Shown piece by piece: positions 1 to 64,000 of a stretch of 64,000 bases of DNA. The position numbers were made by a program, and so were the translations under genes. The stretch is from Agrococcus pavilionensis RW1 (GTDB lineage Bacteria; Actinomycetota; Actinomycetes; Actinomycetales; Microbacteriaceae): positions 1 to 64,000 of the forward strand of contig NZ_ASHR01000024.1 in the NCBI RefSeq assembly GCF_000400485.1, written 5' to 3'. Position 1 is the stretch's first letter; each line of letters opens with the position of its first letter. The notes under the pieces are model-generated. The model searched no databases, was not told the DNA's origin, and worked only from the letters and a program-made list of their open reading frames with translations.

Positions 1-390
1 GCGACGATCTCCGATCGCCGCGTGTGCGCGTTTCCCGCAGCAGGCTCGATGCCGCCCTCGTGAGCGGCTTCAGTAGGCAAGTCATGGCGCGGTCGGCGTC
101 CGCGGCGATTCTGGCGCGCAGACGACTCCGTCGCAGAGGCGGGCGCTGCTACCTCTTGACTCCTCCGTCAGGTTGCGAGCTCCCTGCCGCGGTCGCGGCA
201 CGTCGCCGCGACCGGCGTGACCATGACGCAGCGCGGGCGGGCCGTACGGCTCCGTTCGCGTCTCGGCTGCAGACACCGTCGTGGGCATAGTCACCGGCGT
301 ACGAGCAGGTCGCTCGCTGCGGGCCGGGCGAGCCGCGCTGGGCCGGCTCGAACCGCTCGCGCCGCCTGAGGACCGAGCTCGGCGCCAAAC
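1..390. other. Left-edge stretch with no recognisable gene
   Basis: No open frame here has a convincing start, codon pattern or familiar protein sequence. The only structure I see is an inverted repeat, CGGTCGCGGC at 190-199 against GCCGCGACCG at 205-214, with a five-base loop. It could be a terminator for the leftward lpd gene or for a gene beyond the left edge, but it has no T-rich tail. Confidence 0.5.
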
Positions 391-1785
391 TCAGAGATTG
401 ATCGGCTGACCGAGGACTCCGTGCGCCGCCTCGAGGACGGCCTCGCTCATCGACGGGTGGACATGCACGTTCCGCGCGATCTCCGCAGCCGAGATCTCGT
501 ACTGCGCGGCCAGCGTCAGCTCGGGCAACAGCTCCGAGACTTCCGCACCGACAAGATGGGCGCCGAGCAGCTCACCGTGCTGCGGTTCGGCGATCAGCTT
601 GACGAACCCCTCTGGAGCGCCGAGCGCGTGGGCGCGGCCGCTGGCGGCAAGGGGGAAGCGCGAGACAACGATGGCTCCCACCTCGGTTCGGGCCTGCTCC
701 TCCGTGAGCCCGAAGCTCGCCACCTGTGGGGTGCTGAATACTGCGCGCGGCAGTATTCGGTAGTCGGTGATAGGTGTCGTGGGGGCGGACGCGATGGACT
801 CGGCTGCCACCATGCCTTGGGCTTCTGCGACGTGGGCGAGCTGCAGCTTGGCGGTGACGTCGCCGATCGCCCAGACGTTTGACGCGCTCGTTCGCATGGA
901 GTCGTCGATCTCGATCGCGCCGCGCGGCGTGCATTGCACGCCCACGGCGTCGAGACCAAGCGCCGCACTGTTCGGCCGGAAGCCGATCGCCACCAGGACG
1001 GTGTCGGCTGCGATGGTCCGGGACAGGCCGTCGTGGTCGACGACGACCGAAGTTCCATCCCGGCCATCCGCGATCTCTTGCACAGTCGCGCCGGTCACGA
1101 TCGTCACTCCTCGGGCCGACAGGGCCTTCTCGAGCGCGATCGCGACTTCCGCATCCTCATTCGGCAACAGCCGAGGTTGCGCCTCGACAAGGGTGACGGA
1201 CGTGCCGAACGAGGAGAGGAGGGTCGCGAACTCCACTCCGATGGCACCTCCGCCCACGATGACGATCGATGGCGGCGGAGCGTCGCGCATGATGAGCGCC
1301 TCGTAGGTGACGACGCGGTCGGACCGATTGATGCCGGTCAGCATCGCCGGCGTCGCGCCGGTCGCGACGATCGCGTCGCCGAAGCGCAGCGCGCGACGGC
1401 CGCCATCGTTGAGCACCACGTCGATCGTCCGTGCGTCGCGAAAGCGGCCCTTGCCGTGCAGTTCCACGATGCCGTGCTTCCGCATCAAGTAGTGGACGCC
1501 CTTCACCCGGCCATCCGCGACCTCTCGGCTGCGAGCGAAAGCCACCCCATAGTCAACGGTCATCTCACCGCGCAGGCCGAAGCGATCGCGGTGCACGGTG
1601 ACGAGATCGGCGATCTCGGCATGGCGGAGCAGCGCCTTCGTCGGGATGCACCCGATGTTGAGACATACCCCTCCCCACATGGAAGGCTCCACGATGGCGA
1701 CCGAGCGTCCGAGCTGCGCCGCTCGGATCGCCGCTGTGTATCCTCCTGGACCAGCCCCGAGCACCACGACGTCGAAGCGCTCCAC
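391..1785 (-). CDS. lpdA: Dihydrolipoyl dehydrogenase (E3)
   Basis: This 464-residue flavoprotein reoxidises the dihydrolipoyl arm of the E2 protein encoded upstream and passes electrons through FAD to NAD+. The FAD-binding GAGPGG motif is at residues 10-15. The redox disulfide is Cys41/Cys46 in GGVCLNIGCIPTK. A second dinucleotide motif (GGGAIGVEF) follows mid-protein, and the catalytic HVHPSMSE...E motif is near the C-terminus. The length is normal for the family. I chose the GTG at 1785 because it lies one base after the stop of the E1 gene and begins directly at the Rossmann strand; longer upstream frames run through E1. It is last in the E2-E1-E3 operon. Confidence 0.95.
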   Translation of the reverse strand: MERFDVVVLGAGPGGYTAAIRAAQLGRSVAIVEPSMWGGVCLNIGCIPTKALLRHAEIADLVTVHRDRFGLRGEMTVDYGVAFARSREVADGRVKGVHYLMRKHGIVELHGKGRFRDARTIDVVLNDGGRRALRFGDAIVATGATPAMLTGINRSDRVVTYEALIMRDAPPPSIVIVGGGAIGVEFATLLSSFGTSVTLVEAQPRLLPNEDAEVAIALEKALSARGVTIVTGATVQEIADGRDGTSVVVDHDGLSRTIAADTVLVAIGFRPNSAALGLDAVGVQCTPRGAIEIDDSMRTSASNVWAIGDVTAKLQLAHVAEAQGMVAAESIASAPTTPITDYRILPRAVFSTPQVASFGLTEEQARTEVGAIVVSRFPLAASGRAHALGAPEGFVKLIAEPQHGELLGAHLVGAEVSELLPELTLAAQYEISAAEIARNVHVHPSMSEAVLEAAHGVLGQPINL

Positions 1786-1786
1786 G

Positions 1787-4255
1787 TCAGAGTCCCAGCG
1801 CCGAATCCGACGGCACGGCCCAACCGCCGCGGCCGGGCTGCATGACATGACCCGACAGCGGCAGGATGCGCTCGTGCACCGCGTCGAGGATGTCGTCCGC
1901 CGTGACGAAGTACTCCCACTCGAGCTCGGCCGGCGGTGCGATCCAGTTGCGAGCACCCAGCACCGTGACGGGGCCGTCCAGGTCGTCGAAGGCCTCGGCT
2001 GTGACCGTCGTGGCGACCGTATGCAGCCAGGAACCTCGTAGATTCGCGTCCGAGGCGCACAGCAGCCTGCCCGTCTTTCGGACGGACTCGAGCAGCATGT
2101 CGTACTCGAACGGGACCAACGATCGTGCGTCGATGAGCTCCGCCTCGATGCCGTATTGCTCGTGCAGGCGCTTTGCGGCTTCGAGCGCGCGATAGAGCGT
2201 TGCGCCAACGGTGAGGATGGTCAGGTCGTCACCGCGACGGACGAGATTCGGGACGCCGATGGGCGTCGGCAGCGCATCAACGGGAACGCCCTCGGGATGC
2301 ACGACTTCAGGCTGGTCGTAGAGCCGCTGGCTCTCGAAGAAGAGCACTGGATCGTTCCCCCGCAGCGCGGAGATCAGCAAGCCCTTCGCGTCCCTGGCAG
2401 TCGCCGGGAAGAGCACCTTCAGTCCGGGCACGGTCGTCGCCATCGACGACCAGTCTTGGGAGTGCTGCGCACCGTACTTCGCGCCAACCGAGATGCGCAC
2501 GACCATCGGCAGTTGCACGAGTCCCCCCGACATCGGTTGCCACTTCGCCATCTGGTTGAAGAGCTCGTCTCCCGCGCGACCGATGAAGTCGGCATACATC
2601 AACTCGACGAGTGGTCGCCCTCCGGCCAGCGCGAACCCGACGCCCGCTCCGATGATGGCGGCTTCCGAGATCGGACTGTTGAACAGGCGGTGGCGGGGCA
2701 GGAACTCGGTCAGCCCGCGGTAGACCCCGAAGGAGCCGCCCCAATCCCGGTTCTCCTCGCCCCAGAGCGCGATGCGATCGTCCGCCGCGGTGGTGTGGAC
2801 GATCGCCTCGAAGATGGCGTCGCGGAAGGTGACCGCCTTGGATCCCGGCATCGGCGCACCGTCCGCCACGCCGATGCGAGACTTCTTGCGGATCGCCTGC
2901 AGGTGCGGAAGGTCGGCCTCCGCAACCGAGGTCTCCCCTGCGGATGCCTCCGCAGGATCGGCGGACGTGCTGTTGAACGTCAGTCCTGCCATGACCTCGG
3001 GTTCATCTCGCAGTCGCATACGAGGCGAGACGCGGTCGTCGATGGCGACCTCGAGCGCAGCTCGCACCGTCTGCTCGGCCCAGGCCTTCAGCGCGCTCTG
3101 CCGATCGCCGTCCACGACGCCCTCGTCGACGAGCCTGCCGAAGTATCGCTCGATGGGGTCTGCGGCTGCCCAGCGGTCGAGCTCTTCCTTGGTGCGGTAC
3201 GAGCTCGCGTCGCTGGGTGAGTGTCCCGAGAGCCGGTATGTCTGGCAGTCGATCAGTACGGGTCCTGTGCCGGCCTCGATATGCTCGCGAGCCTGACGCA
3301 TGGCGTCGATCACGGCAAACGGGTCGTTGCCGTCGATGGATTGCGCGTGCATCCGCTCGGGATTGACGCCGGCGCCGATCCTCGCGACGCGCTCGAATCC
3401 CATCGTCTCGCCGATGGGTTGGCCGCCCATCCCGTAGAAGTTGTTGACGATGAAGAAGATCACCGGCAACCCGCCGCTGTGCGCTTCGTCCATCAGCCCC
3501 CGCAACTGCCCCATGGAAGCGAAGTTGAACGACTCCCAGACCGGTCCGGTTCCCGTGGATGCATCCCCGATGCTGGCAACCACGAGCCCGTCCTCGTTGC
3601 GGAGGCGGTTGTAGAGGGCGGCTCCCGTTGCGAGCGGTGCCGATCCACCGACGATTGCATTGTTCGGGTAGATGCCGAGCGGCGGGAAGAATGCGTGCAT
3701 GCTGCCGCCCAGACCTCGGTTGAAGCCGGTTCGGCGCCCGAAGGTTTCGGCCGCCATGCCGTACATGAGGTAGTTGATCGCGAGCTGCTGCGGATCATCG
3801 TCCTCTAGGAGATCGCGGACCACTCGCCATGTCTCGCCACCGGCCCAACGGGTGAGGTCCTCGCGGAGCGCGTTGGGCTCCGCCTTCGCGATCGCGGAGA
3901 GTCCCTTGGCGACCACCTCACCGTGGCTGCGGTGGCTGCCGAACACCTTGTCGCGGGGGTCGAGCGTGAAGGCCTGCCCGACCGCTTGCGCCTCCTGTCC
4001 GATCGAGAGGTGCGCCGGACCGAGGTGGTTGTAGGCCACGCCCAGGTACGCGCCCTCGCGCTTGATCGAGTTCAGCATGAGCTCGAACTCACGCACCAGC
4101 AGCATGTCTCGACCGATCCGCTCGAGCGCGGCATCGCCATACCGCCGCCGCTCCTCTGCGAGAGGCGCTTCGTATGCGTTGACCGGTATCGATCCCAGCT
4201 TGAGCTCCCCGGACCGCCGGATGTCGTCGGGATCGATTGGCAGTTCCTTGACCAT
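1787..4255 (-). CDS. Fused E1 alpha/beta subunit of a thiamine-dependent 2-oxo-acid (or acetoin-type) dehydrogenase
   Basis: The 822-residue protein joins E1-alpha (about residues 40-430) and E1-beta (about 490-822), which are separate chains in most branched-chain, pyruvate and acetoin complexes. The alpha half has the GLGGSMH motif near 181-187 and a thiamine-diphosphate motif beginning GDAS at 230 and ending NN at 271-272. GDA replaces the usual GDG, and the spacing to NN is longer than the usual 25-30 residues. The beta half has the ISEAAIIGAGVG and GAQHSQD regions typical of transketolase-like pyrimidine domains. The enzyme would decarboxylate a 2-oxo acid, or cleave an acyloin or diketone, and hand the acyl group to lipoyl-E2. 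The substrate cannot be read from the sequence. The start lies 22 bases after the E2 stop. Confidence 0.85.
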   Translation of the reverse strand: MVKELPIDPDDIRRSGELKLGSIPVNAYEAPLAEERRRYGDAALERIGRDMLLVREFELMLNSIKREGAYLGVAYNHLGPAHLSIGQEAQAVGQAFTLDPRDKVFGSHRSHGEVVAKGLSAIAKAEPNALREDLTRWAGGETWRVVRDLLEDDDPQQLAINYLMYGMAAETFGRRTGFNRGLGGSMHAFFPPLGIYPNNAIVGGSAPLATGAALYNRLRNEDGLVVASIGDASTGTGPVWESFNFASMGQLRGLMDEAHSGGLPVIFFIVNNFYGMGGQPIGETMGFERVARIGAGVNPERMHAQSIDGNDPFAVIDAMRQAREHIEAGTGPVLIDCQTYRLSGHSPSDASSYRTKEELDRWAAADPIERYFGRLVDEGVVDGDRQSALKAWAEQTVRAALEVAIDDRVSPRMRLRDEPEVMAGLTFNSTSADPAEASAGETSVAEADLPHLQAIRKKSRIGVADGAPMPGSKAVTFRDAIFEAIVHTTAADDRIALWGEENRDWGGSFGVYRGLTEFLPRHRLFNSPISEAAIIGAGVGFALAGGRPLVELMYADFIGRAGDELFNQMAKWQPMSGGLVQLPMVVRISVGAKYGAQHSQDWSSMATTVPGLKVLFPATARDAKGLLISALRGNDPVLFFESQRLYDQPEVVHPEGVPVDALPTPIGVPNLVRRGDDLTILTVGATLYRALEAAKRLHEQYGIEAELIDARSLVPFEYDMLLESVRKTGRLLCASDANLRGSWLHTVATTVTAEAFDDLDGPVTVLGARNWIAPPAELEWEYFVTADDILDAVHERILPLSGHVMQPGRGGWAVPSDSALGL

Positions 4256-4277
4256 GGTGTCCTCGTCTCGGGTCGGC

Positions 4278-5522
4278 TCAGAAGGCGTCGAGCACGTCGA
4301 CGTGCTCGATCGCGGTTGCGATGTCGGCGAGCGCGCGAGCGGCGGCGCCGCCGTCGAGCGCACGATGATCGAAGGTGAGAGACAGCGGCAGCAGCATGCG
4401 ACCGTCGCCGTCCCGATGTGCGGCCCCGATCCCGAGGATGCCGTTCTGCGGCGCATTCAGGACGGGCGTGAACCAGTGCACGCCGAGCCCTCCGAGGTTC
4501 GAAACGGTGAAGGTGCCCTCGGCCATCTCGTCGGGCTGCAACCGGCCTCCGCGTGCTCGCTCGATCGCCGCGTGCACCTGGCTCGCTAGCTCACCGAGCT
4601 TGAGTCGATGCGCGTCGCGGATCACCGGCACGAAGAGGCCCCGCTCCGTGTCGACCGCGAAGCCGAGGTTCACCCGGTCGAATTGCCGAATGCCATCCCA
4701 GTCGAACCGCGAGTTCAGCACGGGGTGCCCGACGACGGCGCGCGCGGTGGCGTAGAGCAGGAGATCGTTGAGGGTCACCCGCGGAGCGGATGCGGCCCCA
4801 GGACTCGTTCGAATCCGATCCAGCCACTGCAACATCGAGTCAGCGTTCGCGTAGCGGGTCAGCGTGACCTGCGCCGCCTCCGAAAGCGATGCGTGCATGC
4901 GCTGGGCTGTGACCTTGCGAACGCCTCTCACCGGGACGACGGCACTCGGCTGGATGACCACACTCTGCACCGGTGGAGCGTCGGTCGCGGTCGTCGCGTC
5001 GACCGCTGCCCGCTCGACGTCTCCGGCAAGGATTCTCCCGAGCGGTCCGCTGCCGTCGACCTCTGTCAGGTCGACGCCGAGCGCACTCGCGACGCGCCTC
5101 GCGCGGGGTGATGCGGCGATCCGCGCGGGCCGCGCGGCGTCCGGTGCCGGTACGGGCGGCTCCGGTGAAGGCTCCGCCGGTTCCTCGCCGCCCATGGTCG
5201 ACTCAGGGGGGAGCGACCGCCCATGGGCTCGAGCTTCCGCGGACAGTTCGTGCGTGTGGGTCTCGGCGGGGTGAGTCGCCTCCCCCGGTTCCCCGATAAG
5301 CCCCACAACCGAGAACTCCGCGACGTCATCGCCGGGCTTCGCGCGCTGCTCGAGGACGGTGCCGTCCACAGGCGCCACAACCTCGAGCGTCGACTTCGCC
5401 GTCTCGATCGTCAGCACGGGCTCGCCCTCGCGGGTCGAGCCGCCCACATCGACGTGCCACTCGACGAGCACCGCGTCTTCGCCCGCGTTCCCCGTAGTAG
5501 GTATGCGTATCTCCGTGGCCAT
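4278..5522 (-). CDS. Dihydrolipoamide acyltransferase (E2)
   Basis: The 414-residue core protein of the complex has one N-terminal lipoyl domain (lipoyl-lysine Lys43 in ETAKSTLEV). A Pro/Ala-rich linker follows, then a peripheral-subunit-binding domain around residues 130-170 (ASPRARRVASALGVDL...GPLGRILAGDV) and a C-terminal CoA-dependent acyltransferase domain. The catalytic motif DHRALDGG places His at about 386 and Asp at about 390. It transfers the acyl group from E1 to CoA. The ATG at 5522 has a strong GGGGGAG ribosome site and starts exactly at the lipoyl domain. It is first gene of the operon, with the palindromic operator 33-44 bases upstream. Lipoylation enzymes are not in the window. 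Confidence 0.93.
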   Translation of the reverse strand: MATEIRIPTTGNAGEDAVLVEWHVDVGGSTREGEPVLTIETAKSTLEVVAPVDGTVLEQRAKPGDDVAEFSVVGLIGEPGEATHPAETHTHELSAEARAHGRSLPPESTMGGEEPAEPSPEPPVPAPDAARPARIAASPRARRVASALGVDLTEVDGSGPLGRILAGDVERAAVDATTATDAPPVQSVVIQPSAVVPVRGVRKVTAQRMHASLSEAAQVTLTRYANADSMLQWLDRIRTSPGAASAPRVTLNDLLLYATARAVVGHPVLNSRFDWDGIRQFDRVNLGFAVDTERGLFVPVIRDAHRLKLGELASQVHAAIERARGGRLQPDEMAEGTFTVSNLGGLGVHWFTPVLNAPQNGILGIGAAHRDGDGRMLLPLSLTFDHRALDGGAAARALADIATAIEHVDVLDAF

Positions 5523-5554
5523 GTGGCTCCCCCGCCCAGCTCTCTTTGCGCTAC

Positions 5555-5587
5555 GCTCATTTGAGCACCGTGAGCACCAATGAGCGC
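5555..5587. promoter_or_regulatory. Probable SorC-family operator, copy 1
   Basis: GCTCA-TT-TGAGC (5555-5566) is an inverted repeat directly upstream of the E2 gene, in the gap to the divergent regulator. Further TGAGC half-sites start at 5571 and 5581; the last one (TGAGCGC) is 19 bases after the TGAGCAC at 5562. The reverse complement of the palindrome recurs before the kinase gene. Binding by the adjacent regulator is inferred. Confidence 0.7.
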
Positions 5588-5636
5588 CCCGGGAGCATAC
5601 ACATCGGCGCAAAGCCGGTAAAGGCGAGGAGAGCTG

Positions 5637-6593
5637 ATGGCAGACCGGGCTCGGTCGTTGCGACTCCAGGGCACGTTGGTGGAGGCCGCCCGAGTAGCGC
5701 GCCGGTTCTACCTACACGACAAGACCAAGAGCGAGATCGCGGACGAGCTCGGCCTCTCGCGCTTCAAGGTCGCGCGCCTGCTCGACCTCGCTCGGGCGGA
5801 AGGACTCGTACACATCTCCATCCAGCTCCCGACCGCAGATGACCTCGAGCTCGCGGATCGGCTCGCGGCACGCTGGAACCTGCGACGAGCGGTCGTCGTC
5901 CGCAGCGACGATCTCGATGCGGAATCGATTGCGGCGGCGATCGGACAGTCGGCCGCGGAGCACCTCGCGGCGATCCTCGGACCGGAGGACCTGCTCGGCA
6001 TCGCATGGGGTGCGAGCTTGACCGCGATGACGGCCGCGTTCCGCGCGGAAGCCACCGGCGCAGACGTCGTGCAGATCGTCGGGGGTACCCGGTCGGCGGA
6101 CCGCATGCTCAGCGGCGCCGAGATCGTGCGCCGAGTGGCCCTGCGGACAGGCGGCCGAGCGTATCCGCTCCACGCCCCATTCGTCGTCGGCAGCGCCGAG
6201 ATGGCCAGCGACCTGCGCAACGACGCTTCACTCGCCGAGGTGGTGAGCAGATTCCCCCGGGTGACGATCGCGATGTTCGGCATCGGTGCCTGGGACCCGG
6301 CTAACTCCGCCCTCTTCAACGAGCTGCCCCACCACGATCGGGCGGCCCTGCGTGAGGCCGGCGTCGCCGCCGACGTCTGCGGGATCCCGGTCGACGCGCA
6401 TGGCGAAGTCATCCGCCCCGAGATCGCGCAACGCGTCGTCGGCATGTCGCTCGATGAGTTGCGCGGCGTCCCCGAGACGGTCGCGGTCGCCGCGGGGTCC
6501 GGCAAGGTCGGGGCAATCCGCGCCGCGTTGCGAACGAACGCAATCTCCACGTTGATCACTGATTCCGAGACGGCTGATCAGCTGCTCAAATGA
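5637..6593 (+). CDS. SorC/DeoR-type sugar-binding transcriptional regulator
   Basis: The 318-residue protein has an N-terminal helix-turn-helix (about residues 25-60, KSEIADELGLSRFKVARLLDLARAEG) and a SorC-type sugar-phosphate-binding domain for the remainder (GIAWGASLTAM, IVGGTRSADRM, MFGIGAWDP). SorC proteins such as LsrR, SorC and DeoR bind a phosphorylated ligand made by a pathway kinase, which fits the FGGY kinase next door. The ATG at 5637 follows GAGGAG. It is divergent from the dehydrogenase operon and points toward the kinase/transporter operon. Its stop codon lies inside the second operator palindrome, which would tie its own 3' end to control of the next transcript. Confidence 0.9.
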   Translation: MADRARSLRLQGTLVEAARVARRFYLHDKTKSEIADELGLSRFKVARLLDLARAEGLVHISIQLPTADDLELADRLAARWNLRRAVVVRSDDLDAESIAAAIGQSAAEHLAAILGPEDLLGIAWGASLTAMTAAFRAEATGADVVQIVGGTRSADRMLSGAEIVRRVALRTGGRAYPLHAPFVVGSAEMASDLRNDASLAEVVSRFPRVTIAMFGIGAWDPANSALFNELPHHDRAALREAGVAADVCGIPVDAHGEVIRPEIAQRVVGMSLDELRGVPETVAVAAGSGKVGAIRAALRTNAISTLITDSETADQLLK

Positions 6594-6616
6594 GCACCAT
6601 GTTGCGCTTTGAGCGC
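6584..6616. promoter_or_regulatory. Probable SorC-family operator, copy 2
   Basis: GCTCA-AA-TGAGC (6584-6595) is the exact reverse complement of the 5555 palindrome and overlaps the regulator stop codon. A TGAGCGC half-site starts at 6610, again exactly 19 bases after the TGAGCAC at 6591, inside a GCGCT-3-AGCGC inverted repeat (6604-6616). Another TGAGC starts at 6632. The site lies 70-100 bases before the kinase start codon. Confidence 0.7.
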
Positions 6617-6682
6617 TTCGCCGTGCATCATCTGAGCCACGCGGGCTTGCGCCCGACCGACCGGCACCGATGGAGGTGACCA

Positions 6683-8179
6683 GTGACCGTGCACCTCGGC
6701 ATCGACCTGGGCACGTCCAGCGTGAAGTGCGTCCTTCTGAGTGAGTCGGGCGAGGTCACCGCCGCCTCGCAGGTCGCCTACGGGATCGACCGGCCGCATC
6801 CCGGCTGGGCAGAGCAGGACCCGGAGCTGTGGTGGAGCGCAACCGTCGATGCCGTGCGCGAAGTGCTCGTACGGGGTGGCGCGCTCCCCTCGAGCATCGG
6901 CCTGAGCGGCCAGATGCACGGGATCGTGCTCCTGGACGAGCGCGGCCTCCCGGTCCGGCCAGCCATCATCTGGCCGGACGCGCGCACGCGTGCCGAGGCC
7001 GAGCTCTGGCGAACCGCAGTGGGCGACGCGCAAGTCACCTCGCGGTGCGGGATGCCGATTGCCTCGGGCCTGGCTGGTCTGAGTCTCACATGGCTCTCGA
7101 AGCATGAGCCCGCCGCCCTCGCCGCCGCCTCAAGCGTCCTGCAGCCGAAGGACTGGATCCGCTTCCGATTGACCGGCGCCCTCGCCCTCGAGCCGACCGA
7201 TGCGTGCGCCACCCTGCTCTTCTCGATTGTGGACGAGCAGCCGGTGCCCGAACTGCTCGCGCTAGCCGGCGTGAGCCGCGAGCAGCTGCCTCCGATGATG
7301 GCGACGCAAAGCGTCGCGGGCGAGGTAACCCGACGCGCGGCTGACGCCACTGGCCTGCGCCCAGGGACGCCAGTCGCCGCCGGCGGCGGCGATCAGGCGA
7401 TGGCCGCGATAGCGCTCGGACTCGACCGCCCCGAGCGAGCGGCGATATCCATCAGCTCGAGCGGCACGGCAGTCGTGCCGTTGGAGTTAGGAACGCGCAG
7501 CATCGCCACGCTCAGCCGCACACATCACGTGATCGCCGGAGCTCATCCCGGGAGCCGCATGGCGATGGGCGTGGTGCTCGCTGCGGGCCTCGCGACGAGG
7601 TGGCTAGCTGAAGACCTGTTACAGGGCCTGGCGTCTGAGGGCGAGCTGCTCGAGGCCGCAGACGCGATCCTGCCGGGCTCAGAAGGCTTGACCGCGAACC
7701 CTCACCTGGGAGGTCTCCGGACCCCGGTGGTGGACGGCCGCCCGCAGGGCGCATTCCTAGGGCTGGGTTTCCATCACCGACCTGCGCACCTGATGCGGGC
7801 CGTCGTCGATGGCGTGGCACTCTCTCTGGCTCAATCGGTGCTGGCCACGCCAGCGCGTTCGCCCGTGAAGGAGATCGTCCTCTCAGGCGGCGGTAGCAGA
7901 TTCGCCGTCTGGCATCGCGCGATCGCCGACGCATCGGGGCTGCCCGTCGTGCTCTCTGCCGACGTTGATCACTCACCGCTCGGGGCGGCGCTCGTCGGTG
8001 CCATCGCTGCAGGGCAACCCGTCGATTTCGACAGTGGCGCACGGATCCGAGGTCGAGTCGAGCCTGATCCCGTCCGCGCGGCTGCCTACCGCAGGGTTGC
8101 GGCGACCGCCGCCGGTTGCGGTGCTCAACCCATGGTGTCGCTCGACACCCCGCCAATCTCGGAGGTGACGTCCGCGTGA
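6683..8179 (+). CDS. FGGY-family carbohydrate kinase (xylulokinase-like)
   Basis: The 498-residue protein has the FGGY N-terminal phosphate-binding motif GIDLGTSS (Asp8), the substrate-side GLSGQMHGIVLLD, the WPDAR loop typical of xylulokinase-like members, and C-terminal ATP-site motifs (GGGDQAMAAIALG, ISSSGTAV, SGGGSR). The family phosphorylates pentuloses, other ketoses, and in LsrK the autoinducer-2 precursor. The true substrate is unknown. The GTG at 6683 follows TGGAGGTGACC. It is first gene of a four-gene operon with a ribose-type importer and ends in a GTGA overlap with the ATPase gene. The likely role is to trap the imported sugar and make the ligand for the SorC regulator. Confidence 0.88.
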   Translation: MTVHLGIDLGTSSVKCVLLSESGEVTAASQVAYGIDRPHPGWAEQDPELWWSATVDAVREVLVRGGALPSSIGLSGQMHGIVLLDERGLPVRPAIIWPDARTRAEAELWRTAVGDAQVTSRCGMPIASGLAGLSLTWLSKHEPAALAAASSVLQPKDWIRFRLTGALALEPTDACATLLFSIVDEQPVPELLALAGVSREQLPPMMATQSVAGEVTRRAADATGLRPGTPVAAGGGDQAMAAIALGLDRPERAAISISSSGTAVVPLELGTRSIATLSRTHHVIAGAHPGSRMAMGVVLAAGLATRWLAEDLLQGLASEGELLEAADAILPGSEGLTANPHLGGLRTPVVDGRPQGAFLGLGFHHRPAHLMRAVVDGVALSLAQSVLATPARSPVKEIVLSGGGSRFAVWHRAIADASGLPVVLSADVDHSPLGAALVGAIAAGQPVDFDSGARIRGRVEPDPVRAAAYRRVAATAAGCGAQPMVSLDTPPISEVTSA

Positions 8180-8958
8180 CGACCATTGACCCGTCGACCG
8201 CGGACGTAGTGCTTCGCGTCACCGGCGTCACCAAGCACTACGGCCACGTCCAGGCGCTGCGAGGCGTCGACATGGAGGTGCGACGCGGCGAAGTGGTCGG
8301 CCTCGTCGGCGACAACGGAGCCGGCAAGTCGACGCTGATCGGAGTGCTCTCGGGAGCGACGACCCCCACGGAAGGCGCGGTGGAGTTTGAAGGCGAGCCC
8401 GTCTCGCTCTCCAGCCCGTCGCACGCGCGAGATCTCGGCATCGAGACCGTGTACCAGGATCTAGCGCTCGCCCTCGACCTGCCCATCTGGGCGAACCTGC
8501 ACCTCGGCCGAGAGCAGCGCAGGCCGGGGCTGCTCGGCGCACTGGGATTCCTCGACAAGAAAGCGATGATCGCGAGCGCCGAAGAAGAGTTGCGGACGAC
8601 GCGGATACGGATCGGTTCCGTCGACGCCCGGACGAGCGCTCTCTCGGGTGGGCAACGTCAGGCGATCGCCGTTGCTCGCGCCACCGCGCGCGGATCGAAG
8701 CTCGTCCTGATGGACGAGCCGACCGCCGCACTGGGCGTTGAGCAGCAGCACCGCGTGGGCGAGCTCGTGCGGCACGTCGCGGATCGTGACGTGCCGGTCA
8801 TCCTCATCAGCCACAACCTCCCGCAGGTGAGAGAACTGTGCGATCGCGTGCTCGTCATGTACCGCGGCCGCATCGTCGCGGAACTCGATCCAGCGATCGA
8901 GGGTGTCGAGTCGATGATCCGGTGGATCACCGGCGCAGCACTGGAGAGCGAGCGATGA
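8176..8958 (+). CDS. Sugar ABC transporter ATP-binding protein, single-domain
   Basis: The 260-residue ATPase energises the sugar importer. It has Walker A GDNGAGKST at 45-53, the signature LSGGQRQAIAVARA, Walker B LVLMDEPTAALG and the switch His in LISHNL. It carries only one nucleotide-binding domain, like FrcA, whereas RbsA- and LsrA-type proteins carry two. The GTG start overlaps the kinase stop (GTGA) and the end overlaps the permease start (ATGA), so translation is probably coupled. Confidence 0.93.
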   Translation: MTTIDPSTADVVLRVTGVTKHYGHVQALRGVDMEVRRGEVVGLVGDNGAGKSTLIGVLSGATTPTEGAVEFEGEPVSLSSPSHARDLGIETVYQDLALALDLPIWANLHLGREQRRPGLLGALGFLDKKAMIASAEEELRTTRIRIGSVDARTSALSGGQRQAIAVARATARGSKLVLMDEPTAALGVEQQHRVGELVRHVADRDVPVILISHNLPQVRELCDRVLVMYRGRIVAELDPAIEGVESMIRWITGAALESER

Positions 8959-10049
8959 GCGCAAAGCGCCTATTGATGGGACGTAAGCAGCCCGTCGAGA
9001 CCACCATGATGACGACGTTGGACGACGCGGAGCTCGATCGAACCCGACGTCCCAGGACTCCGCTGCAAGGCTTCGGAGCGTTTCTCGGAAAAGGTGACGG
9101 CGACGTAGCCCGAGTACTCGTCCTGCTCCTCATCGTGGTCGTCATCGGCCTGGTCGCCCCGAACTTCATCTCCAAAGCGAGTTGGATGGCGCTGTCGCAG
9201 ACCGCCACCGTGGTCGCGCTCCTGGCCATCGGGCAGACCTTCGTGATCATCACCGGAGGCATCGACCTCTCGGTCGGGGCGGTGATGGCGTGCTCCGCGG
9301 TCATCGGCGCGGTGGTCATGCGGGAGCTGGCTGCTGGAGGCGCTGACCCATCGATCGCGATCCTCGTCGGCCTCGTGACGTCGCTGGGGATCGGCTCGCT
9401 CGCAGGTCTCATCAACGGGCTCATCATCACCAAGCTGCGGATCACTCCCTTCATCGTGACGCTGGGCATGCTGAGCGTCGCGACAGGAAGCATGAACTTG
9501 ATCTCCGGCGGCGCAGAAATCGTCGGGCTGCCCCCGCAGCTCGGCTCGATCGGCAATACCCCGCTGGGCGGATGGTTCACCGTCCCCGTGCTCGTCACGA
9601 TCCTGGTTGCGGTCGTCGCAGGAGTCGCGCTCTCTCAGACCCGCTTCGGCCTACGAACGTTCGCCGTAGGCAGCAACCAAGGCGCCGCTCGGCGCGTAGG
9701 CATCGGGGTCGACTGGCACATCGTCCGCGTGTACGTGTTTGCGGGGTTCCTCGCGGCGGTGGCTGGGTTCCTACTCACCTCCAGATTCGTGAGCGCGAGC
9801 ACCATGGCAGGGACCGGCATGGAGCTGTCCTCGATCGCTGCGGCGGTCATCGGCGGCGCCAGCCTGATGGGTGGGCGCGGCTCGATCCTCGGCACGATGG
9901 TCGGCGCGCTCATCATGGCCGCCTTGCAGATCGGACTCATCATTGCGGGCGTCGCCTCGTTCTGGCAGACGATCGCCATCGGCATCATCACCGTCGCGGC
10001 CGTCTACGGCGACCAAATCCGGATCAAGTACTCGGGCGAGCGCTCCTAG
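8955..10049 (+). CDS. Sugar ABC transporter permease, RbsC-like
   Basis: The 364-residue membrane protein has about nine hydrophobic segments after a roughly 50-residue cytoplasmic leader. It carries the family hallmarks QTFVIITGGIDLSVGAVMA and GGASLMGGRGSILGTMVGAL. It forms the channel of the importer, presumably as a homodimer, since there is no second permease gene here. The ATG at 8955 overlaps the ATPase stop. An in-frame ATG at 9007 would shorten the unusually long N-terminus, so the start is less certain than the identity. Confidence 0.92.
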   Translation: MSAKRLLMGRKQPVETTMMTTLDDAELDRTRRPRTPLQGFGAFLGKGDGDVARVLVLLLIVVVIGLVAPNFISKASWMALSQTATVVALLAIGQTFVIITGGIDLSVGAVMACSAVIGAVVMRELAAGGADPSIAILVGLVTSLGIGSLAGLINGLIITKLRITPFIVTLGMLSVATGSMNLISGGAEIVGLPPQLGSIGNTPLGGWFTVPVLVTILVAVVAGVALSQTRFGLRTFAVGSNQGAARRVGIGVDWHIVRVYVFAGFLAAVAGFLLTSRFVSASTMAGTGMELSSIAAAVIGGASLMGGRGSILGTMVGALIMAALQIGLIIAGVASFWQTIAIGIITVAAVYGDQIRIKYSGERS

Positions 10050-10102
10050 CGATCACCCGCATCGGCCACGGAGCGACGGCGCTCCAAGGGAAGGGAACAA
10101 CC

Positions 10103-11122
10103 ATGCTGAAGAAGCACAATTCGAGGACGGCGATCGGCCTGGCATCGTCGGCCTTCGTCCTCCTTGCAACCGTCGCCTGCTCGGGCGCGACTGCAACCGA
10201 ACCCTCCGAGGGCGCGGACGCGCCAGCAACAGGCGAGGACTTCACAATTGCTCTCGTGCCGGGCATGACCACACATCCGGCGTACCAGACGATGTATTGC
10301 GGGGCACTGCAGGCGGCGGAGGAGCTCGGTGTCACGGTCGATTTCCAAGGCGCGAACGCATGGGATCCCGCGCAGCAGCTGCCCGTGGTGCAGTCGCTGC
10401 TTGCCACCTCGCCGGATGCGCTGCTGCTCGTGCCGTCGGATTCGTCAGCGCTGCGCCCCGCAGTCGATCAGTTCCTCTCGGCCGATATCCCGGTCATCAC
10501 CGTCGACACGGGGCTCGAGGACACGAGTGGTCTCACGGCCGAGATCATGTCGGACAACGAGCAGGGCGGAGGCGCGGCTGCCCAGGCGCTCGGAGAGGCG
10601 ATCGGCGGCGAGGGCACGGTCGCCATCATCTCGGGCGTCCCTGGCGCGACGACCGACATCGCACGCGTGGACGGCTTCCGCGCGGTGATGGAGGAGCAGT
10701 TCCCGAACGTGACCCTGCTCGAGCCGGAGTACTCCCGCTCGGTCGTCGCTACCGCTGAGAGCCAGGTCCAGTCGCTCATGCTCGCCCACGACGACTTGGC
10801 CGGCGTCTTCGGAGTGAACGGCAACTCAGCGACGGGCGCGGCCAACGCCGTCGCGAACGCCGGCGCCGACATCGTCGTGGCGGGCTACGACGCGGAGCCG
10901 GGCACCGTCGAGCAGCTGCGCTCGGGAAACATCAACATCCTCGTGGTCCAGGACTTCATCCAGGAGGGACAGCTCGCGGTGCAGTACGCATACGCTGCGC
11001 TGACCGGAGATGAGTCCGCTATCGAGACACCGCGGGTGCTCGAGAACATCATCGCCACGACGGAGAACGCCGACGACCCGGAGGTCTCGAAGTACTTCTA
11101 CATCCCGGAGTGCCAGGCGTAG
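10103..11122 (+). CDS. Sugar ABC transporter substrate-binding lipoprotein
   Basis: The 339-residue protein is a periplasmic-binding-protein-like type 1 domain (FTIALVPGMTTHPAYQTM...). Its signal sequence ends near Cys26 in LLATVACSG, a slightly atypical lipobox with Thr at -3. Cys in MYCGALQAAEELG and the near-terminal Cys in IPECQA could form the disulfide seen in some relatives. It delivers the sugar to the permease. It has its own GGGAAGGGAAC-type ribosome site 54 bases after the permease, and is last in the operon, followed by a strong hairpin. Confidence 0.92.
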   Translation: MLKKHNSRTAIGLASSAFVLLATVACSGATATEPSEGADAPATGEDFTIALVPGMTTHPAYQTMYCGALQAAEELGVTVDFQGANAWDPAQQLPVVQSLLATSPDALLLVPSDSSALRPAVDQFLSADIPVITVDTGLEDTSGLTAEIMSDNEQGGGAAAQALGEAIGGEGTVAIISGVPGATTDIARVDGFRAVMEEQFPNVTLLEPEYSRSVVATAESQVQSLMLAHDDLAGVFGVNGNSATGAANAVANAGADIVVAGYDAEPGTVEQLRSGNINILVVQDFIQEGQLAVQYAYAALTGDESAIETPRVLENIIATTENADDPEVSKYFYIPECQA

Positions 11123-11136
11123 AGACTGGGAGCCCG

Positions 11137-11170
11137 TGGGGCCGGCCCAGCTGCAGCTGTGCCGGCCCCA
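11137..11170. terminator. Hairpin between convergent genes
   Basis: TGGGGCCGGC (11137-11146) pairs perfectly with GCCGGCCCCA (11161-11170) across a 14-base loop that is itself self-complementary (CAGCTG repeats). TCACTTCTTC follows. It lies just after the substrate-binding gene and could also stop the leftward gene at 11207. Confidence 0.7.
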
Positions 11171-11206
11171 TCACTTCTTCCGCGCCGGCTACGCTCCAGC
11201 GTTGGG

Positions 11207-11803
11207 TCAGAGCGCAAGCGGCTCGCCGCAGTCGCGGCAGGTCGGTGCGACCGGCACCACCATGAAGCAGTGCGGGCAGGTGGTCTCGCGCATGCCGCTC
11301 GGCGCGGATGCTGCCTTCGGCGCGGCCGCGCGCGTGCGAGCCGGACGCTCGGCGCGCGCAGGGCGAGCGGTGCTCGCCGGCAGTGGAGCGAGCAGCGTCG
11401 GGGCGCCGCCGTCGTCCGGCATGGTCGCGCCGAAGGCGCGGTAGCACTCGAGCCGATCGGCAGCGGCGACGCGTTCGCGCGTGGGCGCATCGGTCCCGGC
11501 CGGCACTCCGGCGTAGTCCTCCGCGACGCGGCGCTCGGCCGTGACGCACAGCGACGTGAGCCGGGGCTCTCCGCGCCGCTCCGCATCCGTCGCCACCGCG
11601 CCGAGCACGCGCGGGATCCACTCCTCCGGCGGCTGGTTCGTCGTGATGCCGGTGCGGGCCTGCACACGACCGCTCAGCGCCTCGAACGACAGCCACGCCC
11701 CGTACTCGCCGGCGGTCTCGATAAGCGCGTCGCGCGCGGCGGGCCACCACTGGCGGATCGCGTCGGCTTGCGAGACGTACTTCCCGTTGGCGAGCTCTGG
11801 CAT
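11207..11803 (-). CDS. Uncharacterised protein with C-terminal zinc ribbon
   Basis: The 198-residue protein has a soluble N-terminal part (residues 1-125, with WWPAARDALIETAGEYGAWLSFEALSGRVQ) and an Ala/Pro/Arg-rich linker. It ends with a four-cysteine knuckle, CPHC...CRDC, which should bind zinc. I do not recognise a family with a known job. The ATG at 11803 lies exactly six bases after a TACGGT box. It is convergent with the sugar operon. Confidence 0.75.
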   Translation of the reverse strand: MPELANGKYVSQADAIRQWWPAARDALIETAGEYGAWLSFEALSGRVQARTGITTNQPPEEWIPRVLGAVATDAERRGEPRLTSLCVTAERRVAEDYAGVPAGTDAPTRERVAAADRLECYRAFGATMPDDGGAPTLLAPLPASTARPARAERPARTRAAAPKAASAPSGMRETTCPHCFMVVPVAPTCRDCGEPLAL

Positions 11804-11809
11804 CCCTCA

Positions 11810-11815
11810 ACCGTA
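11810..11815 (-). promoter_or_regulatory. -10 box of a probable leaderless transcript
   Basis: TACGGT on the minus strand, six bases before the ATG at 11803. Confidence 0.5.
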
Positions 11816-11850
11816 TCGACGGCGGCTGGGCAGGCGCGCCGCGGCGGAAG

Positions 11851-12372
11851 CTACCTACCGATGACCGGCGGGGCGACGCGCGGCGCCTCCGCTCGGCGGC
11901 GCGCGACGGCGATCATCCACTCGACGACGAGCGCGAGCCAGCCGCCGAGCCAGGCGATCGCGGCGAGCGCGGCGACGCCGTTCGAGATGTCGTTCACGGG
12001 CGAGCCGCTCCCCGTCTGGCCGACGACGAGGCCGAGCGTCGATGCGACCGACTCGCTCGTGTCGCCGCCGTCGACCACCGTGAAGCCGACCACCATGACG
12101 CCCACCGAGGTGAGCCACGCCCAGATGATCGCGCGCGTACGGTGGCCGGGTGCGCGCAGCGCCCCTAGCCGTCGCAGCATGCTGACCGCGGCGATGATGA
12201 CGGCCGCGTAGCCGAGCAGCCAGATCGGGAACGAGAAGACCATCCCGACGAGCAGCCAACCGCCGGTCGGAGCCTTGAGCGCGATCGCGACCAGCGGCGC
12301 GATGATCGCGACCCAGCCGGCGACGATGAGCGGGACGTCCGAACGGGGTGCAGGGCTGCCGGATGCATGCAT
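11851..12372 (-). CDS. Small integral membrane protein, unknown function
   Basis: The 173-residue protein has four hydrophobic segments: VPLIVAGWVAIIAPLVAIAL, GMVFSFPIWLLGYAAVIIAAV, AIIWAWLTSVGVMVVGFTVV, and ALAAIAWLGGWLALVVEWMIAVA. A short basic tail follows. No family was recognised. The start is uncertain: ATG 12372 is used here, and an in-frame ATG at 12390 would add six residues. Confidence 0.6.
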   Translation of the reverse strand: MHASGSPAPRSDVPLIVAGWVAIIAPLVAIALKAPTGGWLLVGMVFSFPIWLLGYAAVIIAAVSMLRRLGALRAPGHRTRAIIWAWLTSVGVMVVGFTVVDGGDTSESVASTLGLVVGQTGSGSPVNDISNGVAALAAIAWLGGWLALVVEWMIAVARRRAEAPRVAPPVIGR

Positions 12373-12496
12373 GGGGAAAGCGTGCCGCATCCGTGCCGGT
12401 CGTGGCGCTTCCGGCACCGACGTGCGCGGGCATCGCTCTAGAGTGCGAAGGGAGAGGCGGCCTCAAGGGCGGTCGGAACGATCGAGGAGGGTCTGC

Positions 12497-13246
12497 GTGG
12501 CACGAGCCGGCATTCGCGAGCAGTGGCGCGACCTGAACGCCGCTCGCCCCGGACCCGGGCCGCTCGCAGTCTGGGCGCTCGCTCTCGGCCTCGGCGCGGC
12601 GCTCGGCCTCATCACGGGCGTCGGCAACGGCGCGCTCATCCGCGCCGACGCGCCCGCCCGGTCCGATGTCGCCGCGAGCGCCGCGGCGGTCGCGTGGGCG
12701 GAGCGGACCTTCCCGACGTTCGAGCCGGTCACCGTGCACGGACGAGGGGATGCGGCCGTCGAGCTGCCCGCGCACGCCGGGATCATCTCGGCGACCTATC
12801 GTGGCGACGACGACTTCAACGTCGTCGTGGTGGATCGCTTCGACCGGATGACCGACGTCGACTACGCGGTGAGCACCGTCGGCGCCTACAGCGGCCACAC
12901 CGCGTTCGGCTACGACTCGAGCGACGCAGTCGCCCTGCGCGTGACCGCCGACGACGGCGCCTCGTGGAACCTCACCATCTCGCCGATCGCCTCCGCGCCC
13001 GGGTTCACGAGCGCAGGCACGGGCGACGCCGTCTTCCTCCACGAGGGCGAGCCCGCGACGATGACCGCGATGCACGGCGGCGATGAACCCATCCTCATCA
13101 CGGAGCTGACGGGAGACGCGGATGCGACGTCGACGTCGCTGCTCTTCAACGAGTCGGCGGTCTCTGGGGAGCCGGCGCGACTCGGCTCCGGACCATCCCT
13201 CGTCGTCGTCGAGGCGGTGGGCGACTGGAGCCTGACGATCGACTGA
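12497..13246 (+). CDS. Membrane-anchored extracytoplasmic protein, unknown function
   Basis: The 249-residue protein has one N-terminal transmembrane helix (about residues 22-45) and a beta-rich exported domain with many Asp/Thr residues. No catalytic motif is visible. The GTG at 12497 follows GAGGAGGGTCTGC, a clear ribosome site, and a TAGAGT box lies about 50 bases further upstream (12439-12444). It points away from the membrane-protein gene to its left. Confidence 0.7.
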   Translation: MARAGIREQWRDLNAARPGPGPLAVWALALGLGAALGLITGVGNGALIRADAPARSDVAASAAAVAWAERTFPTFEPVTVHGRGDAAVELPAHAGIISATYRGDDDFNVVVVDRFDRMTDVDYAVSTVGAYSGHTAFGYDSSDAVALRVTADDGASWNLTISPIASAPGFTSAGTGDAVFLHEGEPATMTAMHGGDEPILITELTGDADATSTSLLFNESAVSGEPARLGSGPSLVVVEAVGDWSLTID

Positions 13247-13337
13247 GCAGTAGGACTCGTGCCGCGCTCACGCGGCGTCCAGGGTTCCGCGGGACGCTGG
13301 AGCGCGGACAGCACGTGCACCGCGACCGGAGGCGACC

Positions 13338-13850
13338 ATGAACGACGCAGCGCGACCCGACGCATCCGCCGACGCCCACGGCAACCTCTCGACCTACCTG
13401 AACGAGCACCTGCTCGCCTCGGAGGGCGGCGTGAAGGCGTTCCGCGCGGCGGCGAAGACCTTCGAGGGCACGCCGCACGAGCAGGTGCTCGTCGCGCTCG
13501 CCGAGGAGGTCGACCGCGACCGGCGGGATCTCGCGAAGATCATCCAGCAGCTCGACTACCGGCCGAAGGGCTGGAAGCGCGCGCTCACGCTGCTGCTGCG
13601 CGCGGGCGGGAGCGTCAACCCGGTCAACCTGCTGCGCATGCGGCGCAGCTCGATGACGCAGCTCGAGCTCGACTTCCTCACCGGCGCGGTGCGCGGCAAG
13701 CTCTCGATGTGGCAGGCGCTCATCGAGCTGTCGGCCTCGGACTCGCGGTTCGATCGGGCGCTGCTCGACGACCTCGTGCGGCGGGCCGAGCATCAGATCG
13801 CCGAGGTGCAGCGGATCAGCCACGAGACGGTGCGGGAGCGGTTCGCGTAG
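13338..13850 (+). CDS. Helical cytoplasmic protein, unknown function
   Basis: The 170-residue protein is predicted to be almost wholly alpha-helical. The pattern NLSTYLNEHLLASEGGVKAFRAAAKTF and HEQVLVALAEEVDRDRRDLAKIIQQLDY resembles a four-helix ferritin-like bundle, but I see no complete di-iron Glu/His set, so this is only a fold guess. A clear GGAGG precedes the ATG at 13338. It stands alone. Confidence 0.7.
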   Translation: MNDAARPDASADAHGNLSTYLNEHLLASEGGVKAFRAAAKTFEGTPHEQVLVALAEEVDRDRRDLAKIIQQLDYRPKGWKRALTLLLRAGGSVNPVNLLRMRRSSMTQLELDFLTGAVRGKLSMWQALIELSASDSRFDRALLDDLVRRAEHQIAEVQRISHETVRERFA

Positions 13851-13986
13851 CGCCGGGCTGAGCGCAGCGCCCCGGCGACAGGCCGCGTCGCGTGCGCCGA
13901 GCGGTTGGCGCACGTCCATACGATGGCGGGATCGGGCAGCCCCGAGCCTCCCAGCGGCTCGACGGCGCCCTCGAACGGAGACCTCC

Positions 13987-14757
13987 ATGCCGCCAGCACC
14001 TCGAGTCGTGCGCTCGCGGTCGGCTCGGGCGCACGTCGGCGCGTTTGCGGCGCTCATCGGGGCGGTGCTCCTGGGCGGGTGCAGCGCGGCTGGCGCGATC
14101 ACCGGGGAACCGCCGGTTCGAGAGAGCGCGCGGCCCGCTCCCTCGATCGCGCCGGCCCCTGCGGCGTCCCCGACGCCGACGACGCCGGACGCGCAGGGCG
14201 AGCTGCGGGCGATCGCCGCGACGCTCGAGGTGATCGACGAACGAGTCGCGATCCCGCCGTACCGGCGCGCCGACTTCGGTGACGGATGGGTCGACGTCGA
14301 TCGCAACGGATGCTCGACTCGGCAGGACATCCTGCAGCGCGACCTCGAGGGCGAGGCGCTCGCAGCCGACGAGTGCACGGTGCTGACCGGCACGCTCCGC
14401 GTCGAGCCGTACACGGGCGCCACGCTCGAGTTCGCGCACGATCGCATCGGCGGCGACAGCCAAGCCGTGCAGATCGACCACATCATCAGCCTCTCGGCCG
14501 CGCACCGCGGGGGCGCGTGGGCGTGGAGCTACGAGGAGCGCGTCGTATTCGCGAACGATCCGGCGACGCTGCTCGCGGTCGACGGCCCGACGAACTCGGC
14601 CAAGGGCGATCGTGGACCGGGCGACTGGATGCCGGAGGATCCGGGCTTCTGGTGCGAGTACGCGGGTCGCTACACGCAGATCGCGCACGACTACGCGCTG
14701 GCGGTCGCGAGCGAGGACAAGCGGATGCTCGTCGACGTGCTGGAGGCGTGCGGCTGA
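13987..14757 (+). CDS. Secreted lipoprotein with GmrSD/DUF1524-type HNH nuclease domain
   Basis: The 256-residue protein has a signal peptide with lipobox LLGGC (Cys near residue 32) and a Pro/Thr/Ser/Ala-rich spacer to about 70. A DUF1524-like domain follows: DVDRNGCSTRQDIL, then the nuclease core VQIDHIISLSAAHRGGAW (DH near residue 163) and DGPTNSAKGDRGPGDWMPE, ending in a Trp-Cys-Tyr helix. Secreted relatives in actinobacteria are thought to degrade extracellular DNA; nuclease activity here is inferred from the DH...N...K pattern. The ATG at 13987 follows CGGAGACCTCC. Confidence 0.85.
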   Translation: MPPAPRVVRSRSARAHVGAFAALIGAVLLGGCSAAGAITGEPPVRESARPAPSIAPAPAASPTPTTPDAQGELRAIAATLEVIDERVAIPPYRRADFGDGWVDVDRNGCSTRQDILQRDLEGEALAADECTVLTGTLRVEPYTGATLEFAHDRIGGDSQAVQIDHIISLSAAHRGGAWAWSYEERVVFANDPATLLAVDGPTNSAKGDRGPGDWMPEDPGFWCEYAGRYTQIAHDYALAVASEDKRMLVDVLEACG

Positions 14758-14762
14758 GGCTT

Positions 14763-14802
14763 GGTCTCGATACGCGCGCTTCGCGGGCTACTCGACCAGC
14801 GG
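14763..14802. repeat. REP-like hairpin repeat, copy A
   Basis: It begins GGTCTCGATACG and ends GCTACTCGACCAGCGG, with an imperfect stem and TTC loop in between (GCGCGC/GCGGGC). It lies just after the DUF1524 lipoprotein gene. Other copies are at 16789, 19764 (inverted) and 27957. Confidence 0.7.
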
Positions 14803-14920
14803 TCGGGCCGGGTGGCGGGCTGAGGCGGCATGCGGGTTGCGGGCGTAAGGTGCCCGCGCAAGGCTTGCTGCGTGCCCGGCCGGGCCGACGCATCCGCCCG
14901 CCACGATCTCGGGAGGCCGC

Positions 14921-16348
14921 ATGACCAGCGCTGTCGTCGTGGGCGCGGGGCCGAACGGCCTCACCGCCGCCGCCGTGCTCGCGCGCGCGGGACTCGAGGT
15001 GACCGTGCTCGAGCGCGCCGAGAGGATCGGCGGCGCCAGCGCGTCGATGCCGGCGTTCGGCGACCAGGCGATCATCGATCCCGGCGCATCGGGGCACCCG
15101 TTCGGCGTCACGAGCCCGGCCTTCCGCTCGCTCGGGCTCGAGCAGCACGGGCTCGAGTGGGTGCACGCCGACTACCCGATGGCGCATCCGCTGCCGGGGG
15201 GCCGCGCGGCGATCCTGCACCGCGACGCGGAGCAGACCGCGCGCGAGCTCGGCGTCGACGCGAAGGCGTGGCTGCGGATGCACGCCCCGGCGACCGAGGA
15301 CCCGAACGCGACCGCCGAGGCCATCCTCGGGCCGCTGCTGCGGTGGCCGAAGGACCCGGTGCTGCTCGCGCGCTTCGGGCTGCGCGGCGCGTGGCCGGCG
15401 ACGCTGCTCGCCCGCACGGTCTTCCGCTCCGGCGCGGCGCAAGCGCTGTTCGCCGGCTCGGTGACGCACGCGACGCTGCCGCTCGGGCATCCGCTCACGA
15501 GCGCGTTCGGGGTCGCGTTCGGCGGCGTCGGGCACTCGGCGGGATGGCCGTTCGCGAAGGGCGGGTCGCAGTCGATCGCGGATGCCCTGGGTCGCGTCGT
15601 CGAGGCGCACGGCGGCCGGATCGAGACCGGCGTCGACGTGACCGACCTGCGCGAGCTGCCGCCGGCCGACCTCGTGCTGCTCGACCTCACGCCGCGGCAG
15701 CTGCTGCGCGTCGCGCACGGCCGGATCGAGGGGCTCTACGCGAAGCGGATGGAGCGCTGGAAGTACGGCCCCGCGGTCTCGAAGCTCGACGTGCTGCTCG
15801 ACGGACCGGTGCCGTGGGAGGACGAGCGGGTCGGTCGCGCCGGCACCGTGCACCTGAGCGGCACGCTCGCCGAGATCGCGCACGCCGAGCGCGAGGTCGC
15901 GCGCGGCCGCATGCCCGAGCGCCCGTTCGTGCTCGCGACGCAGCCGAGCGTCGCCGACCCCGAGCGCGCGCCCGCCGGGCGGCACACGCTGTGGGCCTAC
16001 GCGCACGTGCCGCACGGGTGGCCGGGTGACGCATCCGACGCCATCGAGGCGCAGATCGAGCGCTTCGCCCCCGGCTTCCGCGACCGGATCCTTGAGCGGC
16101 GGCCGATGACGCCCGCGGCGCTCGAGCTGTGGAACCCGAACCTCGTCGGCGGTTCGATCGGCGGTGGCACGCTCGCCGGCACGCAGCAGCTCGCGCGGCC
16201 GGTGCTCGCGAACCCCCACCGGGTGCCGATGCCGGGCCGGATCTTCCTGTGCTCGTCGTCGGTGCCGCCGGGCGGCGGCGTGCATGGCATGAGCGGCTGG
16301 CACGCGGCGCACGCGGCACTCAAGGAGATGGGCGTGCACGCGAGCTGA
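14921..16348 (+). CDS. FAD-dependent oxidoreductase, phytoene-desaturase/amine-oxidase superfamily
   Basis: The 475-residue protein has an N-terminal dinucleotide fold (VVVGAGPNGLTAAAVLARAG...LERAERIGGASAS) and the family's C-terminal FAD segment (PGRIFLCSSSVPPGGGVHGMSGWHAAHAAL). Middle features such as FAKGGSQSIADALGRVVEAHGGRIETG match carotenoid desaturase and isomerase relatives. No other carotenoid gene is nearby, so the substrate is open. The ATG at 14921 begins directly at the first beta-strand. Confidence 0.85.
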   Translation: MTSAVVVGAGPNGLTAAAVLARAGLEVTVLERAERIGGASASMPAFGDQAIIDPGASGHPFGVTSPAFRSLGLEQHGLEWVHADYPMAHPLPGGRAAILHRDAEQTARELGVDAKAWLRMHAPATEDPNATAEAILGPLLRWPKDPVLLARFGLRGAWPATLLARTVFRSGAAQALFAGSVTHATLPLGHPLTSAFGVAFGGVGHSAGWPFAKGGSQSIADALGRVVEAHGGRIETGVDVTDLRELPPADLVLLDLTPRQLLRVAHGRIEGLYAKRMERWKYGPAVSKLDVLLDGPVPWEDERVGRAGTVHLSGTLAEIAHAEREVARGRMPERPFVLATQPSVADPERAPAGRHTLWAYAHVPHGWPGDASDAIEAQIERFAPGFRDRILERRPMTPAALELWNPNLVGGSIGGGTLAGTQQLARPVLANPHRVPMPGRIFLCSSSVPPGGGVHGMSGWHAAHAALKEMGVHAS

Positions 16349-16379
16349 GCGACGGGGCGGATGCGTCCCCCACCGTCAC

Positions 16380-16385
16380 TAGATT
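16380..16385 (+). promoter_or_regulatory. -10 box of a probable leaderless transcript
   Basis: TAGATT seven bases before the GTG at 16393. Confidence 0.5.
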
Positions 16386-16392
16386 GACGAGC

Positions 16393-16575
16393 GTGAACCC
16401 GTCCCCCTCTCCCAGCTGGCAGTTCGACCTCTTCGGCTGGCTCGCCGGCGCTGCAGGCTCAGTGTTCGTGGCGCTGCTCATCGGTCTCGGTCTGTCGTTC
16501 CTCGGGATGCTCGCCACCTACTGGCTCATCCGCCTCGCCGTGCGCCACGGCACGATGGACACCGCACGCTGGTAG
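16393..16575 (+). CDS. Small single-pass membrane protein
   Basis: The 60-residue protein has one long hydrophobic helix (FGWLAGAAGSVFVALLIGLGLSFLGMLATYWLI) and a short basic tail. It has no ribosome site but begins seven bases after TAGATT, which supports a leaderless GTG start. Function unknown. The 16576-16842 stretch after it holds only the REP-like repeat. Confidence 0.55.
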   Translation: MNPSPSPSWQFDLFGWLAGAAGSVFVALLIGLGLSFLGMLATYWLIRLAVRHGTMDTARW

Positions 16576-16788
16576 GCCGCGACGATGGCGCATCGCAGCG
16601 CCGAGGTCACGCCCGTCGTGGCGAGCGCATCGGCACCCGCACCGCGTGCCCGACCGAGAGCGCGCCGCGATCACGGCGTGCCGGTGCCGCCTCGGAGCAC
16701 GATGGAGTGGTGACTGGGCTGACTCCCGCGTCGCCAGCGAGACTCTGAGCGGCGGCCACTTGTAGCGGCGCCTCCCGCTCACGACAGT

Positions 16789-16830
16789 GGTCTCGATACG
16801 CCCGGCTGCGCCGGGCTACTCGACCAGCGG
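16789..16830. repeat. REP-like hairpin repeat, copy B
   Basis: It begins GGTCTCGATACG and ends GCTACTCGACCAGCGG. The internal stem CCCGGC/GCCGGG pairs perfectly around a TGC loop. It ends 12 bases before the next start codon. Confidence 0.75.
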
Positions 16831-16842
16831 AGGGGGTGAACC

Positions 16843-18351
16843 ATGGCGTGGCTCAGCTGGCTCGACGCCCCGCACGCCGAGCTCGCTCGGCAGGTGCTGC
16901 AGCGCGGCACCGCCGCGATCTTCGCGATCGCGTTCCTCTCGACGCTGCTCCAGTTCCCCGCGCTGCTCGGGGAGCGCGGCCTCCAGCCCGCCCCGCGCTA
17001 CATCGCCGCCGGCGGACTCGAGGGCGTCCCCAGCATCTTCCGGTGGCACTACTCCGACCGGATGCTGCGCATCCTCTGCCTCGTCTGCATCGCGATCGCG
17101 CTCGCCCTCGTGACCGGCTTCCTGCAGTCGGGGCCGCCGTGGGCGCCGATGCTCGCGTTCCTCGCGCTCTGGATCGTCTACCTCTCGATCCTGCCGATCG
17201 GGCAGACGTTCTACGGCTTCGGCTGGGAGCTGCTGCTGTGCGAAGCGGGGTTCCTCGTCGCGTTCCTCGGCTCCGACGACCACGCTCCCCCGGCGCTCGC
17301 GCTCCTGCTCATCGTGTGGCTCGTGTTCCGGCTCGAGTTCGGCGCGGGCATGATCAAGCTGCGCGGCGGCAGCGAGTGGCGCGACCTCACCGCGCTCATG
17401 TACCACCACGAGACGCAGCCGATGCCGGGCCCGCTCAGCCGCATCGCGCACCTCGCCCCCGCCTGGTGGCACAAGCTCGAGGTGCTCGGCAACCACGTCG
17501 CGCAGCTGATCGCGCCGTGGGTGCTCGCGGTCGCGTTCGTCGGCGCCACGGCAGCCGGCGCGATCGGTCGCGAGGGACCGGCGGCGGGCATCTCGCTCGC
17601 GTTCGCGGCCGTCGCGACCGCCGCGGCGGCGGTGATGATCCTCACGCAGGGCTGGCTCGTCATCACCGGCAACTTCGCGTGGCTCAACTGGATCACGATC
17701 GTGCTCGGCTTCGCGGCCGTCGACGATCGCGTGGTCGCGTGGCTCGTGCCCGCCTGGCCGCCGACGGGCGACTACGAGCCGACGCCCGTGTGGTTCGGCA
17801 TCCTCACCATCGTCCTCTTCGTCGGCTACGCGTGGCTGTCGATCCCGTCGGTGCGCAACCTCTTCTCGCGCCGCCAGCTCATGAACGCGTCGTTCAACCG
17901 ATGGCGGCTCGCGAACGCCTACGGCGCCTTCGGCACCGTCACGAAGCACCGCGACGAGATCGTCATCGAGGGCACGCTCGAGGCCGAGCCGCGCGACGAC
18001 GACTGGGTCGAGTACGCGTTCAAGGGCAAGCCGGGCGACGTGCGGCGCGTGCCCGGCTGGTTCGCGCCGTACCACTTGCGGCTCGACTGGCTCATGTGGT
18101 TCCTCGCGCTCGGGGCGCGCGGACCGTGGTTCCGGACGCTGCTGGTGCGCCTGCTGGAAGCCGACCGGCCGACCCTGCGGCTGCTCGCGGGCGACCCCTT
18201 CGGCGGGCGTCGCCCCGCGTGGGTGCGGGCGCGCGTCTACCGCTACCGGTTCGCGACGCGGGAGGAGAAGCGCGCGACCGGGCAGGTGTGGATGCGCGAG
18301 GGAGGCGCCGTGCTCGTCGCGCCCATGCAAGGCTCGGCGGTCGACGACTAG
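16843..18351 (+). CDS. Lipase maturation factor family membrane protein
   Basis: The 502-residue protein has about eight hydrophobic segments followed by a soluble C-terminal domain, matching the LMF1/LMF2-like family. The signature LEFGAGMIKLRGGSEWRDLTALMYHHETQPMPGPLS (near residues 160-200) is strongly conserved in that family. Animal LMF1 helps fold secreted lipases in the ER; the bacterial role is not established. The ATG at 16843 is preceded by GGAGGGGGTGAACC, whose first bases belong to the REP-like repeat. Confidence 0.88.
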   Translation: MAWLSWLDAPHAELARQVLQRGTAAIFAIAFLSTLLQFPALLGERGLQPAPRYIAAGGLEGVPSIFRWHYSDRMLRILCLVCIAIALALVTGFLQSGPPWAPMLAFLALWIVYLSILPIGQTFYGFGWELLLCEAGFLVAFLGSDDHAPPALALLLIVWLVFRLEFGAGMIKLRGGSEWRDLTALMYHHETQPMPGPLSRIAHLAPAWWHKLEVLGNHVAQLIAPWVLAVAFVGATAAGAIGREGPAAGISLAFAAVATAAAAVMILTQGWLVITGNFAWLNWITIVLGFAAVDDRVVAWLVPAWPPTGDYEPTPVWFGILTIVLFVGYAWLSIPSVRNLFSRRQLMNASFNRWRLANAYGAFGTVTKHRDEIVIEGTLEAEPRDDDWVEYAFKGKPGDVRRVPGWFAPYHLRLDWLMWFLALGARGPWFRTLLVRLLEADRPTLRLLAGDPFGGRRPAWVRARVYRYRFATREEKRATGQVWMREGGAVLVAPMQGSAVDD

Positions 18352-18492
18352 TGAGCCATCGCTGCGGCGCTGCGCTTCGCCCGCCGCGCCGCTCCGCGAC
18401 TGCAGGTATAGGGCGAGTCGCTGGAATCGCGGGCGCAGAGGAGCAACACGCGCAATACCTACCTGTTCGTCCGAAGGCGACCAGGTCGCGGG

Positions 18493-19626
18493 TTACGGGT
18501 TCTGCACCTGCGGCCGCGACGCGGCCTCGCGGTCGATGCGGCTGCGGATCGCGCGCAGCGCGAAGACGACGGCGGCGAGGCCCGACTCCGGGCGAGCGCG
18601 GGTGACCGCCTCCTCGTAGAGGGCGTCGATCGCCGTGCCCGACGCATCCGACGCCTGCTCGACGCCGTCGAGCTCCTCCCACGCTCGCAGGTGCGCGGCG
18701 AGCGCCTCGACCGCGTCGGCCGCGAGGTGCCGCTCGGCCTCGTCGATGCTCACCTCGACCGGCTGCGCCCACGCGGCGCCCGCGAGTGCGTCGAGCACGT
18801 CGATCGAGCGGTGCACGACGGCCCGCAGCGCCGCGACGGCCTGCTCGTCGTGCTCGACGTCGTGGGGACGCAGCTTCGCGCGCGGGTTCAGCCGCCTGCT
18901 CTCGCGAGCCTCGCGCACGTCGTCGGCCAGGGCATCCACCCATCCCTCGAGCTCGGGACCCCACGCGGCCCAGTCCTCCCGCTCGGGCGGCCAGTCGCCG
19001 CGGAGCGTCTCGGCGAGCTCGTCGAAGCGATCGGCGAGATCGAGCACCGCCGAGTTGATGCGCCGGTGCGCCTCGCGATCGCGCAGCGGCGGGCGGGCGA
19101 GCGCGTTGATGACGACGCCCACGACGAGGCCGAGCGTGAACTGGCCGACGTAGCCGGTCGCGTAGCCGTCGGGGTCGGCGCCGCCGAACAGGATGACGAG
19201 CACCGCGACCACCGGCACGACGCTCGCGCCGATGCCGAGCGTCGCCGCGCCCTGCAGCACGACGCCGACGGCGCCGATGATGCCGATCTTGGCGAGGGCG
19301 GGGATGTCGATCCAGAGCATCGCGAGCCCGAGCGCCGCGCCGAGCACGAGCCCGAGCGCCTGCTGCAGCGCCGCCCGCGCGATCGTGAAGAAGGTGGTGC
19401 CGACGGTGATGAAGGCGCCGAGCGGAGCCGCGTAGGCGTAGTCCGAGAGCCCGCCGGGCAGCACGGACCCGATGCCGAGCGCGACCATCGCCGCGACCGC
19501 CGTGCGCACGGCGATCGCGATGCGGTCGGGCGGCAGCCATCGGTAGAGCGCGCGCTTGGCCTTCGGCGCGACGGATGCCTTGCGGCTCTCGGGCGCGCCG
19601 CCGGACGCTGACGACGGCGTGGCCAT
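18493..19626 (-). CDS. FUSC/aromatic-acid-exporter family membrane protein
   Basis: The 377-residue protein has a short basic N-terminus and six closely spaced hydrophobic segments (about residues 35-180), then a helical cytoplasmic half rich in Glu/Arg/Ala. This is the layout of FUSC/ArAE proteins, such as the half-size form of AaeB. Relatives export aromatic acids; the substrate is not shown here. The ATG at 19626 is six bases after a TACCGT box. The 141-base gap to the convergent LMF gene holds no clear feature. Confidence 0.8.
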   Translation of the reverse strand: MATPSSASGGAPESRKASVAPKAKRALYRWLPPDRIAIAVRTAVAAMVALGIGSVLPGGLSDYAYAAPLGAFITVGTTFFTIARAALQQALGLVLGAALGLAMLWIDIPALAKIGIIGAVGVVLQGAATLGIGASVVPVVAVLVILFGGADPDGYATGYVGQFTLGLVVGVVINALARPPLRDREAHRRINSAVLDLADRFDELAETLRGDWPPEREDWAAWGPELEGWVDALADDVREARESRRLNPRAKLRPHDVEHDEQAVAALRAVVHRSIDVLDALAGAAWAQPVEVSIDEAERHLAADAVEALAAHLRAWEELDGVEQASDASGTAIDALYEEAVTRARPESGLAAVVFALRAIRSRIDREAASRPQVQNP

Positions 19627-19632
19627 GCGGTC

Positions 19633-19638
19633 ACGGTA
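19633..19638 (-). promoter_or_regulatory. -10 box of a probable leaderless transcript
   Basis: TACCGT on the minus strand, six bases before the ATG at 19626. Confidence 0.5.
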
Positions 19639-19671
19639 GCCCTGCGGGCTGGAAGTGGCGTACCGGTCGCC

Positions 19672-19763
19672 CACTACCCACCGCCACCCGTTCGTCGAGT
19701 AGCCACCGCCACCCGTTCGCCGAGCCGCCACCGCCCCCGTTCGTCGAGTAGCCACCGCCAACC
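19672..19763. repeat. Tandem array of a 24-25-base unit
   Basis: Units beginning GTTCGTCGAGTAGCCACCGC start at 19690, 19715 (degenerate) and 19739, after a partial unit at 19672. Each copies the outer end and one stem arm of the REP-like repeat that adjoins at 19764. It is too short and too close-packed for a CRISPR array. Confidence 0.75.
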
Positions 19764-19804
19764 GTTCGTCGAGTAGCCACCGCAGGTGGCGTATCGAGAC
19801 GAGC
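19764..19804. repeat. REP-like hairpin repeat, copy D (inverted)
   Basis: Read on the minus strand it has TCTCGATACG, a perfect stem GCCACC/GGTGGC around TGC, and GCTACTCGACGAAC. It is fused to the tandem array at 19690-19763. Confidence 0.75.
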
Positions 19805-19814
19805 CCCCGCTTCG

Positions 19815-19820
19815 TAGACT
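19815..19820 (+). promoter_or_regulatory. -10 box of a probable leaderless transcript
   Basis: TAGACT eight bases before the ATG at 19829. Confidence 0.45.
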
Positions 19821-19828
19821 CCCCCACG

Positions 19829-20635
19829 ATGAGCACGACGCATCCGCCACTCACCGACGCCGCGCGCTGGTCGGTGCTCGTGCGCGACGTCGCGACCGGT
19901 GAGCTGCTCCTCTCCCGCTCGCCGGACGCCGAGCTGTCGGCCGCCTCCGCGCCGAAACTGCTGCTGCTCGTCGCGTGCGCGATGCTCGCCGAGCGCGGCG
20001 AGCTCGACCTCGACGAGGCGCTCGACCGGTCGAGCGCCGAGCCGGTGGGCGACTCTGGGCTGTGGCAGCACCTCGCCCAGTCGACTCTGAGCGCCTGCGA
20101 CGCCGCGATGCTTGTCGGAGCCGTGAGCGACAACCTCGCGACCAACGTGCTGCTCGAGCGGATCGGGCTGGATGCGGTCGAGCGCGTGCGCGCGGAGCTC
20201 GGCATCGAGGGCGTGCGGCTGCACGATCGCGTGCGCGACCGGCGCGGGCTCGAGCATCCCGCTCGCCTCGGGACCGCATCCGCCACCGGCCTCGCCGACC
20301 TCATGGCGCGGCTCGCGACCCGCACGCTCAGGTCGGCCGCGGTGAGCGACCGGGTGCTCGGCTGGCTCCGCCACTCGGTCGACCTGAGCATGGTCGCGTC
20401 GGCGTTCGGCAAGGATCCGCTCTCGCACGGCCACGGGGCCGACCTGCCGCGGCTCGTCAACAAGACGGGCACCGATGCGGGCGTCCGCGTCGACACCGGG
20501 CTCGTAGTGGGCGCGCGACGCACGCTCGCCTACGCGGCGCTTGCGAGCTGGCAGCACGAGGCGGCGGCGACGGATGCGGTGCTGACGTCGATGCGCGTCA
20601 TCGGCGCGGAGCTGCGCCGGCTGGCAGAGGCATAG
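19829..20635 (+). CDS. Class A beta-lactamase-fold serine hydrolase, no signal peptide
   Basis: The 268-residue protein carries the active-site tetrad signatures of class A enzymes: SAPK (Ser40-Lys43), SDN in AVSDNLATN, and KTG in LVNKTGTDAG. I do not see the usual ExxLN omega-loop motif, and there is no export signal, so resistance to beta-lactams is doubtful. A cytoplasmic hydrolase or peptidase role is more likely. The start is supported by the upstream TAGACT box. Confidence 0.82.
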   Translation: MSTTHPPLTDAARWSVLVRDVATGELLLSRSPDAELSAASAPKLLLLVACAMLAERGELDLDEALDRSSAEPVGDSGLWQHLAQSTLSACDAAMLVGAVSDNLATNVLLERIGLDAVERVRAELGIEGVRLHDRVRDRRGLEHPARLGTASATGLADLMARLATRTLRSAAVSDRVLGWLRHSVDLSMVASAFGKDPLSHGHGADLPRLVNKTGTDAGVRVDTGLVVGARRTLAYAALASWQHEAAATDAVLTSMRVIGAELRRLAEA

Positions 20636-20649
20636 CGGCGCAACGGGAA

Positions 20650-20679
20650 GCGGGGCCGACCCCGAAGGGACGGCCCCGC
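20650..20679. terminator. Bidirectional hairpin between convergent genes
   Basis: GCGGGGCCG (20650-20658) pairs with CGGCCCCGC (20671-20679) around a 12-base loop, in the 55-base gap between the serine hydrolase and the small gene at 20691. Confidence 0.75.
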
Positions 20680-20690
20680 CGTGGCTGCGG

Positions 20691-20882
20691 TCATCGCAGC
20701 AGGGTGCGCGCGAGCGCGTCGAGGGCGAGCTGCTCACGAGCGGCGAGCGCCGCCTCGTAGGCCTCGGCCTCGCGTCGCTGCTCCTCGCGCTGCTGGGGCT
20801 TGAGGGCCCAGCGCTCGAGGTGGCGCGATGCGTTCAGTGCGAGCCGGCGCGGAGCCGGCAGCACCAGCGTCGAATTCGACAT
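20691..20882 (-). CDS. Small basic helical protein
   Basis: The 63-residue protein starts MSNSTLVLPAPRRLALNASR and continues as one Gln/Arg/Glu/Ala-rich helix. No family or function recognised. An in-frame ATG at 20903 would add seven residues. A 12-base palindrome lies just upstream, and a probable short peptide gene lies about 280 bases upstream on the same strand, which might share its transcript. Confidence 0.6.
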   Translation of the reverse strand: MSNSTLVLPAPRRLALNASRHLERWALKPQQREEQRREAEAYEAALAAREQLALDALARTLLR

Positions 20883-20903
20883 GGTGGTTCTGCTTTCTGG
20901 CAT

Positions 20904-20915
20904 GGCGATATCGCC
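20904..20915. promoter_or_regulatory. Palindrome upstream of the small basic protein gene
   Basis: GGCGATATCGCC is a perfect 12-base palindrome, and a related GCGAGATATCGC lies at 20928-20939. Either could be an operator or part of a promoter. Confidence 0.3.
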
Positions 20916-21162
20916 CCGTCGATGGGCGCGAGATATCGCACGGTGAATTGCGTAGGAATCGCGCGCTCGATGCACTCGGATGATGAATGCGGATGCGCGG
21001 AGTGCGGCGGGAGCAGAGCGGCCGGCAGGTGTCCGGGCGCCGTGCAACCGCCGTGGTCAGCGTGCGGTGAAGAGAGGAGACGCAGGGCTCAGAAGCCTGC
21101 TGTGGCCTGGCAAGAGCGAGTCCGTGATGGACTCGGCAGCCGTCGGCCCGTGCGCTCCGCCG

Positions 21163-21219
21163 CTAGCAGACCCCGCCAGCGAGGAGGGTCCCAGCGGGAA
21201 TCATGTCGGTGATGAACAT
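21163..21219 (-). CDS. Probable 18-residue peptide
   Basis: The frame reads MFITDMIPAGTLLAGGVC and ends in TAG. It is preceded by a near-perfect Shine-Dalgarno (AAAGGAGG, core AGGAGG at 21228-21233) with eight bases to the ATG, and by a plausible promoter at 21266-21293. Such a strong ribosome site is unusual in this window. It could be a regulatory leader peptide, a toxin or signal peptide, or a chance frame on a small RNA. It is below usual gene-caller length. Confidence 0.45.
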   Translation of the reverse strand: MFITDMIPAGTLLAGGVC

Positions 21220-21265
21220 CGCGAGCTCCTCCTTTCACCTTGGCGTGGAAGTTCGCGGTCACGAA

Positions 21266-21293
21266 GGTATAACGGTCGGAGCGAGAAGCGCAA
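21266..21293 (-). promoter_or_regulatory. Promoter for the 18-residue peptide or small RNA
   Basis: On the minus strand, TTGCGC (21288-21293) and TATACC (21266-21271) are separated by 16 bases, the best -35/-10 pair I see in the window. The ribosome site lies about 33 bases downstream of the -10. Confidence 0.45.
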
Positions 21294-21410
21294 GTCCATT
21301 CGCGATGTTTCTTTGGCCGAGTTTGTGTTGGGGGACATAAGCGAGTGCTCGTCGCTCGGGTCGGCTCGTGAGCCTGTGGAGAGCACTGTCGGCGTCCGAC
21401 GCTGCTCGCG

Positions 21411-21416
21411 TACTCT
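21411..21416 (+). promoter_or_regulatory. -10 box of a probable leaderless transcript
   Basis: TACTCT six bases before the ATG at 21423. Confidence 0.5.
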
Positions 21417-21422
21417 GCCCGC

Positions 21423-21965
21423 ATGCTTCAACGCTTCACCGCAACGCTCGCCGTAGCGGTCATGACGGGAGCAGCACTCGCGGGATGCTCGCCGCCGGAC
21501 GCGACACCGTCGCCTTCACCTACCGCCACGCCTGCGCCGTCGTCGACGCTGAGCGACGAGGAAGCGGTGAGACGCGCTCAAGCATCGTTCGACCGGTTCT
21601 TTATCGCCGTGGACCGCCAGTTTGCAGATGGCGCCGCCTCCGCAAGCGCACTTCAGGCGTTCGCCAGCTCGACTCTCGCCGCCTCGTTCGCATCGTCCAT
21701 CCAGCAATCGCTCGACGAAGGCCGCATCAGCAGGGGCACGCCCACGATCACCAACGTCCGGTTGATCTCATCTGACGAGTCGAGGATCGCGGTTGAGCTC
21801 TGCACAGACGGCTCCACGATTGAGACGCTCGACGCGACGGGTGCGCGCGTGCCACCAGCCGGACTGGTCGCATGGTCGGCAACCTTTGCTCCCCCGCACG
21901 ACGAGGTGCCGTTGATGGAGACGCTAGATGTACTGACGGAGGACCTCTCGGTATGCGATGGCTAG
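21423..21965 (+). CDS. Lipoprotein, unknown function
   Basis: The 180-residue protein has a signal peptide with canonical lipobox ALAGC (Cys22) and a Ser/Pro/Thr spacer to about residue 42. A small domain with helices and strands follows (DEEAVRRAQASFDRFFIAVDRQFADG). Two further cysteines (LCTDGS and LSVCDG) may pair outside the cell. The fold resembles NTF2-like lipoproteins but I cannot confirm this. Codon use is less GC-biased than its neighbours. The end overlaps the next gene by 13 bases. Confidence 0.75.
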   Translation: MLQRFTATLAVAVMTGAALAGCSPPDATPSPSPTATPAPSSTLSDEEAVRRAQASFDRFFIAVDRQFADGAASASALQAFASSTLAASFASSIQQSLDEGRISRGTPTITNVRLISSDESRIAVELCTDGSTIETLDATGARVPPAGLVAWSATFAPPHDEVPLMETLDVLTEDLSVCDG

Positions 21966-22783
21966 GCGCGATGCTCCTCCTCAGCGGGCTAGTGGTGACG
22001 ACCGCGGGTGCCCCTCCTCCAGGCTGTGACCAGTGGGAGATGATGGCTGGCGCCTGCTACGTCGACCCAGTCACCGGACAGGTGATCGTTAGCGGCTCCC
22101 TCATCCACCCCGGCATCGGCCCGACCGAGCCAGGAGCCGAGGGCTCGACCATCGCCGCGCCGAACGACGAAGCCGAGCGTGCGTGGCGTGCCTATCTCCA
22201 GATGCTCCACGACCGATGCGTCGCGATGGGCGAGAACGTGGATGAGTGCCCGCCACCCCCTCCTCCGCCGGGGGAGCCACTGGACGCTGAGTCCTTCGAC
22301 CCCATCACGATGAGCGACCTCGCTGCTTTCCGCCCGCTCGTCGGTGAGCTCGTGGTTGAGCCTGACGGGTGGGGCGTCGTCGGCACGCCGACCAACTTCT
22401 ACGCGACGGCCGAGACGCACACCATGAGCGGCGAGCTGTTCGACGTGCCCATCGAGGTGCGGTGGACGCCGACCTCGTACGTCTTCGACTACGGGGACGG
22501 GACGTCGGAGACGAGCACCGCATCCGGAAGCCCATGGCTAGGCCCCGAGGAGTCGTGGACCGAGACGACCACGAGCCACACGTATGCGTCCCGCGACGAT
22601 GTGACCGCATCCCTCACCGTCGTCTTCACCGCCGAGGTCGACGCAGGCGGCGGCTGGTTCCCCGTGCCCGGCACGCTGCCGGTCGCGGCGCCGAGCGTCG
22701 GCGTGAAGATCTTCGAGGTCGGCACGGTGCTCACGAACGGTGACTGCATGGCGAACCCGACGGCCGCTGGCTGCGGAGGCTAG
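21953..22783 (+). CDS. Secreted protein with PKD-like domain
   Basis: The 276-residue protein has a signal sequence (MRWLGAMLLLSGLVVTTAGA), a cysteine-containing region and a run of prolines near residue 100. A PKD-like beta-sandwich follows, with signature YVFDYGDGTSETSTAS and TTTSHTYASRDDVTASLTVVF. PKD domains mediate surface adhesion or presentation. The start has GGAGG nine bases upstream and lies inside the preceding lipoprotein gene, so the two form an operon and may act together at the cell surface. Confidence 0.78.
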   Translation: MRWLGAMLLLSGLVVTTAGAPPPGCDQWEMMAGACYVDPVTGQVIVSGSLIHPGIGPTEPGAEGSTIAAPNDEAERAWRAYLQMLHDRCVAMGENVDECPPPPPPPGEPLDAESFDPITMSDLAAFRPLVGELVVEPDGWGVVGTPTNFYATAETHTMSGELFDVPIEVRWTPTSYVFDYGDGTSETSTASGSPWLGPEESWTETTTSHTYASRDDVTASLTVVFTAEVDAGGGWFPVPGTLPVAAPSVGVKIFEVGTVLTNGDCMANPTAAGCGG

Positions 22784-23031
22784 TCGCCGCCCCCGCCCCC
22801 GGCGCCGCCGTCTCCACTGTCGCCGCCGTCGTCCGGCTGCGCAGCAGCGCCGCCGTCGGAGCCGCGCGAGTCGTCCTGGCTGGCCCCGAAGGCCACGCCG
22901 AACGCTATGCCGATGCCCATGCCGATCGCGATGCCGAGCGCGAGGTTGTCCATCGCGACCCCGATCCCCGCTCCGACGGCGAGGCCGATCGCGATGCCAG
23001 CGCCGAACATCCCCGCTCGCTTCTCGCTCAT
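22780..23031 (-). CDS. Small glycine-zipper membrane protein
   Basis: The 83-residue protein has two Gly-rich hydrophobic helices (GMFGAGIAIGLAVGAGIGVAM and ALGIAIGMGIGIAFGVAFGA) with GxxxG spacing, then an Asp/Gly-rich soluble tail. No function is known. ATG 23031 lies seven bases after TAGCGT; an in-frame GTG at 23040 is possible. Its TAG stop uses the same CTAG tetranucleotide as the stop of the convergent PKD gene. Confidence 0.65.
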   Translation of the reverse strand: MSEKRAGMFGAGIAIGLAVGAGIGVAMDNLALGIAIGMGIGIAFGVAFGASQDDSRGSDGGAAAQPDDGGDSGDGGAGGGGGD

Positions 23032-23038
23032 GCAGGCC

Positions 23039-23044
23039 ACGCTA
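23039..23044 (-). promoter_or_regulatory. -10 box of a probable leaderless transcript
   Basis: TAGCGT on the minus strand, seven bases before the ATG at 23031. Confidence 0.5.
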
Positions 23045-23090
23045 GGGAGCGGTATCCGCGAGCGCCTCCCTCCGCCGAGGGAGATCCCAC

Positions 23091-23096
23091 TAGGGT
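23091..23096 (+). promoter_or_regulatory. -10 box of a probable leaderless transcript
   Basis: TAGGGT six bases before the ATG at 23103. Confidence 0.5.
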
Positions 23097-23102
23097 CTCC
23101 GC

Positions 23103-24086
23103 ATGACGACCTCCTCCCCCGGTTGGGGCATCCTCGGCGCCGGAGGCATCGCCGGCGCCTTCGCCCGCGATCTCGCGACCGCGGGCATGCGCACCGTCGC
23201 GGTCGGGAGCCGCGACGGCGAGCGCGCCCGCGAGTTCGCCGAGCGGCACGGCATCCCGAACGCGCACGCCGGCTACGAGGGGCTCGTCAACGACCCCGAG
23301 GTCGACATCATCTACGTCGCCACGCCGCACTCGCACCACCGGGAGCACGCGCTCCTCGCGATCGAGGCCGGCAAGCACGTGCTCGTCGAGAAGGCCTTCA
23401 CGACGAACGGCGATGACGCGCAGGCCCTCGTCGAGGCTGCGCGGGCGAAGGGCGTCTTCGCGATGGAGGCGATGTGGACGCGCTTCCTGCCGACCATGGT
23501 CGCCGTCCGCGAGCGCATCGCCGCGGGCGATCTCGGCGAGGTGCTGAGCGTGCAGGCCGACCACTCGCAGATGCTCGACCTCTCCCCCGGCAGCCGCCTC
23601 ATCGAAGCGGCGCTCGGCGGCGGCGCACTGCTCGACCTCGGCGTCTACTGCGTCTCGCTCGCGCACGCGATCCTGGGGCCGGTCACCCGCATCAAGGCCT
23701 CCGGCGTCGTCGACGGCTTCGGCGTCGACCACCGCGGCTCGGCGATCCTCGAGCACGCGAACGGCGGCATCTCGACGCACACGTTCTCGATGATGACGCT
23801 CGGCTCGAACCGCGCGACCATCGCAGGCACCGACGGCGTCATCGAGCTCGACCCCGCGTTCTACGCCTGGACGCGCTACCGCCGACGCCACGCATCCGCG
23901 CACTCGACCGCGGTGGAGGAGTTCGAGCCGGAGCTCGTCGGGCGAGGCATGCAGTTCCAGGCCGCCGAGGTCGAGCGCTGCATCGCTGAGGGCCGGCTCG
24001 AGAGCGAGCTCATGCCGCTCGACGAGACCGTCGCGATCATGCGCGTCATGGACGGCATCACCGAGCGGATGCGTTCGGGCGCGTAG
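23103..24086 (+). CDS. Gfo/Idh/MocA-family NAD(P)-dependent oxidoreductase
   Basis: The 327-residue protein has an N-terminal Rossmann fold (WGILGAGGIAGAFARDL) and the EKAF motif near residue 95, equivalent to the EKP lysine of the family. The C-terminal half is the alpha/beta dimerisation domain. Members oxidise the hydroxyls of sugars, inositols or trans-dihydrodiols. No neighbouring sugar genes define the substrate. It begins six bases after TAGGGT. Confidence 0.88.
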   Translation: MTTSSPGWGILGAGGIAGAFARDLATAGMRTVAVGSRDGERAREFAERHGIPNAHAGYEGLVNDPEVDIIYVATPHSHHREHALLAIEAGKHVLVEKAFTTNGDDAQALVEAARAKGVFAMEAMWTRFLPTMVAVRERIAAGDLGEVLSVQADHSQMLDLSPGSRLIEAALGGGALLDLGVYCVSLAHAILGPVTRIKASGVVDGFGVDHRGSAILEHANGGISTHTFSMMTLGSNRATIAGTDGVIELDPAFYAWTRYRRRHASAHSTAVEEFEPELVGRGMQFQAAEVERCIAEGRLESELMPLDETVAIMRVMDGITERMRSGA

Positions 24087-24112
24087 CGCGGGAGCGCACA
24101 GCCGCCGAGCGA

Positions 24113-24397
24113 CTACTCGACGAGCGCCGCCTCTCGCGCCGCGATGCGGGCGCGCACCTCGGGCCGCCGCAGCGGCGGGACGGTCTTGGGCGGCTGCCGC
24201 CGGTCGGGCAGGTCGTCGAGCAGGTGCTGCGTGATGTGCGCGACCTCCGCCACCGCCCGCTCGAACGCGTCGCGAGTGCGGTCGGTCGGATGCGTGATGC
24301 CCGAGACCTTGCGGACGTACTGACGGGCGGCGGCCTCGATCTCCTCGTCGTTCGCGGCGGGCTCGAGCCCGCGAAGCTCGGTGATGTTCCTGCACAT
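24113..24397 (-). CDS. DUF2277 domain protein
   Basis: The 94-residue protein starts MCRNITELRGLEPAANDEEIEAAARQYVRKVSG, the hallmark N-terminus of DUF2277, and continues as helices (AVAEVAHITQHLLDDL). The role is unknown. The start is fixed by the family motif and by a TACCCT box six bases upstream. Confidence 0.85.
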   Translation of the reverse strand: MCRNITELRGLEPAANDEEIEAAARQYVRKVSGITHPTDRTRDAFERAVAEVAHITQHLLDDLPDRRQPPKTVPPLRRPEVRARIAAREAALVE

Positions 24398-24403
24398 GCA
24401 GGC

Positions 24404-24409
24404 AGGGTA
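24404..24409 (-). promoter_or_regulatory. -10 box of a probable leaderless transcript
   Basis: TACCCT on the minus strand, six bases before the ATG at 24397. Confidence 0.5.
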
Positions 24410-24553
24410 GGTCCGGCCGAAGCGCCGCGCCAGGCACCGGTACGGGTGGGCGCTTCGCTCCCTCTCGAGTTGTCCACAGCTTGCCACGCACCCACCTCGG
24501 CATGTGGGCGGCATTCGTTACTCTGTGCGGAACAGGGATTCGAGGAGGCAGCG

Positions 24554-26173
24554 ATGTCGACCACCGAGCAGGCCGCGGAGGCGATCCGCGCCGCCCGCGC
24601 CGTGCTCGACGATCTCGCCTCGATCTCGCGCGTCTCGCGCCAGGAGCTGGTCGACCTGCTGCACCAGACGGCCGAGCTGGCGCGCATCGTTGATGCCCAG
24701 CGCGTGCGGCTCGCCGGCGAGATCGAGCAGCGCTCGAAGGGTCCGGAGGAGTCGTCGATCTGCGCTCTGATGGGCAAGCGCAGCCCGAAGGAGACCGTCG
24801 CCTCGGCGTTCGGCATCCGTGCCGGTCAGGCGGCTGAGCTGCTCTCGATGGCCAGGGCGACGAGTCGATCGGTCGGCATCAGCGGCGGCAGCGTCGAGGC
24901 GCCCTTTCCGCTCGTGGCCGCGGCGCTCGACGAGGGCGCGATCTCGCTCGCCCAGGTCCGCACCATCGTCTCCGAGCTCGCACCGGCAGCCCCGAGGGCA
25001 GATCTCGAGCGGCTCGCCTGGGCTGAGCGCGAGCTCGTTGAGGCGGCGACCGACGTCGCAGCGCCGCTCGTGCCAGAGCTGCTCGCTGTCCGCGCGAAGG
25101 CGTTCGTCACCTACCTCGATCCCGATGGCGTGCTGCCGAACGCCGAGCGGCAGTACGCGCAGCGCGACCTGCGCATCTGGCAGCGGCAGAACGGCATGTG
25201 GCACTTCGAGGGCGACGCCCCGGCGGAGCCCGGCTCGCAGCTCAAGGCGATGCTGGATGCGTACACCGCGCCGCGTACGAAGGTGCGGTTCGTCGACGAC
25301 GACGCTCCGCGCGACGATGGAGCGGAGGCCGACCTCGACAACCGCTCGCTCGGCCAGAAGCGCCACGACGCGCTGATGGCGGTCGTTGCGGCGCACGTGG
25401 CGTCCGGCGACGCTCCCATCGCGGGCGGCGAGCCACCGCGCATCGTCCTCAACGGCACGATCGAGGCGTTCGACGCGTACATGCAGAACGCGGAGCACCG
25501 CGATCGCACCCTCACGATCGAGCACACCGGCGACCTCGTGCCCATCGAGACCCTCGGCCGGCTGCTGTGCGAGGCAGTCGTGCAGCGCGCGATCGTCGAC
25601 GAGCGCGGCCACGTGCTCGACCTCGGTCGCGAGCAGCGCCTCTTCACCAAGCCGCAGCGCATCGCGCTCGCCATCAAGTACCAGGGCTGCGCGACGCCCG
25701 GCTGCAACGCACCGGTCGCCTGGACCGAGGCGCACCACGTCGTCTGGTGGAGCCGAGGCGGACCGACCGATACCGACAACGGCATCCTGCTGTGCAGCCA
25801 CTGCCATCACGAGGTGCACGCGGGTCGGCTGCTCATCGAGGGCACCCCGGGCGACTGGCGCGTGGTGCCGCAGCTGCGCCCGAGCGATCCCTACGCCCGC
25901 GCGACTCGGAGCGGGGAGCCGCTGCGAGCGCTGACCGTGCCGGCCGCCGCCGCATCCTCGCTCGCGGTGAGGCTGCCCGATCCACCGCGACCCGCCAGGC
26001 GGCACTTCGCTCGGCCGAGCGGTCGCGCGCCCGGGATCGAAGGCCATCTCAGACGACGAGTCGGTGCTCGACCGACGGCTCGACCACCGGCGGCTGCGCG
26101 CGGCGCAGCACGGTGCTGCGGACATGACGGCGCACGCACGGGCGGGCCGTGCGGCGTCAGCTCTCCTTCGTGA
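24554..26173 (+). CDS. DUF222 / HNH endonuclease family protein (13E12-repeat type)
   Basis: The 539-residue protein has the helical DUF222 region (about 1-340) followed by an HNH domain near residues 378-425: CATPGCNAPVAWTEAHHVVWW...TDTDNGILLCSHCHHEVH. This abundant actinobacterial family is suspected to be mobile or selfish, but its target is unknown. The ATG at 24554 follows GAGGAGGCAGCG. The last 45 or so residues are Arg/Pro/Ala-rich, with poorer third-base GC than an overlapping frame, and the stop lies 17 bases inside the convergent transglutaminase gene. This suggests a frameshift or a lost stop near 26040. Confidence 0.85.
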   Translation: MSTTEQAAEAIRAARAVLDDLASISRVSRQELVDLLHQTAELARIVDAQRVRLAGEIEQRSKGPEESSICALMGKRSPKETVASAFGIRAGQAAELLSMARATSRSVGISGGSVEAPFPLVAAALDEGAISLAQVRTIVSELAPAAPRADLERLAWAERELVEAATDVAAPLVPELLAVRAKAFVTYLDPDGVLPNAERQYAQRDLRIWQRQNGMWHFEGDAPAEPGSQLKAMLDAYTAPRTKVRFVDDDAPRDDGAEADLDNRSLGQKRHDALMAVVAAHVASGDAPIAGGEPPRIVLNGTIEAFDAYMQNAEHRDRTLTIEHTGDLVPIETLGRLLCEAVVQRAIVDERGHVLDLGREQRLFTKPQRIALAIKYQGCATPGCNAPVAWTEAHHVVWWSRGGPTDTDNGILLCSHCHHEVHAGRLLIEGTPGDWRVVPQLRPSDPYARATRSGEPLRALTVPAAAASSLAVRLPDPPRPARRHFARPSGRAPGIEGHLRRRVGARPTARPPAAARGAARCCGHDGARTGGPCGVSSPS

Positions 26174-27002
26174 TCTCCACCGAGACGAACAGCTCGCTCT
26201 TGCCCGCTCCGGCGTAGACGCCGCGCAGCGGCGGCACGTCGTTGTAGTCGCGGCCGAGGCCGACCTTCACATGGCGGTCGCCGATGTCGATGAGGTTCGT
26301 CGGGTCCCATGCGTTCCACTCACCGGTGAACCATTCGACCCACGCGTGCGACTCGCCCCGGATCGTCTCGCCGATCACCGGCTCGCGCTTCGGGTGCAGG
26401 TAGCCCGAGACGTAGCGCGCCGGGATCCCGACGGAGCGCAGCGCCCCGATCGTGATGTGCGCGATGTCCTGGCACACGCCCTTGCGGTTCTCCCATGCCT
26501 CGGAGGCCAGCGTGTGCACGTGCGTGACGCCCGACATGTACTCGATCTGCTCGCCGACCATCCGGGCGATCGCCGCCGCCGCGGCGCCCGGCGTCTCGGA
26601 CGCATCCGCCATCTCCCGCGCCGACGCGACGAGGTCGGCCGACGGGCGCGTGCGCCGCGTCTGCCCGAGCTGCTCGACGTACTGCGTCGCTCGCGCCGCG
26701 ACCTTCTCGAGCTGCTCCCACGAGAGCTCGTGCCCGCCGGTGAGCCGCGGCCGCACCTCGACGAGGCTCGTCGCCGTCAGCTGCAGCTCCGTGTGCGGCG
26801 CGAGCACGTCGAACGAGACCACCTTCGTGCCCCAGTAGTCGTCGTAGGTGTTGACCGAGGTGCTCGGCCGCACGTCGAGGTTCGAGTAGATGACGAACTG
26901 GCCGTCGCTCGTCGACGGCAGCATGCGCGACTCGTTGTAGGAGGCGACGACGGGCCGCTCGTAGCGGTAGCCGGTGGTGTGGCGGATGCGGAGCCGGCTC
27001 AC
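26157..27002 (-). CDS. Transglutaminase-like protein (alpha-E/ATP-grasp system)
   Basis: The 281-residue protein has an N-terminal beta-sandwich (LRIRHTTGYRYERPVVASYNESRMLP) and a transglutaminase-like papain fold. The catalytic Cys is in NRKGVCQDIAH, His in ESHAWVEWF, and Asp in NAWDPTN. Members of this subfamily are thought to act as peptidases or peptide transferases on a product of the neighbouring ATP-grasp protein. The GTG start overlaps the alpha-E gene stop (GTGA), so the three genes form one operon. Confidence 0.9.
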   Translation of the reverse strand: MSRLRIRHTTGYRYERPVVASYNESRMLPSTSDGQFVIYSNLDVRPSTSVNTYDDYWGTKVVSFDVLAPHTELQLTATSLVEVRPRLTGGHELSWEQLEKVAARATQYVEQLGQTRRTRPSADLVASAREMADASETPGAAAAAIARMVGEQIEYMSGVTHVHTLASEAWENRKGVCQDIAHITIGALRSVGIPARYVSGYLHPKREPVIGETIRGESHAWVEWFTGEWNAWDPTNLIDIGDRHVKVGLGRDYNDVPPLRGVYAGAGKSELFVSVEITKES

Positions 27003-27931
27003 GAGGCCTCCCTCGTCCAGGCGGGCATGTTGTGGGTCGGGAAGTAGCGCTCGCGCACCGCGTGCGACACGGCCGTCGTGGTCGACTGCACCTTGTCCAT
27101 CACCGTCGGCAGGCGCTCGATGATCTCCTGGATCGGCGTGAACTCGAGCTCCGCGCGGATCTGCCCGAGCATCCGCTGAGCCGGGTCGACGTAGCCGACG
27201 CGGTCGTGCCTCGGCTCGATGTCGTGCAGGCAGTCCTCCGCTCCCCGGATCGAGAACAGGATCGAGCGCGGGAAGAGGCGATCGAGCAGCAGGAACTCCG
27301 CCGCGTTCGTCGACGAGGGCACGCCGCGGTAGGTGCGCAAGTACGCCTCGTAGGCGCCGACCGAGCGGAGGATCGTCGTCCACGACGGACCCGACGCCTC
27401 GGTGAGCGCGCGCGTGGCCAGCAGTCGCGCGACCATGTCGGCCCGCTCGATGAAGCGGCCGAGGTTGAGGAAGCTCCACGCATCGTCGCGGCTCGCGGTC
27501 GAGTCGGCCATCCCGCCCGCGAGCGCCGCGCGCTCGCGCACCCAGCCGAACATGACGTGCACCTGCTCCGGGCTCACGCGCCGCGGCATGTTCGCGTAGG
27601 TGGCGTTGAGCACTTCCCACAGCTCGGTCGAGATGATCTCGCGCGCGCGGCGGGCGTTCTCGCGCGCCGCGTTGACGGAGTAGGCGATCGACGCCGGCTG
27701 CGAGCGGTCGGTCGCGAGCGTGTTGACGACGTCGACGCGCGTGAGCTTCCGCTCCGGCGGGGCGTCGTGCCCCATGACGCCGAGCAGGGCGCGGCACGCG
27801 GTGTCCTCGTCGACCGCGACGTCCTCGAGCAGCAGCTGGAGGTAGACGTCGAGGATGCGCGCGGTGCCGTCGGCGCGCTCGATGTAGCGGCCGATCCAGA
27901 ACAGGCTCTCGGCGATGCGGGAGAGCATCAT
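26999..27931 (-). CDS. Alpha-E domain protein
   Basis: The 310-residue all-helical protein starts MMLSRIAESLFWIGRYIERAD, the alpha-E (DUF403) signature, and repeats the motif at FLNLGRFIERADMVARLL. It is the invariable middle partner of the circularly permuted ATP-grasp and the transglutaminase, and is presumed to help make or modify a small peptide. Both ends overlap neighbours by four bases. Confidence 0.92.
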   Translation of the reverse strand: MMLSRIAESLFWIGRYIERADGTARILDVYLQLLLEDVAVDEDTACRALLGVMGHDAPPERKLTRVDVVNTLATDRSQPASIAYSVNAARENARRAREIISTELWEVLNATYANMPRRVSPEQVHVMFGWVRERAALAGGMADSTASRDDAWSFLNLGRFIERADMVARLLATRALTEASGPSWTTILRSVGAYEAYLRTYRGVPSSTNAAEFLLLDRLFPRSILFSIRGAEDCLHDIEPRHDRVGYVDPAQRMLGQIRAELEFTPIQEIIERLPTVMDKVQSTTTAVSHAVRERYFPTHNMPAWTREAS

Positions 27932-29658
27932 CGGGCGTCACCTCCGTCGGCGGGGCGTCTCGATACGCCGGCTTCGCCGGCTGCTCGACGAGCGGGTGGC
28001 TGCGAGCGCGCGGATTGCTGCTGCTGCTCCGCCTGCGTCGACTTCGAGGTCGGCGCATCCTGCGGCGACTGGTCCTGCGGATGCTCCCCGAGCGCCGCCG
28101 CGGCCGCCGCGGCGGCCGTCACGATCGGGATGGGCCGCGTCATCGGCTCGCCCGAGGCGCCGAACTCGGCGTCGTGGTCGATGAGCGGCAGCTGCTCGCG
28201 CGGCCCCGCGAGCACCCACGTGTCCTTCGAGCCCCCGCCTTGCGAGGAGTTCACGACGAGCTGTCCCTCGGGGAGCGCGACGCGCGTGAGCCCGCCCGGC
28301 AGCACCCACACATCCTTCCCGTCGTTGACGGCGAAGGGGCGCAGGTCGACGTGGCGCGGCCGCATGCCGTCGTCGACGAGGGTCGGGATGGTCGAGAGCT
28401 GCACGACCGGCTGCGCGATCCAGCCGCGCGGGTCGGCGAGCAGCCGCTGCTTGAGCGCCTCGAGCTCCTCGGGCGACGCGTCGGGGCCGACGACGAGCCC
28501 CTTGCCGCCCGAGCCGTCGACGGGCTTGACGACCAGTTCGTGCAGGCGGTCGATGACCTCCTCGAGCGCGCCCGGATCCTCGAGCCGCCACGTGTCGACG
28601 TTCTTGAGGATGGGCTCCTCGGAGAGGTAGTAGCGGATGAGGTCGGGCACGTACGTGTAGACGAGCTTGTCGTCGGCGATGCCGTTGCCGACCGCGTTCG
28701 CGATCGTGACGTTGCCGAGCCGCGCGGCGAGCATGAGGCCGGGGCTGCCGAGCATCGAATCGGCGCGGAACTGCAGCGGGTCGAGGAAGTCGTCGTCGAC
28801 GCGGCGGTAGATGACGTCGACGCGCGCGGGCCCCTCGGTCGTGCGCATGTAGACGCGGCCGCCGGAGGTGAACAGGTCGCGGCCCTCGACGAGCTCGACC
28901 CCCATGAGGCGCGCGAGCAGCGTGTGCTCGAAGTAGGCGGAGTTGTAGACGCCGGGCGTCAGCACGACGACGCGCGGGTCGTCGACGCCGGCGGGGGCAG
29001 CGGCGCGCAGCGCGTGCAGCAGCTTGTCGCAGTAGTCGCCGACCGGCCGCACGCGCATCGACGAGAACATCTCGGGCAGCGTCTGCGCGATCACGCGCCG
29101 GTTCGAGATGACGTAGCTGACGCCCGAGGGCACGCGCACGTTGTCCTCGAGCACGCGCCACTCGCCGTGCTCGTCGCGGATGAGGTCGATGCCCGAGACG
29201 TGGATGCGCACCCCGTTCGCGCCGACGACGCCGGCGGCCTGGCGGTGGAAGTGGGTGGATGTGCTGATGAGCTTCGCGGGGATGATGCCGTCCTCGACGG
29301 CGCGCTGCGGTCCGTACATGTCGGCGAGGAACGCCTCGAGCGCCCGCACCCGCTGCTGCACGCCCGACTCGACGTGCTTCCAGTCCTCCGCGGTGATGAT
29401 GCGCGGCACGGCGTCGAGCGGGAACGGCCGCTCCTCGCCCGCGAAGTCGAACGTCACGCCCTGCGCGAGGTAGGACGTGGCGAGCGCGTCGGCGCGAGCG
29501 CGGAGGTCGTCCTTCGACATCTCCGAGAGCGCGTCGTAGAGCGGCTTGTACGGGCCGCGGGCGCTGCCCTTGCTCTCGAACATCTCGTCCCACGGCGTGC
29601 CCTGCCGCTTGCGGGGCACGGCGAAGGGCTTGTCGTAGTCGTCGAAGAGGTCGCCCAT
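27928..29658 (-). CDS. Circularly permuted type-2 ATP-grasp protein
   Basis: The 576-residue protein matches the circularly permuted ATP-grasp family to about residue 500 (STHFHRQAAGVVGANGVRIHVSGIDLIRDEHGEWRVLEDN, RYYLSEEPILKNVDTW, KPVDGSGGKGLVVGP). ATP-grasp enzymes ligate carboxylates to amines, so this is the likely peptide-bond-forming member of the operon. The C-terminal 70 or so residues are a low-complexity Ala/Gln/Ser tail, and the last 25 or so include a REP-like repeat that has been translated. The ATG is six bases after TAGGCT. Confidence 0.92.
   Translation of the reverse strand: MGDLFDDYDKPFAVPRKRQGTPWDEMFESKGSARGPYKPLYDALSEMSKDDLRARADALATSYLAQGVTFDFAGEERPFPLDAVPRIITAEDWKHVESGVQQRVRALEAFLADMYGPQRAVEDGIIPAKLISTSTHFHRQAAGVVGANGVRIHVSGIDLIRDEHGEWRVLEDNVRVPSGVSYVISNRRVIAQTLPEMFSSMRVRPVGDYCDKLLHALRAAAPAGVDDPRVVVLTPGVYNSAYFEHTLLARLMGVELVEGRDLFTSGGRVYMRTTEGPARVDVIYRRVDDDFLDPLQFRADSMLGSPGLMLAARLGNVTIANAVGNGIADDKLVYTYVPDLIRYYLSEEPILKNVDTWRLEDPGALEEVIDRLHELVVKPVDGSGGKGLVVGPDASPEELEALKQRLLADPRGWIAQPVVQLSTIPTLVDDGMRPRHVDLRPFAVNDGKDVWVLPGGLTRVALPEGQLVVNSSQGGGSKDTWVLAGPREQLPLIDHDAEFGASGEPMTRPIPIVTAAAAAAAALGEHPQDQSPQDAPTSKSTQAEQQQQSARSQPPARRAAGEAGVSRRPADGGDAR
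27957..27995. repeat. REP-like hairpin repeat, copy C (inside a coding end)
   Basis: GTCTCGATACG, stem GCCGGC/GCCGGC around TTC, then GCTCGACGAGCGGG. It sits within the last codons of the ATP-grasp gene. Confidence 0.75.
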
Positions 29659-29664
29659 GGCGCG

Positions 29665-29670
29665 AGCCTA
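29665..29670 (-). promoter_or_regulatory. -10 box of a probable leaderless transcript
   Basis: TAGGCT on the minus strand, six bases before the ATG at 29658. Confidence 0.5.
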
Positions 29671-29705
29671 CCGACGGCGGCCGGGTCGAGCCTGCGAGGC
29701 GCGAC

Positions 29706-29711
29706 TAGCCT
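29706..29711 (+). promoter_or_regulatory. -10 box of a probable leaderless transcript
   Basis: TAGCCT six bases before the GTG at 29718. Confidence 0.5.
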
Positions 29712-29717
29712 CGAGAG

Positions 29718-30242
29718 GTGCCGACGCCATCCCCCGCCCAGCTCACCCGCGCTGAGTCGCTCATCGCGATCACGCCCGACTTCCCGAAGCCCGGGGTGCT
29801 GTTCCGCGACATCGGCCCGATGCTGCAGGACGCGGATGCGCTGCGGACGGTCACCGAGGCGCTGACCGCGCCGTTCGAGGGCGGCTTCGACCTCGTCGCG
29901 GGCGTCGAGGCGCGCGGCTTCGTGCTCGCGGGCGCCGTCGCCGCGACCGCGGGGACGGGCCTGCTCCCCATCCGGAAGGCCGGCAAGACGCCGCAGCCCA
30001 CGGCATCCGTCGACTACGCGCTCGAGTACGGCGTCGCGACGATCGAGGCTGCGGGCGACCTCACGGGCCGTCGCGTGCTGCTCGTCGACGACGTGCTCGC
30101 GACCGGCGGCACGCTCGTCGCGGCCGCGCGGCTCGTCGAGCAGCTCGGCGGCGAGGTCGCCGGCGTCGCGGTCGTGCTTGAGCTCACGGCGCTCGGCGGC
30201 CGCGAGCGCGTGCCGGACGCGCACGCGGTGTTCGCCGCCTGA
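29718..30242 (+). CDS. apt: Adenine phosphoribosyltransferase
   Basis: The 174-residue protein converts adenine and PRPP to AMP in purine salvage. It has the family N-terminus (TPDFPKPGVLFRDIGPMLQDADAL) and the PRPP-binding loop VLLVDDVLATGGTLVAAARL, with normal length. The GTG start is supported by TAGCCT six bases upstream. It is divergent from the ATP-grasp operon and convergent with the FGGY kinase gene. Confidence 0.95.
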   Translation: MPTPSPAQLTRAESLIAITPDFPKPGVLFRDIGPMLQDADALRTVTEALTAPFEGGFDLVAGVEARGFVLAGAVAATAGTGLLPIRKAGKTPQPTASVDYALEYGVATIEAAGDLTGRRVLLVDDVLATGGTLVAAARLVEQLGGEVAGVAVVLELTALGGRERVPDAHAVFAA

Positions 30243-30260
30243 GCCGACCGGCGGCTCCGC

Positions 30261-31856
30261 TCAGAGCGCCGCGACCGCCGCGGCCTCGACCGCGAGCCCG
30301 GCGCGGTAGCGCTCGAGGTACGCCGCGAAGCCCGCGACGTCGTCGGGGTCGGGCTCGACCGTCGACTGCGCGGCGTCCGCGAAGACGGCCTCGTCGAGGT
30401 ACGCCGAGAGGCTCCGCGCGTCGCCGCCCGCGGCCGCGCGCGCGAACGCGGCGAGGACCGCGATGCCCCATGCGCCGCCCTCCGACGCCGTCTCCCCCAC
30501 CGACACGGGCGCGCGGAGCGCCCCGGCGAGGAAGCGCTGCGCGACGCCCGCCGTGCGGAACATGCCCCCGTGCGCGAACATGCGGTCGAGCCGCACGCCC
30601 TCCTCGTCGAGCACGCGCATGCCGAGCGCGAGCGTGCCGAAGGCGCCGTAGAGGTGCGCGCGCATGAGGTTCGCGAGCGTCAGCCGGCTCTCGGGCGTGC
30701 GCACGACCAGCGGCCGACCCTCGTCGAGGCCCGCGATCGGCTCGCCCGCGACGTGGTTGTAGGCGAGCAGCCCGCCGGCATCGGCCTCCCCCGCGAGCGC
30801 CTCGCGGAAGAGCGCGTCGAAGACGGCGTCGTCGTCGATCGGTGCGCCGGCGGCCTCGGCGAAGCGCGCGAACACGTGCGCCCACGCGGCGAGCTCGCTC
30901 GCGCCGTTGTTGCAGTGCACCATCGCGACGGGGTCTCCCGCGGGCGTCGCGACGAGGTCGAGCTCTGCGTGCACGCGCTCGAGCGGCCGCTCGAGCACGA
31001 CCATCGCGAAGATGCTCGTGCCCGCGCTCACGTTGCCCGTGCGGGGCGCGACCGCGTTCGTCGCGACCATGCCGGTACCGGCGTCGCCCTCCGGTGCGCA
31101 CAGCGGCACACCCGGCTGCAGCGCGCCGCTCGGGTCGAGGAGCAGCGCGCCCTCGGGCGTGAGCTCGCCCGCCGGCTCGCCCGCGCGGAGCACCGTCGGC
31201 AGCAGCTCGGCGACGCTCGCGACCGGGAGCCGGCCGCCGACGAGCTCGTCGTAGCGCGCGACGAGCTCCGGGTCGTAGTCGCCGCCCGTAGCGTCGATGG
31301 GGAACATGCCGGATGCGTCGCCGACGCCGAGCACGGCACGTCCGGTGAGGGCGCGGTGCACGTAGCCCGCGAGGGTCGTGATCGAGCGGACCCGCGGCAC
31401 GTGCGGCTCGTCGTCGAGGATCGCCTGGTGGAGGTGCGCGATCGACCAGCGCAGCGGGATGTTGACGCCGAAGGCCTCGGTGAGCTCGGCCGCGGCGCGG
31501 CCGGTCGACGTGTTGCGCCAGGTGCGGAAGGGCGCGAGCAGCTCGCCCGCCTCGTCGAAGGCGAGGTAGCCGTGCATCATGCCCGAGACGCCGATCGCGC
31601 CGAGCGTGCGCAGCTCGACGCCGTGCCGCGCCAGGACGTCGGCGCGGAGCTCGGCGAACGCCGCCTGCACGCCGGCCCACGCGTCGTCGAGCGCGTAGGT
31701 CCAGGTGCGCTCCTCGAAGCGGTTCTCCCACGCGTGGGAGCCGACCGCGAGCACGCGCGCGGGATCGGCCGCGTCGACGATGCACGCCTTGATGCGCGTC
31801 GAGCCCAGCTCGATGCCGAGCGCCGTGCGGCCCGCCTCGATCGCCTCGGCGCTCAT
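30261..31856 (-). CDS. FGGY-family pentulose kinase (L-ribulokinase-like)
   Basis: The 531-residue protein has the FGGY phosphate-binding motif GIELGSTRIKA near its start. It also has SGMMHGYLAFDEAGELLAPFRTWRNT, the family-specific ALTGRAVLGVGDASGMFPID, and C-terminal ATP-site motifs (NVSAGTSIFAM, AHGGMFRTAGVAQRFLAGAL). Relatives sit beside AraD-type epimerases and are called ribulokinase or xylulokinase-like. Here it overlaps araD by four bases (ATGA), supporting phosphorylation of L-ribulose or L-xylulose to the epimerase substrate. It is last in the leftward nine-gene operon. Confidence 0.85.
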   Translation of the reverse strand: MSAEAIEAGRTALGIELGSTRIKACIVDAADPARVLAVGSHAWENRFEERTWTYALDDAWAGVQAAFAELRADVLARHGVELRTLGAIGVSGMMHGYLAFDEAGELLAPFRTWRNTSTGRAAAELTEAFGVNIPLRWSIAHLHQAILDDEPHVPRVRSITTLAGYVHRALTGRAVLGVGDASGMFPIDATGGDYDPELVARYDELVGGRLPVASVAELLPTVLRAGEPAGELTPEGALLLDPSGALQPGVPLCAPEGDAGTGMVATNAVAPRTGNVSAGTSIFAMVVLERPLERVHAELDLVATPAGDPVAMVHCNNGASELAAWAHVFARFAEAAGAPIDDDAVFDALFREALAGEADAGGLLAYNHVAGEPIAGLDEGRPLVVRTPESRLTLANLMRAHLYGAFGTLALGMRVLDEEGVRLDRMFAHGGMFRTAGVAQRFLAGALRAPVSVGETASEGGAWGIAVLAAFARAAAGGDARSLSAYLDEAVFADAAQSTVEPDPDDVAGFAAYLERYRAGLAVEAAAVAAL

Positions 31857-32575
31857 CGGTCGCCCTGCTGCGTTCCGGGCCGCTGGCCGTAGACGTGCTG
31901 GTACCGCTCGTGCAGCCGGTCGATGTCGGTCGGCGCGATGGGGATGAGGGGCCCTGCCTCGCGCGCGAGGTGGACCGTGCGGGCGACGTCCTCGACCATG
32001 ACCGCCGCCTTCACCGCATCCCTCGCCGTCCTGCCGATCGTGAACGGACCGTGGTTCTGCATGAGCACGGCGCGCGAGCGGTGCTCGCGGAGCGTCTCGA
32101 CGATGCCGCGGCCGATCGAGTCGTCGCCGATGATCGCGAACGGCCCGACGGGGATCGGCCCGCCGAACTCGTCCGCCATCGCGGTGAGCACGCACGGGAT
32201 CTCCTCGCCGCGCGCCGCCCACGCGGTCGCGTAGGTCGAGTGCGTGTGCACGACGCCGCCGACCTCGGGCATGTGCCGGTAGACGTAGGCGTGCGCGGCG
32301 GTGTCGCTCGAGGGGCTCGCCTCGCTCCCGGCGGTGCCGGGCACGACGGCACCGTCGAGGTCGCACACGATCATCCGCTCGGGCGTCAGCTCGTCGTAGT
32401 CGACGCCCGAGGGCTTGATGACGAAGAGGTCGGCGCCCGGCACGCGGCCCGAGACGTTGCCGCCCGTCCACACCACGAGTCCGTAGCGCACGAGCTCGCG
32501 GTGGAGCCGCGCGACGTCCTCGCGCACGGCGTCGACGGCCGCGAGCGTCGTCGCGTCGAGCGCAGTCGCGGCCAT
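31853..32575 (-). CDS. araD: L-ribulose-5-phosphate 4-epimerase
   Basis: The 240-residue zinc enzyme interconverts L-ribulose-5-phosphate and D-xylulose-5-phosphate, linking L-pentoses to the pentose phosphate pathway. It has GGNVSGR and KPSGV phosphate-site motifs, SSDTAAHAYVYRHMPEVGGVVHTHSTYATAW (zinc His pair), and LMQNHGPFTIG. Size and motifs fit AraD better than fuculose aldolases. It starts two bases after the preceding epimerase gene. No L-arabinose isomerase gene is in view. Confidence 0.9.
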   Translation of the reverse strand: MAATALDATTLAAVDAVREDVARLHRELVRYGLVVWTGGNVSGRVPGADLFVIKPSGVDYDELTPERMIVCDLDGAVVPGTAGSEASPSSDTAAHAYVYRHMPEVGGVVHTHSTYATAWAARGEEIPCVLTAMADEFGGPIPVGPFAIIGDDSIGRGIVETLREHRSRAVLMQNHGPFTIGRTARDAVKAAVMVEDVARTVHLAREAGPLIPIAPTDIDRLHERYQHVYGQRPGTQQGDR

Positions 32576-32577
32576 GC

Positions 32578-33447
32578 TCAGTGGAGCGCGATCGTCTCGA
32601 CCGAGCGCAGCTGGTCGCGGATGAAGCGGTTGGCGTGCGCGGCGAGGTCGTCGGAGTCCTCCCACAGGTTGCGCCAGATGCCGAGCGTGTTCGAGAGCGA
32701 CTCCGAGACGACGGCGCTCGAGAACGACTCGAAGACGATCGGGCCGTCGTAGCCGAGCCGCGCGAGGCCGCGGAAGAAGGAGCCGAAGTCGACCGACCCG
32801 GTGCCGAGGTAGCCGCGGTGGCTCTCGCCGATGTGCACGTAGCGCAGCCGCTCGCCCGCGTCGAGGACGGGCTCGAGCATCCCCGACTCCTCGATGTTCA
32901 TGTGGTACGTGTCGAGGTGCAGGTGCACGTTGTCGTGCCCGATCTCCTCGAGGAAGCGCAGGCCGCCGCGCGCGGTGTTCGCGATGTTCGTCTCGTAGCG
33001 GTTGACGATCTCGAGCGAGAGCGTCACCCCTGCCGCGGCCGCGCGGTCGGCGAGGCGGCGGAGCGCCGCGGCGGAGTTCGCGCGGCCCGCCTCGGTCGCC
33101 GGGGTCGTGTACTTCTGCATCGCCGAGTAGATGACGCCGCAGAGGTGCGCTCCGCCCGCCTCGGCGACGACGTCGATCGCCCGCTCGAGGAGGGTCTCGC
33201 CCTCGCGGCTCACCGCGGCGTCCTCGCTCGAGAGGTCGTGCGCGGCGTCGAGCCCGAGGCTCGACGTCATCGCGACGCCGTGGTCGTCGAGCATGCGGCG
33301 CACGAGCGCGCCGTCGATCGCGAACGGATCCATGAGCGGCAGCTCGAGCAGGTCGAACCCCGCCTGCTGGGTGCCGGCGATGGCGGTCTGGAGGCCCGCC
33401 TCGTCGAACGTGCCGGTGAAGACGAGGCCGTGGACGCCGATCTGCAT
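32578..33447 (-). CDS. Ketose 3-epimerase (D-tagatose/D-psicose/L-ribulose 3-epimerase family)
   Basis: The 289-residue TIM-barrel protein has the metal and catalytic motifs of ketose 3-epimerases: LEIVNRYETNIANTA (catalytic Glu), HLDTYHMNIEE (Asp/His), HIGESHRGYLGTG and IVFESFS (second catalytic Glu). It would epimerise a free or phosphorylated ketose at C3, for example L-xylulose to L-ribulose. AAGGAG lies six bases before the ATG. Its place between an aldolase and araD suggests it brings an unusual ketose into the L-ribulose branch. Confidence 0.87.
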   Translation of the reverse strand: MQIGVHGLVFTGTFDEAGLQTAIAGTQQAGFDLLELPLMDPFAIDGALVRRMLDDHGVAMTSSLGLDAAHDLSSEDAAVSREGETLLERAIDVVAEAGGAHLCGVIYSAMQKYTTPATEAGRANSAAALRRLADRAAAAGVTLSLEIVNRYETNIANTARGGLRFLEEIGHDNVHLHLDTYHMNIEESGMLEPVLDAGERLRYVHIGESHRGYLGTGSVDFGSFFRGLARLGYDGPIVFESFSSAVVSESLSNTLGIWRNLWEDSDDLAAHANRFIRDQLRSVETIALH

Positions 33448-33469
33448 GATTGCTCCTTCGCTGGGTGGT

Positions 33470-34240
33470 CTATCGCGCCGCGTCGAGGATCGCGCGGCGC
33501 ACGTGCTCGTCGTCCCGACCGTCGATGCGGTCGAGGACGGCGTCGGGGAGGAAGGTCGGCTCGCCCACCGAGAGCGCCCCGACGAGGATGCGCGCGACCT
33601 TGTCGGCCATCTCGGTGATGCGGAGGCACTCGGCCGGCGTCGCGCCGATCGCGAAGATGCCGTGGTTCCGCATCCACGCGACCTTCGGGAGCGCGCCGTG
33701 CCGGTCGGCGAAGTCGCGCAGCTCGTCGCGCATGAGCCGACCGAGGCTCAGGCCCGGGTCGACGTAGGGCACGAGCAGCGTCTCGGTACCGAGCACGACG
33801 ATCTGGTCGGGGAAGAGCGCACCGGCGGCGAGCAGCCCTGCCCGGTCGGAGCACAGCACCGAGTTCGCCGCGATGGGGTGCGTGTGGCAGGCGGCGCCCG
33901 CGCCGGAGCTCAGCACGACCGCGTGCAGGAGCGCCTCGACGCTCGGCCGCTTCGCGTCCGGGTCGACGCGCGAGGTCATGAGCGCCTCCGCGACGCGCGC
34001 GTCTCCCGCACCGCCCTCGAACGCGGCCGGGTCGTCGAGCAGCTCGAGGATCGGCGCGAACCAGCACTCGACGAGGTCGTCGGGCCCCGACGCCGCGAGC
34101 GACGAGCCCGTGGCCTTCACGAGCATCCGCTCGTCGTCGAGCCTCGCCGAGACGTTGCCCTCGGCGAGGATGACGAGCTCGCGCTGCGGCTCGCCCACGG
34201 CGTGCGCGAGCCGCAGCAGGTCGTCGCGGGGATCGGTCAC
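33470..34240 (-). CDS. Class II aldolase/adducin family protein
   Basis: The 256-residue protein has the fold and order of motifs of class II aldolases: EGNVSAR (normally GGNxSxR), KATGSSL, a Glu in SVEALLHAVV, the zinc pair in CHTHPIAANSVLC, and MRNHGIFAIGA. It is distinct from the rhamnulose-phosphate aldolase domain encoded at 41704. It may cleave a second sugar phosphate, or act on another pathway intermediate. The GTG start overlaps the permease stop (GTGA). Confidence 0.8.
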   Translation of the reverse strand: MTDPRDDLLRLAHAVGEPQRELVILAEGNVSARLDDERMLVKATGSSLAASGPDDLVECWFAPILELLDDPAAFEGGAGDARVAEALMTSRVDPDAKRPSVEALLHAVVLSSGAGAACHTHPIAANSVLCSDRAGLLAAGALFPDQIVVLGTETLLVPYVDPGLSLGRLMRDELRDFADRHGALPKVAWMRNHGIFAIGATPAECLRITEMADKVARILVGALSVGEPTFLPDAVLDRIDGRDDEHVRRAILDAAR

Positions 34241-35370
34241 TTCGGCGCTCCCGGCGCGGTCGCCGGGACCGCGAGGCGCGGTGGTGCTCCCGCCTGCCGC
34301 CTGCGGATCGTGGCGTTCGAGAGCAGCGAGGCGCCGAGCAGCACGATGCCGAGCGCGAGCAGCTGCGCCTGCGCGCCCTCGTTGCCGGGCACGACGAGCA
34401 GGATCGAGGCGTTGAGCCACACGATGAGCAGCGCCGCGAGCAGGATGCCGCTCAGCTTGCCGATGCCGCCCGTGATGGCGACGCCGCCGAGCACCGCGAT
34501 CGTGATCGCGGGCAGCGCCATGCCGCTGCCGCTCGTGCCCGCGTCGGGCCGGGCGGAGGCGAACTGCGCGACGGTGTACACGCCGACGAGGCCCGAGATC
34601 GCGCCCGCCGTGACGTACGCCATCATGCGCGTGCGGCGCGTGTCGATGCCGGCCCACTGCGCGGCCGTGTCGTTCGTGCCGATCGCGTAGAGCTTGCGGC
34701 CGTAGGTCGTGCGGTTGAGCACGAACCACGCGACGATCGCGACCGGGATGAGGAACGTGAAGACTCCGAGCGGCACGAGCGGCAGCGTGCCGCCGATCAC
34801 CGGGAGCTCGACGGCCTTCGCCGCGTTGTAGAACTCCGAGATCTCGGGGCCCGAGATCGGCCGCTGCTCGCTCACGACGAGCGCGATCGAGCGGTAGGCG
34901 TAGAAGGTCGCAAGCGTCGTGATGAGCGCGGGGTAGCCGAGGTAGGCGGTGAGCACGCCGTTGATCGCGCCGAGCAGGGCGCCGAACGCGACCGCGAGCA
35001 CGACCGCGACGAGCAGCGGCAGCCCGACCTGCTGGTAGAGCATCGCGAAGACGATGCCCGTGAGCGAGACCATCGAGCCGACCGAGAGGTCGATGCCGCC
35101 GCGGCCCGACGTGATCACGAACAGCTCCGCGAGCGCGAGCAGCGCGAGGGGCACGTAGGCGATGAGCGTCGAGGCGAGGTAGTCGCTGTTGAACGTGCCG
35201 CTCGTGAGCCCGAGGGCGTCGAGGATCGACATCGCGACGAGGAGCACGATGATGAGCGCGAGCAGCAGCACCGCGCGGTCGCGGAGGATGCCCGAGCCGA
35301 GCCACTCGCGCACGCGCGAGGTCGGCTCCGCGCGGCGCTCCGGGGCGGGGGTCGTCGTGGTGGCGGTCAT
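34237..35370 (-). CDS. Sugar ABC transporter permease (RhaQ-like)
   Basis: The 377-residue membrane protein has 8-10 hydrophobic segments and the family motifs ELFVITSGRGGIDLSVGSMVSLTG and AITIAVLGGVAITGGIGKLSGIL. It forms one half of a heterodimeric channel with the permease encoded directly upstream, the pairing found in rhamnose importers. Both ends overlap neighbouring genes by four bases. Confidence 0.9.
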   Translation of the reverse strand: MTATTTTPAPERRAEPTSRVREWLGSGILRDRAVLLLALIIVLLVAMSILDALGLTSGTFNSDYLASTLIAYVPLALLALAELFVITSGRGGIDLSVGSMVSLTGIVFAMLYQQVGLPLLVAVVLAVAFGALLGAINGVLTAYLGYPALITTLATFYAYRSIALVVSEQRPISGPEISEFYNAAKAVELPVIGGTLPLVPLGVFTFLIPVAIVAWFVLNRTTYGRKLYAIGTNDTAAQWAGIDTRRTRMMAYVTAGAISGLVGVYTVAQFASARPDAGTSGSGMALPAITIAVLGGVAITGGIGKLSGILLAALLIVWLNASILLVVPGNEGAQAQLLALGIVLLGASLLSNATIRRRQAGAPPRLAVPATAPGAPK

Positions 35371-36380
35371 GCGCGCGCCCTCCTGGCTCGCTCGCGGATG
35401 ATGTCGGTGCCGACGGCGATCAGGATGAAGATGCCGACGAAGAGGAAGCCGAGCTGGGTGGGCCAGCCGAGCTGCGTGACGCCCGAGACGACGGTCTGCA
35501 CGAGGATCGCGCCGAGGAGCGTGCCGACGACGCTGCCGCGACCGCCGAGGATCGACGTGCCGCCGATGACGACGGCCGCGATCACCTGGAGCTCCTTGCC
35601 CGAGCCGACCGACTGGTCGAGCGTCGAGGTGCCGGTCGCGATGATCATGCACGCGGCGAGCCCGGCGAGCGCGCCGGTGATGAGGTAGACCCACACGAGC
35701 CGCGGCTGCACCTTGATGCCCGCGAGCCGCGCGGCGTTCTGATTGCCGCCGATCGCGTAGAGGTTGCGGCCCGACTTCGCGTAGCGCAGGAACCACCACG
35801 CGACGGCGACCGCGAGCACCGCGATCGCGAAGGAGTGCGGCACGCCGAGCGTCGAGCCGGCCGAGCCGCGGCCGAAGAACTCGAGCGTCGAGGGGATGCC
35901 GTTGACGGTCGAGGAGTTGAAGACGCGCAGCCCGAGCCACGTGAAGACGTTCGCCGTGCCGAACGTGATGATGATCGGATGCACGCGGCCGTACGCGATC
36001 AGGACGCCGTTGAGCGCGCCGAGCGCGGCGCCGATGACGATCGCGAGCGCCACCGCGACGATCGCGGGCACGTCGTAGCTCACGAGCACGCGCGCCGTCA
36101 CGACGGCGGAGACCATGATCATGCCGGCCACCGAGACGTCGATGCCCGCGGTGATGATGACGAACGTCATGCCGACGCCGATGAGCGCGATCGGGGCGAC
36201 CTGCACGAGCAGCGGGCCGATCGAGCCGGGCGTGAGGAACGCGGGCGTGAAGATGCCGAGCAGCACCCACAGCACCACGAGCACGACGAGCAGCACGACC
36301 TCCTGCCCCGTCACGATCGGGGGCAGGATGCGGCGCATGCTCACCGCCTGCGGCGCGCGGGCTTCGGTCGCGGTGGTCAT
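35367..36380 (-). CDS. Sugar ABC transporter permease (RhaP-like)
   Basis: The 337-residue permease has the classic GMTFVIITAGIDVSVAGMIMVSAVV and AAVVIGGTSILGGRGSVVGTLLGAILV motifs, with 8-9 hydrophobic helices. It pairs with the next gene to form the importer channel. ATGA overlaps link it to the ATPase gene upstream and the second permease downstream. Confidence 0.9.
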   Translation of the reverse strand: MTTATEARAPQAVSMRRILPPIVTGQEVVLLVVLVVLWVLLGIFTPAFLTPGSIGPLLVQVAPIALIGVGMTFVIITAGIDVSVAGMIMVSAVVTARVLVSYDVPAIVAVALAIVIGAALGALNGVLIAYGRVHPIIITFGTANVFTWLGLRVFNSSTVNGIPSTLEFFGRGSAGSTLGVPHSFAIAVLAVAVAWWFLRYAKSGRNLYAIGGNQNAARLAGIKVQPRLVWVYLITGALAGLAACMIIATGTSTLDQSVGSGKELQVIAAVVIGGTSILGGRGSVVGTLLGAILVQTVVSGVTQLGWPTQLGFLFVGIFILIAVGTDIIRERARRARA

Positions 36381-37936
36381 CGGTCGTCCTCCTGGGTGAC
36401 GGGCTCGTCCTCGGCGCCGGCCGCCGCCGCGAGGAGCGACGCCTGGCTCGCGCTGGGCGGGAACTCGCGGGCGATGCGCCCGGAGCGGAACACGAGGACG
36501 CGGTCGGAGATGCGCTGGACCTCGGCGAGGTCGGTGGTGATCACGAGCACGGCCGTGCCGCGCGCGGCGAGGTCGGCGATGATCCGGTGGATCTCCTCCT
36601 TCGCGCCGACGTCGACGCCCTGCGTCGGCTCGGCGAGCACGAGGAGCTTCGGCTGCTCGACGATCTGGCGGGCGAGCACGACCTTCTGCGCGTTGCCGCC
36701 CGACATCGCGCCGAGCGGCTGCCGCGAGGTGGGCGTCTTGACCGCGAGCCGGCCGATGAGGTCGTCGGCGATGCGCCGCTCCGCCTTGGGCGACACCCAG
36801 CCGGGCAGCTTCCCGAGCAGGCCGAGCGAGCCGACCGTGATGTTGAAGGCGATGCTCTGGAAGGAGAAGGAGCCCTGCGACGAGCGGTTCGCGGGCACCA
36901 TGCGGATGCCGCGGCGCTTCGCGTCGGCGGGCGTGCCGGGCTGCCTGTCGCTGTCGACGACGCGCATCCGCCCGCCCGTCGCGCGCCGCATGCCGTAGAC
37001 GACCTCGCCGACCTCGGCCGCGCCGGAGCCGATGAGGCCGTAGAGGCCGAGCACCTCGCCCGCGCGCACCGAGAGCGACACGTCGGCGAAGGCGCCGTCG
37101 AGCGTGAGCCCCTCGAGCTCGAGCACGGTCTCGCCGTGCTCCCCGGGGACGTGCTCGCCCTCGTCGATCGCGCCGCCGACCATGCGCTCGGCGATCTCGC
37201 GCACCGAGAGCTCGCCGATCGGCTCGGTCGAGACCGTCTCGCCGTCGCGCATGATCGTGACGGCATCGGCGATGCGGAAGAGCTCGTCGAGCCGGTGGCT
37301 GATGTAGATGATGGAGACGCCGTCGGCGGCGAGCCGCCGCACGACGCCGAAGAGCACCTCGATCTCGGCGTCGGTGAGGATGGCGCTCGGCTCGTCGAGG
37401 ATGAGGATGCTCGCCTGCTCGAGCAGCGCCTTCGCGATCGAGACCTGCTGCTGCTGGGCGATCGAGAGGCCGCCGAGCGGCTGCGAGGCGACGCTGCGGT
37501 CGAGGCCGACGGTGTCGAGCAGCTCGAGCATGCGCGGCGCCTGTGCGCGCCAGTCGATCATGGGGCCGCGCGTGATCTCGCGGCCGACGAAGAAGTTCTC
37601 GGCGACGGTGAGCTCGGGGAAGAGCTGCGGCTCCTGGTAGACGGTCTGCACGCCGAGGCCGATCGCGTCGGTCGTCGAGCCGATCGAGACGGGTGCGCCG
37701 TCGATCGCGATCGTGCCGGTGTCGGACTGCTCGGCCCCGGCGAGGATCTTGATGAGCGTCGACTTGCCCGCGCCGTTCTCGCCCACGAGCGCGTGGACCG
37801 TGCCGGGCATGACGGTGATGTCGGCGTGGCGGATGGCGCGCACGCCGCCGTAGCGCTTCGAGATGTCGCGCATCTCGAGCCGGGGCGTGGAGTCGTTCCC
37901 CGGCGTGGGGCGTGCCCGCTGGGCGGTGTCGGTCAT
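36377..37936 (-). CDS. Sugar ABC transporter ATP-binding protein, two-domain (RhaT/RbsA-like)
   Basis: The 519-residue protein has two nucleotide-binding domains. The first is complete: Walker A GENGAGKST, signature LSIAQQQQVSIAKAL, and Walker B ILILDEPSAIL. The second has the degenerate P-loop GLYGLIGSGAAEV but an intact MSGGNAQKVVLARQI, as usual for this family. GAGGAG precedes the ATG. It follows two strong palindromes after the binding-protein gene, so it may be less expressed than that protein. Confidence 0.92.
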   Translation of the reverse strand: MTDTAQRARPTPGNDSTPRLEMRDISKRYGGVRAIRHADITVMPGTVHALVGENGAGKSTLIKILAGAEQSDTGTIAIDGAPVSIGSTTDAIGLGVQTVYQEPQLFPELTVAENFFVGREITRGPMIDWRAQAPRMLELLDTVGLDRSVASQPLGGLSIAQQQQVSIAKALLEQASILILDEPSAILTDAEIEVLFGVVRRLAADGVSIIYISHRLDELFRIADAVTIMRDGETVSTEPIGELSVREIAERMVGGAIDEGEHVPGEHGETVLELEGLTLDGAFADVSLSVRAGEVLGLYGLIGSGAAEVGEVVYGMRRATGGRMRVVDSDRQPGTPADAKRRGIRMVPANRSSQGSFSFQSIAFNITVGSLGLLGKLPGWVSPKAERRIADDLIGRLAVKTPTSRQPLGAMSGGNAQKVVLARQIVEQPKLLVLAEPTQGVDVGAKEEIHRIIADLAARGTAVLVITTDLAEVQRISDRVLVFRSGRIAREFPPSASQASLLAAAAGAEDEPVTQEDDR

Positions 37937-37975
37937 GGTGCTCCTCGTGGTCGCCGGCGCGGAGGCCGGCGGGCT

Positions 37976-38037
37976 GCCTGCGGGCCGGCCCGCAGGCCGG
38001 AGGGGGTGCCGGGGCGCGGCGCGCGCCGCGCCCCGGC
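37976..38037. terminator. Two perfect tandem palindromes between binding protein and ATPase genes
   Basis: GCCTGCGGGCC/GGCCCGCAGGC (37976-37997) and a second palindrome with 15-base arms (38008-38037, left arm GCCGGGGCGCGGCGC) lie inside the operon just after the binding-protein stop. Either could cause partial termination or protect the upstream mRNA, raising binding-protein output. Confidence 0.65.
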
Positions 38038-38054
38038 GTCAGTCGATCGGGCGA

Positions 38055-39104
38055 TCAGTAGTCGTAGTCGCCCGCGTTCTCGGCGGTGAAGACGGTCGGC
38101 GGGCCGAGCAGCAGCACGCCCGTGCTCTCGTCGTACTCGACCTCCGAGAGCGCCTCGTTCGACAGGCTCGACGTGTCGCCGAGGTCGCCGTCGCTCGCGA
38201 GCTGCACGCCTGCCCAGCCGGTCAGGTAGCCGAGGCCCTCGACGTCCCACAGGATCGACGCGCTCGAGGCGCCCGACTCGAGGTACGGCAGCATCGACTG
38301 CGGCGTGCCGAGGCCGACGGTGAAGACCTCGCCGATGCGGTCGGCGTCCTGCACGGCCTGCGCGACGCCCGGGGCGCTCGAGGTGCACTCGCCCACGAGG
38401 CCCGTGAGGTCGGGGTGGCTGTTCATGAGGTCGGTCGCCATCTGCGTCGCCATGGCCTGGTCCTCGCCGGCGTAGACGATGTCGACGATCTCGGCGTCGG
38501 GGTACTCCGAAGCCGTGTACGCCTCCTGCACCTCGATCCACGCGTTGAGGTTCGCCGCGGTCTCGCCGCACGAGACGATCGCGTACTTGCCCGAGCCGCC
38601 CATCGCCTCGAGGAGCGAGTCGGTGAGCTGCTGGCCGATGCCCTCGACCGACGCCTGGCTCACGAAGACCTCGCGCACCGAGTCGGGCGCGTCGGTGTCG
38701 GTCGTGGCGACGTGGATGCCCGCGGCCTGCGCCTCCTGGAGCAGCGGCGCCATCGAGTTCGGGTCGTTCGGGGCGACGAACAGCACGTCGACGCCCTGCT
38801 GGATGAACGAGCGCACGATGTCGGCCTGCGCGGCGGCGTCGGCGGTCGTCGGGCCCTGGTAGAGCCACTCGAAGCCGAGCTCCTCCGCGGCCTGCTGGCC
38901 GCCCGTGTTCATCGCCTCGAAGTAGGGGATGCCCTGCAGCTTGGGCACGAACGCGATGGTCAGGCCCTCGGCGCTCGCGCCGTCGGTCGCGCCGGGCGCC
39001 GCCGACGATCCGGTGTCGGTGTTGCGCGACGTGCAGCCGGCCAGCACGACGGCAGCGGCCGCCGAGAGCGCCAGTGCACCCGCGATCTTGCGTGAGATCT
39101 TCAT
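38055..39104 (-). CDS. Sugar ABC transporter substrate-binding lipoprotein (RhaS-like)
   Basis: The 349-residue lipoprotein has a signal peptide with lipobox VLAGC (Cys24), a Ser/Thr/Gly linker and a type-1 periplasmic-binding fold (LTIAFVPKLQGIPYFEAMNTGGQQAAEELG). It resembles rhamnose-binding RhaS proteins and should capture the sugar for the importer. AAGGAG precedes the ATG, and the start overlaps the regulator stop (ATGA). Confidence 0.92.
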   Translation of the reverse strand: MKISRKIAGALALSAAAAVVLAGCTSRNTDTGSSAAPGATDGASAEGLTIAFVPKLQGIPYFEAMNTGGQQAAEELGFEWLYQGPTTADAAAQADIVRSFIQQGVDVLFVAPNDPNSMAPLLQEAQAAGIHVATTDTDAPDSVREVFVSQASVEGIGQQLTDSLLEAMGGSGKYAIVSCGETAANLNAWIEVQEAYTASEYPDAEIVDIVYAGEDQAMATQMATDLMNSHPDLTGLVGECTSSAPGVAQAVQDADRIGEVFTVGLGTPQSMLPYLESGASSASILWDVEGLGYLTGWAGVQLASDGDLGDTSSLSNEALSEVEYDESTGVLLLGPPTVFTAENAGDYDY

Positions 39105-39943
39105 CGATGCTCCTTCAGGGTGAGGCGACGGGAGGCGGTCTCCGCCCGTGCCGTGACCGGCGCCGTGCCGGTCGTCTGCGCGTCGGGGAGCGCCACGCGG
39201 GCCACCGGCACGCCGACGGCGCGCCACTCCTCGACGAAGTCGTCGGATGCGTCGGCATCCGTGATGAGGCTCGTCACCTGGTCGGCGCGCGCGAACGAGT
39301 GCAGCGCGAAGCCGTCGACCTTGCTCGAGTCGAACAGTCCGTGCACCTCGTCGGTCGCGGCGACCAGCGCTTGCTTCGAGACGGCCTCGTCGGTCGCGAG
39401 CTCGAGCAGCCCGCGCTCGGGCGAGAGCCCGACGACGCCGACGAACGCCTTGTGCACGCGGCCGCGGCCGACGAGCGCGTCGGTGATGGGGCCGACGAGG
39501 CCCGAGCTCTCGCGCCGCAGCGTGCCGCCGGGCATGATCACGCGCGCGTCGGAGCGCTCCATGAGCACGCTCGCGGTCGGGAGCGACTGGGTGATGACCA
39601 CGAGGCCCTGCCGGTGCAGCAGCTCGAGCGCGAGGTAGTGCGCGGTGCTCGAGGTGTCGAGCGCGATGACGTCGCCGTCGGCGACGAGCCTCGCGGCCTC
39701 GACGGCGATCGCGCGCTTCGCGGCCGAGTCGCGCTGCAGGCGGTCGCGGAAGGCGCCCTCGTCGCCGCGCTCGGGGGGCACGGCGCCGCCGCGCGTGCGG
39801 CGCAGCAGCTGTCGGCGCTCGAGCGCGTCGAGGTCCTTGCGGATCGTCACCTCGGAGACGTCGAGGTCGCGGGCAAGCTCGGCGACCTGCACGGAGCCCT
39901 GGGCTCCGAGGGTGTCGAGGATGCGCGCCTCACGACTGATCAC
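39101..39943 (-). CDS. DeoR-family transcriptional regulator of the rhamnose locus
   Basis: The 280-residue protein has a DeoR helix-turn-helix (VQVAELARDLDVSEVTIRKDLDALERRQLLRRTRGGAV) and a C-terminal sugar-phosphate-sensing domain (ALDTSSTAHYLALEL, FVGVVGLSPERGL). It is probably a repressor released by a rhamnose pathway phosphate. I chose the GTG at 39943, with AAGGGAG upstream and the usual SREARILDTL N-terminus; an in-frame ATG at 39982 would add 13 residues. It is first gene of the leftward operon and divergent from rhaM. Confidence 0.87.
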   Translation of the reverse strand: MISREARILDTLGAQGSVQVAELARDLDVSEVTIRKDLDALERRQLLRRTRGGAVPPERGDEGAFRDRLQRDSAAKRAIAVEAARLVADGDVIALDTSSTAHYLALELLHRQGLVVITQSLPTASVLMERSDARVIMPGGTLRRESSGLVGPITDALVGRGRVHKAFVGVVGLSPERGLLELATDEAVSKQALVAATDEVHGLFDSSKVDGFALHSFARADQVTSLITDADASDDFVEEWRAVGVPVARVALPDAQTTGTAPVTARAETASRRLTLKEHR

Positions 39944-40120
39944 AGCGTCTCCCTTGTCGGTGATGGTGGTGACAGTACGCATCCGAAAGTCGCTTCGCAA
40001 GTCACCGATACCGAATCGCAACCTTTGCGCTTGCGTTCGAAACTCCGACGGGGCATGCTGGCGGGGCGCGACCGGAGCCGAGGCGCCCGATCGCGATCGT
40101 CGAGGAGGACAGGAGCGAGC
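39944..40120. promoter_or_regulatory. Divergent promoter region of the rhamnose locus
   Basis: This 177-base gap must hold the promoters and operator of both rhamnose transcripts. It contains related short words (CGAAAGTCGCTTCGCAAG and GCTTGCGTTCGAAACTC, at about 39984-40051) with TTCG cores in both orientations, which could be DeoR-type sites. An AGGAGGAC-like ribosome site precedes rhaM. Confidence 0.45.
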
Positions 40121-40510
40121 ATGGCGAGCACGGCGACGCAGCCCTTGACGCCCGTGTGCTTCCGCTTGCGCGTCCGCCCCGAGCTCGTCGCCGCGTACCG
40201 CGAGCGCCACGCGGCGGTGTGGCCCGAGATGCTCGAGGCGCTCCGCGCGACGGGCTGGCTCGACTACCGCATCTTCGTCGCCGACGACGGCACGTGCATC
40301 GGCACCTTCCGCACCCGCGACCTCGACGCATCCCTCGCCGGCATGGCCGCGCGCGACGTGAACGCGCGCTGGCAGGCCGAGATGCAGCCCTTCTTCGAGG
40401 GGATCGAGCGGCCCGCCGACGAGTCCTTCGAGCTCATCCCGCTCGCCTTCGACCTCGATGCGCAGCTCGAGGCGAGCCGCACCGTACCCCGCCCAGAACC
40501 GAGGAGCTGA
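40121..40510 (+). CDS. rhaM: L-rhamnose mutarotase
   Basis: The 129-residue protein interconverts alpha- and beta-L-rhamnose before isomerisation. The family motif VCFRLRVRPELVAAYRERHAAVWPEMLEALRATGWLDYRIF is present, including the catalytic His of the RERHAAVWPEM segment. The C-terminus is a little longer than in the E. coli protein. The next gene starts one base after its stop. Confidence 0.9.
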   Translation: MASTATQPLTPVCFRLRVRPELVAAYRERHAAVWPEMLEALRATGWLDYRIFVADDGTCIGTFRTRDLDASLAGMAARDVNARWQAEMQPFFEGIERPADESFELIPLAFDLDAQLEASRTVPRPEPRS

Positions 40511-40511
40511 C

Positions 40512-41672
40512 ATGGCCGTCATCCCCACCCCCGAGCAGCTCGACCGGCTGCGCATCGAAGTGCCCAGCTGGGCCTACGGCAACTCGGGCACGCGCTTCCG
40601 CGTCTTCTCGACGCCCGGCACGCCGCGCGACCCGTTCGAGAAGCTCGCCGATGCCGCCGAGGTGCACAAGCACACGGGGCTCGCGCCGACCGTCGCGCTG
40701 CACTACCCGTGGGACAAGGTGGACGACTGGCAGGCGCTGCGCGCCCGCGCGGAGGAGCTCGGCGTCGCGCTCGGCACGGTCAACTCCAACACCTTCCAGG
40801 ACGACGACTTCAAGTTCGGCTCGCTCACGCACCCGGATGCGCGCGTGCGCCGGAAGGCGATCGACCACCACTTCGAGTGCATCGACGTCATGCACGAGAC
40901 GGGCTCGCGCGACCTCAAGGTGTGGCTCGCCGACGGCACGAACTACCCCGGCCAGGACTCGATCCGCGAGCGCCAGGACCGGCTCGCCGAGTCGCTCGCC
41001 GAGATCTATGCGCGGCTCGCCGACGACCAGCGCATGGTGCTCGAGTACAAGTTCTTCGAGCCGGCGTTCTACCACACCGACATCCCCGACTGGGGGACGA
41101 GCTACGTGCACTGCCTCGCGCTCGGCGACCGCGCGAAGGTCGTGCTCGACACCGGCCACCACGCGCCCGGCACGAACATCGAGTTCATCGTCGCGCAGCT
41201 CCTGCGGCTCGGGAAGCTCGGCGCCTTCGACTTCAACTCGCGCTTCTACGGCGACGACGACCTCATCGTCGGCGCCGCCGACCCCTTCCAGCTCTTCCGC
41301 ATCATCGTCGAGCTCATCGCGGGCGGCGGCTACGGCGACCCCGACGTGCAGCTCGTGCTCGACCAGTGCCACAACATCGAGGAGAAGGTGCCCGGCCAGA
41401 TCCGCAGCGTGCTCAACGTGCAGGAGGCCGTCGCGAAGGCGCTCTCGCTCGACACCGAGGCGCTCGCCGTCGCGCGCCGCGAGTGCGACGTGCTGCTCGC
41501 GAACGACATCCTCATGGACGCGTTCGCGACCGACGTGCGGCCGCTGCTCGCCGACTACCGCGAGGCGAAGGGGCTGCCCGCCGACCCGATGCGCGCCTTC
41601 CTCGCCTCCGGCTACCTCGAGCGCATCGCCGCCGAGCGCGTCGGCGGCACCCAGGCCGGCTGGGGCGCGTGA
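40512..41672 (+). CDS. rhaI: L-rhamnose isomerase, RhaI type
   Basis: The 386-residue TIM-barrel isomerase converts L-rhamnose to L-rhamnulose. It belongs to the xylose-isomerase-like RhaI group (Pseudomonas stutzeri type), not the E. coli RhaA group. Metal-site segments include VLEYKFFEPAFYHTDIPDWG, KVVLDTGHHAPGTNIEF and AFDFNSRFYGDDDLIVGAADPFQLFRI. RhaI enzymes also accept L-lyxose and other aldoses, which matters for the adjacent pentulose genes. It starts one base after rhaM, preceded by GAGGAGCTGAC. Confidence 0.93.
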   Translation: MAVIPTPEQLDRLRIEVPSWAYGNSGTRFRVFSTPGTPRDPFEKLADAAEVHKHTGLAPTVALHYPWDKVDDWQALRARAEELGVALGTVNSNTFQDDDFKFGSLTHPDARVRRKAIDHHFECIDVMHETGSRDLKVWLADGTNYPGQDSIRERQDRLAESLAEIYARLADDQRMVLEYKFFEPAFYHTDIPDWGTSYVHCLALGDRAKVVLDTGHHAPGTNIEFIVAQLLRLGKLGAFDFNSRFYGDDDLIVGAADPFQLFRIIVELIAGGGYGDPDVQLVLDQCHNIEEKVPGQIRSVLNVQEAVAKALSLDTEALAVARRECDVLLANDILMDAFATDVRPLLADYREAKGLPADPMRAFLASGYLERIAAERVGGTQAGWGA

Positions 41673-41703
41673 CCGCGCCGACCCCCGAGACGACGGAGAC
41701 GAC

Positions 41704-43737
41704 ATGAACCAGGCAGTCAGCGACCTGCTTGCGCGCAGCAACGCGCTCGGCAGCGATCCCCGCAACACGAACTACGCCGGCGGCAACACGTCGGCGAAGG
41801 GCACCGGCATCGACCCCGCGACGGGCGAGCCCGTCGAGCTCCTGTGGGTCAAGGGCTCCGGCGGCGACCTCGGCACGCTCACGGAGGCTGGCCTCGCCGT
41901 GCTGCGCCTCGACCGCGTGCTCGGCCTCGTCGACGTCTATCCCGGCGTCGAGCGCGAGGACGAGATGGTCGCGGCCTTCGACTACTGCCTCCACGGCCGC
42001 GGCGGTGCCGCGCCGTCGATCGACACGTCGATGCACGCGCTCGTCGACCTCCCGCACGTCGACCACCTGCACCCCGACTCCGGCATCGCGATCGCGACGG
42101 CCGTCGACGGCGAGGAGCTCACGCGCCGCATCTTCGGCGACAAGGTCGTGTGGGTGCCGTGGCGCCGTCCCGGCTTCCAGCTCGGGCTCGACATCCGCGA
42201 CATCCAGCGCGCGAACCCGGATGCGGTCGGCTGCATCCTGGGCGGGCACGGCATCACGGCGTGGGGGCGCTCGAGCGAGGAGTCGGAGCAGAACTCGCTC
42301 TGGATCATCCGCACCGCAGCCGAGTACATCGAGGAGCACGGCCGGCCAGACCCGTTCGGCGCCGAGCTCGAGGGCTACGGCGCCCTGCCGGAGGACGAGC
42401 GGCGAGCGCGCGCGGCGGCGCTCGCCCCGCACATCCGCGCCATCGCCTCGGCCGACCGGCCGATGGTCGGCCACTTCAGCGACGCGGAGGTCGTGACCGA
42501 CTTCCTCGCCCGCGCCGAGCACCCGCGGCTCGCGGCGCTCGGCACCTCGTGCCCCGACCACTTCCTGCGCACGAAGGTCAAGCCGCTCGTGCTCGACCTG
42601 CCCGCCGACGCGCCGCTCGAGCGCGCGATCGAGCGGCTCGGCGAGCTGCACGAGGCGTACCGCGCCGACTACGCCGCGTACTACGAGGCGCACGCGACGA
42701 CCGAGTCGCCCGCGATGCGCGGCGCCGACCCGGCGATCGTGCTCGTGCCGGGCGTCGGCATGTTCTCGTTCGGCAAGGACAAGCAGACCGCGCGCGTCGC
42801 GGGCGAGTTCTACACGAACGCCATCAACGTCATGCGCGGCGCCGAGGCGCTCTCGCGCTACCAGCCCATCTCGGACGCCGAGAAGTTCCGCATCGAGTAC
42901 TGGTCGCTCGAGGAGGCGAAGCTGCAGCGCATGCCGAAGCCGCGCTCGCACGCCGGCCGCATCGCGCTCGTCACCGGCGCCGCGAGCGGCATCGGCAAGG
43001 CGATCGCCACCCGGCTCGCGGCTGAGGGCGCGTGCGTCGTGATCGCCGACCTCGACCTCGAGAAGGCGCAGTCCGCCGCGGCCGAGCTCGGCTCGACCGA
43101 CGTCGCGATCGGCGTGCAGTGCGACGTCACGCGGGCCGAGGAGGTGCAGGCGGCGGTCGACGCGGCGCTGCTCGCGTTCGGCGGGCTCGACCTCGTCGTC
43201 AACAACGCGGGGCTCTCGCTCTCGAAGTCGCTGCTCGAGACGACCGAGGCCGACTGGGACCTGCAGCACGACGTGATGGCGAAGGGCTCGTTCCTCGTCT
43301 CGCGCGCCGCGGCGAAGGCGCTCATCGACCAGGGCCTCGGCGGCGACATCATCTACATCTCCTCGAAGAACGCGGTCTTCGCCGGCCCGAACAACATCGC
43401 CTACTCGGCGACGAAGGCCGACCAGGCGCACCAGGTGCGGCTGCTCGCGGCCGAACTCGGCCAGCACGGCGTGCGCGTCAACGGCATCAACCCCGACGGC
43501 GTCGTGCGCGGCTCGGGCATCTTCGCCTCCGGCTGGGGCGCCTCGCGCGCGAAGGTCTACGGGGTGAAGGAGGAGGAGCTCGGCAAGTACTACGCCGGTC
43601 GCACGCTGCTCGGCCGCGAGGTGCTCCCCGAGCACGTCGCGAACGCCGTCGCGGTGCTCACGGGCGACGAGCTCAGCCACACGACCGGCCTGCACGTGCC
43701 CGTCGACTCCGGCGTGGCGGCGGCGTTCCTGCGATGA
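41704..43737 (+). CDS. Bifunctional rhamnulose-1-phosphate aldolase / short-chain dehydrogenase
   Basis: The 677-residue fusion (RhaEW type) has an N-terminal class II aldolase domain (about 1-420: YAGGNTSAKG, zinc motif HLHPDSGIAIA, GGHGITAWG). Its C-terminal SDR domain (about 430-677) has TGAASGIG, NNAG, Ser in YISSKNA and YSATK. The aldolase yields dihydroxyacetone phosphate and L-lactaldehyde, and the dehydrogenase half is known to oxidise lactaldehyde to lactate. GGAG precedes the ATG. It overlaps rhaB by four bases. Confidence 0.93.
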   Translation: MNQAVSDLLARSNALGSDPRNTNYAGGNTSAKGTGIDPATGEPVELLWVKGSGGDLGTLTEAGLAVLRLDRVLGLVDVYPGVEREDEMVAAFDYCLHGRGGAAPSIDTSMHALVDLPHVDHLHPDSGIAIATAVDGEELTRRIFGDKVVWVPWRRPGFQLGLDIRDIQRANPDAVGCILGGHGITAWGRSSEESEQNSLWIIRTAAEYIEEHGRPDPFGAELEGYGALPEDERRARAAALAPHIRAIASADRPMVGHFSDAEVVTDFLARAEHPRLAALGTSCPDHFLRTKVKPLVLDLPADAPLERAIERLGELHEAYRADYAAYYEAHATTESPAMRGADPAIVLVPGVGMFSFGKDKQTARVAGEFYTNAINVMRGAEALSRYQPISDAEKFRIEYWSLEEAKLQRMPKPRSHAGRIALVTGAASGIGKAIATRLAAEGACVVIADLDLEKAQSAAAELGSTDVAIGVQCDVTRAEEVQAAVDAALLAFGGLDLVVNNAGLSLSKSLLETTEADWDLQHDVMAKGSFLVSRAAAKALIDQGLGGDIIYISSKNAVFAGPNNIAYSATKADQAHQVRLLAAELGQHGVRVNGINPDGVVRGSGIFASGWGASRAKVYGVKEEELGKYYAGRTLLGREVLPEHVANAVAVLTGDELSHTTGLHVPVDSGVAAAFLR

Positions 43738-45155
43738 CGGCGACGGTCGCGGCGGTCGACCTCGGCGCGACGAGCGGCCGTGTCGTGCGGGCGGAGGTCG
43801 GCCCCGCGACGCTGCGGCTCGAGGAGGTCGCGCGCTTCGAGAACCGGCCGGTGCGCATCGCCGATGGGCTGCACTGGAGCGTGCCCTCGCTCTACGACGA
43901 GGCGATGCGTGGCGTCGCGACGGCGTCGAGGATGCCCGGGGATGCGTCGCTCGCGTCGGTCGCGGTCGACTCGTGGGCGGTCGACTACGCCCTCCTGCGG
44001 CGCGGCAGCCTGCTCGGCATCCCGTTCTCGTACCGCGACGACCGCACGGCGCGCGGGCTCGAGCTCGTCGACCGCGTCATCGCGCAGCCGCAGCTCTACG
44101 AGCGCTGCGGCCTGCAGCGCATGCCGTTCACGACGATCAACCAGCTCATGGTCGACCGCGAGCGCGGCCTCCTCGAGGTCGCCGACCGGCTGCTCATGCT
44201 CCCCGACCTCTTCGGCTACTGGATGACGGGCCGCATGGTCGCCGAGCGCACGAACGTCTCGACCACCGGGCTCATGCGGCTCGACGAGGAGTGGGACACC
44301 GAGCTCATGGCGATGCTCGGCATCCCGGCCTCGCTCCTCGCGGAGGTCGTCGACCCCGGCACGCGCATCGGCCCGATCGACGCGGTGACGCGCTCGCACT
44401 ACGGGATCGAGGGCGCGCCCGACGTCTTCGCCGTCGGTTCGCACGACACCGCATCCGCCGTCGTCGCCGTGCCGATGGAGCCGGGCGGCGCCTACGTCTC
44501 GAGCGGCACGTGGTCGCTCGTCGGCATCGAGACGGCCGCGCCGATCGCGACGCCCGCGGCGCTCGACGCGTCGTTCACGAACGAGGGCGGCGTCGACGGC
44601 CGCACGCGGTTCCTCAAGAACGTCATGGGGCTGTGGATCCTGAGCGAGTCGGTGCGCACGTGGCAGGCGGCGGGCGAGCGGCTCGGGTTGCCCGAGCTGC
44701 TCGCGGCCGCCGCCGCGGTCGAGTGGGCGGTGCCGGTCTTCGACCCGACCGACGACGCCTTCTACCCGCCCGGCGACATGCCCGCGCGCATCCGCTCGTG
44801 GTTCGAGGAGCGCGGGCAGCGGCCGCCGCAGGGCAGGGCGGAGGTCGTGCGCTGCATCCTCGAGTCGCTCGCCGAGGGCTATGCCCGGGCGCTGCGGGAC
44901 GCGGCCGCGATCAGCGGGCAGGCGATCGAGCGCGTGCACGTCGTGGGCGGCGGAGCGCGGAACGCGCTGCTGTGCCAGCTCACCGCCGACCGCACGGGGC
45001 TGCCGGTCGTCGCCGGCCCCGTCGAGGCGTCGGCGATCGGCAACGTGCTCGTGCAGGCGCGCGCGCTCGGCGCCGCGCCCGCGACCCTCGAGGAGCTGCG
45101 GGCCCTCGTGCGCGCGACGCACGAGCTCGTCGAGTACCGGCCGCGCGCCCGCTGA
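43734..45155 (+). CDS. rhaB: Rhamnulokinase
   Basis: The 473-residue FGGY kinase phosphorylates L-rhamnulose. It has the RhaB-type DLGATSGRVV start, SWAVDYALL, FSYRDDRTARGLE, GSHDTASAV, YVSSGTWSLVG and VVGGGARNALLCQLTAD motifs. The start overlaps the previous stop (ATGA). It completes the rhaM-rhaI-aldolase-rhaB operon. Confidence 0.94.
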   Translation: MTATVAAVDLGATSGRVVRAEVGPATLRLEEVARFENRPVRIADGLHWSVPSLYDEAMRGVATASRMPGDASLASVAVDSWAVDYALLRRGSLLGIPFSYRDDRTARGLELVDRVIAQPQLYERCGLQRMPFTTINQLMVDRERGLLEVADRLLMLPDLFGYWMTGRMVAERTNVSTTGLMRLDEEWDTELMAMLGIPASLLAEVVDPGTRIGPIDAVTRSHYGIEGAPDVFAVGSHDTASAVVAVPMEPGGAYVSSGTWSLVGIETAAPIATPAALDASFTNEGGVDGRTRFLKNVMGLWILSESVRTWQAAGERLGLPELLAAAAAVEWAVPVFDPTDDAFYPPGDMPARIRSWFEERGQRPPQGRAEVVRCILESLAEGYARALRDAAAISGQAIERVHVVGGGARNALLCQLTADRTGLPVVAGPVEASAIGNVLVQARALGAAPATLEELRALVRATHELVEYRPRAR

Positions 45156-45168
45156 GAGGAGCGGCCGC

Positions 45169-45174
45169 TAGCGT
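45169..45174 (+). promoter_or_regulatory. -10 box of a probable leaderless transcript
   Basis: TAGCGT six bases before the ATG at 45181. Confidence 0.5.
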
Positions 45175-45180
45175 CGAGGG

Positions 45181-47187
45181 ATGGACTCCGCGCGCTTCGA
45201 CGACTTCACCGACATCGACGGCCTGCTGCGGCTGCCGCGCCTCGCGGGACTCGCGGCCTCGCCGGGCGGCGAGCGGCTCGTGGCGGCGATCGCGCAGGCC
45301 GACGAGCACGGCTCGCGCATGGTCTCGTCGCTCTGGGAGCTCGACCCCGCGGGTGAGCGGGACGCGCGTCGGCTGACCTGGTCGGACAAGGGCGAGAGCG
45401 CGCCGCGCTTCGCGCCCGACGGCTCGCTGCTCTTCTCCTCGGCGCGGCCCGACCCGACGGGCGGCGCCGACGAGGACGTGCCTGCGATCTGGCGCCTGCC
45501 CGAGCGAGGGGAGGCGAGCGTCGTCGCGTCGGCGCTGGGCGGGCTGAGCCTCGTCGCGGTCGCCGACGACGGGTCGCTGCTCGCGACGACCGAGGTGCTC
45601 GCGGGCGGCTCGCTCGACGACGACGCCGAGCGCCGGAAGGCCCGCAAGGACGCGAAGCGCACCGGCATCTGGCACACCGGCATGCCCATCCGCTACTGGG
45701 ACCACGAGGTCGGCGACGTGAGCCCCCGGCTCGTGCTCGTCTCCCCGAGCGGCGAGCTGCGCGACCTCACGCCCGACGCCGACACGGTCGCGCTCGTGAA
45801 CGCATCCGCCGACCTCGTGCCCGACGGGTCGGCGATCGTCACCACCTGGACCGAGCGCGTCGCGGGCGGTGAGACCCGCTCGTCGATCGCGCTCATCGAC
45901 ACCGCGTCGCTCGAGTGGCGCGAGCTGCTGCCGGCGACGGCCGGCGAGCAGTGGAGCAGCCCGGCCGTCTCGCCCGACGGCACGCGCGTCGCCGTCACGC
46001 GCCTGACGACCTCGACGCCGACCGACACGACCTACGACTTCCTCGAGCTGCACCGGCTCGACGGCGGCGACCCCGTGACCGTCGAGGTCGGCGACGTCAC
46101 GATCACCGACTACGCATGGGCGGATGCGTCGACCCTGATCGTCGTCGGCGACCTGCACTCGCGCGGTGCCGTGCTCGTCGTCGACGGCGCGACGGGCGCC
46201 GTGCGCACGCTCGTCGATGACGCGCCGCACGCGGCGCTCGCGCCAGCGGCCGAGGCTGGCGCGGTCTTCGCGCTCCGCACCGACATGGCGACGCCGGCGG
46301 CGCCCGTGCGGATCTCGCTCGAGGACGGCAGCTCGGCGAGCATCCCGGCGCCGGGCCGCATCGGCGAGCTGCCCGGAGCGCTCGAGTGGGTCGAGGCCGA
46401 CGTCGACGGCGTGACGGTCGGCGGCTGGCTCTGCACGCCGCGCGCCGCGAGCGCCGCCGAGCCCGCGCCCGTCATGCTCTGGATCCACGGCGGCCCGCAC
46501 GGCTCCTACAACGCGTGGAGCTGGCGCTGGAACCCGTGGCTCGCGGTCGCGCGCGGCTACGCCGTGCTGCTGCCCGACCCGGCGATGTCGACCGGCTACG
46601 GCCACGCGGGGCTCAACCGCGGCTGGCCGCGGCTCGCCGACGTCGTCTGGCGCGAGTGCGAGACGCTGCTCGACGCCGTGCTCGAGCGGCCGGGCCTCGA
46701 TAGCGAGCGCACCGCCGTGCTCGGCGGCTCGTTCGGCGGCTACATGACCAACTGGATCGCCGGGCACACCGAGCGGTTCCGCGCGATCGTGACGCACGCG
46801 GGGCTGTGGGCGCTCGACCAGCAGCACGCGACGACGGATGCCGCGGCGCAGAAGGTGCGCGTGCACGGCCACGCCGACGAGCTGCCCGATTGGTACCGTG
46901 CCTACTCGCCGCACCACCACGCATCCGCCATCACGACCCCGATGCTCGTCACGCAGGGCAACCGCGACTACCGCGTGCCGGTGAGCGAGGCGCTGCGGCT
47001 GTGGTGGGACCTCGTGTCGGGCTGGCCGGGCTCCCCAGAGTCGATGCCGCACCGCTTCCTGCAGTTCACCGACGAGAACCACTGGGTGCTGCGGCCCTCG
47101 AACGCGCGCACGTGGAACGAGGCGGTGCTCGGCTTCTGCGACCAGCACGTGCTCGGCGCGGAGCCGGTGCCGGACGCGCTGGCCTGA
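45181..47187 (+). CDS. S9-family prolyl oligopeptidase-like peptidase
   Basis: The 668-residue protein has an N-terminal beta-propeller (about 1-400, with WDHEVGD..SPRLVLVSPSGELRDL-type repeats) and a C-terminal alpha/beta hydrolase. The nucleophile Ser lies in GGSFGGYMTNW (near residue 518), with the oxyanion region WIHGGPHGSYNAW and the late catalytic His in DENHWVL. It is probably a cytoplasmic acylaminoacyl or dipeptidyl peptidase. It has its own TAGCGT box despite lying 25 bases after rhaB. Confidence 0.9.
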   Translation: MDSARFDDFTDIDGLLRLPRLAGLAASPGGERLVAAIAQADEHGSRMVSSLWELDPAGERDARRLTWSDKGESAPRFAPDGSLLFSSARPDPTGGADEDVPAIWRLPERGEASVVASALGGLSLVAVADDGSLLATTEVLAGGSLDDDAERRKARKDAKRTGIWHTGMPIRYWDHEVGDVSPRLVLVSPSGELRDLTPDADTVALVNASADLVPDGSAIVTTWTERVAGGETRSSIALIDTASLEWRELLPATAGEQWSSPAVSPDGTRVAVTRLTTSTPTDTTYDFLELHRLDGGDPVTVEVGDVTITDYAWADASTLIVVGDLHSRGAVLVVDGATGAVRTLVDDAPHAALAPAAEAGAVFALRTDMATPAAPVRISLEDGSSASIPAPGRIGELPGALEWVEADVDGVTVGGWLCTPRAASAAEPAPVMLWIHGGPHGSYNAWSWRWNPWLAVARGYAVLLPDPAMSTGYGHAGLNRGWPRLADVVWRECETLLDAVLERPGLDSERTAVLGGSFGGYMTNWIAGHTERFRAIVTHAGLWALDQQHATTDAAAQKVRVHGHADELPDWYRAYSPHHHASAITTPMLVTQGNRDYRVPVSEALRLWWDLVSGWPGSPESMPHRFLQFTDENHWVLRPSNARTWNEAVLGFCDQHVLGAEPVPDALA

Positions 47188-47204
47188 GCGGGAGGACCGG
47201 CGCG

Positions 47205-48143
47205 ATGGATCAGGCAGCAGCGGGCACAGCCGAGGGCGGCGTGCTCGTCGTCGGCTCGATCAACGTCGACGTCACGGCCTTCGCGCCCCGCGCACCGCAG
47301 CCGGGCGAGACGCTCACAGGCGACTCGTTCGAGCTGCAGCTCGGCGGCAAGGGCGCGAACCAGGCCGTCGCGGCCGCGCGGGCCGGCGCGACGACGCACA
47401 TGGTCGGATGCGTCGGCGACGACGCGTTCGCCGGGCTCGTGACGTCGAGCCTCGGCGCGGCCGGCGTCGACCTGGAGCACGTGCGCACCGTGCCCGGACA
47501 CACGGGCGTCGCCCACATCCGCGTCGTCGAGCAGGGCGAGAACGACATCGTCGTGATCCCGGAGGCGAACGCCGCGCTCGATGCGGCGCAGCTCGAGCGC
47601 GCGTTCGCCGCGCTCGCCGGCACTGCGCGGGTCATGCTCACGCAGCTCGAGACGCCGTTCGCGATGACGCTCGTCGCCGCGCGGCTCGCGCGCGACGCGG
47701 GCATCACGGTTATCCTCGATCCGGCGCCCGCGGTGCCGCTCGACCACGCCATCTGGCCGCTCGTCGACCTCGTCAAGCCGAACGAGACCGAGGCGAGCCT
47801 CCTCACCGGCATCCGGGTCGACTCGCGCGAGTCGGCCGAGCGCGCCGGCCGCTGGTTCGTCGACAGGGGCGCCGGCGCCGCGCTCATCACGATGGGCGGC
47901 GAGGGCAGCGTGCTCGTGACGGCGGCGTCGGTCTCGCACCACGAGTCGGTGCGCGTCGACGTCGTCGACACGACGGCCGCGGGAGACGCCTTCGCGGGGC
48001 ACCTCGCCGCATCCATCGCCCGTGGCCTGCCGATCGAGCAGGCGATCCGCCGCGCGGGTGCTGCCGGGGCGATCACCGTCACCCGCCGCGGCAGCTCGTC
48101 GAGCGTGCCGACCGCGAGCGAGGTCGACGCGCTGCTGAGCTGA
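47205..48143 (+). CDS. rbsK: Ribokinase / PfkB-family sugar kinase
   Basis: The 312-residue kinase has the ribokinase N-terminal motif VLVVGSINVDVTAFAPRAPQPGETL, GGKGANQAVAAARAGA, and the C-terminal ATP/anion motif VDTTAAGDAFAGHLA with its catalytic Asp. It is close to RbsK, though the exact sugar is unproved. GGGAGGACC precedes the ATG, 17 bases after the peptidase gene. Confidence 0.87.
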   Translation: MDQAAAGTAEGGVLVVGSINVDVTAFAPRAPQPGETLTGDSFELQLGGKGANQAVAAARAGATTHMVGCVGDDAFAGLVTSSLGAAGVDLEHVRTVPGHTGVAHIRVVEQGENDIVVIPEANAALDAAQLERAFAALAGTARVMLTQLETPFAMTLVAARLARDAGITVILDPAPAVPLDHAIWPLVDLVKPNETEASLLTGIRVDSRESAERAGRWFVDRGAGAALITMGGEGSVLVTAASVSHHESVRVDVVDTTAAGDAFAGHLAASIARGLPIEQAIRRAGAAGAITVTRRGSSSSVPTASEVDALLS

Positions 48144-48149
48144 GCCGGC

Positions 48150-49868
48150 TCAGCCCGAGAGCGCGCCGGGCTCGGCGGCGGCCGCGGCCACGGCCGCGGA
48201 CTGCCGCTCCCACGGTGCGGGGATCGGGAAGTACGCCTCGAGGAACCCGCGCACCGCAGCGGTGCGCTCCTCGACCGAGATCTCGGGGAACGAGCCGTCG
48301 TTGAGGCAGAACATGTCCTGGTCGCGCTTCTTCAGCAGCCGCGCCATCGCCGGCAGCGCCTTCTTGAGCGTCGTCTCGATGTACTGCACCTTCGCGTCGT
48401 GCTGCTGCACCGCGCGCCCGGTCATGAGCGCGTAGTAGTGGTAGAGCGAGTTCGTGACCGAGATGTCGGTCGCCGAGCGGAAGCGCGACGCGGCCGTGCG
48501 GCGGAAGTCCTCGGGGAACTCGGCCTCGAGCTCGGCCATGACGCTCCGCCGCAGCGGCGCCGCGCAGTGCTCGAGGTGCCGCGTCGTGATGGCACCGAAC
48601 CGCTCGCGCAGCAGGCGGCGGTTCGTGCGCGCCGCGTTGTCGTGCCCCGAGCGCTTCGCGTGCGTCTCGCCCATGCCGATGCGCGTGGTGGCCTCGACGA
48701 ACTTCGTGATCCCGCCCGGGGAGAAGAACACATCCGGCTTGAGCGGCCGCCCGAAGAACATGTCGTCGTTCGAGTAGAGGAAGTGCTCGCTGAGGCCCTC
48801 GATGTGGTGCAGCTGCGCCTCGACGGCGTGCGAGTTGTGCGTCGGGAGCACCGAGGGGTCGGCGAACATCTCCTCGGCGCGCACGATCGTCACCTTCGGG
48901 TGGTCGGCGAGCCACTCGGGCGCGGGCGAGTCGGTCGCGATGAAGATGCGGCGCACCCACGGCGCGTGCATGTGCACCGAGCGCAGCGCGTACTTGAGCT
49001 CGTCGATCTGCCGGAAGCGCGCCTCCGAGTCGTCGCCCTCGCCCACGACGTAGGCCTGCATGCGCTTCGCGCGCTCGCGCTGGAACTCGTCGCTCGAGCC
49101 GTCGACCCACGAGAAGACCATGTCGATGTCGAACGAGACGTCGCTCGCGAGCGGCTCCCACATGTCGCGGATCGTCTGCCACTCGCGGCCGTAGCGCAGC
49201 ACCGTGTCGACGACGGCCTCGCTCCGCGGCATCGTCGCGCGCATGAGCGCGTTGGGCAGCGGCGCCTTGAGCGTCTCGTCGCCGAAGCGCCACAGCTCGA
49301 GCTGCACCGCCGTCTCGCGGCCGTAGCGGAGCCGGCCGGCGGGGGCGACGCGCGGCCGGTAGACGCGCATCGCGCCGGCCTTCCGGTGCCCCGCGAGGCG
49401 GCCGTCGGCGAGCAGCACCGCACCGAAGCCGAGCGCCTTCTCGGGCGCGATCGCCTCGGCGTAGAAGGGCTCCTCGGCGAACGCCTCGGCGAGCGCGGCC
49501 GCGAGCTGCTTGCGCAGCGCCCGGTCGACCGCGACGATCGGCCGCCCGTCGTCGTCGCGCACGAGCAGGCACGGGATGTCGGCGGCGTCGAGCGCATCGC
49601 GCAGCGCCAAGAGGTCCTCGACCATCGACTCGTGCGGCGTCATGTGGCCGCTCAGCAGCGCGTAGCGCCCCTTCTGCAGCACGACGTCGGCCCGATCGAA
49701 GCGGCTGAAGCGGCCGCCGGACGGCAGCACCACGAGCTCGGGAGCCTCCGAGACGCGGATGCGCGAGACCGGTCGGGCGGGCGTGAAGACGCTGTCCGGG
49801 TCGTCGACCTTCCGCTCGTGCTCGTCTGCCACTGGGCGCGCCGTTCCTCTCCTCGGGGTACATCCCAT
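48150..49868 (-). CDS. Stealth-family phosphosugar transferase
   Basis: The 572-residue protein carries the conserved Stealth blocks: [21 protein letters not shown] (CR1), the long [38 protein letters not shown]...[31 protein letters not shown] (CR2), and further helical blocks to [11 protein letters not shown] and QDMFCLND. Stealth proteins transfer hexose-1-phosphate in capsule and cell-wall phosphoglycan synthesis. ATG 49868 has GGGGAAG upstream; GTG 49832, also after an AG-rich stretch, is a real alternative start. Confidence 0.9.
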
Positions 49869-50007
49869 GGTACTTCCCCGGAATCCGGTGCCGGAGCGGC
49901 GTGTTCTCCCTCGTACACGCCGCGTTCACGTCGCGTTCGGGCGCGTGCGCTGGACTAGCCTCCGAGCAAGTTCGATGAAGAGCCGACACCTTGGAACAGG
50001 ACGAATC

Positions 50008-50907
50008 GTGACCACCCGATCCGCCGAGCACCCCCGGCCGGACCACTTCCTCCTCCACATCTCCGACACCCACCTGCTCGCCGGCGGCGGCCGCCTCTAC
50101 GACCGCGTCGCGAGCGAGGACCACCTCCGCCGCCTCTTCGACGAGTTCGAGGCATCGGGGGCGAGGCCCCAGGCGATCGTCTTCACCGGCGACCTCGCCG
50201 ACCGCGGTGAGGCGGATGCGTACCGTCGCCTCCGTCGGATCGTCGACCCCGTCGCGGAGGACCTCGACGCGCAGGTCGTCTGGGTGATGGGCAACCACGA
50301 CGAGCGGCGCGCGTTCCGCACCGAGCTGCTCGGCGAGGCCCCCTCGGATGCGCCGATCGACGCGGTCACGCACGTCGGCGGGCTGCGGATCATCACGCTC
50401 GACTCGACCGTGCCGGGCCGCCACCACGGCGAGGTCGGCGACGGGCAGCTCGAGTGGCTGCGCGCCGAGCTCGCGGAGCCCGCGCCGCACGGCACGATCC
50501 TCGCGATGCACCACCCGCCCGTGCCGAGCGTGCTCGAGCTCGCGGCGAGCGTCGAGCTGCGCGACCAGCGCAACCTCGAGGAGGCGCTCGTCGGCACCGA
50601 CGTGCGCTCGATCCTCGCCGGCCACCTGCACTACTCGTCGACCGCGACGTTCGGCGGCATCCCCGTGTCGGTCGCCTCCGCCACCTGCTACACGCAGGAC
50701 CTCAACGTGCCGGTCGGCGGCACGCGCGGCCGCGACGGCGCGCGCGCCTTCAACCTCGTGCACGTCTACCCGACGACGGTGCTCCACTCGGTCGTGCCGC
50801 TCGGCGCGTTCCCGCACCTCGACTGGATCGACGCCGACGAGTCGCGGCGCCGCCTCGAGGCGTCGGGCCTCCGGCTCGCGCCTGAGGCGCTCGTCCCCGC
50901 TGGCTGA
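50008..50907 (+). CDS. Calcineurin-like phosphodiesterase (CpdA-like)
   Basis: The 299-residue metallophosphoesterase has all five metal motifs: DTH in [19 protein letters not shown] in AMHHPP, and GHLH. The order and spacing fit the CpdA/GpdQ class (3',5'-cyclic-nucleotide or glycerophosphodiesters). The GTG at 50008 follows ACAGGACGAATC. An in-frame ATG at 49975, near a TAGCCT box (49956-49961), would add 11 residues. Confidence 0.88.
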
Positions 50908-50952
50908 GCCGCTGCGGGCGCCGAGGGCGCCCGCGGCGTGCCGAAGCCCCGG

Positions 50953-51792
50953 CTAGACCAGCCGCGCCTCGATCGTCACGGCATCGGTCACGCGCACCTG
51001 CACGTCGGCGAGGCTGACGCCGGCCGGCAGCTCGGAGGCGAGGTCGATGCGGCGGCCCTCGTAGGCCTGGATCTTGCCGCGCATCGCGCCGAGCATCGCC
51101 GACACGAGCGGGTTGCCGCTGTCGACCTGGATGTCCGACAGCGTCACGCCCATGCGGTCGTCGATCGACGCGCTCGCGGTGCCGCGCACCGAGGCGCCGA
51201 GCAGGCACTTGCGCACCTTCGCGTCGACGGCGATGCGCAGGTCGCGCGGCCCGGTCGACTCGACGTCGAGCTCGAGCTTCGAGACCGAGACGCCGTGGTC
51301 GAGCAGCGCCGACTCGGCGAGGCCCAGCACCGCCTTGCCGATCCGCGCCTTGGGCACCGACACCATCGCGTGCCCGTGCAGCGGCCGATCGGCGGTCGGG
51401 CGCGCGAGGTCGACCGCGAGCTCGCCGAGATCGGTCTCGATCCAGGTGAACGGCACGTCGGTCAGCTGCGCGTCGAGCGTCACGTCGGCCCCCGAGACGT
51501 GCATGGGGCACGCGTGCACGCGCAGGTCGCGCAGCACGGCCGACTCCCAGCCCACCGAGGCCCCTTGCGGCTCGAGCCGCGCGCGATCGCGATCGACCTC
51601 GCCGGCGAGGATGAAGCCGGTCAGGTCGAGGTGGAGCCTGGCGATGTCGGCGCCGTCGAGCTCGGCGTCGATGATCGACGTGCAGGCGATGCCGGCGGGC
51701 TCGGCGGCGATCACGACGGTGCGGATGCGCTTCGCGAGCTGCGCGCCGTCGGTCGGCCTGGGTGCGTGCCCGAGGAGGATGCTTTCAGCCAC
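50953..51792 (-). CDS. DUF2993 (LmeA-like) protein
   Basis: The 279-residue protein matches the DUF2993 pattern of amphipathic beta-strands with repeated D-L-R/V motifs (LDVESTGPRDLRIAVDAKV, GVTLSDIQVDSGNPLVSAML). LmeA of mycobacteria is a phospholipid-binding envelope protein needed for lipomannan maturation. This copy has no obvious signal peptide from the chosen GTG. That start is set by TATGGT exactly six bases upstream. Confidence 0.78.
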   Translation of the reverse strand: MAESILLGHAPRPTDGAQLAKRIRTVVIAAEPAGIACTSIIDAELDGADIARLHLDLTGFILAGEVDRDRARLEPQGASVGWESAVLRDLRVHACPMHVSGADVTLDAQLTDVPFTWIETDLGELAVDLARPTADRPLHGHAMVSVPKARIGKAVLGLAESALLDHGVSVSKLELDVESTGPRDLRIAVDAKVRKCLLGASVRGTASASIDDRMGVTLSDIQVDSGNPLVSAMLGAMRGKIQAYEGRRIDLASELPAGVSLADVQVRVTDAVTIEARLV

Positions 51793-51798
51793 CCCGCG

Positions 51799-51804
51799 AC
51801 CATA
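51799..51804 (-). promoter_or_regulatory. -10 box of a probable leaderless transcript
   Basis: TATGGT on the minus strand, six bases before the GTG at 51792. Confidence 0.5.
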
Positions 51805-51889
51805 CTCCCCTTCGCCTATGCATGCGGGCAGGCCCGGCGTCGCGAGCGCTGGGCGGCCGGAGCCCCTGGCGCGAGCGCGACGGGCGGCG

Positions 51890-51895
51890 TAGCGT
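51890..51895 (+). promoter_or_regulatory. -10 box of a probable leaderless transcript
   Basis: TAGCGT six bases before the ATG at 51902. Confidence 0.5.
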
Positions 51896-51901
51896 CGCGG
51901 C

Positions 51902-52390
51902 ATGAGCAGCCTGGTCGTGCACTTCGAGATCCACGCGAGCGAGCCGCAGCGGCTCATCGACTTCTACAGCGAGCTGCTGGACTGGCGGTTCGAGCGCTAC
52001 GGCGACCTCGAGTACTGGTGGATCTTCACCGGCGAGGGCGCGGCGAGCATGCAGGGGCCGGGCATCGGCATCAACGGTGGGCTCGCGCCGCGGGAGGGCC
52101 CGCCACCCGGCCCCGATGCACCCGTCAAGGGCGCCAACATCGTCGTCGGTGTGGACGACGCGGATGCGGTCGTCGCCCGAGCGCTCGAGCTCGGCGGCTC
52201 GGTCGTCGTCCCGGCCGCCGACATGGAGGGGCTCGGCAGGTTCGCGACCCTGCTCGATCCCGACGGCAACCTCTTCGGCATCATGGCCGAGGAGCTCGCG
52301 GGCGATGGCGCGGGCGAGCGCATCGAGCCGGCCGACGCGGACGGCGTCGCCGAGGCTGCCGACCCGATGGGCGCCACGCCGGAGCCGTGA
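51902..52390 (+). CDS. VOC-family (glyoxalase-like) protein
   Basis: The 162-residue protein has the paired beta-alpha-beta modules of the vicinal-oxygen-chelate fold: VHFEIHASEPQRLIDFYSELLDWRFE, then VDDADAVVARALELGGSVVVPAADMEGLGRFATLLDPDGNLFGIM. The His and Glu metal ligands are plausible, but the substrate is not indicated. The last 30 or so residues are an acidic, disordered tail. Confidence 0.85.
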   Translation: MSSLVVHFEIHASEPQRLIDFYSELLDWRFERYGDLEYWWIFTGEGAASMQGPGIGINGGLAPREGPPPGPDAPVKGANIVVGVDDADAVVARALELGGSVVVPAADMEGLGRFATLLDPDGNLFGIMAEELAGDGAGERIEPADADGVAEAADPMGATPEP

Positions 52391-52402
52391 CCCGCTCGGG
52401 CG

Positions 52403-53683
52403 TCAGCGCGATGCGCTGACGGCCTCGCGGAACGCGGCGATGAGCAGGTCGAGGTCGGATTCCTCGATGACGATCGGGGGCGCGAGCCGCACCGTCTGCC
52501 CGTGCGTGTCCTTCGCGAGGATGCCGCGCTCGAGCAGCCGCACGCACACGTCGCGCGCGGTGCCGACCGCGGGATCGATGTCGATCCCGGCCCACAGCCC
52601 CACGCCGCGCACCTCGGTGACCCCGTGGCCGACGAGCTCCGCGAGGCCCGCGTGCAAGCGCTCGCCGAGCTCGCGAGCGCGAGCCTGCATCGCCCCCTCG
52701 GAGAGCATCCGCACGACCTCGAGCCCGACCGCCGCTGCGAGCGGGTTGCCGCCGAACGTCGAGCCGTGCGAGCCGGGCGTCAGCACGCCGAGCACGTCGG
52801 CATCGGCGACGACAGCCGACACCGGCACGACGCCGCCGCCGAGCGCCTTGCCGAGCAGGTAGACGTCGGGCACGACGCCCTCGTTGTCGCACTGGAACGT
52901 CGCTCCCGTGCGGCCGAGCCCCGACTGGATCTCGTCGGCGATGAAGAGCACGCGCTCGCGCGAGGTGATGTCGCGCACGCGCTGCAGGTAGCCGGCCGGC
53001 GGCATCTTGATGCCCGCCTCGCCCTGGATGGGCTCGAGCAGCACCGCCGCGGTGCGCGGGGTGATCGCGGCCTCGAGCGCCGCGGCGTCCCCGAACGGCA
53101 CGCGCACGAAGCCGGGCGTGAACGGCGCGTAGCCCGTCGTCGCATCCGGGTCGTCCGAGAACGAGACGATCGTCGTCGTGCGGCCGTGGAAGTTGCCCTC
53201 CATCACGATGATCTCGGCCTCGCCCGCCGGCACGCCCTTCACCTCGTAGGCCCAGCGGCGCGCGACCTTGATCGCCGACTCCACGGCCTCGGCGCCCGTG
53301 TTCATCGGCAGCACCATGTCCTTGCTGGCGAGCGCCGCGAGCGCCTCGACGAACGGGCCGAGCGCGGCGGAGTGGAAGGCGCGGCTCGTGAGCGTCACGC
53401 GGTCGAGCTGCGCGTGCGCGACGGCGAGGAGCCGGGGGTGGCCGTGCCCGAAGTTCACCGCCGAGTAGGCGGCGAGGCAGTCGAGGTAGCGGCGGCCGTC
53501 GACGTCGGTGACCCACGCGCCCTCCGCCTCGGTCACGACGACCGGCAGCGGGTGGTAGTTGTGCGCCGCGTGCGCCTCGACCTGCTCGATCGCATCGCGC
53601 GTGGCCGCGCTCACCGCGTCCGTGCCCACCGCATCCGTCGCCTGGTGCATCGTCGTGCCGGTCATGGTCGCCTCCGTCGTCAT
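52403..53683 (-). CDS. rocD: Ornithine aminotransferase
   Basis: The 426-residue class III PLP aminotransferase converts ornithine and 2-oxoglutarate to glutamate-5-semialdehyde and glutamate. It has HNYHPLPVV, GRRYLDCLAAYSAVNFGHGHPRL, GNFHGRTTT, DEIQSGLGRTG and the PLP lysine in LLGKALGGG, all typical of RocD. The ATG at 53683 overlaps the guanidino hydrolase stop (ATGA); an in-frame ATG at 53665, with GGAGG six bases upstream, is a good alternative. It works with the preceding gene in arginine breakdown. Confidence 0.92.
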   Translation of the reverse strand: MTTEATMTGTTMHQATDAVGTDAVSAATRDAIEQVEAHAAHNYHPLPVVVTEAEGAWVTDVDGRRYLDCLAAYSAVNFGHGHPRLLAVAHAQLDRVTLTSRAFHSAALGPFVEALAALASKDMVLPMNTGAEAVESAIKVARRWAYEVKGVPAGEAEIIVMEGNFHGRTTTIVSFSDDPDATTGYAPFTPGFVRVPFGDAAALEAAITPRTAAVLLEPIQGEAGIKMPPAGYLQRVRDITSRERVLFIADEIQSGLGRTGATFQCDNEGVVPDVYLLGKALGGGVVPVSAVVADADVLGVLTPGSHGSTFGGNPLAAAVGLEVVRMLSEGAMQARARELGERLHAGLAELVGHGVTEVRGVGLWAGIDIDPAVGTARDVCVRLLERGILAKDTHGQTVRLAPPIVIEESDLDLLIAAFREAVSASR

Positions 53684-54570
53684 CGTCGCAGCTCCAGGGT
53701 GCAGCACTTGATGCCGCCGCCGCCCAGCAGCAGCTCGCTCAGGTCGAGCCCCACGGTCTCGTAGCCGCGCTCGCGCAGCTGCCGCTCGAAGCCCGTCGCG
53801 CGCTCGGCGATGAGCATCGTGCGGCCGTCGCCGAAGGAGTTGAGGCCGAGCACGGATGCGTCCTGGTCGTCGACGAGGATCGCGTCGGGGTAGCGGCGCT
53901 CGAGCTCCGCGCGGCTCGCGTCGTCGAAGGCCTTCGGCAGGTAGGCGATGTTCGACTCGTCGAGGATCGCGACGGCGGTGTCGAGGTGGTAGAACGACGG
54001 GTCGACGAGGCGCAGGCTCACGACCTCGCGGTCGAAGATGCGGCGCAGCTCGTCGTGCGACTCGAGCGTCGTGCGGAAGCCGTGGCCCGCGAGGATCGCG
54101 CCGTTCGAGAGCAGGAAGTCGCCCTCGCCCTCGTTGATCGCGCGCGGCTCGTGCACCTCGAAGCCGTTCGCCTCGAACCACGACATGTAGGCGGGGCCCT
54201 CGGGCACGCGCTCCTCGTAGGTGAACTTCGCGCCGTAGGCGTGCCCATCGAGCGTGAAGCCGCCGTTCGCGGCGTAGACCATGTCGTTGAGGCCGGGGAT
54301 GGGCTCGATGAGCTCGACGTCGTAGCCGAGCGAGCGGTAGGCGTCGTGGAGCGACTGCCACTGCTCGACCGCGAGCGGCGTGCTCGTCGGGAGCTCGGGG
54401 TTCATCCACGGGTTGATGCGGTAGCTCACGGTGAAGTGGTCGGGGCGGCACATGAGCACGGTCTTGTGCACGGCCGCTCGGGCGTCGGGGCCGAGCGGCG
54501 CGGTCGCGGTCTGCGTGCTCGCGGTTCGGGGGTTCGCGGCCTCGGGGCGCGCGTCGGTCGTCTGCTGCAT
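53680..54570 (-). CDS. Guanidino-group hydrolase: dimethylargininase or arginine dihydrolase
   Basis: The 296-residue protein has the guanidine-modifying (amidinotransferase) fold. Segments include LMCRPDHFTVSYRINPWMNP, GLNDMVYAANGGF, INEGEGDFLL, catalytic His in PSFYHLDTAVAIL, and catalytic Cys in GGGGIKCCTLELRR. Databases usually call such proteins dimethylargininase. The INPWM segment and the partnership with rocD fit better with an ArgZ-like arginine dihydrolase making ornithine directly. The Lrp-type regulator is divergent and a palindrome lies between them. Confidence 0.85.
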   Translation of the reverse strand: MQQTTDARPEAANPRTASTQTATAPLGPDARAAVHKTVLMCRPDHFTVSYRINPWMNPELPTSTPLAVEQWQSLHDAYRSLGYDVELIEPIPGLNDMVYAANGGFTLDGHAYGAKFTYEERVPEGPAYMSWFEANGFEVHEPRAINEGEGDFLLSNGAILAGHGFRTTLESHDELRRIFDREVVSLRLVDPSFYHLDTAVAILDESNIAYLPKAFDDASRAELERRYPDAILVDDQDASVLGLNSFGDGRTMLIAERATGFERQLRERGYETVGLDLSELLLGGGGIKCCTLELRR

Positions 54571-54610
54571 GCATCCAGGGTCGCAACGGATCGACGCAAA
54601 TGCGCCGGTC

Positions 54611-54629
54611 TGCACGCGAGTTTCGTGCA
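54611..54629. promoter_or_regulatory. Probable Lrp-family operator
   Basis: TGCACG-7-CGTGCA is a perfect inverted repeat in the 91-base gap between the divergent guanidino hydrolase and Lrp genes. Control of both genes is inferred. Confidence 0.55.
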
Positions 54630-54648
54630 AGTCAGCCGGTCGGCACTG

Positions 54649-54654
54649 TAGATT
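54649..54654 (+). promoter_or_regulatory. -10 box of a probable leaderless transcript
   Basis: TAGATT seven bases before the ATG at 54662. Confidence 0.5.
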
Positions 54655-54661
54655 CGTGCGT

Positions 54662-55099
54662 ATGGATCGAATCGACCATGGCATCATCGACCGCTTGCGA
54701 CTCAATGCGCGAGCCGGCTACGCGGACATCGGTGCCGAGGTCGGCCTCTCCGCCTCTGCCGTGAAGCGGCGGATCGACCGGCTCGTCGCCGACGGAGTGA
54801 TCCGCGGCTTCACCGTGCAGGTCGATCCCGCGGTCGAGGGCCTCGCCACGGAGGCGTACGTCGAGCTGTTCTGTCGCGGCACCGTCTCCCCCACCGACCT
54901 CAAGCGCATCCTCGCCGGAGTGCCAGAGATCGTCGAGGCCGGCACCGTGACGGGCGAGGCCGACGCGATCGTCATCATGCGGGCGCGCGACGTCATCGCG
55001 CTCGAGGACGCGCTCGAGAAGGTGCGGGCGGCCGCGACCGTCGACCACACGCGCTCGGCGATCGTGCTCTCGAAGCTCATCACGCGCACGGCGGGCTGA
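54662..55099 (+). CDS. Lrp/AsnC-family transcriptional regulator
   Basis: The 145-residue protein has an AsnC-type winged helix (IDHGIIDRLRLNARAGYADIGAEVGLSASAVKRRIDRLVADGVIRGF) and a RAM ligand-binding domain (YVELFCRGTVSPTDLKRILAGVPEIVEAGTVTGEADAIV). By position it should control the arginine/ornithine genes to its left, with an amino acid as effector, as RocD-linked Lrp regulators do elsewhere. Confidence 0.9.
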   Translation: MDRIDHGIIDRLRLNARAGYADIGAEVGLSASAVKRRIDRLVADGVIRGFTVQVDPAVEGLATEAYVELFCRGTVSPTDLKRILAGVPEIVEAGTVTGEADAIVIMRARDVIALEDALEKVRAAATVDHTRSAIVLSKLITRTAG

Positions 55100-55127
55100 G
55101 CTGCCGCGAGCGCCGCGACCGCCGCGG

Positions 55128-55718
55128 TCATGCGGCAGGTCCGAGCCGCAGCGACTCGGCGAGCCCGACCGCGGGCTCGAGCAGCCGCGCGGCGACGGAG
55201 AGGTCGGCGTCGAGCACCTCGATCACGACGATCATGTCGTCGAGCGCGCCGATCACGCGCAGGACCGCGGCCGCGGCGCCGGGCTCGCCGGGGATGGGCC
55301 ACAGCGCGCTCGTGCACACGAGCGTGCCGAACACCTCGGATGCGCGCGGCTCGGCCCGCTGGAAGAGCGCCCCCTCGTAGCCGTCGGTCGCCCACTCCTC
55401 GATGCGCTCGCGCCAATCGGGCTCGAACGGCTCGGCGTAGGCGTGCACGACGCGCGAGACTCCCGGCTCGAGCGGCAGGTGCCAGAACCTCGCGACCGGC
55501 CCGGGCAGCGGAGTCGGGCTCGACGCGATGACGAGCGCCATGTGCTCGAGGTCGGCGCGCTGCAGGTCGTCGAGTCGCCAGAACGGCGCGAGATCGGCCG
55601 CCGCTCGCGCCGCCCACGCCTGCGGCGTCGGCCAGCGCTCGCTCGGGAATCCGAGCGGCACCGGCACCCACACATCCGGGTCGGCGTCGAAGTGCGCGAC
55701 CGGGTCGCTCAGCTCCAC
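55128..55718 (-). CDS. Uncharacterised protein at the end of the type VII-like operon
   Basis: The 196-residue soluble protein starts VELSDPVAHFDADPDVWVPVPLGFPSERWPT. It has mixed alpha/beta character with many Trp/Pro residues. I do not recognise a family. The GTG at 55718 overlaps the upstream gene by 10 bases, making this the last gene of a six-gene leftward operon. It could be a chaperone or an immunity partner for the effector-like protein at 56799, but only position suggests this. Confidence 0.65.
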   Translation of the reverse strand: MELSDPVAHFDADPDVWVPVPLGFPSERWPTPQAWAARAAADLAPFWRLDDLQRADLEHMALVIASSPTPLPGPVARFWHLPLEPGVSRVVHAYAEPFEPDWRERIEEWATDGYEGALFQRAEPRASEVFGTLVCTSALWPIPGEPGAAAAVLRVIGALDDMIVVIEVLDADLSVAARLLEPAVGLAESLRLGPAA

Positions 55719-56314
55719 CGGAACGTCTCCACGATCGCGTCGGCGAGCTCGACGAGCGCATCGGCCATGCGATCGGTCTCGTCGGTGCCGAGGTGCAGGA
55801 TGCCGGCCGTGAGCAGGATGCCGCGCCGCGCGTCGTCGCCCGGCTCCGGATGGACGTACGAGACCGTGCGCGTCAGCACGCCCTCTCGAGTGGATGCGCC
55901 GTCGCGGTCCACGACCCACCGGAGGACGGTGCCGTGCGGCATGTCGATGCGCACGACCTCGGCCCCCGCCCGCGCGCGCACGTCCGCCTCGAGCGGCGTG
56001 CCCGCCGGGGCGAGCCAGCGAGAGGCGACGACCGACATCGGCATGCCGCTCTCGGCTGTCGCCTCGGCACCGGGCACGTACATCGCGACGCCCCGGCTCT
56101 GGCGCAGCCCATCGAACTGCTCTCGCGCTTTGCGGCGCAGTGCCGCGTCGACATCGGGTCGGCCGACGAGCTTCGCGCGCTCAGCGATGTCGCGCAGGAG
56201 CGCGGCGCGGCCGCGATCGTCGACCGGGTAGTGCCGCCAGCCCGGCGGGAACGCGATGCGGAAGCCTCGCGGCGACTCGCGCGTCAGCTCCTCGCGGAGC
56301 GACGCCGCGCTCAC
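55709..56314 (-). CDS. Uncharacterised protein of the type VII-like operon
   Basis: The 201-residue protein contains RGFRIAFPPGWRHYPVDD near its start, a phrase shared with small alpha/beta proteins that often accompany actinobacterial secretion loci. No signal peptide or catalytic motif is visible. The GTG at 56314 overlaps the membrane-protein stop (GTGA). Function unknown. Confidence 0.68.
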   Translation of the reverse strand: MSAASLREELTRESPRGFRIAFPPGWRHYPVDDRGRAALLRDIAERAKLVGRPDVDAALRRKAREQFDGLRQSRGVAMYVPGAEATAESGMPMSVVASRWLAPAGTPLEADVRARAGAEVVRIDMPHGTVLRWVVDRDGASTREGVLTRTVSYVHPEPGDDARRGILLTAGILHLGTDETDRMADALVELADAIVETFRWS

Positions 56315-56802
56315 GACGACCGCCCGTCGCGAGGCGCGCGGCTCGCGCGCGAGGCGCGGACGACGCGGACCACGAGCGCGAGGAGCGTCACGACGAAGAC
56401 GAGCGACGCGATCCAGTGCCATCCGAGCGCGCCGTCCGGCACGCCCACTCCGGCGTACGCGCGAGCGAGCCCGACCGGGAGGAGGCCGAGCAGGAGCACG
56501 CCCGTCGCGAGGTCCTGGAAGGCCACGCCCACCTCATCCGTCACCTCGCGCCGCACGGCCATCGCGATGGCCGCCGCTGCCGCGACTGCGCCGATCGCGA
56601 TCGTGAGCCACGCGGGCACGGCGAGCACCGGCCACTCGGCGAGCGGGTCCCACCGCGGCCACTCGTCGGCGAGGAACTGCCCGCCGGCGAGGAGCCCCAT
56701 GAAGAACACCCACCCGAACTGCACGGCGGCGGCGATCGTCGCGATGCGGTACGCGCGCTCCCAGGGGGACCGGGCTCGCGCGGGAGCGAGCGCGATGCTC
56801 AC
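56311..56802 (-). CDS. Four-helix membrane protein of the type VII-like operon
   Basis: The 163-residue protein has four hydrophobic segments (AYRIATIAAAVQFGWVFFMGLLAGG, PAWLTIAIGAVAAAAAIAMAV, GVLLLGLLPVGLARAYAGV, HWIASLVFVVTLLALVVRVV) and a basic tail. The GTG start overlaps the effector-like gene stop (GTGA). A membrane immunity or accessory role is possible but unproved. Confidence 0.7.
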   Translation of the reverse strand: MSIALAPARARSPWERAYRIATIAAAVQFGWVFFMGLLAGGQFLADEWPRWDPLAEWPVLAVPAWLTIAIGAVAAAAAIAMAVRREVTDEVGVAFQDLATGVLLLGLLPVGLARAYAGVGVPDGALGWHWIASLVFVVTLLALVVRVVRASRASRAPRDGRSS

Positions 56803-58088
56803 AGGCGCACGAGCGGGTCCGACTTCGGCACGAGGCCGAACTTGTCGCCGAGGTCGAGCCCTGTGCCGACGCTCCAGAGCGAGAACTGCCCGACCTGCGA
56901 GGCGACGCTCGGCGTCGCTCGCGCGATCATGTCGTCGATGCCGTTCACGACGCCAGGGTACTGGCGGAGGTTGCTGCGAGCGGTGTTGAGGAACTGCAGC
57001 GTGCGCCCCGTCTCGGTGCCGCCGAAGCGGATCGAGTCGAAGCCGTTGACGAGCACGCCGGGCCGCGGCGTCGCGGCGCGTGCCTGCCCCCACGCGCTCA
57101 CGCGGTTCGAGAGCGGCCGGTGCCACGTGAACGGGTTGAGGGTCGGGCCGCGCATGCCCGAGCGGATCGCCGGTCGCGCCGCGGCGCGAGTGGCGCCGAT
57201 CGCGCCGCTGAGCGTCGGCGCGCCCTTGCTCGCGACCCGGGCGATCGCGCCGCCCGCGCCGAGCGTGACGAGCGCGAAGCCGGCGAGCGCGACGTCCTGC
57301 CAGGTCGTGCGGCCCGTCGCGTACTGCGCGATCTTGCCCGCGAGCAGCACGAGCGATCCGACGACCACGAGCGCCATGAGCGCGAGGCCGATCGGCCCCG
57401 AGACGAACAGCGCGATGATCGCGAGCCCGGTCACGACCCAGCCGAGGATGTCGAGGAAGTCGGCGAGCCCCTCCCAGAAGCCGTCGTTGTTGCCCGCCGC
57501 CTCGATCGCGCCGTCGACGCCGGCGACGGCGTCGTCGTAGGCGTCCGACCAGGTGGAGAAGACGGTCTCGAACGACTCCCAGCGCTCGTCGCGGATCCCC
57601 TTGGCCGTCGACTCGGCACCCTCGGCGCTCGACACCGCGCCCTGGGCGGCGGTGAGCTCGGCGTCGGTCGGGTCGTCCTCCCAGGGCATCACCCGCGTGA
57701 GGCTGCGCTGCTCACGGCGCGCGTCCTCCGCCGCCTCGACGGCGGCCTCCCAATCCCGCTCGGCCTGCTCGATCGACTCCTGGTGATCGTCGATCCAGTC
57801 CTTCGCCTTGCGCAGCTGCGGGGCGTACGCCTGCAGCACCTCGGCGGTGGAGCGGTAGCGCTGCTCAGCCTTGTCGACCTCGGGCTTGGCCTTGAGCGCG
57901 AGCTCCGCGAGCGCATCCGTGCCCTTCGACCTGTGCACGTCGGAGGTGCCGATCGCCTGCAGCTCGCTCGAGAGCGCGTCGAGGTCGTCGGCGAGGCGGA
58001 TGAAGCTCGCGGCGTCGGTCTCGATCTTGTCGGGGTTGCCCGCGAGCGGGCGCAGCGCGTAGCCGGCCGTCGGTGAGCGGTAGGTCAT
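56799..58088 (-). CDS. Putative type VII secretion effector-like protein
   Basis: The 429-residue protein has a helical N-terminus (LAGNPDKIETDAASFIRLADDLDALSSELQAIG...YRSTAEVLQAYAPQLRKAKDWIDD, residues 15-105) that matches the T7SS signal-domain pattern. A charged coiled region follows to about 200, then hydrophobic stretches near 213-255 and 264-285. The C-terminal domain of about 140 residues (FTWHRPLSNRVSAWGQAR...FGGTETGRTLQFLNTARSNLRQYPG) matches no toxin I know. It lies behind two small helical WXG-like genes, the order seen in LXG toxin operons. The ATG overlaps the preceding stop. Confidence 0.7.
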   Translation of the reverse strand: MTYRSPTAGYALRPLAGNPDKIETDAASFIRLADDLDALSSELQAIGTSDVHRSKGTDALAELALKAKPEVDKAEQRYRSTAEVLQAYAPQLRKAKDWIDDHQESIEQAERDWEAAVEAAEDARREQRSLTRVMPWEDDPTDAELTAAQGAVSSAEGAESTAKGIRDERWESFETVFSTWSDAYDDAVAGVDGAIEAAGNNDGFWEGLADFLDILGWVVTGLAIIALFVSGPIGLALMALVVVGSLVLLAGKIAQYATGRTTWQDVALAGFALVTLGAGGAIARVASKGAPTLSGAIGATRAAARPAIRSGMRGPTLNPFTWHRPLSNRVSAWGQARAATPRPGVLVNGFDSIRFGGTETGRTLQFLNTARSNLRQYPGVVNGIDDMIARATPSVASQVGQFSLWSVGTGLDLGDKFGLVPKSDPLVRL

Positions 58089-58390
58089 CGGACGGTTCCC
58101 GTCGGCTCGAGCTCTGCGGCGGTCTCGGTGTCCCACCGATCCCACTCGGTGATGATGGTGTCGATGCCCTTGTGGATCTCCTCGAGCATCTCGGTGAGGT
58201 CGCCGCGGCGACCGTTCCAGTCGGACTCGAAGTCGCTCACCTTGCGACGGAGTGAGCTCCGGTCGTCCGGCTCGGCGACGGCGCGCTCGAGGTCGTTGTT
58301 GAACGAGCTCGCGCCCTTGAAGCTCTCGACAGCGCTGCCGAGGCTCGTGCGAGCCTGCTTGAGTCGCTCGAGGTCGAGCATGACGTCCAC
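58085..58390 (-). CDS. Small helical WXG-like protein (Lap-like)
   Basis: The 101-residue protein is a predicted helical hairpin with a WNG turn (FESDWNGRRGDL near residues 53-64), as in WXG100 proteins. The C-terminal helix is rich in Trp/Glu (IITEWDRWDTETAAEL). The GTG start follows AAGGATCACC. In LXG operons such small partners bind the effector and are needed for export. It sits between a strong hairpin and the effector-like gene. Confidence 0.75.
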   Translation of the reverse strand: MDVMLDLERLKQARTSLGSAVESFKGASSFNNDLERAVAEPDDRSSLRRKVSDFESDWNGRRGDLTEMLEEIHKGIDTIITEWDRWDTETAAELEPTGTVR

Positions 58391-58428
58391 GGTGATCCTT
58401 CCGAGTCGAGTTGGGATGGGATGCGAAG

Positions 58429-58460
58429 AGCCGGCGGGCGCGGCAGCGCGCCCGCCGGCT
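58429..58460. terminator. Perfect 14-bp hairpin inside the type VII-like operon
   Basis: AGCCGGCGGGCGCG (58429-58442) and its exact complement (58447-58460) flank a GCAG loop, directly after the WXG100 gene on the leftward strand. There is no T-tract, so it may attenuate read-through or stabilise the upstream message. Confidence 0.7.
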
Positions 58461-58472
58461 ACCGCGGCACGA

Positions 58473-58760
58473 TCAGCTGCCGGCGAGCTGCTCGTCGAGC
58501 GACTGGATCGCCTGCATCATGCCCCGCAGCGCCTCACCCATCTCGGAGATGCCCTCGATCGCCTTCTCGAGACCCGACGTGAGCTCCTCGTAGCCCTCAC
58601 CGAACTTGCCCGACGCGTGCTGCGTCTTGAAGTCCTCACCCAGCAGGGTGTCGACCTGACCCTTCAGGTCCTTCAGGACACCCGAGATGTCCTCCTTGCC
58701 CGTGTCGAGCTTGCCCGCCACGGACTCCATCTCTGCATACGATGCGCCGAAATCGCTCAT
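58473..58760 (-). CDS. WXG100/ESAT-6-like protein lacking the W-x-G turn
   Basis: The 95-residue two-helix protein starts MSDFGASYAEMESVAGKLD and ends LRGMMQAIQSLDEQLAGS, with the spacing and heptad pattern of WXG100 proteins. At the turn, where W-x-G is expected, the sequence is DFKTQHASGKFGEGY, so the signature Trp is missing. It is first in the operon, with GAGGGAG upstream of the ATG. It is probably an abundant secreted partner of the operon's effector. No EccC-type ATPase gene is in the window. Confidence 0.8.
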   Translation of the reverse strand: MSDFGASYAEMESVAGKLDTGKEDISGVLKDLKGQVDTLLGEDFKTQHASGKFGEGYEELTSGLEKAIEGISEMGEALRGMMQAIQSLDEQLAGS

Positions 58761-58877
58761 GCGATGATCACTCCCTCGAAGTCCTGGTGCGCCGACCCCG
58801 ATCGGAGCCGACGCCTCCACCGTAGGAGCGCGACGCTGGAGATGCGATGGGGAGAAGTCCCCTGCCAGCATGGGTGC

Positions 58878-59360
58878 ATGACGGATGCGTGGAGGCCGAT
58901 CGCCGCGGCGCTCGCCGACGAGGGCCGGCGGCTCGCGTGGGCGCGCATCGTCCTCGGCGTCGCCGACCGTTCCCCCGTGCAGGCTTCCGCGCTCACCGCG
59001 CGAGAGCGGCGAGCCGTCGAGGCGCTCGAGCGCGCCGGCCTCGTGACTGTCGTCGACGGCGCCGTCCTGCCCGCCGACCCGTTCACGCCGCTGCTCGGCC
59101 ACCGACCGGCCGCGAGCGGCATCGACCGGTTCGTGCGCGACGGCCGGATCGCCGCGTGGCCGAAGCGCCCCGCCGATCGCGCGGCGCTGCTGCGGTGGGC
59201 GACCGAGCACGCGCTGCCCGCCGGGGGCAGCGCCTCGGAGGCGGCGGTGACCGAGCGGCTCGCGGCGATCATCGACGACCCCGCGACGCTGCGCCGATAC
59301 CTCGTCGACGCGGGCCTGCTCGAGCGCGAGGCGGACGGCAGCGCCTACCGCCGCCCGTAG
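58878..59360 (+). CDS. DUF2087 domain protein (predicted DNA-binding)
   Basis: The 160-residue protein has a winged-helix-like N-terminal half (ALADEGRRLAWARIVLGVADRSPVQASALTARERRAVEALERAGLV) and a C-terminal DUF2087 domain (IDDPATLRRYLVDAGLLEREADGSAYRR, the RR-x-L-V-D-x-G-L signature). DUF2087 domains often follow helix-turn-helix domains in small regulators. It is divergent from the WXG100 operon. ATG 58878 lies six bases after CAGCAT, a weak -10. Confidence 0.78.
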   Translation: MTDAWRPIAAALADEGRRLAWARIVLGVADRSPVQASALTARERRAVEALERAGLVTVVDGAVLPADPFTPLLGHRPAASGIDRFVRDGRIAAWPKRPADRAALLRWATEHALPAGGSASEAAVTERLAAIIDDPATLRRYLVDAGLLEREADGSAYRRP

Positions 59361-59370
59361 CCGAGCCGCC

Positions 59371-59376
59371 TAGCCT
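59371..59376 (+). promoter_or_regulatory. -10 box of a probable leaderless transcript
   Basis: TAGCCT six bases before the ATG at 59383. Confidence 0.5.
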
Positions 59377-59382
59377 GGACGC

Positions 59383-59796
59383 ATGGGCATCATCACGGTC
59401 TCGGCGATCTGCTTCGAGCGCGCCGACGGCGCCGTGCTGACGGTGCGGAAGCGCGGCACGAACGCGTGGATGCTGCCGGGCGGCAAGCCCGAGGGCGGGG
59501 AGACCGCCGCCGAGTGCGGCGTGCGCGAGGTGCTGGAGGAGCTCGGCGTCGAGATCGGCCTCGACCGCATCGAGCCGCTGGGCGAGTTCGAGACGCGCGC
59601 CGCGAACGAAGCGGGGTTCGCGCTGCGGGCGAGCGTGTTCCGCACCCGCGACGCGATCGAGCCGCACGCGCGCGCCGAGATCGAGGCGGTGCGCTGGATC
59701 GACCCGGCGCTCGGCATCGACGACGAGGCGGAGGCGCCGCTCAACCGCGAGCTCGTCTTCCCGATGCTGCTCGCGGAAAGGGCTGCTCGGCGATAG
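59383..59796 (+). CDS. NUDIX hydrolase
   Basis: The 137-residue protein has a complete NUDIX box, GGKPEGGETAAECGVREVLEELGV, matching GX5EX7REUXEEXGU. It hydrolyses a nucleoside diphosphate linked to another group. The preceding WMLPGG and the small size resemble MutT-like sanitising enzymes, but the substrate cannot be assigned. Confidence 0.9.
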   Translation: MGIITVSAICFERADGAVLTVRKRGTNAWMLPGGKPEGGETAAECGVREVLEELGVEIGLDRIEPLGEFETRAANEAGFALRASVFRTRDAIEPHARAEIEAVRWIDPALGIDDEAEAPLNRELVFPMLLAERAARR

Positions 59797-60057
59797 GGCC
59801 GGAGACGAGAGAGGGGGCCCGACCCCAGTCGAGCCCCGCTCTGTGATGTGGACGACCGGCTCTCGCCGAGTCGTGCAACGCCCCGTCCCTGAGGCCCTTG
59901 CACTCCGGCGCTATGCGCCGGATCCCTGTCTCGTAGCCCGATTCCCCTTGCGGGGCCCCAGCCGGGCTACGCCACACGGTAGCGCCGGTACCTGGGAGAG
60001 GACTATGGGGAGAACTACCCATGTCGCCCTCGGGCGTGTCTCCCCGCGCGGCTCGTG
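59797..60057. other. Intergenic region with consecutive hairpins
   Basis: No gene is seen. A run of inverted repeats covers 59856-59970: a CGGC/GCCG pair near 59856-59867, GTGCAA/TTGCAC (59873-59903), CCGGCGC/GCGCCGG (59905-59921) and GTAGCCCG/CGGGCTAC (59933-59970, with an inner CCCC/GGGG stem). It could be a structured RNA, a compound terminator or a degenerate repeat. Confidence 0.5.
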
Positions 60058-61374
60058 TCAGCGCTTGGCGCGCGGGCTGCGCCAGTGCAGCATCCAGTCG
60101 CCGGCGATCTCGGCGAGCATCGCGGGCATGAGGTTGTAGACGCCGTTGCGGGCCGCGACGAGCACCGGGCTGCGCGTCTCGGTCGTCGTGTGCGCGAGGC
60201 GGTGCGAGAGCTGCTTGAAGCGGTCGGTGCGGCGGATGCGCTCGCTGTCGTAGGCGCGGAGGGCCTGCTCGAGCGGGTGGTCGGCGAGCAGGATGCCGAG
60301 CGTCGCGGCATCCTCGAACGTCAGGTTGCCGCCCTGCCCGAGGGTCGGGAGCATCGCGTGCGCCGCGTCGCCGAGCAGCACGACGCCCGGGCGGTGGAAG
60401 GTCTTCAGCGGCGTCGCGAGCCAGTGCAGGTCGCGGCGGGTGATCGACGCCTGCGGGGTCGCGGCGATGTGGTCGCGCACCTCCGGCGCCCAGGCGTCGA
60501 AGCGCTCTCGCGCCGCCTCGAGCTCGTCGGGCGCGTGCCCGCCCATCCGGGCGTGCGCCATGCCCCACCAGTAGACGCGGCCGCCGTCGATCGGCACCAT
60601 GCCGAACTCGGCGCCGCGCCCGAGGTACTGGCGGGCGCCGGCGGGCGAGTCGGACTCCGCCTGCAGCACGCCGTACCAGCAGGTCGCGCCCGAGTAGTCG
60701 GTCGCGGCCTTCGGCCAGAGCGCCTTCCGCACGGCGGAGTCGATGCCGTCGGCACCGATGATCAGGTCGGCCTCGAGCGTCTCGAAGCGGCCCTCTGCGG
60801 CGGATCGCACCTGCTGCTTCGTCGCGCGACGCTCGGCGCGGCGGTCGATCGGCTCGTCGCCAGGCTCGAGCGCGCGCTGCAGCCGGCGGCCGACCTTGAT
60901 GCCGAGCGAGCGGTCGGCGCGCGCCTGCCGCTCCGAGCGCGCGTCGCGCGAGTCGGGGTCGGCGGCGCCGTGCTCGATCGTGACGCTCGGGCGGCCGCTC
61001 GACGCATCGGCGGCGCCGACGACGCGCATGCCGGTCTCGACCTCGCGATCGCCGCGCAGGATCTCGAGCAGCGTCCCCCGGTGGATCGCGTGCACGGCGC
61101 TCGACTCGTGGGCGAAGCCCTGCTGCAAGCGTGTGCCCTGATCGGTGAAGACGCCCTCGGGCCGAGCCTTGACCGCGCGCTCGCGCACCGCGTCCCCCAC
61201 CCCGAGCTCGTCGAGCGCCTCGAGGCCGTTGCTCGTGATGCTGATGCCCGCGCCCATGGCCCGCACCTCGAGCGCGGCCTCGAGCACCCGCACGTGCCAG
61301 CCGGCGGTCTCGAGGGCGCGCGCGGCCGCGAGGCCTCCGAGTCCGGCACCGACGATGATGGCGGTCTGCGTCAT
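60058..61374 (-). CDS. FAD-dependent monooxygenase (aromatic hydroxylase type)
   Basis: The 438-residue group A flavin monooxygenase has the N-terminal GXGXXG fold (AIIVGAGLGGLAAARALETAG), the central DG motif LIIGADGIDSAVRKALWP, and the GD motif VVLLGDAAHAMLPTLGQGGN. Such enzymes hydroxylate aromatic or similar compounds with NAD(P)H and O2. A roughly 60-residue insertion rich in Arg/Asp/Glu (about 135-195) is longer than usual. Substrate unknown. Confidence 0.9.
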   Translation of the reverse strand: MTQTAIIVGAGLGGLAAARALETAGWHVRVLEAALEVRAMGAGISITSNGLEALDELGVGDAVRERAVKARPEGVFTDQGTRLQQGFAHESSAVHAIHRGTLLEILRGDREVETGMRVVGAADASSGRPSVTIEHGAADPDSRDARSERQARADRSLGIKVGRRLQRALEPGDEPIDRRAERRATKQQVRSAAEGRFETLEADLIIGADGIDSAVRKALWPKAATDYSGATCWYGVLQAESDSPAGARQYLGRGAEFGMVPIDGGRVYWWGMAHARMGGHAPDELEAARERFDAWAPEVRDHIAATPQASITRRDLHWLATPLKTFHRPGVVLLGDAAHAMLPTLGQGGNLTFEDAATLGILLADHPLEQALRAYDSERIRRTDRFKQLSHRLAHTTTETRSPVLVAARNGVYNLMPAMLAEIAGDWMLHWRSPRAKR

Positions 61375-61431
61375 GGCGGCAGGCTATCGGGGCGACCTCA
61401 CTGGCGGCACCATGGCCGACGGGAGCAGGGC

Positions 61432-61782
61432 TCAGTCCCGCTCCGGCGCGTCCGCCTCGCCGGCGCGCTGCGAGACGCGCCGATCCCAGACGAGCCACTT
61501 GTCGTCGATCGCCCGCTCGATGTCGACCCCCGTGGCCTCCGCGAGCGCGAGCAGCATGCCCACCGCATCCGCGAGCTCGAGCGCGAAGCGGCGGTCGATC
61601 TCCTCGGGGCTGTGGCCCTTGTCGCGCTGCCGGCCGGTCTTCGCGAGCCACGCCTGCACGAGCTCGCCGACCTCCTCCTGCAGCTTGAGCACGAGCCAGT
61701 CGGCGTCGCGCTCGAAGCCGTAGACCTCGGCGTAGCGGCGCGAGATCGCGTCGATCTGCTGGGCGAGCGCGCGGATCTCCAT
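61432..61782 (-). CDS. MazG-like nucleotide pyrophosphohydrolase
   Basis: The 116-residue all-helical protein has the MazG-type metal motifs: EEVGEL in one helix (KLQEEVGELVQAWL) and ExxD in the next (FALELADAVGMLLALAE). It probably cleaves non-canonical NTPs or related nucleotides. The ATG at 61782 is 40 bases from the divergent carbonic anhydrase gene. Confidence 0.85.
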   Translation of the reverse strand: MEIRALAQQIDAISRRYAEVYGFERDADWLVLKLQEEVGELVQAWLAKTGRQRDKGHSPEEIDRRFALELADAVGMLLALAEATGVDIERAIDDKWLVWDRRVSQRAGEADAPERD

Positions 61783-61809
61783 GCGCGCAATGGTGGCACG
61801 CGGAGGGCG

Positions 61810-61815
61810 TAGATT
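61810..61815 (+). promoter_or_regulatory. -10 box of a probable leaderless transcript
   Basis: TAGATT seven bases before the ATG at 61823. Confidence 0.5.
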
Positions 61816-61822
61816 CAGACGC

Positions 61823-62320
61823 ATGCCTTCGTCCTTCGATGACCTGCTCGAGCACAACCGCGCCTTCGCCGAGACCTTCGCCCTGCAGGGCTTCGACGGC
61901 GTCGCGAGAGCCGGTGTCGCGATGGTCACGTGCATGGACTCGCGCATCGACCCGCTCGGCATGATCGGGCTCGTCCCGGGCGACGCGAAGATCCTGCGCA
62001 ACCCGGGCGGCCGCGCGACCGAGCGCACGCTCGTCGCGCTCGTGCTCGGCGTGAACCTCCTCGGCGTGAAGCGCATCATGCTCGTGCAGCACACGCGCTG
62101 CGCGATGGCGTCGAAGTCGGAGCGCGAGCTGCTCATGGACATCTCCGAGGCCGCGGGCGTCGACGCGTCGTGGCTCGACCTCGGCGCGATCGAGCAGCAG
62201 CGGCTCTCGATCGTCGAGGACGTGCACCGCGTGCGCTCGCACCCGCTCATCGGCGAGCGCGCCGAGGTCGGCGGCTTCCTCTACGACGTCGACACGGGCC
62301 TGCTCGAGCAGGTCGCCTGA
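61823..62320 (+). CDS. Beta-class carbonic anhydrase
   Basis: The 165-residue zinc enzyme interconverts CO2 and bicarbonate. Zinc ligands are Cys37, His90 and Cys93 (TCMDSRIDP and VQHTRC), and the Asp39/Arg41 dyad is intact. It resembles the short form common in actinobacteria. The start is fixed by the TAGATT box seven bases upstream. Confidence 0.92.
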   Translation: MPSSFDDLLEHNRAFAETFALQGFDGVARAGVAMVTCMDSRIDPLGMIGLVPGDAKILRNPGGRATERTLVALVLGVNLLGVKRIMLVQHTRCAMASKSERELLMDISEAAGVDASWLDLGAIEQQRLSIVEDVHRVRSHPLIGERAEVGGFLYDVDTGLLEQVA

Positions 62321-62347
62321 CTCGGGCGCATCCATCAGGATGGGGTC

Positions 62348-63535
62348 GTGGTGAACCCCTTCGAGCAGGTGCCCCTCGACCGGCTGCGCGAGCGCACGAG
62401 CATCAAGTGGCGCTTCTTCGAGCCCGACGTGCTGCCCATGTGGGTCGCCGAGATGGACGTCGTGCCGGCCGAGCCCATCACGCGCGCCGTGCACGACGCG
62501 ATGCTGCGGGGCGACACCGGCTACCTGCACGGCACGGGGTACGCGGATGCGTTCGCGGGCTTCGCGGCGGAGCGCTGGGGCGCCGAGGTGGTCGTCGAGC
62601 GCACCGCGCTCGTGAGCGACGTCATGATGGGCGCGTTCGAGCTCATCCGGCAGCTCACGCCGCCCGGCGGCACCGTGATCGTCAACAGCCCCGTCTACCC
62701 GCCCTTCCACGCCTACTCGGTGCACGCCGAGCGGCACGTCGTCGAGGCGCCGCTCGGCGACGACCTGCGGCTCGACCTCGACGCGCTCGAGGCCGTATGC
62801 GAGCGCGTCGGCGGCACCGCGCCCGACGGGCGGAGCCGCGCGGTGCTGCTGCTGTGCAACCCGCAGAACCCGACCGGCACGGTGCACTCCCGCGTCGAGC
62901 TCGAACGCGTCGCCGCGATCGCCGATCGGCACGGCGTGCGCGTCGTCTCCGACGAGATCCACGCACCGCTGCTCTTCGACGCGACCTTCACGCCCTACTG
63001 GATCGTCGACCCGCGCGGCTTCTCGCTCTCGAGCGCCTCGAAGGCGTTCAACCTCGCGGGCCTCCGCACCGCGCTCATCGTCGGCGGCGCCGAGACCGCC
63101 GACGACCTCGCCGCCATCGCCGAGGTCGTGAGCCACGGGCCCTCGCACCTCGCGTCGATCGCCCACGTCGCCGCGTTCGCCGAGAGCGGCGCGTGGCTCG
63201 ACGCGGTGCTCGACGGCCTGCGCGAGAACCGCGCGCTGCTCGGGCGGCTGCTCGCCGAGCACGCGCCGGCGATCCGCTGGCGGCCGGGCGAGGCGACGTT
63301 CCTCGCGTGGCTCGACTGCCGCGAGTCGCGCGTCGCCGACCCCGCGGCGCGTCCCGACCCGGGCTACATCGGGCTCTCGAGCGGCCCGGCGAAGGCGTTC
63401 CTCGAGCAGGCGCGCGTCGGGCTCAGCGCCGGTGAGGCGTTCGGCACCGGCGGCGCGAACCACGTGCGCTTCAACCTCGGCACGCGCCCCGACGTCATCG
63501 AGGAGGCGGTCCGCCGCATGGGCGCCATCGCCTGA
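62348..63535 (+). CDS. PatB/MalY-family aminotransferase or cystathionine beta-lyase
   Basis: The 395-residue fold-type I PLP enzyme has the PatB N-terminus (RTSIKWRFFEPDVLPMWVAEMD), GYLHGTGY, LLLCNPQNPTGTVH, SDEIHAPLLF and the PLP lysine in LSSASKAFNLAGLRTA. The family contains C-S lyases that act on cystathionine and aminotransferases; sequence alone does not separate them. The GTG at 62348 lies six bases after CAGGAT and has no ribosome site. Confidence 0.87.
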   Translation: MVNPFEQVPLDRLRERTSIKWRFFEPDVLPMWVAEMDVVPAEPITRAVHDAMLRGDTGYLHGTGYADAFAGFAAERWGAEVVVERTALVSDVMMGAFELIRQLTPPGGTVIVNSPVYPPFHAYSVHAERHVVEAPLGDDLRLDLDALEAVCERVGGTAPDGRSRAVLLLCNPQNPTGTVHSRVELERVAAIADRHGVRVVSDEIHAPLLFDATFTPYWIVDPRGFSLSSASKAFNLAGLRTALIVGGAETADDLAAIAEVVSHGPSHLASIAHVAAFAESGAWLDAVLDGLRENRALLGRLLAEHAPAIRWRPGEATFLAWLDCRESRVADPAARPDPGYIGLSSGPAKAFLEQARVGLSAGEAFGTGGANHVRFNLGTRPDVIEEAVRRMGAIA

Positions 63536-63561
63536 GCGGCCCCCGCCGGAGGGAGCGGCGC

Positions 63562-64000
63562 CTACGGCGCGGCGGCGAGCAGCTCGACCATGCGGTCCTC
63601 GAAGCCCGGCTCGACCTCCATCACGACGCGGTGGCGCGCGCCCTCGCGCTCGGGCCACTCGCCCCACGCGCCCTCGAGCTCGGCGACGGTGCGGCCGCGC
63701 GCGGGCCCGTCCGAGCAGTCGACGTGCACGTCGACGATCGGCGAGAGCGTCGTCCGCACGAGCCCGGTCGCGACCGCGAGCGCGAGCGCGTCGTGGTTGC
63801 CCGACGCGCGCTCGCCCGTGTAGCCCTCGTAGTAGTCGAGGTAGAAGTCGAGGATCCGGTCGCAGAAGCGCCCGACCTCGCCGCCGGCACGGAGCCGCTC
63901 GCGGTGCGCGTCGGTGATGAGCGACGTCATGGTCACGTCGAGGCCGACCATCGTCAGCTCCCACGGCGCGTCGAAGACGACCTGCGCAGCCTCCGGGTCG
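63562..64000 (-). CDS. Nucleoside hydrolase, C-terminal part (cut by window edge)
   Basis: The frame is open to the right edge, so the N-terminus is missing. The visible part reads DPEAAQVVFDAPWELTMVGLDVT, the conserved inosine-uridine nucleoside hydrolase segment, then a helical C-terminus with YYEGYTGERASGNHDALALAVATG, where the Asp of the NHDA motif is a calcium ligand. It releases ribose from nucleosides. It is convergent with the PatB gene. Confidence 0.87.
   Translation of the reverse strand, partial: DPEAAQVVFDAPWELTMVGLDVTMTSLITDAHRERLRAGGEVGRFCDRILDFYLDYYEGYTGERASGNHDALALAVATGLVRTTLSPIVDVHVDCSDGPARGRTVAELEGAWGEWPEREGARHRVVMEVEPGFEDRMVELLAAAP

Follow-up and report, generated by a model that had tools for sequence, protein, structure and literature searches.

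Described systems related to the locus

Acetoin dehydrogenase (AcoAB-AcoC-AcoL) follows an E1-E2-E3 logic, with a thiamine diphosphate (ThDP)-dependent E1 that carries a His motif like THRGHG, and GGSMH, features that it shares with the locus of Agrococcus pavilionensis RW1 described here. However, the Agrococcus E1 is fused and falls outside the AcoAB group, the E2 has a 2-oxoacid dehydrogenase catalytic domain, and AcoR and AcoX are absent at the locus, where a SorC regulator, a sugar importer and a kinase adjoin the complex instead.

A second relevant system is that of Caldicellulosiruptor bescii, where an acetoin dehydrogenase homologue (Athe_0702-4) belongs to the RhaR2 (DeoR-family) regulon and is predicted, in the account of PMC8579813, to carry out the lactaldehyde step that ends rhamnose catabolism. 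Here too an acetoin-type complex is placed within a sugar regulon, though only by published prediction; judged from that description, the regulator is of the DeoR family and the context is rhamnose and lactaldehyde. The chemistry most pertinent to our proposal is that of 1-deoxy-D-xylulose, which pyruvate dehydrogenase (PDH) makes from pyruvate and D-glyceraldehyde, and which XylB phosphorylates, as given in PMC3424233 with citation of Yokota and Sasajima (1986) and Wungsintaweekul (2001). 1-Deoxy-D-xylulose 5-phosphate (DXP) synthase, DXS, forms the bond that the proposed complex would break; that such chemistry runs catabolically, with coupling to CoA and NAD+, is the proposal of the present analysis.

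Gene organization

The window, a stretch of 64,000 nucleotides, contains all eight genes of the locus between positions 391 and 11122, with an E2-E1-E3 set divergent from the genes for a SorC regulator, an FGGY kinase and a CUT2 importer. The intergenic gaps, in order from E3 to the binding protein, are 1, 22, 114, 89, -4, -4 and 53 bases. Because base 1 of the window is base 1 of the contig, further genes beyond E3 may be missing.

On the minus strand, E3 is a dihydrolipoyl dehydrogenase of 464 aa (391-1785; NCBIfam TIGR01350, 499.2 bits against a cut-off of 408.8) with a CLNIGC redox motif. It is followed by E1, a ThDP enzyme of 822 aa with fused alpha and beta halves and an acetoin-like active-site motif (1787-4255; PF00676, PF02779, PF02780; GSHRSHGEVVAKG), in which a GDA...NN ThDP motif and the Glu of NSPISE can be recognized. 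E2, an acyltransferase of 414 aa (4278-5522), has one lipoyl domain, an E3-binding domain and a catalytic domain (PF00364, PF02817, PF00198), with the lipoyl lysine in ETAKS, plus HRALDG. Catalytic residues are thus in place in the ThDP-dependent E1, the lipoyl E2 and the FAD-dependent E3. On the plus strand lie the SorC-family regulator (5637-6593; PF04198, 190.6 bits, cut-off 27), an FGGY sugar kinase of 498 aa with a DLGTS signature (6683-8179), which is xylulokinase-like although it scores 358.7 bits with the TIGR01312 XylB model, below the cut-off of 380.25, and the three importer genes. These encode a single-domain ATPase of 260 aa (8176-8958; PF00005, with Walker A and LSGGQ once each), a permease of 364 aa (8955-10049; PF02653), and a sugar-binding lipoprotein of 339 aa with a lipobox-like signal (10103-11122; PF13407, 189.8 bits), for which the closest solved chain is 5dkv, at 158 bits. 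The 5dkv and 4wut chains were reportedly solved with tagatose and fructose. There is no epimerase or isomerase beside the locus, and no aldolase in it. The gene classes agree with Pfam and NCBIfam, and these models, together with the catalytic signatures, which were read by eye, confirm the parts named in the initial annotation: SorC regulator, FGGY kinase, ABC importer, fused E1, E2 and E3.

The same annotation had compared the locus with the Lsr autoinducer-2 (AI-2) system, in which a SorC-type regulator, an FGGY kinase and a CUT2 importer also occur together. The Lsr pathway also ends in acetyl-CoA. These parts are indeed present, but the importer layout is not that of Lsr: there is a single-domain ATPase with one permease, as opposed to the two-domain LsrA ATPase with two permeases. 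The kinase gives 208 bits to Escherichia coli XylB versus 130 to LsrK, and reaches only 135.8 of 528 bits with the NCBIfam LsrK model, far less than with the XylB model. The binding protein is barely LsrB-like (20.1% identity and 39.7 bits to E. coli LsrB; 43.5 of 384 with NCBIfam LsrB), and the regulator scores 123.7 of 486 on the LsrR model, with the DeoR-Bac model higher, at 183.5 of 420. Neither LsrF nor LsrG has a match in the window, and LsrF has none in the genome, in a search run without a positive control. On the kinase, binding protein and transporter layout the Lsr label was rejected, and a variant Lsr system handling phospho-AI-2 is highly improbable.

A predicted SorC operator common to both gene sets

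Two sites of the form GCTC-N4-GAGC-N14-TGAGC, both on the plus strand and without mismatches, represent the predicted SorC operator. The first (5555-5585) is in the gap between E2 and SorC, whereas the second (6584-6614) overlaps the SorC stop codon, 5' of the kinase and transporter genes. No other strict match exists in the 2.88-Mb genome, where the reversed control pattern gave 0 and 1, and PF04198 matches no genomic protein other than this SorC. The spacing was taken from alignment; an earlier guess at it had produced matches at chance level only. With the final T left free, a third exact match appears in the window at 32576, outside the locus.

Some form of the operator is found in the E2/SorC gap of all seven SorC-bearing loci of the close clade (the window included). 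Over eight genomes the strict TGAGC form occurs nine times, seven of these at the locus, and not at all in genome G001, where the locus operator ends in CGAGC. Allowing any base before the last GAGC gives 1 to 7 sites in each of seven relatives, counts about equal to those of the reversed control, so these relaxed sites are mostly chance. Two further copies have one mismatch. At locus L010, where the kinase is 3.5 kb from E1, a copy is found directly 5' of the kinase; it is suggestive at most, since one-mismatch sites are common by chance (0.9 expected in that stretch). The other is 5' of the CUT2 genes on a Rhizobium plasmid, the SorC of which is 50% identical.

From the two sites, to which SorC is predicted to bind, from their conservation and from the single SorC gene, both halves of the locus are predicted to form one SorC regulon. 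The linkage of the two operons that had been proposed at the outset is supported by this common predicted site, both copies of which are strict matches.

Co-occurrence in close relatives

The initial annotation had named a failure to co-occur in relatives as one of two outcomes that would overturn its proposal, but the two operons do co-occur: SorC, FGGY and CUT2 genes are each found near E1 in seven of the eight loci of the close clade. In the case of G001, the orthologous kinase and transporter are 53-78% identical. Locus L028 has neither SorC nor FGGY nearby. At L026 the surrounding 8 kb contain no CUT2 permease, and the FGGY match is weak and split across two frames. Close to the Microcella E1 is a psicose-epimerase-like gene, which we give little weight because an 83% identical copy is present in the separate rhamnose region of the window. 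Beside the L010 locus is a gene that looks, by eye, like a transketolase.

Further neighbours bear on which sugar is used. A ribulose-phosphate epimerase (RPE) and a KpsF/GutQ-like SIS isomerase are found near E1 in L009, L025, L027 and L131, the RPE of L025 exceeding its model cut-off, and the kinases of L025, L029 and L036 exceed the XylB equivalog cut-off that the window kinase falls below. RPE, KpsF/GutQ-like isomerase and XylB-like kinase are enzymes of ordinary pentulose 5-phosphates, and along with the transketolase-like gene of L010 they are what would be expected if the complex cleaved an ordinary ketose phosphate between C2 and C3, for instance xylulose 5-phosphate to glycolyl-CoA (or glycolate) and glyceraldehyde 3-phosphate, as an oxidative counterpart of phosphoketolase. 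We consider this unlikely, as the pentose phosphate pathway already takes such sugars, so that the complex would presumably gain the cell little, and as the models that give the E2 its highest scores are those of acetyl-transferring E2s.

The E1 family

The E1 motif, SHRSHG, resembles the THRGHG of five Aco references (three of them confirmed by their operons), in a position where PDH and branched-chain dehydrogenase (BCDH) have Tyr. HRSH is found in 85 of 85 aligned family sequences (HRSHG in 80, HRSHS in 5), and THRGHG in 5/5 Aco references; the Aco His is therefore kept in a motif that is not identical. Identity of the E1 is 33-37% to the five Aco references, as compared to 28% to four PDH/BCDH sequences. 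In the tree, a branch with support of 100/100 separates 24 rows of the family from the five Aco rows, and the E1 lies outside the PDH/BCDH group (four rows; 100/100). By motif and phylogeny, the family is a separate group with an acetoin-type active-site motif, spread over many phyla, with members in Actinomycetota, Planctomycetota, Chloroflexota, Clostridia and Rhizobiales. Its current record name is alpha-ketoacid dehydrogenase subunit alpha/beta. In the three alphaproteobacterial members tested, E2 is split and AcoC-like, being 29-34% identical to the AcoC hydrolase domain, and these members also adjoin SorC. The acetoin-type class suggested for the complex in the initial annotation thus finds support in the active-site motif.

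Identity with the ordinary pyruvate or branched-chain complex of the cell, which that annotation had set against its own reading, is unlikely and was rejected, since AceE and two PDH/BCDH-type E1-E2 sets are encoded elsewhere in the genome and the locus E1 groups apart from them. A related alternative is that the complex is a dehydrogenase of pyruvate (or another 2-oxoacid) dedicated to this locus and co-induced with the sugar operon to burn sugar-derived pyruvate. Its domains are those typical of 2-oxoacid dehydrogenases, the best NCBIfam models for E1 and E2 are PDH ones (all below cut-off), and there is a precedent in Lactobacillus sakei, where pdhABCD is reported in PMC3146418 as strongly up-regulated on ribose. 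The existing AceE and E1-E2 sets, the position of E1 outside the PDH/BCDH group, its acetoin-like His motif and the AcoC-like E2 of the alphaproteobacterial members nonetheless make such an enzyme improbable.

Across the wide family the surroundings of E1 are more varied. Of 92 loci, only 21 have a kinase of any of the three types sought within 8 kb, which counts against a general sugar-phosphate role, and many members have DeoR regulators (near E1 in 52/92) and rhamnose- or fucose-type genes instead; some E1s are accompanied by RhaD-type aldolase-SDR fusions or by genes that look, by eye, like rhamnose or fucose isomerases, and rhamnulokinase is near E1 in 5/92. This distribution, and the lactaldehyde step predicted for the Caldicellulosiruptor homologue in PMC8579813, would fit a complex that acts not on a sugar phosphate but on a small fragment of sugar breakdown (lactaldehyde, acetol or methylglyoxal from 6-deoxyhexoses). 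L-Fucose or lactaldehyde as substrate of the family in general was retained as an alternative of this kind. For the window locus such a role is doubtful: no aldolase is present, the kinase is XylB-like, and the window has a separate rhamnose set, in which an aldolase-dehydrogenase exceeds its model cut-off. PMC3870299 describes lactaldehyde oxidation by the matching RhaEW enzymes, and the lactaldehyde step is thus probably already covered.

A proposed route of ketose cleavage

The importer/kinase side and the E1-E2-E3 side of the locus have one regulator gene and two operator-like sites in common. We put at about an even chance the reading that they constitute one SorC-controlled ketose catabolic regulon, with a complex of the class that would cleave ketose phosphates as acyloins, the substrate being a matter of inference. 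The CUT2 importer would take up a ketose, or a sugar converted to one, and the FGGY kinase would phosphorylate the ketose at its far end, the phosphorylated sugar relieving repression by SorC. E1 with ThDP would then attack C2 of the ketose phosphate and break the C2-C3 bond, releasing an aldose phosphate, and the remaining acyl group would be oxidised onto the lipoyl arm of E2 and passed to CoA, with E3 transferring electrons to NAD+. For a substrate whose C1 is a methyl group, such as DXP, the products would be acetyl-CoA and glyceraldehyde 3-phosphate, the reverse of DXS bond formation coupled to oxidation. The RPE and SIS isomerase found near E1 in four relatives count in favour of this reading, whereas the exceptions L026 and L028 and the lack of an epimerase or isomerase beside the window locus count against it.

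That the substrate is a 1-deoxyketose is a more tentative suggestion, with a DXP-like C5 compound as the best guess. The KpsF/GutQ-like aldose-ketose isomerase of the relatives could not act as usual on a 1-deoxyketose, and counts against the deoxy variant. Searches of an openly licensed library turned up no paper on such a disposal route for 1-deoxy sugars. Of the original interpretation, the acetoin-type class, the common regulator site and co-occurrence are retained, but not the Lsr/AI-2 label.

Implications for the family

More speculative still is the extension to the wide fused-E1 family, whose members may be ketose-phosphate:CoA dehydrogenases that split 1-deoxyketose phosphates (DXP and analogues) to acetyl-CoA and an aldose phosphate. 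If true, the family would provide, in catabolism, a counterpart to DXS, located mostly beside sugar-type regulators, and would provide a disposal route for 1-deoxy sugars. An acetoin-type complex would then break sugars at the ketose bond to give acyl-CoA and NADH, bypassing pyruvate, and a large family now carrying an alpha-ketoacid dehydrogenase name would acquire a function.

Organization of the locus

The eight genes recognized in the initial annotation were all confirmed, with catalytic motifs in place, as was the divergence of the dehydrogenase complex from the regulator. The complex is encoded on the minus strand in the order E2-E1-E3 (4278-5522, 1787-4255 and 391-1785), and the plus strand carries SorC (5637-6593), FGGY kinase (6683-8179), ABC ATPase (8176-8958), permease (8955-10049) and binding protein (10103-11122) genes. 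E1 is a single 822-residue chain composed of an alpha-type domain (PF00676) and beta-type domains (PF02779 and PF02780). The kinase, ATPase and permease genes overlap by 4 bases, and the gap between the divergent groups is 114 bases. The contig starts at window base 1, which leaves the end of this minus-strand operon out of view. The G+C content of the locus is 67.7%, against 71.1-73.6% for other 10.7-kb segments sampled at 1-kb steps along the 64 kb, and E1 matches at 1e-80 were found in 3 of 299 genomes of a family sample, own genome counted, and in none of five same-genus genomes of that sample. Because of this low G+C and the rarity of E1, the locus looks like an acquired accessory locus.

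A predicted operator shared by the two half-operons

An operator pattern was derived from the aligned E2/SorC gap of seven SorC-bearing close loci, window included, in all of which GCTC-N4-GAGC-N15-GAGC is fixed; six gaps end in N14-TGAGC, and that of locus L010 (genome G001) ends in CGAGC. Across all 2,878,403 bases of the genome, the strict TGAGC form matches exactly twice: once at 5555-5585, and once, immediately upstream of the kinase gene, at 6584-6614. Reversed-pattern controls gave 0 and 1 matches. Leaving the T free adds one exact window match, at 32576 and outside the locus, that is probably due to chance; this site (32576-32606, ending CGAGC) lies at the end of a psicose-3-epimerase-like gene and adjoins the following epimerase-like gene. 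PF04198 identifies one regulator in the genome, and there are five FGGY matches.

In the case of G001, the kinase is 3.5 kb from E1 and a one-mismatch operator copy is found just 5' of it; chance alone would give about 0.9 such sites in the L010 stretch, so it is the position that matters. The genes between, named by eye, are a ROK regulator and a transketolase; the latter (L010 12462-14555), read as full length, separates the E1 operon from the genes for kinase and importer. On a Rhizobium plasmid with a 50% identical SorC, a one-mismatch copy lies 5' of the CUT2 genes (0 in 10 shuffles). The loose pattern matched one to seven times in each of seven further genomes, overall no more than the reversed control, and of the 9 sites that the strict pattern gave over 8 genomes, 7 are at the locus. 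Given the operator sites and their genome-wide rarity, sequence comparison provides good support for the control of both half-operons by one regulator, via the predicted operators.

Co-occurrence in relatives

The eight closest loci comprise, besides the window, L009, L010, L025 and L029 (Herbiconiux), L026 (Microcella), L027 (Salinibacterium) and L028, whose record is labelled Streptomyces; Herbiconiux, Microcella and Salinibacterium all belong to Microbacteriaceae. The co-occurrence survey proposed in the initial annotation bore out the association, as SorC, FGGY kinase and CUT2 permease are each present within 8 kb of E1 in seven of the eight loci, or six for FGGY by a careful count, since the L026 match is weak and split across two frames. 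Within this distance L028 has no SorC and no FGGY, a PfkB kinase being present instead, and L026 has no CUT2 permease. L010 orthologues of the window kinase, ATPase, permease and binding protein are 53, 78, 71 and 72% identical. With only 1-4 SorC and 5-12 FGGY matches per genome, chance nearness is below about 6% per genome by our own arithmetic, the eight loci sharing ancestry and not being independent. E3 adjoins E1 in three of them (window, L026 and L028). Four alphaproteobacterial plasmids, picked from 16 listed at 50-54% identity, lend separate support: SorC (4/4), CUT2 (3/4) and FGGY (2/4) lie within 8 kb of their E1. In Rhizobium sp. RCAM05350 (L114 18780-23916), E1 and FGGY kinase are each annotated in two pieces, and this plasmid copy thus looks decayed.

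An acetoin-like E1 family

At the position of human AYRAHG, a Tyr is found in pyruvate/branched-chain dehydrogenase (PDH/BCDH) references and in the genome's two other E1 sets, THRGHG in five acetoin dehydrogenase (Aco) references, and SHRSHG or close in the new family (HRSH in 85/85; HRSHG 80, HRSHS 5). Three Aco references are operon-backed, namely L120 (sigma-54 regulator, NAD-kinase-like (AcoX) gene, AcoC, LipA), L121 (NAD-kinase-like gene, AcoC) and L123 (sigma-54 regulator, LpdA); L122 and L124 were assigned by similarity and annotation. The beta half of E1 has ELM--DF-G and AQHSQ stretches in common with AcoB, and the window E1 shares 33-37% identity with the Aco references and 28% with the PDH/BCDH ones. 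In a maximum-likelihood tree of 36 rows, with a midpoint root only, one branch (100/100) sets off the 24 family rows and another (100/100) the four PDH/BCDH rows; the Aco rows fall in neither set, their mutual order is unsure, and several branches are long. On motif, identity and tree placement, the family is acetoin-like but not Aco. The suggestion of an acyloin-type complex agrees with the His motif; the E1 does not fall within the Aco group. Three alphaproteobacterial loci that were tested have, in place of E2, a lipoyl protein of 77-80 residues together with an alpha/beta hydrolase, each matching part of AcoC, and this split AcoC-like E2 again points to acyloin cleavage.

A scan of one genome per species (84,980 species) confirmed at least 479 relatives, of which the best 80 were kept (52-73% identity); hosts, by record label, include Planctomycetota, Chloroflexota, Armatimonadota, Verrucomicrobia, Clostridia and Actinomycetes. 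Neighbours were counted over 95 loci (80 from the scan, the window, L009, L010, four plasmids and eight phylum-search loci), leaving out the more distant L138-L140 (38-40% identity) and the shortest phylum-search contigs. The count detected E1 in 92 of them (all but L085, L136 and L137), and 65 of these have SorC (13) or DeoR (52) within 8 kb, as do 34 of the 48 loci, window not among them, with at least 8 kb on both sides. Kinases of any of the three types looked for occur in 21/92, together with SorC/DeoR in 18. Ten PDH/BCDH/Aco loci had no such regulators or kinases, a weak control spanning 8-12 kb with profiles seeded from family loci.

Two neighbourhood types can be identified. One combines FGGY kinase, a C3 epimerase (RPE) and a KpsF/GutQ-like SIS isomerase (L009, L025, L027 and L131; L030 has the isomerase with FGGY kinase), and the other, partly named by eye, DeoR, a class II aldolase or aldolase-SDR fusion, a Zn-type dehydrogenase, a PHP-like protein and rhamnose/fucose genes. 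The PHP-like protein is near E1 in 21/92 loci; neither of two copies compared with NCBIfam had a match there, nor did the single copy compared with Pfam, and no NCBIfam model matched a third neighbour gene in L058 (PHP-like and L058 neighbour entries: L083 4550-5842, L058 4881-6260 and 3674-4822). Distant THRxHG-type E1s on Arthrobacter (L127) and Sinorhizobium (L128) plasmids, 37.5 and 34.9% identical, likewise have as neighbours a SorC-type regulator, a class II FBP-type aldolase and sugar ABC genes, joined in L127 by a free lipoyl protein and an FGGY kinase.

Proposed substrate and pathway

The Lsr/AI-2 label first given to the sugar genes is not supported. The kinase is nearer E. coli XylB (208 bits) than LsrK (130 bits), the binding protein has a slight likeness to E. 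coli LsrB (20% identity, 39.7 bits), and E. coli LsrF and LsrG have no match within the window. Another importer at 35-39 kb outscores that of the locus with Lsr and RhaS proteins. A RhaS-like CUT2 importer (35367-39227) is part of a separate L-rhamnose region (30261-45155), with an L-rhamnose isomerase and a RhaEW-type aldolase-dehydrogenase that both exceed their cut-offs, a rhamnulokinase match that falls below its own, a weak XylB match, and psicose-epimerase-like and L-ribulose-5-phosphate 4-epimerase-like proteins. The psicose-3-epimerase-like protein (32578-33447), about 28 kb from E1, is 83% identical to a copy near SorC-E2-E1 in Microcella alkaliphila (L026). Among solved chains, the locus binding protein comes closest to 5dkv, at 158 bits, and 4wut, at 116 bits; both carry a ribose-type label, and their ligands are reportedly tagatose and fructose.

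A plain sugar-induced PDH is an improbable explanation of the complex, with a parallel in Lactobacillus sakei, where pdhABCD is strongly up on ribose (PMC3146418). Among papers listed by searches of an open-licence library, which lacks most subscription journals, and judged mostly by title and abstract, none was recognised as dealing with SorC-linked kinase-importer-E1 loci or 1-deoxyketose catabolism. An acetoin-type complex inside a sugar regulon has been predicted in print: PMC8579813 proposes that an acetoin dehydrogenase homologue in a DeoR-family regulon of Caldicellulosiruptor bescii acts on lactaldehyde in the last step of rhamnose catabolism.

The best reading, which we judge to have an even chance of being right, is that a ketose would be imported, phosphorylated by the XylB-like kinase, and cleaved between C2 and C3 by the ThDP-dependent complex, with the acyl part oxidised to acyl-CoA. 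An enzyme needing a given C3 configuration would agree with the C3 epimerases and pentose-phosphate isomerases that lie near E1 in relatives. Cleavage of an ordinary ketose phosphate, giving glycolyl-CoA, seems unlikely to us. The SIS isomerase near E1 in relatives counts against a 1-deoxyketose; that ordinary pentulose phosphates have no need of a second outlet counts in favour of a 1-deoxyketose. PDH joins pyruvate and D-glyceraldehyde to form 1-deoxy-D-xylulose, which XylB phosphorylates (PMC3424233), and the title of Yokota and Sasajima, cited there, names acetoin dehydrogenase too. With a 1-deoxyketose as substrate, import, phosphorylation and C2-C3 cleavage would yield acetyl-CoA.
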